Source of the DNA: a virus
Length of the DNA: 32,806 nt
IMG/VR virus record: IMGVR_UViG_3300037230_000123
Span: 1-32,806 of that record
Strand: one strand, 5' to 3'
Shown: in pieces, positions 1 through 32,806 of the stretch
Layout: each line of letters starts with the position of its first letter
Numbering within the stretch: position 1 is the stretch's first letter
Made by a program: the position numbers and the translations under genes
The notes under the pieces: generated by a model
The model's input: the letters and a program-made list of their open reading frames with translations, nothing else
The model's database searches: none
Told to the model about the DNA's origin: nothing

Positions 1-249
1 AAACATCTCTGATTTCGCCCACTCACGCCATTCCTCGCAGCGCTTCGAAACCCGGCTAAGCGCTTCCGCTTCGCTCGTGCCATCGATAGTCTGAACATTG
101 ACGGCTTCGACCGAATCGAGAAGGCAGATCAGCAAGGACGCATGATCTCGAGTCGCACGGCGACAGATCCTCCTCAAGTACTCGGGAGTCATTACAGAAG
201 CGCCGAGACTGACGAAGATAACAGCCGTCGAAGGAGCGTTAAGTGCCAT
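1..249 (-). CDS. Partial CDS, N-terminus resembling tRNA-dependent cyclodipeptide synthase
   Basis: The frame is open from an ATG at 249 to the window edge, giving the first 83 residues of a protein whose C-terminus lies outside. It begins four bases after the stop of the pentapeptide gene, so the two probably form an operon. I see a hydrophobic strand ending in VSLGAS, then TPEYL, an RRATRD helix, a second strand LLICLLDS, and later an acidic/Ala-rich helix ending EEWREWAKSE. This order (strand with a serine after a glycine, TPE-like helix, strand ending in D, then repeated A and a G/E-x-W helix) resembles the Rossmann-like start of cyclodipeptide synthases, which use aminoacyl-tRNAs to make cyclic dipeptides. 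The match is by eye and weak. A TIR/SEFIR-like or unrelated alpha/beta domain is possible. Confidence 0.45.
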   Translation of the reverse strand, partial: MALNAPSTAVIFVSLGASVMTPEYLRRICRRATRDHASLLICLLDSVEAVNVQTIDGTSEAEALSRVSKRCEEWREWAKSEMF

Positions 250-253
250 AGGG

Positions 254-1660
254 TCAGTGGGTTCCCTTAATAGCGCTGAGCTCTTTGAAGGCCCTCCATT
301 GGGCGTCCGAGGGTATCTGAACTGCGCCTTTCCGCAAGAGTTGTTGCAATACCCTGGGAGTGAGTCCTTTGACACCCGCGATGTTAGCACTTGTCCAATC
401 GGCCTCAAGTAGGTCCTTCGCAGCAGATAGATCTGCCCCGCGCAGATCGGCGAGCCTGAGAAGTGTGCGATCCAGCGACGTACCTCTCATATCCGTCGAG
501 CCCAAGTTCGCAAACTTGAGATCCGCAAAATCGAGCTTCGCGCGAGTTAGGACGGCCCAGCGAAGGTCGGCATAGGAGAGCAGCGCTTGATGAAGATCTG
601 CTTCCGATAGGTCTGCATGCTGCAATTCAGTATCTTGAAGGTTCGCCGAATGAAAGCAGGCGTTTCGGAGAACAGCCCTGTTGGCGTGGCTACCAATCAA
701 GATCGCCGATGTCATTTCGACTTCGGGCGCATTGATCTCTTCGAGGTGGGCCCGCCGCATGTCGGCATTCGTGAGGATGGCAGATGTTAGATCGGAGTTT
801 TGTAAGTTGCTGTCCGCGAGTCGCGCGCCGTCAAGATTGGAAAATGACAGCGTGGCTCCCCGAATTGTAGCCCCGATAAAGCTGCCCTTCTCCATGTGAC
901 TTCTTGCCAGGTTCGCGCCGTTAAGCCGAGCGCCGTTGAAATCACAGTTCCGAAGGTTCTGGCCTGCGATACCAACGTTGTCCAGCACCACGGATTTGAG
1001 CAGTTTGCTGGAGTCCTGGAATTGGAGTGGCACATTGCGTCGCGTATTCCATACCCAGTTCAGAGCATCTTGCCCCTCAACCGCATTTCGCGGCAATCCT
1101 TCGTACCAACCCTCCGGGCCAATATCACGAAGCACGTCTAGGAGGGCTTGCGCCTCCAGGGGAGTAGTACCCGAACGGCTGTCGCGACCCAAGCTTAGTA
1201 AATATTGGCGCATCACCCTTTGTAAGTCCTCGTGGTAGGCGGGGAGGAGTTCGACCCTGTAGCCCAACATGGTTCGCGTCAGATCCCACAGGGAAATATC
1301 TGTCGCCTTAGGTACACGAAGCCGCATAAGCGGTGGGATGCGCGAGATGCTGCCTACTCGTACTCGCTCTGATTCATGGCCGAGGTCAGAGAGGAGCTGA
1401 GAGTACGACCGGTCTGCATTGTCTGCTTCCCTCGCGAAATTGGCAGAGTGGTAGGTCGCCACCGCGATGAGCGCGGCTACTACGACGGTGGTGCCTCCAA
1501 GGATTTGACCAAAGAGCTTCCATCCATTGGCCGCGCTGAGCTCACCGTAGAGGTCGACAGCCCACCGCCCGAGCAGGCCTCCACGAAGCGCCATCACGCC
1601 TTGAGACCAAAGACGTCGCAGACGGACCTTCGGACTAGATGTCGCAACGGTACGAGCCAT
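254..1660 (-). CDS. Membrane-anchored pentapeptide-repeat protein
   Basis: With a start at 1660 the product has 468 residues. That ATG has GAAGGTG about eight bases upstream. An ATG at 1717 and a longer frame reaching 2023 are possible, but the latter would run over the divergent regulator gene. A basic N-terminus leads to one transmembrane segment at about residues 50-70. A mostly helical stretch at 75-215 contains an R-V-x-x-I-x-R-I motif like that of other membrane/pentapeptide proteins. From about 220 to 430 there are over 30 pentapeptide repeats of the A(D/N)LxxA type (for example ADLRGADLSAA), which fold into a right-handed four-sided helix. The repeats should lie on the cytoplasmic face. 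Function is not known. The 4-bp gap to the CDPS-like gene suggests they act together, perhaps as sensor or effector. Confidence 0.85.
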   Translation of the reverse strand: MARTVATSSPKVRLRRLWSQGVMALRGGLLGRWAVDLYGELSAANGWKLFGQILGGTTVVVAALIAVATYHSANFAREADNADRSYSQLLSDLGHESERVRVGSISRIPPLMRLRVPKATDISLWDLTRTMLGYRVELLPAYHEDLQRVMRQYLLSLGRDSRSGTTPLEAQALLDVLRDIGPEGWYEGLPRNAVEGQDALNWVWNTRRNVPLQFQDSSKLLKSVVLDNVGIAGQNLRNCDFNGARLNGANLARSHMEKGSFIGATIRGATLSFSNLDGARLADSNLQNSDLTSAILTNADMRRAHLEEINAPEVEMTSAILIGSHANRAVLRNACFHSANLQDTELQHADLSEADLHQALLSYADLRWAVLTRAKLDFADLKFANLGSTDMRGTSLDRTLLRLADLRGADLSAAKDLLEADWTSANIAGVKGLTPRVLQQLLRKGAVQIPSDAQWRAFKELSAIKGTH

Positions 1661-1838
1661 CTCAGCACCTTCACCGTGACCTTGGGGGGCGTGATTGAAG
1701 TGTGTTATAATTCTCATCCGTCTGTCAAGTTGCGCAGCATCCGTTTTTTGCGGTTCGCCGATGTTTCTGGGCGGTATCTGCAGGTTCTCCACTGTCTGAA
1801 ACGTCTCCACTTCACTTATAACGCGGTTTTGAGGAAGA

Positions 1839-1872
1839 ACAAATTCATTTGTGGATGCCAAATGAACGTTCA
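1839..1872. promoter_or_regulatory. Two palindromes in the divergent regulator/pentapeptide intergenic region
   Basis: The 253-bp space between the divergent starts (1660 and 1914) holds a perfect inverted repeat at 1839-1852 (ACAAAT-TC-ATTTGT) and a perfect 10-base palindrome at 1863-1872 (TGAACGTTCA). The motif GAAC recurs at 1837, 1864 and about 1890. The positions just upstream of the regulator start fit operators for it or for a repressor encoded elsewhere. No convincing -35/-10 pair with normal spacing was found. Confidence 0.35.
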
Positions 1873-1913
1873 AATTCAGGTCCCAATTGAACAAGATAGG
1901 GTAGAGATCCAAG

Positions 1914-2435
1914 ATGATTGAAAAGGTACGCAGATCGATACATCGGTGTCTGACCCAGCTTCTTGACCGAAACGGAGGGATGGCACTCGACAGGAAGGCG
2001 CTCGCTGCCCGTTTGGGCGTCAACTACAGAAGCCTTTCTTACTGGCTTTCATCCGACCGAAGCCTTCCCGCAGAATACATTCCGGGTATTTGCATAGCTG
2101 CGGCCGACTACTCGTTGCTTGACGTGCTCGAGGCGCAAGTCGGACGAGTGGCATTTAAGCTACCGTCGACACCTGAAGGATCACAAGATACGACGTTGAT
2201 TGAGATTCAACGGCTAATACAGAGTGTCGGAACAGCCCTTGAGAGCGTGGGGGAGACGCTGCTGGACGGTGTAGTGGAAGAACGCGAGCTTCAGGACACG
2301 CTTCCGAAGCTTGACGCCGTGGTTCGAGAATGCGCGCTATTGCGCCATCTTTTGGAGGATCAATGCAAGTCGTCGAAGACGCAAGGCACGCCCGCAGTAG
2401 CGACTAAGGCGACGCCTCGAACCCGTTTGACCTAG
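1914..2435 (+). CDS. CII-like phage transcriptional regulator
   Basis: This 173-residue protein has a helix-turn-helix-like segment at about residues 24-60 (LDRKALAARLGVNYRSLSYW followed by a proline-containing helix and AAADYSLLDVL). The pattern LA-x-x-LG, then a basic helix, then an acidic helix and L-D-x-L, resembles P2/Mu-type phage regulatory CII proteins. The rest is helical (95-150), probably for oligomerisation, with a disordered Lys/Thr tail. The start is an ATG with a weak GAG nine bases upstream. The gene is transcribed away from the pentapeptide gene and ends 22 bp before the end of the convergent tip gene. It is the only regulator in the window, so it marks the edge of the lysogeny/early region. 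The family call is by eye. Confidence 0.7.
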   Translation: MIEKVRRSIHRCLTQLLDRNGGMALDRKALAARLGVNYRSLSYWLSSDRSLPAEYIPGICIAAADYSLLDVLEAQVGRVAFKLPSTPEGSQDTTLIEIQRLIQSVGTALESVGETLLDGVVEERELQDTLPKLDAVVRECALLRHLLEDQCKSSKTQGTPAVATKATPRTRLT

Positions 2436-2457
2436 CTGTTTTCCCCGATTTAAGCGA

Positions 2458-5400
2458 TCAGCCCACAAAAGAAGCCGCGGCGATCATGGGCAGCGGGATT
2501 GGCCAACTGAATAGACAGAAATGGTCGAAGGCCCAAAAGCAGATCAGCGGGATCGACTGGTTGAGGGTGCTCACGAATTCCATTGTCCACGGACAGCCAC
2601 CGTTGAACCAGGGCACCAGGTACGCTGTCGCGGTCACGGGCCAACTGCAGGGGGCGGTGAGCGGGAAAGTGATCGCCGCCTGCGCATTGGTGAAGTTTCG
2701 GTAGGTTGAACCCCAGGATAACCCCTCCATTTTCAGGCGGTCGAGGCCCGAGCCTGCCTGCGCCAGATACTGCGACGGGAAATTGACGGCGCGGTTCAGG
2801 CGCCCGCCCTGTGGGTAGGGGACATCCGGCGTGTAGTAGCACGTCGCGAAGTTCACATCGTACGGCCAGAGCAGCTCGAACTTCGCGCCGGAGTATGCCG
2901 CGAGCACGGTGGTCCGGATGGTATCAATGTGAGCCTTGATCAGGCTGGCTAGGAAGTTCGCGTCCGCCGATCCGTTGATGGTCGGGTCGTCATCCTGGGT
3001 GTAGAACGCGGCCAGGGACCTGCCGAGCGTGGTTTGCGCGGCTTGCGCTGTGTAGGCGTCATAGTAGGCCATCCCGCCGCCGCTGCATGTGCCGGTGCCG
3101 GCCACGTAGTTGCCGTTCCCGCTCGAACCGTTGAGGGTGAAGTGGGTCGCGTCCGTGACGGTAATGGCCTGGTCTCCGTTCGCCGCGGTGTTGCCTTGGA
3201 CGCCGGCGAGGATCGCGCGCTGGCCGGTGGAAAAGCCGTGCGGGCTCACCGTGCCGATCGAAATCGGCGACGCCCAACTGGCGTATCCCACCGCCAGGTT
3301 CTGGACCACGCTGAAGAACCACCAAAGGAACTCACCGAATTGGAGCCACGGTGTCAAACCGGCTGTGCTCATGATCCCAGCCACCTGCCCATAGCAGGCC
3401 GCCAGGTACGGCGTCACGGTGGATGGATTGAACGTGCATTGCGTGGTCTGGAGATCGATGAAGGTCGCGTCTCCGACGCTGGGCGTGTAGCCGCCCGAGA
3501 TCAGAGTGGTGAGCTGATAGTGGTTCGCGTCTGTCACGGTGATCGCCCAGACGCCGGATTGCGTTGCGCTGGAGACGTGAACGGTGTTCCCGGTGATGTA
3601 GCCGTGGCCGGTTTGCTGGATCGTGAATGGGCTGGACCCGCTGACCGCCTCGACGAAGCCGGCGCCCCAACTTCCGAAGCCGGTATCGGTGAGGAGCAGG
3701 TTGCCATTCGCGAATCGCTGCGCCCACGCGCCAGCGGCGGTGTTCGCGTCCGGCGGCGCGAGCAGTTCCTGGGAGAACGCGACCGTTATCGTCTGGCCAG
3801 CCGCCTGGACCAGCCCGCAGAAGTCGGTTAAGTAATCGACGAATGCCTGGTTGAGCGGCTGCGATTGAGATGCGTCCACCTGCCATACGCCCTCGTTACC
3901 CGCCTTGATGTCACCGCTAACTGTGATCGATCCGGTTGAGGGGTTCGCGCCGTTCGCGCCCGTCCCTGCGGCGTAACTTGTGAACAGGGTGAAGCCAGCA
4001 ACGGGGCTGAGCGTCGTGATCGTGAACTGGCCGGTCCCAGTCTTCGCCGCGGAGATCCCGACGAACAGCGTGTTGATCGCGTTGACGAACCGCTGCGCGA
4101 GCGTGTCTATGGTATCGGTCGGGTAGACCGCCGCGCCGAACGCCGTGCCGAGGCCGTCTCCGTAGCTGTTCCCGCCCACCTGCAGAAACATCGCGTCGCC
4201 GTCGCCATAGAGCGACCCGAGATTGAAGCCACTCGACCCTGCGGAAATCGTGACGACGGCCTGATGAAAACTTCCACCCGAGCGCACGCGTTTCAACGCG
4301 AAGAAGACGCCTGAGTAGAAGTCGATGTCGCCGGCGAAGCCAGCCTTGCTCAGAATCCAGAAGGCGCGCGCCGGTGCGAGGGCGTAGGTCTGCGCGGTGT
4401 CGAAGTCGCAGGCGCAGTTGACGTTCGGGTAGGTCGTCGCGGGTGACTGCACGTCCGATAGGACAGCAGCTTGCAGATAATCGAAGATGCAACTGGTGCC
4501 GGTGGACAGCGAGTTGTGAGTGCTGGATACCGCGAGGACCACCACGTGGGTGCCGGGGGCGACACTCGATGCGATGAGGCGGCGCGCGGAAATTGGCGAG
4601 GTGGTGTCGGCGTAGGTGTCGATCGTCGGTTGCGCCACGCCGTCCAGGGTGGCAGTCAATTGGCCGCTTGCTGACGAGAGGGACGTGCCGAGATACAGAT
4701 TGTGCGTGTACTGGCACGAATACGTGATGGTCACGTGGTCGGTCGGGTTCGACGATTGCTGCGCGAAGCCCCGGAAATAGAAGCCCACCTGCTCGCTCCA
4801 GCCAGTGCCGGTGAAGCTCGCCCAGAAGTCGCGGCTGCCGACCGTCACGCTTCCTGGTCCCGCGATCTTCAGCGGCAGCACACTGCTGGGATCGGACAGG
4901 GTCCAGTTGGTGAAAACCGCGCTCCAGGTGCTCGGCTGGTAGGCGACCAACGCGGGATTGACGGACCCAGAGTCGTAATTTAGCGCGGGCGCGAAGGTGA
5001 GCCACGCTTGGCGCAGCGAGTCGTTTCCGCTTGCTGTGAAATCGATGTGGAAATGCACGGACGACGGGTCTGTGCCGCCGGTGAGTTTGGATGCACCCGC
5101 CGGGGTCAAGTACGCGGTCGAGGTCTTGTGCATCTCCAGCAACTCGATGGCATTGCCGTCGCGGCCGCCTCCTGGCGCGAGGTAGTTGACGCCGGTCTGC
5201 GTGCCAGCAGAGGTCGTCACGGTGGCTGATGTGGGCGATGTGACAGACGCGAGCGCGTACTGGACACCATTAATAAGGATCGGATCGCCGGCCTGCGACC
5301 CTAGGAAATTCTGGCCCGAGGTGAACGACACTGACGTGCCCGAGGTGTTGACGGTCCCGTACCGCGCAGCATAGACGGTGAAGCTCGCGCCGCTCACGGT

Positions 5401-6279
5401 TGCCATCAGCGCGATCGTGGGGTTGAGGAAGGCCCAATTGGTCCCGTTGATCTGTCCGGCCAATTGCGCGGCGATGAACGGGCACGCTCCTTGGGACTCA
5501 ATGAGCGTACCGGGGCCATTGCCATCGGAGGCCGAGCAGCTAATGCTCGCGCCGCTGTTGGTCCGCGCCGTGAGGATCACGTTGTTGGCGCTCACGGAAG
5601 CGGTAGCGTTCGGATCGTTGGCAGCGTTGATTGCAGCGGCCAGCGCGATGGCGATGTCGCCGGAACCATCGGTTGAGAGCTGGACGTGCGAGTACGTGTT
5701 GGACCCGATCGTGATGGTGTGGTTGTAGCCGGTGCCGAGGTAGTTGAAGAACCCGAACGTCACCGTCGCAGGCCCCGGCGACAGCGCAGTCGAGACCAGG
5801 TAATCGTAAACGACGTTACTCAAATAGACGAGATCCACGCGGTCGTACAGCGCGGGCGTGCCGTTCACCGTAAAGGTCTGAGAAGCCGCCGCCATGCCGG
5901 TGGCCGATGTCGCCATCGGTAGGAGCGAGATGGTGCCGGGCGTTTCCGACTTCGTGATGTAGCTGAGCGCGCCCCAGGGGACCGATTGAAACTTGCGGCT
6001 GACGGGATTCTGCGCGTTGGTGATCGCCAGGTCGAAGTCGAGCGTGACGCCGGCGAGCGAGAAATCGGGAAGGTACTTGGTGGTGAAGAGATGGCCGAAC
6101 TGATCGTCGGCATCGAACAGCACCAGGACCGCGAAATCGGCTTGATCGCTGAAGACGCCGCTGACCGTGAACCCGGAGGCCGTGGCGTTGTTCAGAGACG
6201 CGGCGCATCCGCGGCGGTCGAAGCCGCGCAGGTACATCGTGCGATGCGGCTCTAGCTTGTGGATTGCTTCCGTGGGCAC
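2458..6279 (-). CDS. Tail-tip protein with TIM-barrel glycosidase-like domain
   Basis: A 1,273-residue protein that starts six bases after the hub gene ends. The N-terminal third is beta-rich (MYLRGF, then an LFDADD strand) and carries a structural module at about 170-260 that recurs at 670-790; both have aromatic beta strands, then an AINA/FVNAINT helix and ITT/ILTA strands. The C-terminal half reads as an alpha/beta barrel from about 625, with motifs PARAFWILSKAGF, ITVAFSQELL, LLLTDTGFGSWG, PWLQFGEFLWW, AFYTQDDDP, FELLWPYDVN and RLKMEGLSWG. This acid/aromatic strand-end pattern is typical of glycoside-hydrolase-like barrels, including that of GTA/phage tail hubs. Two FCCH-like beta modules (about 875-940 and 1004-1065) are inserted in it. 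A likely role is receptor binding or cell-surface polysaccharide degradation. Catalytic residues cannot be assigned with certainty. Confidence 0.7.
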   Translation of the reverse strand: MPTEAIHKLEPHRTMYLRGFDRRGCAASLNNATASGFTVSGVFSDQADFAVLVLFDADDQFGHLFTTKYLPDFSLAGVTLDFDLAITNAQNPVSRKFQSVPWGALSYITKSETPGTISLLPMATSATGMAAASQTFTVNGTPALYDRVDLVYLSNVVYDYLVSTALSPGPATVTFGFFNYLGTGYNHTITIGSNTYSHVQLSTDGSGDIAIALAAAINAANDPNATASVSANNVILTARTNSGASISCSASDGNGPGTLIESQGACPFIAAQLAGQINGTNWAFLNPTIALMATVSGASFTVYAARYGTVNTSGTSVSFTSGQNFLGSQAGDPILINGVQYALASVTSPTSATVTTSAGTQTGVNYLAPGGGRDGNAIELLEMHKTSTAYLTPAGASKLTGGTDPSSVHFHIDFTASGNDSLRQAWLTFAPALNYDSGSVNPALVAYQPSTWSAVFTNWTLSDPSSVLPLKIAGPGSVTVGSRDFWASFTGTGWSEQVGFYFRGFAQQSSNPTDHVTITYSCQYTHNLYLGTSLSSASGQLTATLDGVAQPTIDTYADTTSPISARRLIASSVAPGTHVVVLAVSSTHNSLSTGTSCIFDYLQAAVLSDVQSPATTYPNVNCACDFDTAQTYALAPARAFWILSKAGFAGDIDFYSGVFFALKRVRSGGSFHQAVVTISAGSSGFNLGSLYGDGDAMFLQVGGNSYGDGLGTAFGAAVYPTDTIDTLAQRFVNAINTLFVGISAAKTGTGQFTITTLSPVAGFTLFTSYAAGTGANGANPSTGSITVSGDIKAGNEGVWQVDASQSQPLNQAFVDYLTDFCGLVQAAGQTITVAFSQELLAPPDANTAAGAWAQRFANGNLLLTDTGFGSWGAGFVEAVSGSSPFTIQQTGHGYITGNTVHVSSATQSGVWAITVTDANHYQLTTLISGGYTPSVGDATFIDLQTTQCTFNPSTVTPYLAACYGQVAGIMSTAGLTPWLQFGEFLWWFFSVVQNLAVGYASWASPISIGTVSPHGFSTGQRAILAGVQGNTAANGDQAITVTDATHFTLNGSSGNGNYVAGTGTCSGGGMAYYDAYTAQAAQTTLGRSLAAFYTQDDDPTINGSADANFLASLIKAHIDTIRTTVLAAYSGAKFELLWPYDVNFATCYYTPDVPYPQGGRLNRAVNFPSQYLAQAGSGLDRLKMEGLSWGSTYRNFTNAQAAITFPLTAPCSWPVTATAYLVPWFNGGCPWTMEFVSTLNQSIPLICFWAFDHFCLFSWPIPLPMIAAASFVG

Positions 6280-6285
6280 AGGTTT

Positions 6286-9200
6286 TCAAGACAGCGCGAC
6301 GGTGAGGTCCGATCCGGGGAACGTCGTGCCGACGGCAGTGAGGTTAATGATGACCGGCGTTTCCGGGTCGATCGAAGGCGTGCCTGTGGCGGACCCGACT
6401 GTTAAGCCTGCCGCGATCGTGACAGTAAATAGCAGAGTGGTTCCCGCGTAGACCTGGATGACCAGGTCCGCTCCCACGGGTGCCTGCTTCACCATGCAGG
6501 TCACACCGTTCTGCAACGCGACGGTGGAGGTGTAGAACGCCGCCGGGCCGAGGTTGCTGCCAATCGCCAGCGTCCCAGGAATCGAGATCTTCATCTCGCC
6601 TGAGGGCGCGCCGACCTCGCCGTAGATCCAGTCCTCGCGGAAAGGCTGGTCGCCGTCCGGCGATTCGTTGCCGTTCACATCCACGGTGAAGCCGGCAATG
6701 AGCATCGGCTGCTCGATGAAGTTCGCGGTCGGCACCGAGAGGCTGACGGGCGTTAGCGGGTTCGCATTGTCGATGCTGGTCGAGTCCGCCTGGAACGCCC
6801 AGGCGGGTGCCTCGACGATCCACACCGACGTGTCGTCCATGAGCAGCGGCGGCTGGAAGGTCAACTGGGTCGAGGTGTTGGCCGTTATCGTACTTGGAGG
6901 CTGGCCGCGACCAGTACCCGCGATCACGCGGATCAGGTTGCCGATTTCCGCGTTTACCGCAAGACCGCCGTAGCTGTTTGCTACGTTCTGGTAGCCCGCG
7001 TCGGTAACCTGGGTGACGGAGGCGGGGGTGCCCGACAAGCTCGACTTGTTGCGAATGACCACCGCATCGCCCACGTTGACGATCCCTGTGGGATCACGAT
7101 CCAGCGTCATCGTCCCGGTGGTCGAAACAAACGCGGTGATGTTGAAGCTCGCGAACGGCGTGCTGCCATTGGGGCGGCCGATCACAGAAAGAATGCGGCC
7201 GACGGGGCTGAACGGCGTGGAGGAAGTATCGACCAGCTCGGAACAAAACAACGTGTTCGTCGACACGGTGGTGACAGCAACGCCTGCGACACCGGAGTGC
7301 AGCAGGAGCTTCGCTTTGATGCGGACCTTGGCGACGTATGGCGAAGGCAGCGCCCATGTCGAGCGCACGACCGGGCCGCCGAAGGTGATCGAGCTCGGCG
7401 TGTACGTATTGCCTGTTCCGGCGGTCAATGTGCCGGTCGCTTGCGCGCAGATCAGGTCGGGCTGCGTTCCGACGAACAACACGTAGGAGACGAGCCCCGC
7501 GACCGGGGGCCATATGATGCTCTGCAAGTCGAACGTGTCCGTCCCTGATGCCGATGTACCGATGATGATGATGTTCGATGGAACTGACGGAAGGCCGTTC
7601 GAATCGATCGCGCAGATGGCAACCCACAGCGTGGTGCTCGCGGGCAACGATCCGCCGGTTGTGCCCTGCGTAATCGATCCGATTCCCGGCGCGCCCGCAC
7701 CCGTCGCGCTGAACTCGTTCACCGGAAGTTTGCCGGTTACGATCAGGCTCGCGAGCGCGCTGCCATCGGCGAGCGTCGTGTATTCCTGATCGGAATCGAA
7801 GGTCCACTCGCTGGGATACAGTGCATCGCTCGAAGACGCCTGCACCTGGTATGGCGCCCACACTGGGCCGAGCGGGATCGGATAGAACAGCGCGGGAAGC
7901 GGCGCTGGCACGACGTCCATCGGCTTTGGTCCGACATCCAGGTCGTACATGGAAGCCGTGACGGTCTGCGCCTCGATTTGCACCGACCAGTCTTTCTTCA
8001 GGCTCCAGCGCTGGATGCGGAAGCACATCGTGAGGACCCGGAAGGCCAAGCCAGTTCCGCTGGGAGGCGCTGGAGACGTCGTGATCGTTGAGCCGTCACT
8101 GGCGACTGCCGTGATCGTCACCTGGGAACCCCCGATCAGGATTTCTTTATTGATCAGCTCCGTGTCTCCAGTCGCGGTCCCGGCGTAGGTCCACGGATCG
8201 CCGCTCACCCAGGTGGCAGTGCTGCCGGAGACGTTGCAAGTGCCGTGGACGCCAGGAATGTCCGGGTGCGTCATCGAGACCACTTGCCCTACTTCGTTGC
8301 CGAGGCCGAGCAACGTGGTCTGCCATGCCGCTGTTCGCGCGTCGCGCCATTCCGCGGGCGTCACACCGCCGAGTTCTTCGCGCGTCCGAGTAGCAGCGAT
8401 CCGAAGCGCCTGGCTCAGAGAAGAGCATCCCACCGAATGCATCTGAGTGGTCAGCGGAGATCCCGCGCGCCCGTAGTAGGCCGCGTGGCTCTTGTCGCAA
8501 TATTCCGCTGTATTCGCCTGATACTGATAGGCAACATCGGCGAACGAAATCACCAGATGCTCGAAACCAGCTTGAATCGGCGTCAACCGCAGTGTTTGAT
8601 AAAGAGAGTTGGCGAGTGTGTAGGCATCCACCGCGCTGGCGTTGATCCGGCAGCCGAACTTCAACTGCCCGAACTCCCAGGTGTAGAAGCCCAGGCAGCA
8701 GTTCAGGACCTCGGTGAGCCAGTCGCGGAACGGCTTCTGGGCACTGATGATTCCTTGAAACTGAAACTGCGTCTCTGTGCCGGTTCCGAGAATGGCCGCG
8801 ACCTGGGCTGCGGCGATCTCGGCCGCTCCGCTCCCATCGCCCACAATCAGCGACGGCAGCGCGAACGCGGCGAGCTGGTCGGATGACGCCGGGCCTGCTC
8901 CGCCTGCCGGATCTGAGCCGGTGGACGGATCGCCATACAATCCCATCGCGCGCAGCAGCATGTTCACCGCAATCCAAAATGGATTGATGAGTCCCTTGAC
9001 CGCCGTCCGGTTGCCGCTCTGATCCCAAGTCCACCCCCACATCCCGTAGTCGATCGGGACCGTCATCTGGTGCTGGTCAGGAGTGCTCGGCTGGATCGTG
9101 GAAGATTTGACGATGCGAATCTCACACGCGGCAGTTCCGGCGGCGTAGACGTTCGGCTCCCAAACTTGCGGACTGCCGGAGCCAAGCGAGAAATAATCGA

Positions 9201-10692
9201 AGGTGGGATTCACGGGGTCGTCGCCGAGCACCTCGCGAGGCGCGCCGATGGGTGAATCCTTGACTACGTTTAGGTTGCCATTCACCGCGAAACCTTGCGG
9301 CGTGTAGCCATCCACCATGGGAGCCACCACGTAGCGGTAACCATCCGCGTTGGTGACGACGTACATTCCGGTGAATCCGCCAATCGGGCCGGCGCAGAGA
9401 ATGCCAAGCGAATCCGCGAAGGTCGATTCGTCGCGATACGCCACCATCAGTGCGTTCGCCATGAACGCGAAGATGGGATTACCGCCGCTGTTGCACCAGA
9501 TCTCCGGCAGCGCCAGCCCCCAGATCGTGTCCGAAACGATAGAGGTTGCGGTAACGGTGTTGCGGCCGAAGCCGAGGAAGCCGGTGGAGTCGTCCTTGAT
9601 GACGACGCCCTGCGGATCAGCCTGGTGCCCACCGAAATAGGGGGACATGCCGTGAACCTGGCAACCGTTCGCTGATTCGAGGTAATAATCACAGCTCCCG
9701 GGATCGCCGCCGGCGGCCGTCACCGCTATGGCGCTCGCGCCCTTTGTTGCCCACGGGCAGTTCACGCCGTCGTTGTACGTCTTCCAGCACTGGCGCGACA
9801 CCTGCCGCTCCGGGTACTGGTTCATGATCTGGAAGAAACCGTCCGAGCAGGTCACCGGGAAGATCGGCGTGCCGTCGCTGGTGAAGTTCTGGATAACACC
9901 CTTCCAAAGCTGGAGCAGAATCCCGGAGTTGGCATGGAAGAGACAGAGGTCAATCTCGGCGTACTTCAGGTCAGTATCGTTGGCGAGCTGCGTCATCACG
10001 CGGTCGCCATTGCCGAACGTGAAGCGGACGTTGTCCGAGGTGCCTTTGATGTCCTGCGAGATCAGCACGTCGGAGCCAGGCTCGCCGATGCCGATGAGGC
10101 GTGGCAGGTAAAGCTGCCCGCCCACCGTGACGCGCCGGTCGGATAGATAGATGTCCGCAACCGCGGATTCACGCACGCGGATGTGGACGAGCGGGATGAT
10201 CTGCTGGACTTCAGAAAGCAGCGCCGTGGACAGCGCGGTCGAGGGAAATCGCAGGCAGGTTGAGCTGACGGTGTAGGTGGGGGCTGCTGTCGGATCGACG
10301 ACCTCGATGAAATTCAGTCCGATCTGCGCCGCATTGCGCAGGTACTCGAAGGAAATCGGCATCTGCTCGAAAGTGACCAGCACACTGCTGGTCGATCCAT
10401 CGGGGTTCGGGACGGTGTAGGTGAACGCCTGCCACGGCCCCTGCATCGACTCCCAGAACGCCCTGAGCTGGTTCACTTCGACCCAGTTCAGGTTCGGGTG
10501 CTTGAACTGAAATTTACGCGGGCCGATGCCGACGTAGTATCGCTGCTCCTGCTTGGCATCGAGCGTGCCGAAGCGATGCACGATCACCGGACGCTCGACG
10601 GAGAAGCCGAAGGGGTACTGCGTGGTGAGCGGGAATGTCTGGCCGGAGTTGATCACCGTGGGCACGGTGATGCGGCCGATGGCGTCGGACAT
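6286..10692 (-). CDS. Tail hub / tip attachment fusion protein (DUF2460-BR0599-hub)
   Basis: A 1,468-residue protein. Residues 1-130 look like the DUF2460/minor-tail type of distal-tail domain (YPFGFSVERP, FQFKHPNL, LRAFWESMQGPWQAFTY, ending in FIEV). Residues 150-345 resemble the BR0599/DUF2163 tail domain with its cysteine cluster (C302, C312, C334, C344, in motifs QCWKTY and NCPW). From about 640 to 920 a gpJ/GTA-like hub section follows (FRDWLTEVLNCCLGFYTWEFGQLKFG, split by short loops, then EEL, the TRTREEL helix and IQRWSLKKDWSVQIEA). The rest is FN3-like and beta-sandwich material to the end. In gene-transfer agents and many siphophages these are separate genes. The hub connects the tube to the tip and holds the receptor-binding protein. 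No good ribosome-binding site precedes the ATG at 10692. Confidence 0.75.
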   Translation of the reverse strand: MSDAIGRITVPTVINSGQTFPLTTQYPFGFSVERPVIVHRFGTLDAKQEQRYYVGIGPRKFQFKHPNLNWVEVNQLRAFWESMQGPWQAFTYTVPNPDGSTSSVLVTFEQMPISFEYLRNAAQIGLNFIEVVDPTAAPTYTVSSTCLRFPSTALSTALLSEVQQIIPLVHIRVRESAVADIYLSDRRVTVGGQLYLPRLIGIGEPGSDVLISQDIKGTSDNVRFTFGNGDRVMTQLANDTDLKYAEIDLCLFHANSGILLQLWKGVIQNFTSDGTPIFPVTCSDGFFQIMNQYPERQVSRQCWKTYNDGVNCPWATKGASAIAVTAAGGDPGSCDYYLESANGCQVHGMSPYFGGHQADPQGVVIKDDSTGFLGFGRNTVTATSIVSDTIWGLALPEIWCNSGGNPIFAFMANALMVAYRDESTFADSLGILCAGPIGGFTGMYVVTNADGYRYVVAPMVDGYTPQGFAVNGNLNVVKDSPIGAPREVLGDDPVNPTFDYFSLGSGSPQVWEPNVYAAGTAACEIRIVKSSTIQPSTPDQHQMTVPIDYGMWGWTWDQSGNRTAVKGLINPFWIAVNMLLRAMGLYGDPSTGSDPAGGAGPASSDQLAAFALPSLIVGDGSGAAEIAAAQVAAILGTGTETQFQFQGIISAQKPFRDWLTEVLNCCLGFYTWEFGQLKFGCRINASAVDAYTLANSLYQTLRLTPIQAGFEHLVISFADVAYQYQANTAEYCDKSHAAYYGRAGSPLTTQMHSVGCSSLSQALRIAATRTREELGGVTPAEWRDARTAAWQTTLLGLGNEVGQVVSMTHPDIPGVHGTCNVSGSTATWVSGDPWTYAGTATGDTELINKEILIGGSQVTITAVASDGSTITTSPAPPSGTGLAFRVLTMCFRIQRWSLKKDWSVQIEAQTVTASMYDLDVGPKPMDVVPAPLPALFYPIPLGPVWAPYQVQASSSDALYPSEWTFDSDQEYTTLADGSALASLIVTGKLPVNEFSATGAGAPGIGSITQGTTGGSLPASTTLWVAICAIDSNGLPSVPSNIIIIGTSASGTDTFDLQSIIWPPVAGLVSYVLFVGTQPDLICAQATGTLTAGTGNTYTPSSITFGGPVVRSTWALPSPYVAKVRIKAKLLLHSGVAGVAVTTVSTNTLFCSELVDTSSTPFSPVGRILSVIGRPNGSTPFASFNITAFVSTTGTMTLDRDPTGIVNVGDAVVIRNKSSLSGTPASVTQVTDAGYQNVANSYGGLAVNAEIGNLIRVIAGTGRGQPPSTITANTSTQLTFQPPLLMDDTSVWIVEAPAWAFQADSTSIDNANPLTPVSLSVPTANFIEQPMLIAGFTVDVNGNESPDGDQPFREDWIYGEVGAPSGEMKISIPGTLAIGSNLGPAAFYTSTVALQNGVTCMVKQAPVGADLVIQVYAGTTLLFTVTIAAGLTVGSATGTPSIDPETPVIINLTAVGTTFPGSDLTVALS

Positions 10693-10740
10693 GGGTTTGG
10701 GTGGGCTTAATTAAGGAGGGTTGGACGAGCGGGCCGCTTC

Positions 10741-10753
10741 GAACAGCCTGTTC
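10741..10753. promoter_or_regulatory. Perfect inverted repeat GAACAG-C-CTGTTC
   Basis: A 13-base dyad with 6-base arms and a single central base sits in the 197-bp space (10693-10889) between the YwgA-like gene and the hub gene. It is about 50 bases upstream of the hub start on the minus strand. It contains GAAC-N5-GTTC, reminiscent of LexA-type boxes (GAAC-N4-GTTC in Gram-positives) but with the wrong spacing. It could be an operator for the hub/tip transcription unit. The rest of this gap shows nothing I can name. Confidence 0.3.
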
Positions 10754-10889
10754 TAATGGAGGGTCGAATCTTGAATGGCGCGAGCCGGCGGGTGGGTGAG
10801 CCTGAGTCTCCCGACTACTTCGGAAGGCGTTCCGTTATCAGCGCGAATTTGGAGTGCGCTTTCATGCAGTTAGAAGTTCGCCTTACGGG

Positions 10890-11471
10890 TTATGCATGAG
10901 TCATCGCCGGAGCGGAAGACAGCAGCAGTTTTTTCTCGTAAAGGCTATTTGCCTTTTCCGCGATGTAGGCCTCCTTGAAATGCGGCTTGACGTCCTTCAC
11001 TCGCCCGGCAAGCTCGGAAATCGTCAGACGCTCACCTCTCCGCTCAGCTTCCCGGTCGACATATACAACCGTGCTCTCCAGTTCGAGATCTGCACTCCCG
11101 TGCGATCCGAACTCGGCAATGACCCAATCGATGTCGTTGGTATGCGATTCGAGCAGGCCGATTCCAGCCTCAATCGTAGCTTCCGCCCTGTCGGCTTTAC
11201 TTATCCGATAGCCATACCCGCCCGAATACCGAACCACGCTCGCCTTCACGGCTTCGAGATTCTCCGCAGTTCCCAGATCCGACAACACGTCGGAATCGAA
11301 TGGACCATAGGAATACAGAGTAAAGCGATACCCAAGGGGCACGTGTTTGACGGTTTGGAGGAGGTAACAAAACTTCATCAGTGCCGTACGCCCCAAATAT
11401 CCGGCTGGCGCAAGGGTCGCCAGCTTAGCGATCACAGCCAATCGCGCGTCTTGCAGCTTATTCCATTCCAT
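10890..11471 (-). CDS. YwgA/Panacea-like protein, partner of HD phosphohydrolase
   Basis: A 193-residue protein that overlaps the end of the HD gene by 14 bases and is preceded by an AAGGA about eight bases from its ATG, so its translation is probably coupled. The N-terminal helix pair and motif GYLGRTALMKFCYLLQ followed by FTLYSYGPFDSDV match the pattern of the YwgA family and the related SocA/Panacea fold (R/K-x-x-LxKxxYLLQ, then YGPxS). In Bacillus, ywgA lies beside ywfO, an HD-domain gene, which supports the assignment through context. The biochemical role of YwgA-type proteins is not known; Panacea domains serve as antitoxins. Here the protein may restrain or direct the HD enzyme. A virion role is unlikely. 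Confidence 0.65.
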   Translation of the reverse strand: MEWNKLQDARLAVIAKLATLAPAGYLGRTALMKFCYLLQTVKHVPLGYRFTLYSYGPFDSDVLSDLGTAENLEAVKASVVRYSGGYGYRISKADRAEATIEAGIGLLESHTNDIDWVIAEFGSHGSADLELESTVVYVDREAERRGERLTISELAGRVKDVKPHFKEAYIAEKANSLYEKKLLLSSAPAMTHA

Positions 11472-12723
11472 CGAGCGTTTCCTTCACTTTCTTCATTGCT
11501 TCGGATCTGTTTTCAGGCGAACAGTAAAGAAGCACCTGATCGTTATTTCCGAGATTACGAACCACGCTGGAGCGCACGCTCAGGGGAACCGGTCCGTGCG
11601 TCCGTTCATCCTCAACCCGTATATCCGTGTCCCCTGTTTTGTACCAGCTCTTTCCTGCGGGCATTTCGGCTGCCAGTAATCCTCCCAGTGACTCACGGAC
11701 CTTCGCAAGCCGGGCCTTGTCGGCAGGAGTCTGGACCTCGTTAGTCTGGAATACCAACCGGTAATGATCACGTCCCGACAGACGCTTGCCATGTTCTCCG
11801 CCAGCGCCCGATGCGAGCAGTCCCAGAACACGCCAGTCGTCCCACGCCAAAAACTCGTCGAGACTTTCCGGTTTTGGGAAGTGGCCGTCTGGAAGGAGCT
11901 CCTTCATCGCTTCACGTATGTGAATATCGTACGCCACCCGGGTCTTATGAAAGTAGACCTGCGTGAACATGAAATATCTGGCGATGACCAGTGCTTCGGC
12001 GGCGTGCCAGCCTCCCTCCTGGATTCCAATCCGGGGTGGCCCGTCCTTGATTCGAATCGCCGTCATCGTCGATATCAGCCGTTGCAGGTCGAAACGACCA
12101 TAATGAACGCCCGCGTGGTGCGAGTCGCGCAATAGATAATCCATTCGATCCGCATCCATTTGGCCCGTGATCAGATCGCGCCAGAAAATTCCTTGCCTCG
12201 CCCCGGCGCTGCCCTCCAGAAGTGCCGCCACATCGTCGGCGGAAAGGTTATAGCCCTGATTCAGCTTATGCTCTTCGATGGCAGAACGCAGTGGCCCGCG
12301 AACAATAGCTGCAGAGTACTGTTCGTGCACGTACTTTCCGCCGCCGTTCTCCTGGTCTGGAAACAGCTCCTCGGAGGCGTGCGAGAACGGTGAGTGGCCC
12401 ACGTCGTGGAGCAGCGCCGCGAGCCGGACGAGTTGTCGATTCCTCTTAACGCCCTGCTCGTCATACCCGAGTTCGTCGTGCAGCACTTGCCATGAATTGC
12501 GAATAATCGCGTCATAGATCAACCCAGCCGTATGCATGACACCCAAGGAGTGTTCGAACCGATTGTGCATCGCACCGGGGTATACCTGGTCCGTCCACGC
12601 GAGCTGACGGATTCGGCGCAGCCGCTGGTATGCCGGCTGCTCAATGATCTGTCGTTCCCAGTCGTTAAGCGCTACAAATCCGTGCACCGGACATCGAATC
12701 TCAAATGTGTCATGCGGGTTCAT
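11458..12723 (-). CDS. HD-domain phosphohydrolase (YwfO/SAMHD1-like, COG1078)
   Basis: A 421-residue protein, normal for this family of dNTPase-like HD enzymes. The HD motif is intact: NRFEHS (H58), LLHDVGHSPFSH (H106, D107), and MDADRMDYLLRDSHHAG (D190/D192) as the last metal ligand. The opening residues (VHGFVALNDWE, PAYQRLRRIRQL) are typical of the family. Such enzymes hydrolyse nucleoside triphosphates, and dNTP-depleting members protect cells against phages. The gene starts at an ATG at 12723 without a clear ribosome-binding site and forms an overlapping pair with the YwgA-like gene. The pair splits the tail module between the minor tail protein and the hub, so it is cargo and not a virion part. 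Substrate cannot be told from sequence. Confidence 0.88.
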   Translation of the reverse strand: MNPHDTFEIRCPVHGFVALNDWERQIIEQPAYQRLRRIRQLAWTDQVYPGAMHNRFEHSLGVMHTAGLIYDAIIRNSWQVLHDELGYDEQGVKRNRQLVRLAALLHDVGHSPFSHASEELFPDQENGGGKYVHEQYSAAIVRGPLRSAIEEHKLNQGYNLSADDVAALLEGSAGARQGIFWRDLITGQMDADRMDYLLRDSHHAGVHYGRFDLQRLISTMTAIRIKDGPPRIGIQEGGWHAAEALVIARYFMFTQVYFHKTRVAYDIHIREAMKELLPDGHFPKPESLDEFLAWDDWRVLGLLASGAGGEHGKRLSGRDHYRLVFQTNEVQTPADKARLAKVRESLGGLLAAEMPAGKSWYKTGDTDIRVEDERTHGPVPLSVRSSVVRNLGNNDQVLLYCSPENRSEAMKKVKETLDGME

Positions 12724-12801
12724 TTTGCATGCTGCGAGAGGGTAAATCGGACAGCGGGGATCGGGCTCTCCTTCTGCGCCTGAAACATTTGTGCTTCGGA
12801 T

Positions 12802-12814
12802 TGTTAGATTAACA
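12802..12814. promoter_or_regulatory. AT-rich dyad TGTTA-GAT-TAACA upstream of the HD cassette
   Basis: A perfect inverted repeat with 5-base arms and a 3-base loop, flanked by further imperfect symmetry (GATT / AATC) from 12799 to 12819. It lies about 80 bases upstream of the HD gene start on the minus strand, in the most AT-rich part of the 195-bp gap (12724-12918). It could mark the promoter/operator of the HD/YwgA-like pair. No standard promoter hexamers were identified. Confidence 0.3.
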
Positions 12815-12918
12815 TAATCGAGGCCGTCGTATTCCCGGATCAGAAGCGGGAGGACAACGCGTCAGCCTCCCGGATGAACGAATAAAGGGCCGAACAGGCA
12901 AATGGACTTGTGCCCTGC

Positions 12919-13335
12919 CTAATCCACCTCCATCAACTCCAGCCCCTGCACGTTCGTCCGCGCGACATCCGTGGCCTGTGCCCAGTTGCCGCGGAACACG
13001 ACGGTAACCCGGCCCTGCGTATTGTTGCCAGTCGGATCATAATTGCTGCCGATCTGCTGGCCCGACGCTACGTCGAACGGATTGTAAAAGGCGAATGGCG
13101 TCAGGCCGGCGTCCTGTGAGACCCAGAAGCTGTATAGCGCGGCAAGCAGCGTCGCGTTCAATCGTTTGCTGAGCCGAAACGTCCGCCGCGAGGTCTGCGC
13201 AAGTTGTGACCGCTGGATCGTCCCGTCGTGATACTGGTTCTGGAGCTGCACGTATTCGCGCAATTCCGTGAACGCGGTGCACAGCGACGCCGGCATCACC
13301 CCGCTCGGTACGGCGTATTGAATATTTCCGGGCAT
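12919..13335 (-). CDS. Minor tail / distal tail protein (DUF2460 or gpM-like)
   Basis: A 138-residue protein with the plan of small tail-tip proteins: a basic beta strand (RRTFRLSKRL), a helix (LLAALYSFWVSQDAGLTPF), a FYNPFD turn, a RVTVVFRGNW strand and a final hydrophobic strand ending LELMEVD. The same plan occurs in residues 1-130 of the hub fusion, so the two are probably paralogous domains. Proteins of this type form a ring between tail tube and hub. It begins 12 bp after the fibre gene ends. After it, the minus-strand tail operon is interrupted by a 195-bp gap and the HD/YwgA-like pair. Confidence 0.65.
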   Translation of the reverse strand: MPGNIQYAVPSGVMPASLCTAFTELREYVQLQNQYHDGTIQRSQLAQTSRRTFRLSKRLNATLLAALYSFWVSQDAGLTPFAFYNPFDVASGQQIGSNYDPTGNNTQGRVTVVFRGNWAQATDVARTNVQGLELMEVD

Positions 13336-13347
13336 CTGATGAGTGCG

Positions 13348-15504
13348 CTAGTGGACCGCGAAGCTCTGTTCAAGCTTGGCCCACACAATCCACAAGGTGC
13401 CGGTGTTCGTATCAGGCCCGTTGCTGCCGCGCCGATACATCCGTGTGATCACAGCGCCCGATAGTGGATTCGGACAGGATGCGTTGATGCCGAGACCGTA
13501 CGGCCCGACAAATTCGTTGATCGAGGAACTGCTGATCGAGTAGCCGCCCCCGCCCGACGTCACGGGAGCCGTGGTGGAACCTCCCGGCATGGAAGGAAAG
13601 GACGGCCCGGTCGATATGCTGAAAGGCGCGCAGGCCATGAGCACGATGAAGTCCACGTTACCGCCGGAGGCATCCGAGTAACCAGCCCACGACAGAGTCA
13701 CCGAATTGTACGTCACCGGAGTCTCAAAGAGCATCGAGGCATAGATGTCGCCGTTTCCGTGGGCCAGCGGAACCGCCGCCATCGGCGTGCCCCCAACCGA
13801 GATGCACTGCATCGCCGCACTCGACCCCATGAACTGCGGACTCGGAATGGGAGTCGCGCCCACCGCCGAGCAGTAGCCGACCGGGAAGATCTGAGTCGCG
13901 TTCCCGTTCACCACGCTGGGCATGGCCGTGACGCAGTTCGCGGCGTTATTGATGCTTCCGCAGTTGGTCCCGACGTTCGTATAAGAGTTGGAAAGATCGT
14001 TGATGGGCGGCCCTGGGACCGCGTCGAACAAGATGCCGTATTGAAGGTACGTGTTGCTGTTGACGTTGGGCGAAGCCATGATGGAGTTCCCGCTGTAGCC
14101 CACCATCAGGAGACCGCCGGATGTGCTGCCGTGGGTGACATAGATCGCGGCGGCCTTCTGCGGATTGCTTCCATCGATGCCGATGCCATCGATCCGGTTC
14201 CCTGTGATCGTGAGGCCGTCGTAGCGCAACGCCAGATAAAGGGCGGAATCCGTGGTGCCCGTGATTGTGTTGTCCACGATGAACAGGCCGTCTGTAAAGT
14301 CATAAGCAGAGTTGCTCACCACCACCGCCCGGCCCTTGACGTTCGCGAACCTGTTCCCTTCAAGGATCAGCCCGATAATGCCCGTCGCCGAGATCACCGA
14401 GGTTTCGCTGCTCTGGTTCGTATAGTTTCCGTCGGCGAACACATCCCTCATCGCGAAATCGGTGGTCGAGTTCAGGGTCAACATCGCGGTGTTCAATCCG
14501 TTCTTCACGGTGAGCTTGCTTCGAGCCTTCAGGCCCATGAGGGTCCACCCCGTCGTGCTGGAGATCGAGAGTCCGTTTTGCAGCGTATAGGTATTCGGCC
14601 CCATCATGAACGTCACATTCGGCGTGGACCCGGCTGCACCGAAAGCGCGTGAGAAACAGGTATCGTCATAGGTTCCCGGTACACTGCAATACTGATCGAT
14701 CCAGGTGATCACCGTACCTTTCGGGAGCCCGCCGAGATTTGACAGCGCAGTTGCTGGGCTGCCCACGTCGGACAGATTGTTCGCCGCGGCGAGCTTCGCA
14801 TTGAGCTGGGTTTGCGCATCGCTCGTCAGGTTGGCGACGTATCCGAAAGCCGTATTCCCGACGCCGCCACCCCCGATGTTGGGGGCCGGGATTCCTATCG
14901 GCAGTTGGCCGACCGAAGCCGCGCCCGCGAGCTGATTGAAGTTGTAATCGTTCGCGGAAGGCGAGATTGCGCCAGTCCGTCCGTCAAAGGACGTAACGCC
15001 GCCGGCGGGCGGATTGCACCAGACCGCCACACCTGCGGTGTCACAGATCATCTGCCCATTCGTGGCGCCTTGCGTGGAGAGTTGCGAGAGCGCGACCGTC
15101 GTCGTCGGGCCGGGCGTGTAAAGCGTCGTGACCTGCACGATGGTGCAGGTCCCTGATGGGCACCGGGACGACGGGAGTGTCGGCACCGACCAAATGCTGG
15201 TCGAAGTCTGGCCGTTCGAGACAGTGTTTACGGTGTAGACAATGGCCGGGCTCGCGTGATCCGTTGGTGCGAGCTGAATGTTGACCACTCCGCTCGTGAT
15301 CGAAAAGGCGCGCGCGCCACGCGCGATCGGCACGCCCCCGACCGAGAAGGCCGCATTGGTCACGATGATATTTCCATCCATCAGCGACCCGTCGACGTTG
15401 TAGAGCGTGTCACTGATCGTGGTCAGTGCCGGTTGCGCTCGGCAAAGCGGAGCGCAGAGTAGCCAGAGCACAGCGCATATAAGAAAGACAAAGAGTCTCC
15501 GCAT
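13348..15504 (-). CDS. Secreted-type tail fibre/spike with right-handed beta-helix
   Basis: A 718-residue product if translated from the ATG at 15504, which has AGGA six bases upstream; a TTG at 15525 is less likely. Residues 1-23 form a clear Sec signal peptide (MRR, a hydrophobic core of Leu/Phe/Val, then CRA before Q24). A beta domain follows (ISDTLYNVDGSL and a VVNIQLAP strand). Next comes a linker with phage-fibre signatures (VTSFDGRTGAI, QLNAKLAAANNLSDVG, ALSNLGG). Then at about 320-510 there are repeated strands of the pectate-lyase/beta-helix kind (LEGNRFANV, FIVDNTITGT, LTITGNRIDGI). The C-terminal domain is a beta sandwich. The gene follows the tape measure by 37 bp. A fibre with an export signal is unusual; it may instead be a secreted host-surface protein carried as cargo. 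Confidence 0.75.
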   Translation of the reverse strand: MRRLFVFLICAVLWLLCAPLCRAQPALTTISDTLYNVDGSLMDGNIIVTNAAFSVGGVPIARGARAFSITSGVVNIQLAPTDHASPAIVYTVNTVSNGQTSTSIWSVPTLPSSRCPSGTCTIVQVTTLYTPGPTTTVALSQLSTQGATNGQMICDTAGVAVWCNPPAGGVTSFDGRTGAISPSANDYNFNQLAGAASVGQLPIGIPAPNIGGGGVGNTAFGYVANLTSDAQTQLNAKLAAANNLSDVGSPATALSNLGGLPKGTVITWIDQYCSVPGTYDDTCFSRAFGAAGSTPNVTFMMGPNTYTLQNGLSISSTTGWTLMGLKARSKLTVKNGLNTAMLTLNSTTDFAMRDVFADGNYTNQSSETSVISATGIIGLILEGNRFANVKGRAVVVSNSAYDFTDGLFIVDNTITGTTDSALYLALRYDGLTITGNRIDGIGIDGSNPQKAAAIYVTHGSTSGGLLMVGYSGNSIMASPNVNSNTYLQYGILFDAVPGPPINDLSNSYTNVGTNCGSINNAANCVTAMPSVVNGNATQIFPVGYCSAVGATPIPSPQFMGSSAAMQCISVGGTPMAAVPLAHGNGDIYASMLFETPVTYNSVTLSWAGYSDASGGNVDFIVLMACAPFSISTGPSFPSMPGGSTTAPVTSGGGGYSISSSSINEFVGPYGLGINASCPNPLSGAVITRMYRRGSNGPDTNTGTLWIVWAKLEQSFAVH

Positions 15505-15541
15505 ATCGATTCCTGTTGTGGGCAATGGAGGGATGCCAGTG

Positions 15542-18500
15542 TCAGGACACCGTCAAGCCGGGCAACTGCATGTTGGCGGATTGCTGCGTGCGGCCGTAGC
15601 TCGAATACTGCGCCGCCATCGCCTGGTCGGTCACAAACTGGGGCGTTACGAACTGGCCGGTCATGAAGTTCGCGGCGTCGCTGCCACTCACGTTCATCGA
15701 AAGGTACGTCGCGCCGGTGCCGCCCGAGGTGTTCGGGCCTCCGGGAGTCGGGTAGGTTCCCGATGCGATCCCGCCGAGCGTCGGGATGTTCGAGGCGTAG
15801 GTGTGAGCCTGGCCATCCTGGTAGCTGGCTTGTTGATAGACCTTGCCGCCCTGTTCGACCAAGCTGCCCGCATACGGCGTCGTGGCCGACAGCGGCATCT
15901 TCTGACCGGTGGCCTCCGAATACAGCATCACGAGTTGACGGACGCTGGGCGACCGCACGGCCACCGCCACGTCGCCGCCGAACTGCGACTGTGCGATCTG
16001 CACTACCTGTTTGATCGTGCCGCTGTTCTGCGGGATGTTCACGCCGTAGATGCTCTGGATGTCGTCGTGCGCTTTCTTCTGTGGCGATTCGAAGAACACG
16101 GAGCTGATGACTCCGGCGAGGACACCGGCACCAGCGCCGATCGCCGCACCCATCGGACCACCGAGCGAACCAATCTGCGAGCCAAGGGAAAAGCCCGCGA
16201 GAGCGCCGCCCAGACCGGCCTCGACCGTTCCGCCCACACCCTGGCGCTGGACTCCGTTAATGCCGAGCATCAGGCCGGCCATGCCCGCCGCCGGGCTGGA
16301 TGCCACGCCGGCAACCGTGCCAAGCGGCCCACCGATTCCGGCGGCGGTGGTCCCGACGCCCGGCCCCATGATGATGCCGCCGGAGTTGTAGACGGAATTC
16401 TTTAGATTTCCGAGCATGCCGGTGAGGCCACCGGGCTTGAAGATGTTCCCCGCAATCCCGCCCATCCCTTTGCTGGAACTTGGAAACAGCAAACTCAGCG
16501 GATTGAAGCCAGCGCTCCCCGAAGTGGAATGCAGCGGAAGGTCATGAATATCGGGCGCGCTCGAGGCGGAAACCGAGCTTCCACTAACGCCGGTTGCTAT
16601 CGATGGTCCACCCAGCGAGAGGCCGCCCCCGATGATCGTTGGTAAACTCAGGCTCGCGCTCGCACTCGCCGGAGCCGAAATCGACGGGATCGATATCGAG
16701 GGAACACCAGCCGCGCCGCCCGACATGGAGGGTGCCGCCACTCCCATGCTGGCGGCAAGAATCGCCGTCAAGCTGGCCATCACCGCGCTGTTCTGCATGG
16801 TTGCCGACGTATTCATGTCAGTCGAGACGCGCACCGGATCCTGGGAGGTGCCGCGCAACATCCCGCTTAGCCCGCCGCGCCCGTCCGACCCGTAGATGAT
16901 CGGATGCACCACGTTCGCCACCGCGCCTCCCAACGTTTCCGTTACCGGCTTAAGCACCGCGGCGTGAATCGTGCTGAACAGATCCTTACCGAAATTCTTA
17001 GGCTTGGTGAACAGGACATCGAACAGCCGCTCGGCCTGCTTCTGCAGCCCGTCGATCTGCGACTGTATTTCCTGCTGATGTTTCTGCTGGATCTGCGCCT
17101 GCTTTTCTTCGAACTGGTCCTGCGCCTGAGCGAGTTCCGTGAACAGATCCTTCTGCGCCTGCGCCGCCAGGACGGATCGCTTCGCCGCGTTTTCCTCTTT
17201 CGATATTCGCTCGGCTTCGATGCCGGCCAACTGGACGGCTAGATCGAGCTTGGCCTGGTAGGCTTCCTGCGCTGCCTCCACCTCTTTTCGTTCAGCCAGC
17301 TCCCGCTTTTCGCCTTCGGACATCGCCATGGGCGTTTCCTGACCGGCAGTCAGTTCCGCCATGCGACCGGATCGCGCCGCGCGCCGCTGCGCAGCTTCAC
17401 GCTGCGCTTGGACTCCGATGTCCTCGATCTTTTCCTGCGCCGCGAAGTATTCCTCCCACTCCTTCATCTGCTCCTTCGATGGCAGCATCATCGCCAGCGC
17501 ATTTTTCCGCCGCTCGGCATCTTCCTTCTCTGCGTACTTTTCAAATTCCTCCCATGACTTTTTGTATATGACCGACGCTTGCTCTTCCGCAGACTTGCGA
17601 ATCGCGGCGATCTCCGTTTCGGAAGCCTTCACCTGCGCGGCCTGCTTCAGAAGTTGGTCGCGCTGATAGTAGATCTTGCCGATCGCGTCCAGTTCGGATT
17701 CGTCGCCCTTCTTCTCAAACTCGGCCGCCTGGCGCTGGAACTCCTTGAGCTGCTCCGCGTTCTTGGCAACGGCATCCAATCCCGCCTTGCGGCGCGCTTC
17801 ATTCGCTTCAGCCGCCTTTAGCTGCTTATCCAAATCGACCGCCTCAGCCTTCGTCAGAGGCTTGTCCGGTTCCAGCAGTTGTTTTTGCAACCGCTCGACA
17901 TCCTTCTTGGCGTCGGCGTATGCCTTCTCCATTCCGTCGTGCGTGCCGAAGAACCGGGCGCGAATCCGATCCGTCTCCTCCTTGCCCGCATGCAGATCGC
18001 TCCGCTTGGTGGCGGCCTCGGCATCCTCCAGCATCTTTTGCAACTGCTGGATCTGGTCCTGGATGTCGCTCGCCTTCTTCGAACGATCTTCCTCATCGCG
18101 CGTGGGAGCGATCGCCTGCAGAAGGCCGAAACCGCCGGTCAGTCGTTCTTGTTCGGCCCGCAGATCCTCGATGCGCTTCAAGGTGGCATCGCGGTTCTTC
18201 ATGATGTCCGGCGCCTGACGTTCCATGTCAGCCGCTTCCTTGCGATGCGCGCTAACGGACATGCTCGCGCCGTAACCGCCTAACGCCTTGATCTGCGCGG
18301 CATCCTGAAGCGCCTGGATCTCTTCGCGGTGCTCACGTTCCTCATCGCGAGCAGTTGAGATGTTGTCGAGGAACCAGTCGACGCCCTTCCCGACCCACGT
18401 CACGCTGATGACCAGGCCCTCTTTGAACTTGCGGACCAGCGAGTCCCACTTGGTTTCGAGCACCGTGACTTCCCGCTGGTATTCGGAAAAGCGATGGATG

Positions 18501-19489
18501 TCCTCCTCGGTCGGCCCGAAGCCTTGCTCGTGGGCGACACGCAGGTTCTCGTTGAGTTCCGTCATGAACGGAATCGCCTCGACTCCAACCTTTTTAAATA
18601 GGTCCATCGCTGCAGCGTCGCGCTCTAGCCCCTCCGGGAGCTTGTTCAAGCCCTCTGAGATCTCTGTCAGAATCTCGGAGGTGGGCTTCATCTCGCCCGT
18701 GGCGGTGTGGAAATCGATACCCATCGCGCGCATCGTTGCCCGCGCCTTCTCGCCTTCGTTGGAGTTGTCGTTCGCAGCCTGGGACAAACCCCGCATGAGG
18801 CGTTCGACAATTGAGATGTCCTGGCCGACCGCACGCGCCGCGAAACCGAACTGCCCGACCTCCTTTGCGGTCAAGCCGGTGCGCAGCTCTGCATCCTTCA
18901 CGCGGGTGCCGTACTCGCCAAGACTCTTCGCGGCCTCGAATGCCGACACGGCAATGGTGCCGAGGACGGCCGCGCCGGTCGCGACCGCGATACCAAACGG
19001 ACCAAGAGCCGTAAGCACGGACGAGACCGCGCCCTTCGCGCCCTGGAGCGGATTCTCCACGAACTGGCTGACGCGCTCCCCGAAACCTTTGATGGCTTCC
19101 GATTGCTTCTGGAGGGCCTCTTCAGCTTCCTTGGCTGCCTTGAGCGCAAGAGATTCGCGCGCGGCCTTCTCCTCCATCGCGATCATCTTTTCGTAAGACT
19201 TGGTGATCGCATCGATGGCCTGCGGCTCGCGATTGTATCTCTGCAACAGTTGATCCCGCTGCGTGATCAGCCGGTCGACACCGCTCTTGCCATAGGTCTC
19301 GGCCTGTTTGTCGAGGGACGCAATCAGCCGTTGGACGCTGGTTCGGGTCTGATCCGAAATCCGGATCACCTTGCCGTGCGACGATTCAGCTTTCTTCTCG
19401 AAGCTGTCGAGCCCGGCGTTGGCCTTGTCCACCACCGGGGTGACTTGGTCCTCGGCTTCGAGGATTACGCGCTCTGCTTGGTCTGCCAT
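15542..19489 (-). CDS. Tail tape measure protein
   Basis: The 1,315-residue product is the longest tail-internal protein and lies after the chaperones. It has long coiled-coil stretches rich in Glu, Lys, Gln and Ala (about 75-150, 385-850), hydrophobic segments at about 155-190 (a Gly/Ala/Val-rich stretch after GPFG) and near the C-terminus (Gly/Ala-rich helices before FFESPQKK), and a Ser/Gly-rich region between. Tape measures set tail length during tube polymerisation and leave the tail at DNA ejection. Using the usual 1.5 angstrom per residue, the tail would be close to 197 nm. The ATG at 19489 follows the previous stop by a single base (TGAAATG), with AAGG upstream, indicating coupled translation. 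No lytic transglycosylase or peptidase motif was seen inside it. Confidence 0.92.
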   Translation of the reverse strand: MADQAERVILEAEDQVTPVVDKANAGLDSFEKKAESSHGKVIRISDQTRTSVQRLIASLDKQAETYGKSGVDRLITQRDQLLQRYNREPQAIDAITKSYEKMIAMEEKAARESLALKAAKEAEEALQKQSEAIKGFGERVSQFVENPLQGAKGAVSSVLTALGPFGIAVATGAAVLGTIAVSAFEAAKSLGEYGTRVKDAELRTGLTAKEVGQFGFAARAVGQDISIVERLMRGLSQAANDNSNEGEKARATMRAMGIDFHTATGEMKPTSEILTEISEGLNKLPEGLERDAAAMDLFKKVGVEAIPFMTELNENLRVAHEQGFGPTEEDIHRFSEYQREVTVLETKWDSLVRKFKEGLVISVTWVGKGVDWFLDNISTARDEEREHREEIQALQDAAQIKALGGYGASMSVSAHRKEAADMERQAPDIMKNRDATLKRIEDLRAEQERLTGGFGLLQAIAPTRDEEDRSKKASDIQDQIQQLQKMLEDAEAATKRSDLHAGKEETDRIRARFFGTHDGMEKAYADAKKDVERLQKQLLEPDKPLTKAEAVDLDKQLKAAEANEARRKAGLDAVAKNAEQLKEFQRQAAEFEKKGDESELDAIGKIYYQRDQLLKQAAQVKASETEIAAIRKSAEEQASVIYKKSWEEFEKYAEKEDAERRKNALAMMLPSKEQMKEWEEYFAAQEKIEDIGVQAQREAAQRRAARSGRMAELTAGQETPMAMSEGEKRELAERKEVEAAQEAYQAKLDLAVQLAGIEAERISKEENAAKRSVLAAQAQKDLFTELAQAQDQFEEKQAQIQQKHQQEIQSQIDGLQKQAERLFDVLFTKPKNFGKDLFSTIHAAVLKPVTETLGGAVANVVHPIIYGSDGRGGLSGMLRGTSQDPVRVSTDMNTSATMQNSAVMASLTAILAASMGVAAPSMSGGAAGVPSISIPSISAPASASASLSLPTIIGGGLSLGGPSIATGVSGSSVSASSAPDIHDLPLHSTSGSAGFNPLSLLFPSSSKGMGGIAGNIFKPGGLTGMLGNLKNSVYNSGGIIMGPGVGTTAAGIGGPLGTVAGVASSPAAGMAGLMLGINGVQRQGVGGTVEAGLGGALAGFSLGSQIGSLGGPMGAAIGAGAGVLAGVISSVFFESPQKKAHDDIQSIYGVNIPQNSGTIKQVVQIAQSQFGGDVAVAVRSPSVRQLVMLYSEATGQKMPLSATTPYAGSLVEQGGKVYQQASYQDGQAHTYASNIPTLGGIASGTYPTPGGPNTSGGTGATYLSMNVSGSDAANFMTGQFVTPQFVTDQAMAAQYSSYGRTQQSANMQLPGLTVS

Positions 19490-19490
19490 T

Positions 19491-19949
19491 TCACGCTGCC
19501 TTGAGCATTACAAAGGGACGTGCCTGGAACGCCGCGAGAACCGTCTGCCGGTCGTGTGGCGACACTCCCCACTGCGCCTCGCGCCGGTTGTTGAAAGCGG
19601 CGATCTGCGAGGCAGTCTGCCGCCGGCCCGAAAGAGCTTCGTCAAGAAATCCGATTGCCGCGCGATTTTCGTTGGCGGTCAGGACCTTGAGGCACCGCAG
19701 GGTGTGGCCGCTCCAGGTCCAGTCGCGCATAGGTTGGAGACCGCGCGCAGACTTATAATCGGGGTAACCGCGTCGGCCCGCCAGTCCGGGCTTCAGCGGC
19801 GCGGCCGCTTGGTCGTAAATGTTCTGCCCACTCTGAATGCGCGCGCGGATGGAATCCGCCAACACCTGCGCGAAGCCCTGCATCTCGGTCGCGGTGTAGG
19901 GCGAATAGACGAAGCGCGCGCTCTTGATTACGGTTTGGAATTTGGCCAT
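19491..19949 (-). CDS. Small phage morphogenesis protein of unclear role
   Basis: With the ATG at 19949 the product has 152 residues; a TTG at 19982 would add 11. It contains an N-terminal helix with ADSIRARIQSGQNIYDQ, a Pro/Gly/Tyr-rich stretch (PLKPGLAGRRGYPDYK), DWTWSGHTLRCLKV, and a helix (ASQIAAFNNRREAQWGVS) near the end. The R-x-x-I-x-x-G, then P-L-K, then SG-x-x-x-x-x pattern recalls virion-morphogenesis proteins (tail completion gpS type), but the similarity is loose. The gene lies between the tail chaperone region and the tape measure. Its start faces the divergent zinc-ribbon/HEAT gene across 55 bp, so it and the tape measure may need their own promoter, or transcription must read through the antisense gene. 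Confidence 0.65.
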   Translation of the reverse strand: MAKFQTVIKSARFVYSPYTATEMQGFAQVLADSIRARIQSGQNIYDQAAAPLKPGLAGRRGYPDYKSARGLQPMRDWTWSGHTLRCLKVLTANENRAAIGFLDEALSGRRQTASQIAAFNNRREAQWGVSPHDRQTVLAAFQARPFVMLKAA

Positions 19950-20004
19950 GGAGTATGGGGTAGAATTTATTACGGTTACCAAAATCTAAGCAGTCACCAG
20001 GTCT

Positions 20005-20982
20005 ATGCCTCCTCCGATCCCACTGCGATGTTCGTCCTGCGGGGGGATACTCGTCTCCAAGGACCAAGGGGCATTAGCCTGTCCGTACTGTGGTGGGCTC
20101 TATCAAAGAGATGAGACTCACCATGAAGGGCGACACGAGACGTCCAACAGAACCGTAGCCGATTCGATCTCCCTTTTTCTACATCCGCATGAGGCACAGG
20201 GTGCCAGAGCCGATCTCGAAAGCATCCTCGATAAACCAGACTTGGCGGCCCTCATTGAGACGCTTGACCAAGAAACCGCAGACCCCAATAGAGAAGGCGA
20301 GACCTCATCGAAGTGCAAGTGGGCCATCAAGATTCTCAAGAGTATAGGGAACAAGGCTGCTGTAGCCGCGCTCATGGAGGCTGCTAAGCGTCACAACGGG
20401 GACGCTTTGTGCGAATTTGCCAGAATGCCGGGCGATGTTGGAGTAACCGCGCTAGTGGAGCTGTCGGGAAGCCCGGACCCGCGTCTCGCGAACCCGGCCC
20501 TGGCGGTCTTGAAGGTCTCACTCCATTCGGGAACCTCAATAGAGGTCCACTACAAGGGTCTGAAAAGCCCTAACGCGCTGCTGCGTGAATTCGCCGCGTC
20601 CTGCCTCGCGAGGCAAAGCCAAAGCAAACGCGCCCAAGAGGCTCTTCTAGCCGGGCTATCTGACCCTTCGTACGCCGTTCGTGTGATCTGTGCCGAAGGC
20701 CTTGGATACATTGGGGCCAGAGACGCGGTGCCCGCCCTTGTCCAGGCCTGGAAGGTCGCCGCTAGTGATCCCTTTGTTTCTACGGAAAAGTACACGAACG
20801 ACGTTGGGCAACATCCTCCGCTTCGGATGATGTTCATCGTCGAGAATGCCTTGGAGAAACTTGCTCCGGACGAAATTGATCGGCTGATAGAAGCTGCTCG
20901 CCAGGATGGGAGCCTATCGAAAATGGCGCGCGTAGACATTGACCGCCGGCGTGGGCGCAAAAAAACCAAAGCTTGGTGGTAA
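20005..20982 (+). CDS. Zinc-ribbon plus HEAT-repeat protein, antisense cargo gene
   Basis: A 325-residue protein on the plus strand inside the minus-strand tail operon. Residues 9-29 form a zinc ribbon (C9-x-x-C12 and C26-x-x-C29, with CSSCGG and CPYCGG). From about 65 to 300 there are helical HEAT-like repeats, with hallmark pairs such as AVAALMEAAKRH, GVTALVELSG, AQEALLAGLSD followed by YAVRVICAEGLGYIG and AVPALVQAWK. HEAT arrays bind proteins or nucleic acids; no catalytic motif is visible. It has its own start 55 bp from the divergent morphogenesis gene, and ends 92 bp before the convergent chaperone frame. The C-terminus is very basic and ends in KAWW. Function is unknown. Placement and strand suggest an independently expressed lysogenic (moron) gene. 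Confidence 0.8.
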   Translation: MPPPIPLRCSSCGGILVSKDQGALACPYCGGLYQRDETHHEGRHETSNRTVADSISLFLHPHEAQGARADLESILDKPDLAALIETLDQETADPNREGETSSKCKWAIKILKSIGNKAAVAALMEAAKRHNGDALCEFARMPGDVGVTALVELSGSPDPRLANPALAVLKVSLHSGTSIEVHYKGLKSPNALLREFAASCLARQSQSKRAQEALLAGLSDPSYAVRVICAEGLGYIGARDAVPALVQAWKVAASDPFVSTEKYTNDVGQHPPLRMMFIVENALEKLAPDEIDRLIEAARQDGSLSKMARVDIDRRRGRKKTKAWW

Positions 20983-21074
20983 CTTATTGCAGTCTCGTAA
21001 TGCAGGTGACCTGATCAATAGCATCTCTCTCCGGCGTACTTCGGATTGATCGGTGCCTTTGCTGAATTCCCTAA

Positions 21075-21443
21075 CTAAGATCTGGAATTCTGAGTTCCTC
21101 CGTCCCCACCCTTGATCTGCTCCTGGCGCTCCGCTTCGATCAGTTCCAGCACCCGAAACTCCTCCTCCGTGATGTCGGCCAGCGTGATGGTCAGTCCGAT
21201 ACTCCTCGCGTTCAGAACTCGGAAGCATCGCCGCACCAGAGCGCCATTCGGCGTGTCCAACGCCTCTTCGAGCCGGTTCTTCGGACAGCCCGGTCCGTGA
21301 CTGACGTCGATGGCCTTCCAATTCGCACGGCAAGCGGGGCAGCCATCCAACTCCGTCTGCGCTGAGTATCCGCACTTCCGGCAACGGAAGACGCGGTCGG
21401 GGCAGTCCTCCTCACGCCCGCACAGCGTCCCCTGGTGAAGCAC
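21075..21443 (-). CDS. Cysteine-rich tail assembly chaperone downstream frame (GT-like)
   Basis: From a GTG at 21443 the product has 122 residues. The same frame is open back to 21518, overlapping the last 22 bases of the preceding gene in the -1 frame. The extra residues (PGDWPEEPGVRFLIRSV) look coding. The body has two pairs of cysteines (RCRKCGY and CPACRANW) forming a zinc ribbon, a further CP pair, and an acidic helix (DITEEEFRVLELIEAERQEQ). Its place between the tail tube and tape measure, straight after another gene in a different frame, is that of gpT in the G/GT frameshift pair of lambda-like phages. No ATG or ribosome-binding site precedes it. Alternatives are reinitiation at the GTG or a mutation that split one gene. 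Confidence 0.65.
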   Translation of the reverse strand: MLHQGTLCGREEDCPDRVFRCRKCGYSAQTELDGCPACRANWKAIDVSHGPGCPKNRLEEALDTPNGALVRRCFRVLNARSIGLTITLADITEEEFRVLELIEAERQEQIKGGDGGTQNSRS

Positions 21444-21496
21444 CGACCGGATAAGGAATCGAACGCCCGGCTCTTCCGGCCAGTCTCCGGGCGTGG

Positions 21497-22105
21497 CTAT
21501 TCCGGGTCTTCGTCGGCCTCAATCGCCAGTTGCGCGATGACCTCGGAAACCGCCGCTGACTTGTGCACGATCGGGACCGCGCCGGCGTAGCCGTCGTGCG
21601 AGATGTGCAGCTTGTCGTAAAGCGCACCGCTCGGCTCCAGGAAGGCGCGCGTCTCGACGGATCTGCGCGCGGCGACGACGCTGGTCGAACCACGTTCGTG
21701 GTCCTGCATCTCCTTGGCGGTCGGCATCCGCAGAACGTGAACCACACGCGCACCGGGGACTTTCATCTCAATCCGGTAGTTGATACCTTCGCGCTCGACA
21801 CTGGCCACGGCGCACCGCTCAATGCGGCCGATCACCATGCCGGCTTCGGCGTCATCAAACTCGGGACCGTCCTTGTCGGTGCGGATCTTGGCGAACAGCT
21901 CCGCGTTGATCTTTGGGAGGTCCACGTCCTCGCTGTGCGATTTCCCGCGCCCGAGGAAATGCCGCACGGTGCGTTGCGCACGTGCCCAGGCGCACCACTC
22001 GTCATCCGTTGGGAATCTCACCTCGCAACTCTTTTCGCCTCCCGAGAGGATCGGCACCACGAACGGCTTCGACGCGTCGAAGCCCGCTTTCTTTTCGGTT
22101 TCCAT
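21497..22105 (-). CDS. Tail assembly chaperone (gpG-like)
   Basis: A 202-residue acidic protein starting nine bases after the tail tube stop. Motifs include EVRFPTDDEWCAWARAQR, an alpha-helical middle (INAELFAKIRTD, EAGMVIGRIERC) and a C-terminal SAAVSEVIAQLAIEADEDPE before the TAG at 21499-21497. I do not recognise a named family with certainty. Position between tube and tape measure, size, and the overlap with a downstream frame support the role of binding the tape measure during tail assembly. The strongly acidic end coincides with the overlap to the next frame. Confidence 0.65.
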   Translation of the reverse strand: METEKKAGFDASKPFVVPILSGGEKSCEVRFPTDDEWCAWARAQRTVRHFLGRGKSHSEDVDLPKINAELFAKIRTDKDGPEFDDAEAGMVIGRIERCAVASVEREGINYRIEMKVPGARVVHVLRMPTAKEMQDHERGSTSVVAARRSVETRAFLEPSGALYDKLHISHDGYAGAVPIVHKSAAVSEVIAQLAIEADEDPE

Positions 22106-22114
22106 TCAAGCCTC

Positions 22115-23143
22115 CTATTGGCAGATACCGGTTTGCGGCGTGACCACTGTCATGGTCACCAGGCCGTTGGTGGGATCGAAGAGTTGGACGCCGGTAATCT
22201 GGAGCGTCACGATCCCATCCGTGTTTCCCAACTCAGCGACGCTGAAGCCCATCTTCTGGATGAGCATCGTGAAGGAGTTGTTGGCATCACGTGTCACAGT
22301 GAACGTGGCCGTGCCGGTGGTCAAATTGATCAGGTTCGAATATTCGGCCGATCCGGCTTCAACACGGACCACGAACTGCACTCCGAAGACGCGATCGCCC
22401 CACTCGAAGCGCCCCTGGATCTGGTAACCGTCCTGCGTGCCAGAGCCAGGGAAGAAGCCAGGCCGGAAGTTGTTCTCCCAGGACGCTTCCATGGACACGA
22501 AATCCTTGGCGCTGCTGCCGGAAAGGTAGTTGATGCCGTTGAAGGTTAACGCGGTGATCATCCCGGCATTGAATTCGTGCGGCGAATAAACGGCGGGAAG
22601 CGTGATGCCGCTGGGCGAGGTGTACTGGCCGGTCGTAACGCATTCCGCGGTCACCATCGCGCTGGCGCGGCCCGGCGAGTTCTTGATCGACAGCTTCCAA
22701 CCCTTCAGCGCGCAGCCTACCAGCATTTCGTCCAGCACCGCCGAGCCACCGGGCCGGATCTGCTGCACGAACGAAAAGTACGGCAACTCAAGGCCGGTCG
22801 CGTTCGTGGCGCCCAGCGCCGGAATGATCACATACGTGTACGGGCCACTGCCGCTGACGGTGACATTGCCGAGACCGAAGGACATCGCCCACGCGAGGAC
22901 CTCCGACGATGCGTACTTCGAAAGCTCGTACGTCGGCATGTTGTAATGCGACTTGAAAAGCTGGGTCGGAAACTCATGGCCCTTGCCGATTTCAGCCCGG
23001 TCGTCCTCGTTCACCGGCACCTTGGCCCACGGCTTGGTATTGAGGTTCGTGTGTCGCCAGATGGCCGTCGACGCGTTCGCGGTCCCGATGGCAGTCTGTT
23101 TGCCGAAGCCCCAGCCGTTCATCAGTTCATTGACGTTTGCCAT
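22115..23143 (-). CDS. Major tail tube protein
   Basis: The ATG at 23143 is preceded by GAGGAG ten bases upstream and gives 342 residues; the reading frame extends a few codons further but without a better start. The sequence is typical of a beta-sandwich tube protein: it begins with a conserved-looking GWGFGKQTAIGTA segment, followed by FPTQLFKSHY, YELSKYASSEVLAWAMSFGLG, GCALKGWKLSIKNSPG and FTVTRDANNSF. The overall plan matches the phage tail tube family with about 300-350 residues. Tube proteins stack as hexameric rings around the tape measure. No sheath gene is next to it, which supports a siphovirus-like tail. Confidence 0.85.
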   Translation of the reverse strand: MANVNELMNGWGFGKQTAIGTANASTAIWRHTNLNTKPWAKVPVNEDDRAEIGKGHEFPTQLFKSHYNMPTYELSKYASSEVLAWAMSFGLGNVTVSGSGPYTYVIIPALGATNATGLELPYFSFVQQIRPGGSAVLDEMLVGCALKGWKLSIKNSPGRASAMVTAECVTTGQYTSPSGITLPAVYSPHEFNAGMITALTFNGINYLSGSSAKDFVSMEASWENNFRPGFFPGSGTQDGYQIQGRFEWGDRVFGVQFVVRVEAGSAEYSNLINLTTGTATFTVTRDANNSFTMLIQKMGFSVAELGNTDGIVTLQITGVQLFDPTNGLVTMTVVTPQTGICQ

Positions 23144-23144
23144 A

Positions 23145-23303
23145 CTACTTTTTCTCCTCAACCGGAGCTGCCGGTTTCGGTCCCGTTGCCGCCGGCGCGG
23201 GAACCTGACGCCACCCCGCGACCATGAGCGGCGTGAGAGAGGCAGCGGTCGCCTCGACTTCCTTCACTTCGCCCGTGGGCGATTCCATGAACACCCAGTC
23301 CAT
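23145..23303 (-). CDS. Small conserved-position phage protein (52 residues)
   Basis: A short gene between the tail terminator and tube genes. I chose the ATG at 23303 because it has a strong AAGGAG six bases upstream. The ATG at 23318 overlaps the stop of the preceding gene (ATGA) and could also be used, adding five residues. The product begins MDWVFMESPTGEVKEVEAT and ends in a Pro/Ala-rich tail with EEKK. The first part looks like a short beta hairpin with a helix (LTPLMVAGWRQV). No function can be named. Its stop lies two bases before the tube ATG, so it is part of the coupled tail operon. Confidence 0.7.
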   Translation of the reverse strand: MDWVFMESPTGEVKEVEATAASLTPLMVAGWRQVPAPAATGPKPAAPVEEKK

Positions 23304-23314
23304 AACGTTCTCCT

Positions 23315-23818
23315 TCATTCCCCGCCGGGATTGCCTTGCTCGACCAGCGTTGCTTGCACTTCGAAATAGTCGAGCGTCGCGCCGTCCGCGCTCACCACAA
23401 CCGTGTTTCGCTGCGCGGACGGAAGATCCAGGTCCATCGGGTAGCAGTCGGGGTCGATCTGAAAATGCAGAAGCGATGACCACGATGGAGCGCCCGCTGG
23501 TATTGCACTGACCAGCAGCCAGAACAGATCGGCGTACGTGGCGGTCGAGTTCTGTTCCGGCGCGCGCAAGTAGATCGAAAAGCGATGCGCGAAGTGCAGC
23601 GCACCGCCCGTGAGACGACGCGGCGCGGTTCCGTTCCACGCGACCAGGATCGAACCGGGCGGCATCTGCAAGATCGCCAGCCGAAGATTATTGTGATCAG
23701 CCAGCCCTTCCATGAATGGCCGGATGTTGTCGCCGTCGCCGCCGATCCCGGTGACCAGGTCCGGGCAGGATCGAAGCGCGGTCACCCATTCGCCAAGTAT
23801 TAGCTTCGGGTTGATCAT
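23315..23818 (-). CDS. Tail terminator-like protein
   Basis: A 167-residue protein with an N-terminal helix (INPKLILGEWVTALRSCPDLV), a strand LRLAILQMPPGSILVAWNG, and RFSIYLRAP followed by a helix YADLFWLLVSAIPAG. The C-terminal half has a YPMDLDLPSAQR stretch and ends in strands (LDYFEVQATLVEQG). An N-terminal helix, then paired strands, then a central helix and C-terminal strands is the plan of tail terminator proteins (lambda gpU-like), and the position between head-tail joiner and tube matches. It starts seven bases after the FII-like stop and ends in an ATGA overlap with the next start, so translation is coupled. Confidence 0.65.
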   Translation of the reverse strand: MINPKLILGEWVTALRSCPDLVTGIGGDGDNIRPFMEGLADHNNLRLAILQMPPGSILVAWNGTAPRRLTGGALHFAHRFSIYLRAPEQNSTATYADLFWLLVSAIPAGAPSWSSLLHFQIDPDCYPMDLDLPSAQRNTVVVSADGATLDYFEVQATLVEQGNPGGE

Positions 23819-23825
23819 GGACGCA

Positions 23826-24152
23826 TCAGCTCCCGCGCTTCAGCAGTGCTAGGTTGAGCATGCCGTACGCATCGGGCTGGCGCAGCGTCGTCACCACGTA
23901 CTGCGCGCCCCAGGCCGTCACCCAGTCGCCCTTCGCCGGCGGATTCGAGAAGTCGGATGGATTCACCGAGATCTCCTCAAAGCCCGCCATCGTGCCCGAC
24001 TCCTCGGGCGGGCGCGCATGGCGAACTGCCGTGATCGTCAGCGGGGAACCCACCGCCGCGCCGGACTCCACGGGTTGATACAAGACCGGCTCCCCGAACG
24101 TCTCCTGCATTATGGAGTTCGCCGCCGCGTCGATCGTGGGCCAGTCCGACAT
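23826..24152 (-). CDS. Head-tail joining protein (lambda FII-like)
   Basis: A 108-residue protein whose ATG overlaps the stop of the capsid cement gene by one base (TGATG). The pattern ETFGEPVLYQPV, then PLTITAVRHARPPEE, then ISVNPSDFSNPPAKGDWVTAWGAQYVV with a GD-W pair and a final LALLKRGS strand is that of the small beta-barrel head-tail attachment proteins related to lambda gpFII. These bind the connector and give the docking site for the completed tail. Length (about 110 residues) and place between head and tail genes agree. Confidence 0.8.
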   Translation of the reverse strand: MSDWPTIDAAANSIMQETFGEPVLYQPVESGAAVGSPLTITAVRHARPPEESGTMAGFEEISVNPSDFSNPPAKGDWVTAWGAQYVVTTLRQPDAYGMLNLALLKRGS

Positions 24153-24514
24153 CAGAAGTCGTGGTTTAGGCGCACGCGCACGGTGGGGTCACCGGACAGA
24201 CCGCCGGGAGCATTCACTCCGCTCGGCGTGGTTAGTGCGGCCACACCGATCTTCGTGTTGCTGGTAGCGGTCGAGGTGCACTCCTGCAACGAGTTGTTCC
24301 AGTAGACGTAATCGCCCTCTGCAAAGGTGCTCGTGTCCTTGGTGAGGTCGAACACGCCTTCGGTGAGAACCTCCGAGCTGTCGCCGCTGCTTTGGTTGTT
24401 GACCGCCACACCGAAAATGTGGCCAGTCCCGGTTACGAGCAAGCCACCGCCCGACAGCACCGCGTACGGCGCAGTGACGGTGACGGTATCGCCTTTTTGA
24501 ACGTAGTTTTTCAT
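24152..24514 (-). CDS. Capsid cement/decoration protein (DUF2190-like)
   Basis: A 120-residue protein with AAGGAG upstream of its ATG. It starts KNYVQKGDTVTVTAPYAVLSG and contains GHIFGVAV, EGVFDLTKD, FAEGDYVYWNN and IGVAALTT, ending VRVRLN. This order of short strands, with a GD-x-V-x-W turn and a final basic strand, is characteristic of the DUF2190 family, small proteins found directly beside the major capsid gene in many phages and gene-transfer-like elements and thought to stabilise the shell. It lies 18 bp from the capsid gene and overlaps the next gene by one base. Confidence 0.85.
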   Translation of the reverse strand: MKNYVQKGDTVTVTAPYAVLSGGGLLVTGTGHIFGVAVNNQSSGDSSEVLTEGVFDLTKDTSTFAEGDYVYWNNSLQECTSTATSNTKIGVAALTTPSGVNAPGGLSGDPTVRVRLNHDF

Positions 24515-24532
24515 CTTGAGTGCTCCTTTTCC

Positions 24533-26749
24533 TTATGCGCCTGCGTTCTTTTGCAGCCCGCGATAGTCGATCGCGGCGGCCGCGAAGTCCATGCGCGCCT
24601 TCATCTCGATGCCATCCACCTCGAAGCCTTGGCGAGTCTCGAAGTACACGCCCGCTTGCCCTTCGAGGAAGCAGTACTCGATGGTGTCGATCTGCGTTGG
24701 ATCGGCGACCATGTACCAGGCGGTAGTGCTCGCCGCGTCGAGACGCGGCTCGACGATCGGCACCAGGCCCTGAATCCACTCGGGCACCACGCCGGTGACC
24801 TGGTTGGCCGCCAACTGGATCGGGTAGATCAGTTGGAGCGCCAGCGTTTCGAGCGCGGCGGGAACCAGCAGATACCGCGGAATCAGATTCAGCGGCGTGC
24901 CCTGCGGACCAGTCTGAGTGCGCATCTCGACGCGTCCAGCGGCGATTCCCGTAACCGGATTGCCCGCCCCAAGCGCCAGCGCGCTGTTGGCGCCGGTCAG
25001 CAGGTTGTTGTGCGCCGTGGCAAACATCGCGGTATTGTCCACCTGCATCACCTGGTTGCCGGTGATGATCGCCCAGACCACGTCCGACTGCTTGCGCGCC
25101 GCCGCGACGCCCAATACCGCCGGAATCCGCGTGAACGCCTGGAGATCATCGTTGATGATGGTCTTGCGGGTCAGCGCCACAACGCCGCCGTACGTCGCGA
25201 GCGAATAGTTCTGATTCGTGTCGGTGAGCGTCAGCCGCGTGTACTCACCCTTTTCATTCAATGGACGCAACGCCGGCGAGTCCGACAGTTGCACGCGGTT
25301 GATCGGTTTGAAGTCGGGCGCGGTGACCTGGCGGCAGAACGGTTTGAAGGTCTGCGGGTACGCTTCATAGGACTGCCGCAAGGTCTTGTTCGCCACGTTC
25401 GCCAGGATCGAAGGGAAGTCGCTGGTGGACTCAGCGCCGCCCCCGAAGATCTCGACCTTGCCGTCGTACTGGATCAGCGCCTTGGTCGCGATGGTCATCT
25501 TGTCCATGCCACGCGTGTTGACGCCGCGCAGTTCCAGACTTTCGCGCGCCATCTCCAGGAGCGAGAAGCCGACGTACTCGCGTCCCATCTCTTCGGCGCG
25601 CCGCTGCATCTCCGCGCCGCCGCCCGGAAGAAACTCCATCTCTCCGGCGAACGATCGGCGCTTCTGCATGTAGAACTGCGGATTGCAGCGCAGCACGAGT
25701 GCTTCCTGCATACAGGCCAAGCGCGTCTCATTAGCATCGCGCGTGATCACCACCTCGCTTCGCGGCTGGAACTCGCGCCCTTCGCGAGTCTGGTTCGCCC
25801 GCGCAGCCAGTTCGTCCTGGATCTTCGCGCGAGCCGCGTCCAGCGTCACGCCTTGATCGATCAACCCGTCGATGAACTGTTGTGGAACGCCGTACTTCAG
25901 CATCGGCGCACCAATCGTGCGGATCTCCGAAGCTCCGGCGAACCGCAGCTTGGCGTCCTCGATCGAGACGCCCGCCGTCACCAGAGAAGCGGCGAGCTTC
26001 TCCAACTTGAAACTGGCGCCCAACGACGTGATCTCACTCACGCGCTGCCGCTCCAGCCTCGTTCCCTCGGCGCGCGCCGCGTCGAGCACTACCTGATCAT
26101 TACGGGCATCTCCGCCCGCTTGAGTCGTCGTTTCCATAACGATGGTCTCCTTAGTTGGGCGAGTTGCCCGGGTTCGATCCGCGCCCGCCGCGGACAAAAA
26201 CGTGGTGGTGAAATCCGCCGGTACGTTCACCGCCGAGATCTCAAACGGCTCCCAATCGGTCGCCGTGAATACATTGCTCGTCGCGCCGTTGCTCGCGTCC
26301 TGAGGCTCCTTGGCGTAGAGCCACGTGCCGAAGCTGAGGCTGCGAATAATTCCAGACTGGATTCCTGACCAGACAAGGTCGCTGTTTTGGTCCTGACCCT
26401 CGGGCCGAAACTTCAGCGTGGCCATTCCCTTTGGACCGTCGGCCCAAGCCTTCTGCACGACGCCGATCTGCGCCCGCGTCCCGGCCTTGTTCGCCATCAC
26501 TGAGCGCACATCTGTTCCGCTCATGTGGTTGTCGAATACTGGCGCGCCGTTGTTCAGACGGTCAAGCCGGGCGCCGGCCATATCCAGTTGCAGCATGTAC
26601 TCGTCGCCAGTATCGGGATCGGTCCTCGGGACGGTCGCGCCGCCATACCAAACCACATCGACGGTGCGTTCGTCGGCATCGAGCGTGGTCGGAACAAACG
26701 ACACCTCCTCGTCACTCGCGGCGAAGTACTCGCCTCGCGGTTCGCTCAT
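24533..26749 (-). CDS. Prohead protease / major capsid protein fusion
   Basis: From the ATG at 26749 (AGGAG eight bases upstream) the product has 738 residues. Residues 1-204 are a U35-type prohead protease: NGAPVFDNH (H75), SGIIRSLSFG (S139), and the EPFEISAVNVPAD strand (E170), fitting the His-Ser-Glu set of HK97-type enzymes. A linker with a helical, scaffold-like stretch follows (about 215-400). The C-terminal half is an HK97-fold major capsid protein (motifs LRQSYEAYPQTFKPFCRQV, RLTLTDTNQNYSLATYGG, AIITGNQVMQVDN, YLLVPAALETLALQLI, EVDGIEMKARMDFAAAAIDYRGL in pieces). Fused protease-capsid genes are known. An internal ATG at 26137 with AAGGAG could give a free 534-residue scaffold/capsid product. 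Confidence 0.92.
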   Translation of the reverse strand: MSEPRGEYFAASDEEVSFVPTTLDADERTVDVVWYGGATVPRTDPDTGDEYMLQLDMAGARLDRLNNGAPVFDNHMSGTDVRSVMANKAGTRAQIGVVQKAWADGPKGMATLKFRPEGQDQNSDLVWSGIQSGIIRSLSFGTWLYAKEPQDASNGATSNVFTATDWEPFEISAVNVPADFTTTFLSAAGADRTRATRPTKETIVMETTTQAGGDARNDQVVLDAARAEGTRLERQRVSEITSLGASFKLEKLAASLVTAGVSIEDAKLRFAGASEIRTIGAPMLKYGVPQQFIDGLIDQGVTLDAARAKIQDELAARANQTREGREFQPRSEVVITRDANETRLACMQEALVLRCNPQFYMQKRRSFAGEMEFLPGGGAEMQRRAEEMGREYVGFSLLEMARESLELRGVNTRGMDKMTIATKALIQYDGKVEIFGGGAESTSDFPSILANVANKTLRQSYEAYPQTFKPFCRQVTAPDFKPINRVQLSDSPALRPLNEKGEYTRLTLTDTNQNYSLATYGGVVALTRKTIINDDLQAFTRIPAVLGVAAARKQSDVVWAIITGNQVMQVDNTAMFATAHNNLLTGANSALALGAGNPVTGIAAGRVEMRTQTGPQGTPLNLIPRYLLVPAALETLALQLIYPIQLAANQVTGVVPEWIQGLVPIVEPRLDAASTTAWYMVADPTQIDTIEYCFLEGQAGVYFETRQGFEVDGIEMKARMDFAAAAIDYRGLQKNAGA
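26147..26152 (-). promoter_or_regulatory. Internal ribosome-binding site within the protease/capsid fusion
   Basis: On the minus strand AAGGAG at 26152-26147 lies nine bases before an in-frame ATG at 26137-26135, which codes for M205 of the fusion. The position is the border between protease and scaffold/capsid parts. It is as good as, or better than, most of the ribosome-binding sites in the window. Confidence 0.55.
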
Positions 26750-26768
26750 TGGTTTTCTCCTGTTGGTC

Positions 26769-28457
26769 TTACGTGAGGTACATCCGCGTGGGGGAATCCC
26801 ATCGCGCGCGGTTGGAGGCACCGGCCACGAGCAGTTCCTTGATCATTCCGAGGTCCTCCTCGGAGAGCCTGGCCGACTGATTCGCGGGCCTCGGCGCGCT
26901 CGGCACAGCTTTGCTCGTCGGCGTTCGTTCCTCGGTCGCGGCGGGCTGCTCCTGGCCGCGCAGAGTCATGTTGCGCGGATCGCAGTCGAGGATGATCTCG
27001 TATTTGTCCATCAGCTTGTTGAACAATGCGATCTGTTCGATCTGGGCATTGGGATCGAACCCGTTGGCCACGACCGCTTCGAACCACGTCACACGCCCGA
27101 TGCGGATGTCCTTCAGCGCTGCTTCGGCATCCTTCACCGGGTCCACCGATTCAAATCGGGGCGCAGTCCACTGCGTGCCGTACAGGTTGATCTTCGGATC
27201 GGTGACGGCCTTCGCCGGGACCTTCCCCAGCAATACCAGTGTGTCGATCACGCGCCGACGCACCGGCATGCAGAACATCGGAATCAGAGTCAGCCACCGG
27301 TATCCTTCGATGGTGTTGCGGAACCCCAACTGGCCGCCGCGCCAGCTCGAATAGTTGACCAGCGACAGATCCCCCGCCAGCATCTCGTAAGGAATCCCCA
27401 AGCCCGCCGCGATCCCCTGCAGCTCCGTCATCTTGTATTCGCGATAGCCGCCCGCCACCGGCGGATTGTTGAACTTCACATCCTCGCCCGGCTTCAGATA
27501 GGCGGTCATGCCCGGTTGAAACGACTCGACCGGATTGCGGGTGAGCGGATCTTTCCCCTGAATGCCCAGTGTCGAGCCGTCGATCCCTTCCGGCTGCGTG
27601 ACCATCGCCACCACGCAGGCTTCGATCTTCTTTCGCACGCGCTCGGCGTCGGCGTAGTCATCAAGATCGCGCAGCGCCATCATCACTGGATGCAGCCACG
27701 GAATGCCGCGCACTTGGCCGGGTCGAAGAACGCGATACGTGTGCAGCACCTGCTCGGCAGGAATCGGCTGGCTCAGAATTCCGCCCCGCGGGTTCAAAAT
27801 CAGAACGCCGCCGGGATGATACGTGTACAGCCAGTACGCCGAGCGCCGACCAAGCAGATCGAACTCCACACCCTGCATGATGTGACCGTTGACCGTCCCC
27901 ATCGTTTTGGTCTGGTCGAGAAAATCGGCCTCCAGGATCTGAAGCTGAAGCGGTACGCGCAGGTTGTCCTTCGCCAGGCGCGGCCGGAACCGCAGGATGG
28001 CCTCGCCGCTCTCGGCGGCCGTGCGCATGATCAGCGACTGCATCCCATAAAAATCCAGCCGCTGCGGCGTGTCGCAGTTCTCTACGAAGTACGGCCACTC
28101 GGCATCGATGATGCGATCGAGCCCTGCGTCGCCCGTCTTCGCCTGTGGCACGATGCCGGTCCCGACCGTGTTGCCGGCCAGTTCCTCGATCGCCTTCGAC
28201 GCATACGGATTGTTGCGGATCAAGTCGCGGCTCCGGTTGCGGAGCCACACCAGCGACCCCATCAACTCGACGTTGGCGTCAGTCGATGGAGCGTACCAAC
28301 CGTAAGCGCGCCGCCCCGCGCTCGCCCCGTCGTAGGAGAAGCGCGATGCGTGCCGATCGAGGTAGCCCTCCGTCAGTTCCAGCGCCATCCGCGCCTGCGT
28401 CCGCCGCAGCCCGTAGCGCGGCGCGACGAAATTGATGGCGCGATCGAGAACGTTCAT
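26769..28457 (-). CDS. Portal protein (lambda gpB family)
   Basis: The ATG at 28457 overlaps the stop of the upstream zinc mini-protein (ATGA), giving 562 residues; the longer frame reading further upstream would cross that gene. Motifs fit lambda-type portals: NPYASKAIEELAGNTVGTGI near residue 80, FYGMQSLIMRTAAESGEAILRF, LQILEADFLD, HTYRVLRPGQVRGIPWLHPV, and a C-terminal wing/stem with GIPYEMLAGDLSLVNYSSWR and FRNTIEGYRWLTLIPMFC. The portal forms the dodecameric ring through which DNA is packed. It ends 19 bp before the protease/capsid gene. The C-terminus is a Pro/Ala/Thr-rich tail with a short helix. Confidence 0.92.
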   Translation of the reverse strand: MNVLDRAINFVAPRYGLRRTQARMALELTEGYLDRHASRFSYDGASAGRRAYGWYAPSTDANVELMGSLVWLRNRSRDLIRNNPYASKAIEELAGNTVGTGIVPQAKTGDAGLDRIIDAEWPYFVENCDTPQRLDFYGMQSLIMRTAAESGEAILRFRPRLAKDNLRVPLQLQILEADFLDQTKTMGTVNGHIMQGVEFDLLGRRSAYWLYTYHPGGVLILNPRGGILSQPIPAEQVLHTYRVLRPGQVRGIPWLHPVMMALRDLDDYADAERVRKKIEACVVAMVTQPEGIDGSTLGIQGKDPLTRNPVESFQPGMTAYLKPGEDVKFNNPPVAGGYREYKMTELQGIAAGLGIPYEMLAGDLSLVNYSSWRGGQLGFRNTIEGYRWLTLIPMFCMPVRRRVIDTLVLLGKVPAKAVTDPKINLYGTQWTAPRFESVDPVKDAEAALKDIRIGRVTWFEAVVANGFDPNAQIEQIALFNKLMDKYEIILDCDPRNMTLRGQEQPAATEERTPTSKAVPSAPRPANQSARLSEEDLGMIKELLVAGASNRARWDSPTRMYLT

Positions 28458-28642
28458 TCGGCCGCCGTGTACACCGTTTCCCGATACGTCTTCTGCGACC
28501 GAACCGCCTTTACCTCGACGGCCTTGAACACTTTCTCGAAGTTCGGGCACATCGGATTCGAGCAGGTAAACATGCCCTGCTCGTTCAGCACGAGTACCGG
28601 CGAACCACAGTCGCATTGAATTACGGATGGATTGATTCGCAT
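28454..28642 (-). CDS. Four-cysteine mini-protein upstream of portal
   Basis: A 62-residue protein with C10-x-C12 and C27-x4-C32, the spacing of a small zinc ribbon (CDCG and CSNPMC). The rest is basic (EVKAVRSQKTYRETVYTAAE). Its stop overlaps the portal start by the ATGA arrangement, so the two are translated together. Small zinc proteins are sometimes found beside portals, but I cannot name a function. Its start lies 17 bp from the start of the divergent TonB/TPR gene, leaving very little room for a promoter on either strand. Confidence 0.7.
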   Translation of the reverse strand: MRINPSVIQCDCGSPVLVLNEQGMFTCSNPMCPNFEKVFKAVEVKAVRSQKTYRETVYTAAE

Positions 28643-28659
28643 TAGGATATTCTGTTTGA

Positions 28660-29583
28660 GTGATCCGCCGGAGCTGCAATTACGCGTTCTTTCTTTCCTT
28701 GATACTTATCCGCCCGGCATTTTCCCAACCGAAACCAACTTACGACCTGAAGAAATGTGAGGCTGCGCCTTCCGTCCCCTTCACTCAGGCCGAGCAGCGG
28801 TCAGTTGCCAAGGGAACCGTGGATATTCCACCTCTCGCCAAACAACTCCGACTGCAAGGGACTGTGCGAATCGAAATCTGCGTCTCCGAAGCCGGAGATG
28901 TCGTCCTCACGAAGCCCGTCAACGGGCACCCGATTTTGATACCTGCCGCTATCGACAGCGCAAAGAAGTGGCGCTTCAAACCCGAAGAAACTGGACCATT
29001 TAAGACGATCCTTGAGATTCCGTTCTCGCAGGGAGACACGAAAGCCCAGGTAGCGGATGAACAGAAGACAAACGAACAGTTCTTTGCAGAGGAAGGCAAG
29101 TGCCGTGAGAGCGTGCGCGCCAACAATCTCGATGATGCCGTAAAGGGCTGCAAAGAAGCAGTCGACTTGGCTGAAAAGTTGCCGAAAGAGCGCGCAAACG
29201 AACGAAGGGGGGCATATCAACTGGTTGGTCATGCACTCTTCGGCCAGAAAAAGTATGAGGATGCCCTCGGATACTACCGCAAGGAGCTGGAAATCGCGTT
29301 GTCGAGTCTTCAGCCCGATGAAGCCGAGTTGGCCTACGCATATCATGATGTTGCTTTGGCCTTTCATACGCTCGGCCGCCAGTCGGAAGCGGCCCAGAAT
29401 TACATAAAGGCGGAGCAGACAATTGTCCTAGCACGAGACCACATCGGCATTGAGGATCTCAAGCCACGCTACACGGCCACTCTTAAGCAGATCCGTGAAC
29501 ACTATTTGATTCTGCTGCAACAGACCGGGCAGGCAGCAGCCGCAGCCGATCTGGAAAAAAGAATCCAGTCCGACCGCAAGTAG
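28660..29583 (+). CDS. Exported TonB-C domain / TPR protein, antisense cargo gene
   Basis: From a GTG at 28660 the product has 307 residues. Residues 1-22 form a signal peptide (MIRRSCNYAFFLSLILI, then PAFSQ as the likely cleavage region). Residues 55-122 are a TonB C-terminal-like domain: QLRLQGTVRIEICVSEAGDV, then GHPILIPAAIDSAKKWRFKP and an ILEIPFSQ strand. Residues 140-300 are helical TPR repeats (for example LVGHALFGQKKYEDALGYYRKEL and YAYHDVALAFHTLGRQSEAAQNY). The protein should lie in the periplasm. It is a host-type gene, on the plus strand between the gpW and portal genes of the minus-strand operon. Similar TonB-C/TPR proteins are common in Acidobacteriota. A role in virion assembly is unlikely; lysogenic conversion or envelope modification is possible. 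Confidence 0.85.
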   Translation: MIRRSCNYAFFLSLILIRPAFSQPKPTYDLKKCEAAPSVPFTQAEQRSVAKGTVDIPPLAKQLRLQGTVRIEICVSEAGDVVLTKPVNGHPILIPAAIDSAKKWRFKPEETGPFKTILEIPFSQGDTKAQVADEQKTNEQFFAEEGKCRESVRANNLDDAVKGCKEAVDLAEKLPKERANERRGAYQLVGHALFGQKKYEDALGYYRKELEIALSSLQPDEAELAYAYHDVALAFHTLGRQSEAAQNYIKAEQTIVLARDHIGIEDLKPRYTATLKQIREHYLILLQQTGQAAAAADLEKRIQSDRK

Positions 29584-29595
29584 CCACGCTTTCCG

Positions 29596-29865
29596 TCACC
29601 ACTGCTCCCACGGAGGAAACCCTCCCACGTAAGGCCCATCCCCACGCCGGTGTTCCGCCAGTGTCGATTTGCTAGTCTTCTGCGCACTGGCCTCCCGGAT
29701 GGCGTCCTCGGTCTCGGCGATGGCCTTCCGAATGTCGTCAACGGTTCGATATTGCACTTCGCGGCCATCGGGAAAGCGTGCGCGTAGCGTCGGGTTCCCC
29801 AGCGCCATGTACAGCGCGTTCAAGTTCGCCGTCAGTTGCGCGACGGTCAGAGTCGTGAGCGCCAT
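29596..29865 (-). CDS. gpW-like head-tail joining protein
   Basis: From the ATG at 29865, which overlaps the terminase stop by one base (TGATGG), the product has 89 residues; the extended frame upstream would run into the terminase. LTVAQLTANLNALYMALGNP, then RFPDGREVQYRTVDDIRKAIAETEDAIREA is the helix-hairpin-helix plan of lambda gpW (68 residues), including the phrase V-x-Y-x-T-x-x-D-I-x-x-A-I. gpW joins the filled head to gpFII. In lambda W also lies between terminase and portal. Here the C-terminus is longer by a Gly/Pro/Trp-rich tail. Confidence 0.88.
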   Translation of the reverse strand: MALTTLTVAQLTANLNALYMALGNPTLRARFPDGREVQYRTVDDIRKAIAETEDAIREASAQKTSKSTLAEHRRGDGPYVGGFPPWEQW

Positions 29866-31760
29866 CAGAACCAGTTCCTCCGTGGGACCCACGGCTCGGG
29901 AGCCGCCCGCTCAATAATCGCGGGCGACACGCCTTCGGTGGGCGGCTGCGGACGCTGATCCCGCTGTGGCATAACCGTTTTCGACTCAGCGCGTCGACCA
30001 ACTGCCATCTGCGCGAACTTGTCACAGTGAATACCGAGACGCAACCCACTCGCGTACAGCGCGAACAACGCCGCGTAAGCGTACACTCGGCAATCGAGCG
30101 CCTCATTCCGAGCGCCAGCGGCCTTCTTCCATTCCTGTTTCGGGAAGCCGTTGTGATAGCGCGTGAATTTCTTCTCCGCCGTCAACTGCTCGAAGTACTC
30201 CAATTCGCGCCCGAGTGGGAAATGGCAGAACCCTGGTCCCGGCTCCTGGATCTTCAGTCGATCATAGACCGCCGTCTTCGCGGCGTCGACGCCGACCATG
30301 AAGAACGGCGTCTGATTCTTCCGGCTCGGCTTGCGCGGCCAAATCGGAGTTTGGCCGGGCCGTCCTTTCACGGCGTACACGCGGCGCGCATAACGGTCGC
30401 GCGTGAACCGCAGCACCAGCGCGTCTTTGAATCCGCAATCGATCGCCGCTGCGACCACGCGCATGCCCAGCCCGGATTCATGCATGCACTCGGAAATGAG
30501 CAGGCCCTCCAAGTGATCCCACACCTCGTTGCGCATGATGTCGCCGGGGATCACGTGGTAGGCGATCGACCAGGACTCCTCGTCACGCCCCCATCCGACG
30601 AGCTCCACCTCGAGCCGATCCGCCTGCACGTCCACGCCGGCTGTGATCAGCGCGGCTCCATCCGGTGCCTCGGACTCGAACGGTTCGCAGCGATTCCACA
30701 GCGCACGCTCGTCCATGGGAGTCTCGTGCTTCTCCTCCCATAGTTCGGCGAGGACGGTATTCACAAATGCCTTGAGCGTCTCCGGCGACTTCTTCGCCGC
30801 CAGGAACTCCACCGCGACCGATCCCCAACTCCGCTTCGGGGAGATCAACTGCGAGACACGGAATCCCGGAATCGGCGAGGAAGGATTCTGCGCGCGATAT
30901 TCACCTTGCTCGACCATCCGCGCTTTCTCGTGGTGCGGAATCAGCTCGCGACACTCGGCGCAGCGGTACGCAGCCTCCTCGGGCTTGCCCTCCGGCCACA
31001 CCAAGCCAGGTCCAGTGCCGTCGCCCAGAACCAGCACCTGGTAATGACCGCACTTCGGACACGCTACGAAGTAATCGCGTTGGTCGCTTTCAAGCCACGC
31101 CAACTCGATCCGGCTGATACCTTTGATCGTCGGCGTCGACGCCATGACGATCTTTTTGTTGTGCGCGAATTCGGAGGTGCGCTGGATCGCAAGCGATACC
31201 GGATCGCCCTCTGTGCCTGCGCTCGCCGGGTAGCGATCCACTTCGTCGAGTAAGGCGTACCGGATCGGGCGCATCGCCAGGCCGGAGGGTGAGATCGCCC
31301 CTGTGAACGTGATGTGCCCTTCGCCGTTCGCGAGAACCTTGTGGAGAGTGGTATTGTTCGAATCCCGCGATTTGGCCGGTGCAATCTTGCCGCGCAGCGA
31401 AGGCGTGGAGCGAAACATGGGCGCGACGCGGTCCTTCGATAATGCCTTGGCATCCTCGGCGCGCGGCTCGACCACCAGCACTGGTCCCGGATCGACGTCG
31501 GCAATGAAGCCGATGAAGTTCAGTAACACCTCGGTCTTCAGGAGCTGCGCCGCCGAGAGCAACACGACCTGCCGGCACGGATGCGCCGGGCTGAGCACCT
31601 CCATCGGCTCGCGCTGATACGGACGCGTGTGCCACTGCCCGCGCTCGGCAGCCGCACCGCCGGTGAGCACACGATTCTCGTCGGCCCACTTCGCGACGGT
31701 GATGTCGCGCGGCGGCAGCATCGCCGCGGCACCCACTTCGTGAATCGAGAAGGGTTGCAT
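29865..31760 (-). CDS. Terminase large subunit (GpA family)
   Basis: I place the start at the ATG at 31760 (MQPFSIHEV), giving 631 residues; a TTG at 31847 would overlap the preceding gene. The ATPase part has PYQREPMEVL, the P-loop-like SAAQLLKTE at about 69-77, and the Walker B strand YALLDEVDRYP at about 172. The STPTIKGISRIE coupling motif and a four-cysteine zinc finger (CPKCG and CAEC) come next. The nuclease part has AGVDVQADRLEVELVGWG, AAIDCGFKDA and NEALDCRVYAYAA with the metal-binding aspartates. It cuts and pumps DNA into the prohead. In the P-loop the usual glycine before Lys is Leu. The gene ends in a one-base overlap with gpW. Confidence 0.93.
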   Translation of the reverse strand: MQPFSIHEVGAAAMLPPRDITVAKWADENRVLTGGAAAERGQWHTRPYQREPMEVLSPAHPCRQVVLLSAAQLLKTEVLLNFIGFIADVDPGPVLVVEPRAEDAKALSKDRVAPMFRSTPSLRGKIAPAKSRDSNNTTLHKVLANGEGHITFTGAISPSGLAMRPIRYALLDEVDRYPASAGTEGDPVSLAIQRTSEFAHNKKIVMASTPTIKGISRIELAWLESDQRDYFVACPKCGHYQVLVLGDGTGPGLVWPEGKPEEAAYRCAECRELIPHHEKARMVEQGEYRAQNPSSPIPGFRVSQLISPKRSWGSVAVEFLAAKKSPETLKAFVNTVLAELWEEKHETPMDERALWNRCEPFESEAPDGAALITAGVDVQADRLEVELVGWGRDEESWSIAYHVIPGDIMRNEVWDHLEGLLISECMHESGLGMRVVAAAIDCGFKDALVLRFTRDRYARRVYAVKGRPGQTPIWPRKPSRKNQTPFFMVGVDAAKTAVYDRLKIQEPGPGFCHFPLGRELEYFEQLTAEKKFTRYHNGFPKQEWKKAAGARNEALDCRVYAYAALFALYASGLRLGIHCDKFAQMAVGRRAESKTVMPQRDQRPQPPTEGVSPAIIERAAPEPWVPRRNWF

Positions 31761-31821
31761 TTCCTGAACAGTCCGAATGTTACGGTGAGGGCAAAGAGCG
31801 TCTTGTAGACGCGTCACCAGA

Positions 31822-32271
31822 TCATCGCTTCTGTGGGGATACAACAATCCGAGATTCCATACGGCTCGGGTTGCCGGTCCAATTCACAACGATATTCCTC
31901 TGCAAGTCGACATCGGAGCCTTCCAAGCCCTTGCCAAAGGCAAACACACTTGCATGCGGTCCGAAGCTAGCGTGGACGCCAGCCAGCGCCGAAGTGAATA
32001 TCGTCACGAAGCGGCGGGCAACCGACGCGCTGAGCATCTGAGCACCGAACGAGGCATGTCCTTGCTGATCGGTAACTCTATCCACCTCGTGGGAGGTGTC
32101 TTCGGCCGAGTAATTCCGGTACGAGAGTCGCGCGGTCATTCCTGCAACTGGCTGACCAGCTTGGTCAACTACCCATACATCCCAGTCAGGGCAATTCAGC
32201 GATTTGAACGGGATGAACGAAAGCAGTAAAACTAATGCAACGATCATTAAGGATGCGCGTCGGGCCGACAT
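31822..32271 (-). CDS. Signal-anchored or secreted beta-sandwich protein, cargo between terminase genes
   Basis: From the ATG at 32271 the product is 149 residues; a GTG at 32298 with a GAG upstream would add nine. Residues 1-22 are a signal peptide or anchor (MSARRASLMIVALVLLLSF). The mature part has WDVWVVDQAGQPVAGMTARL, and then VTDQQGHASFG, the marks of a carboxypeptidase regulatory-like/Ig-like beta sandwich. It carries two cysteines at most and no enzyme motif. The gene sits on the same strand between terminase small and large subunits, where virion operons normally have no insert. The terminase large start follows 61 bp after its stop. It is likely a cell-envelope cargo protein. A superinfection-exclusion role is only a guess. 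Confidence 0.75.
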   Translation of the reverse strand: MSARRASLMIVALVLLLSFIPFKSLNCPDWDVWVVDQAGQPVAGMTARLSYRNYSAEDTSHEVDRVTDQQGHASFGAQMLSASVARRFVTIFTSALAGVHASFGPHASVFAFGKGLEGSDVDLQRNIVVNWTGNPSRMESRIVVSPQKR

Positions 32272-32309
32272 TTCTGTTATTGTAGGCGACACCTTCACCT
32301 AAGAGCTCT

Positions 32310-32806
32310 TCAAAGACCCGCGTCCGCGACCGACTTACTCACCTTCCGCAACAAGGCTGTAATCTCAGCTCCCAGCATTCGATGGATCGTCTTCTCGTCA
32401 TCGACCGCCGCCAGCATCGGAGCCAGGCGATCCGGCATGGCCATGAGGCCGTCCTTGACGATCGCGGAAAACGTCGCCGCGTATTCCGAAGCACGCGCCG
32501 CGTCGATAAGCTTCCCGGCGCGCTCCTTATAATCCAGCTCAGCCGTCCGAGCCTGGAAACTCTCCTTGACCGCACGTGCCCGCAAGTAAGCAGTGACCGG
32601 ATCGCCGGCGGGAGCCGGGGACTCGTGCATCGGAAGCCGCTCCGGCGGGGCAGCTTCACGGATCGTCTGGCCCGCGAATGTGTTCTTCGACCACTCCCGG
32701 TTGGCGCGCTCCGCATCGATGGTTCCATCCGGGAGCTTCGTGATCCGCTTGGTGGCGATGGCCTTCTGAACAGCGGTCAGGCTGCATCCGCGCGCCTTTG
32801 CGTAAG
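32310..32806 (-). CDS. Terminase small subunit, N-terminus cut by window edge
   Basis: The minus frame is open from the window edge to the stop at 32310. The internal ATG at 32630 is not the start, because the upstream residues are clearly coding: an HTH of the Nu1 type (GCSLTAVQKAIATKRI, then a wing with PDGTIDAERANREW). After a Pro-rich linker come helices (TAELDYKERAGKLIDAARASEYAATF split by short loops) and DRLAPMLAAVDDEKTI, ending LRKVSKSVADAGL. Nu1-like proteins recognise the packaging site and recruit the large subunit. The gene is followed, 38 bp later, by the signal-bearing cargo gene instead of by the large subunit. Confidence 0.85.
   Translation of the reverse strand, partial: YAKARGCSLTAVQKAIATKRITKLPDGTIDAERANREWSKNTFAGQTIREAAPPERLPMHESPAPAGDPVTAYLRARAVKESFQARTAELDYKERAGKLIDAARASEYAATFSAIVKDGLMAMPDRLAPMLAAVDDEKTIHRMLGAEITALLRKVSKSVADAGL

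Follow-up and report, generated by a model that had tools for sequence, protein, structure and literature searches.

Why a phage should carry an HD phosphohydrolase and a small YwgA-like protein in the midst of its tail genes is the question raised by this locus. We analysed a 32.8-kb fragment (32,806 nucleotides, hereafter the window), a virus contig from a public collection. Both open reading frames were confirmed: the HD gene (11458–12723, minus strand, 421 aa), predicted to encode an effector of the SAMHD1/EF1143 type of dNTP triphosphohydrolase, and the partner gene (10890–11471, minus strand, 193 aa), predicted to encode a YwgA-like antitoxin or regulator with the fold of a stand-alone DarG toxin-neutralising domain. 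The first-pass annotation had reported an overlap of 14 bases, and this proved exact: in the window letters, the shared bases (11458–11471, ATGGAATGGAATAA, minus strand) hold the partner start and the HD stop, with the partner start codon lying inside the final codons of the HD gene. Translational coupling of the two genes through this overlap is likely, judging from the layout. The same annotation had the cassette splitting the tail genes, as it indeed does, with T138, a 138-aa tail gene (12919–13335), on its left flank, T1468, a 1468-aa tail protein gene with a weak Phage-tail_3 match (6286–10692), on its right flank, and the tape measure further upstream. The order on the minus strand is the tape-measure gene (15542–19489, matching a PHROG tape-measure family), a 725-aa gene with an N-terminal signal-like stretch upstream of T138 (13348–15525), T138, the cassette, T1468 and T1273, a 1273-aa gene of the tail operon (2458–6279). 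No gene was assigned in the 5′ junction between T138 and the HD gene (195 bp, 12724–12918) or in the 3′ junction between the partner and T1468 (197 bp, 10693–10889). The cassette region contained no sigma-70-like promoter site, although acidobacterial promoters may differ, and its terminator matches were not above those of shuffled sequences.

A scan of genome contigs with the HD protein returned 80 HD loci. The partner was next downstream in nearly all HD relatives of at least 44% identity whose contig continued, and the two genes often overlapped by 4 or 14 bases, the 14-base overlap recurring in L011, L013, L036 and L047. Distances among HD proteins and among partners were correlated over 56 pairs (Mantel r = 0.888; permutation maximum 0.268). 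The hosts of the pair belonged to Acidobacteriota, Planctomycetota, Myxococcota, Pseudomonadota, Nitrospirota, Nitrospinota, Armatimonadota and Thermodesulfobacteriota, with more distant pairs in Chloroflexota, Bacillota and one methanogen; this spread across phyla agrees with the earlier proposal that the pairing is old. The adjacency of ywfO and ywgA described there for Bacillus was seen in Priestia megaterium (L007) and in Bacillus/Paenibacillus (L055, L061 and L062), with partners 22–27% identical to that of the window across these four loci. In L007, the HD gene is followed by a 24-bp gap and a YwgA-like protein in a ywhD-type synteny (HD 28%, partner 22% identical to the window proteins). 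Of 299 genomes sampled from the class to which an Acidobacteriales genome belongs, 16 had an HD relative at ≤1e-30, which indicates a patchy distribution; ten of these 16 were fetched, and the partner was found in all eight non-truncated loci. Apart from L007, the HD matches inspected in annotated Klebsiella and Listeria phages and in many plasmids had no partner, and they were set aside as generic HD proteins. These results, together with the viral copies described below, show that the HD protein and its partner form a real, mobile unit. A misassembly is possible in principle in a virus contig from a public collection, but an artefact or a chance neighbourhood has next to no likelihood and is already contradicted by the co-divergence in 56 pairs, by further viral pairs and by varied sister cargo at the exact same junction.

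The HD protein matched the Pfam families HD (4e-11) and HD_assoc_2 (8e-11). A profile of 30 HD relatives, compared with the PDB, matched Aquifex 2HEK, E. faecalis EF1143 (2O6I among the matches) and SAMHD1. The best folds for its AlphaFold2 model (pLDDT 90.7) were EF1143 with dGTP/dTTP (4LRL/3IRH; E 4e-21, TM 0.73–0.75), followed by SAMHD1. EF1143 is a dNTPase activated by dGTP (PMC8177086). The metal and catalytic set (H58, H106, D107, H110, H115, H133, E134 and D192) was invariant in 56 of 56 pairs, viral ones included, so the intact HD active site described at first reading is borne out; Q40, R55, D195 and Y196 were likewise identical in all 56, and the H106-D107 motif of the metal site lies at 12403–12408 (minus strand). 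The protein combines the H...HD...D site and the catalytic His and Glu of the SAMHD1/EF1143 dNTP triphosphohydrolases with their fold. Because metal and catalytic residues are identical across the paired homologues and the fold is of EF1143/SAMHD1 type, the HD protein is likely to be an active dNTPase. Against the anti-phage dGTPase model NF041026 it scored 22.3 bits, below the cut-off of 400. Two other ideas were set aside: 9MR6, at first taken for a possible CloA, proved to be a SAMHD1 from a fungus, and DatZ-type removal of dATP, as used for modified genomes, does not fit a pair that lies outside any replication cluster and also occurs on chromosomes.

The partner matched no family in the Pfam search and thus not SocA_Panacea, which was reached weakly by 7 of its 54 relatives. 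Its best PADLOC match was the C-terminal half of DarG (2e-8, profile positions 159–328 of 329), and this match was common to all 54. Compared with the PDB, the partner-family profile gave one convincing match, 7YK3_B, which is DarG in the DarTG complex (5.8e-7), and the AlphaFold2 model (pLDDT 96.6) had 7YK3_B and 7YK3_D as its only significant folds. Since the family profile and the predicted fold both match DarG, we assign the partner, on this computed evidence, as a stand-alone toxin-neutralising domain of the DarG kind without a macrodomain and as a distant Panacea relative. The first-pass description of a Panacea-related partner therefore held for the antitoxin-type fold and the distant kinship, but its nearest family is the DarG neutralising domain. 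A further PADLOC candidate family, PDC-M19A, was matched by 19 of the 54 partners; we found no paper on it, and the HD protein matches no PDC-M19 model. The DarG-like fold does not by itself prove that its target is the HD protein. That such a domain could serve an HD enzyme has a precedent in the promiscuity of Panacea antitoxins, which neutralise toxins of many unrelated kinds by binding them (PMC8832971).

The cassette was then compared with known systems. Toxin-first order is that of DarTG operons, as in the window cassette. The partner shares the toxin-neutralising fold of DarG (7YK3), whereas the pair has neither the DarT ADP-ribosyltransferase nor the DarG macrodomain, and its effector is an HD dNTPase. 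In Clover, which consists of the dNTPase CloA and the nucleotidyltransferase CloB, an HD dNTPase effector and a restraining partner follow the same two-gene logic (PMC12265719), the likeness of the effectors being one of HD dNTPase superfamily. Clover demonstrates that defence can work through a dNTPase restrained by a partner dedicated to it, and CloA is toxic when on its own (PMC12265719). Since the window partner is of DarG type, in place of a Pol-beta nucleotidyltransferase, a p3diT-type signal is not to be expected; family searches found no nucleotidyltransferase match in the cassette proteins. Panacea (PanAT) likewise offers a small promiscuous antitoxin-type domain with diverse effectors, also in prophages (PMC8832971), but the window partner misses Pfam SocA_Panacea, and the terms "HD domain" and "hydrolase" are absent from the main text of that paper. 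Stand-alone anti-phage dGTPases (NF041026, PADLOC dGTPase) belong to the same HD dNTPase superfamily, whereas the window HD protein is paired, of the SAMHD1/EF1143 branch and below the cut-off. The Firmicutes YwfO–YwgA pair is homologous and in the same order, but has a conserved chromosomal-type synteny, in contrast to the mobile context of the window pair. No PADLOC or NCBIfam model was above its cut-off for either protein as a family of its own. By the features tested, the pair belongs to neither DarTG, Clover, Panacea nor the curated anti-phage dGTPase family. The first-pass annotation held that this pair is not a described defence system, and we found no paper describing it in a search that left subscription journals and most preprints outside. 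From sequence, the cassette is probably an undescribed anti-phage defence module.

Two tail-gene scans of a viral contig collection yielded 100 loci of one phage family, some contigs appearing twice. In 69 loci (a few near-copy contigs included), the gap between T138 and T1468 was <60 bp in 16, 60–400 bp in 4 and 0.6–4.7 kb in 49. The T1468 start codon follows directly after the T138 stop in L122, and the two overlap in L145 and others, which marks an empty site. We refer to this gap as slot A, to the position between T1468 and T1273 as slot B, and to that after T1273 as slot C. Slots A and B together held 106 mechanically called ORFs of at least 100 aa, which fell into 96 clusters, nearly all inserts being unrelated to one another, and the slot A ORFs used both strands (48 versus 37). 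In a raw tally with no random-locus comparison, the slot cargo included Lamassu LmuB (2e-88), PD-Lambda-2_B, a TIR protein with repeats, two GmrSD, two PD-T4-6-type kinases, one FRG protein and others, while many of the cargo genes checked had no match to anything. The site is thus a hypervariable cargo slot common to a phage family in Acidobacteriota. T138 was conserved in the sister phages, and T1468 was up to 96% identical in them. The cassette itself is absent at the same junction in sisters and has a foreign composition, as expected of a moron: its GC3 was 0.61–0.64 versus 0.76–0.82 in the tail genes, which fits import. The defence hotspots of P2, P4 and the lambda morons follow the same pattern, in which related temperate phages differ in their cargo at one fixed junction, but the window slot lies inside the tail operon of Acidobacteriota prophages and is accompanied by at least two further slots.

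Several side observations were made in the sister contigs. Across L117–L186, about 90 unrelated cargo proteins were noted at the T138/T1468 junction (window 10693–12918), slots A and B taken together. The 725-aa gene occurs in some sisters only (L117, L121, L141, L147 and L148), and in others T138 directly follows the tape measure and an 851-aa pectate-lyase-like protein occupies slot B; these two genes are perhaps swappable tail-spike genes. In L120 (9422–9916) and L130 (9190–9813), the sequence immediately ahead of T1468 codes for an end similar to the C-terminus of T138 (e.g., IELVEVA), a hint that T138 was partly duplicated while cargo was exchanged. One sister contig (G006, L112/L141; L141 6277–9831 and 14707–19748) has three cassettes: slot A holds LmuB together with a possible LmuA; slot B holds a protein that looks by eye like a HATPase, with weak REase similarity, beside a neighbour that looks by eye like a response regulator; and an HD–YwgA pair follows T1273.

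A tyrosine integrase was found in 19 of the 40 sister contigs searched, among them the contig of L117, which has tail genes 94–96% identical to those of the window. Of 399 genomes from the Acidobacteriales class, 20 had T1468 relatives, in some cases in the middle of megabase contigs, and a 125-kb contig (L252) holds the late operon with yet another slot A gene. Sister integrases and T1468 relatives inside megabase genome contigs identify this family, by its gene content, as temperate phages of Acidobacteriota, the window phage being one of soil Acidobacteriota. A match to a CII-like activator in the window (PHROG, 8.7e-15; 173 aa, 1914–2435, plus strand), encoded in the direction opposite to that of the tail genes, supports this, although no integrase was identified in the 32.8-kb window fragment itself. 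Separately, the L013/G009 genome was seen to carry a chromosomal HD–YwgA pair together with relatives of the T1468 prophage gene on other contigs.

Viral scans with either single protein found no relative of the HD protein or the partner, and a search of annotated phages and plasmids found no partner relative in either. Viral copies were recovered by a scan with the HD alignment, which added pairs on contigs L091, L092, L093/L094, L095 and L112. In the IQ-TREE phylogeny, in which L095 and L007 sit on long branches, the six viral HD proteins require six label changes, at least four of them forced by well-supported branches. Phages have thus captured this kind of unit repeatedly, at least four times. 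In L112, T1273 is 92% identical to that of the window but the HD protein only 38%, and the pair lies after T1273, beside an integrase; a partner relative was present in only 2 of 50 sister contigs. A weapon of lytic growth, in which a late-operon dNTPase removes host or rival nucleotides or, as counter-defence, a nucleotide signal of host defence, would account for an orientation that is the same as that of the late operon, and HD-superfamily hydrolases do take varied nucleotide substrates (PMC8177086). We regard it as very improbable, since a paired antitoxin would be unnecessary, the sister slot cargo lies on both strands, and the same pair occurs on bacterial chromosomes with no relatives of the window phage genes in the fetched flanks.

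The locations of the chromosomal pairs were examined as well. By a raw tally with no random-locus comparison, their 108 immediate neighbours include BrxC, PglX, type I/II/III methylases, a BsuBI/PstI-type endonuclease, MADS proteins, PsyrT and Cas6. Cas6 adjoins the pair in L011, the closest relative of the window pair, and no CRISPR array was found beside it. The L041 pair is flanked by brxC and pglX; the 967-aa protein there had no PDB match and was assigned as PglX by family search. The brxC–pglX position holds the HD–YwgA pair in one genome (L230, G376) and a different gene, AlbA/Schlafen-looking by eye, in the BREX operon of another (L229, G368), and it is an exchangeable accessory position in BREX. 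The pair is therefore associated with known defence genes, through BREX, R-M, MADS and Cas6 neighbours and through the sister-slot cargo, as far as raw tallies can tell. Such pairs were accordingly found beside defence genes and in phages, and not in housekeeping loci only; the latter outcome is the one that the first-pass annotation had named as contrary to its proposal.

Two further explanations bear on these locations. The conserved, apparently housekeeping YwfO–YwgA synteny in Firmicutes, here in Bacillaceae, makes a physiological role in dNTP control possible, in which a dNTPase and its regulator were transduced and are used by the lysogen or in phage replication. The EF1143-like allosteric fold would suit such a role, and a cell-cycle role has been described for Caulobacter Dgt (PMC12186491). 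It seems a poor fit to the window pair and quite unlikely, as few genomes of the class have the pair, phages have taken it up repeatedly, it adjoins defence genes, and most sister phages are without it, so that it is not needed for their replication. Alternatively, a mobile addiction module, with a dNTPase toxin and an antitoxin partner, would mainly benefit the stability of the element rather than protect against phages. The architecture, the DarG-type partner and the mobility are those of a toxin–antitoxin system, but this explanation is also unlikely given the several known defence proteins in the sister slots and the BREX and R-M surroundings of the chromosomal copies, and an integrated prophage would presumably gain little beyond defence value.

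We favour, with moderate confidence, a prophage-carried anti-phage module in which a dNTP-depleting effector is held by a DarG-type antitoxin or regulator, because the intact catalytic set, the folds, the co-divergence, the mobility, the defence-type neighbours and the swappable slot all point in this direction. Weighing against it are the lack of a promoter-like site in the cassette region, the scarcity of partner relatives in the sister contigs and the housekeeping-like synteny of the Firmicutes pair. In this mechanism, the temperate phage would carry a two-gene module of toxin–antitoxin architecture as cargo (a moron). The HD protein would act as a dNTP triphosphohydrolase effector, and the DarG-type partner would bind this enzyme and keep it off or tuned. 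Upon infection by a competing phage, the partner might release the enzyme, or be overridden by the surge of dNTPs that phage replication brings, and the freed HD enzyme would then drain dNTPs so that the invader could not replicate. For the window pair, we infer all four elements, namely dNTPase activity, physical inhibition, the trigger and protection. More tentatively, and with slightly less than even confidence, the pair may represent a new class of defence or toxin–antitoxin system, in which a SAMHD1-type dNTPase would be the toxin and a stand-alone DarG-type domain both the antitoxin and the phage sensor, mobile among at least eight phyla and repeatedly taken up into tail-operon defence slots of temperate Acidobacteriota phages.

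If the proposed role is true, the pair would show that an antiviral dNTPase can be restrained in a second way besides that of Clover, one not based on a nucleotide, and the DarG neutralising fold would serve effectors besides DarT. It would also give a testable role to YwgA, a small Firmicutes protein for which the searched literature reports no role. The slots of Acidobacteriota prophages form a second, broader lead: with several known defence types and many matchless genes side by side, slots A and B are a source of candidate defence systems, and many of their unassigned genes are themselves defence candidates.
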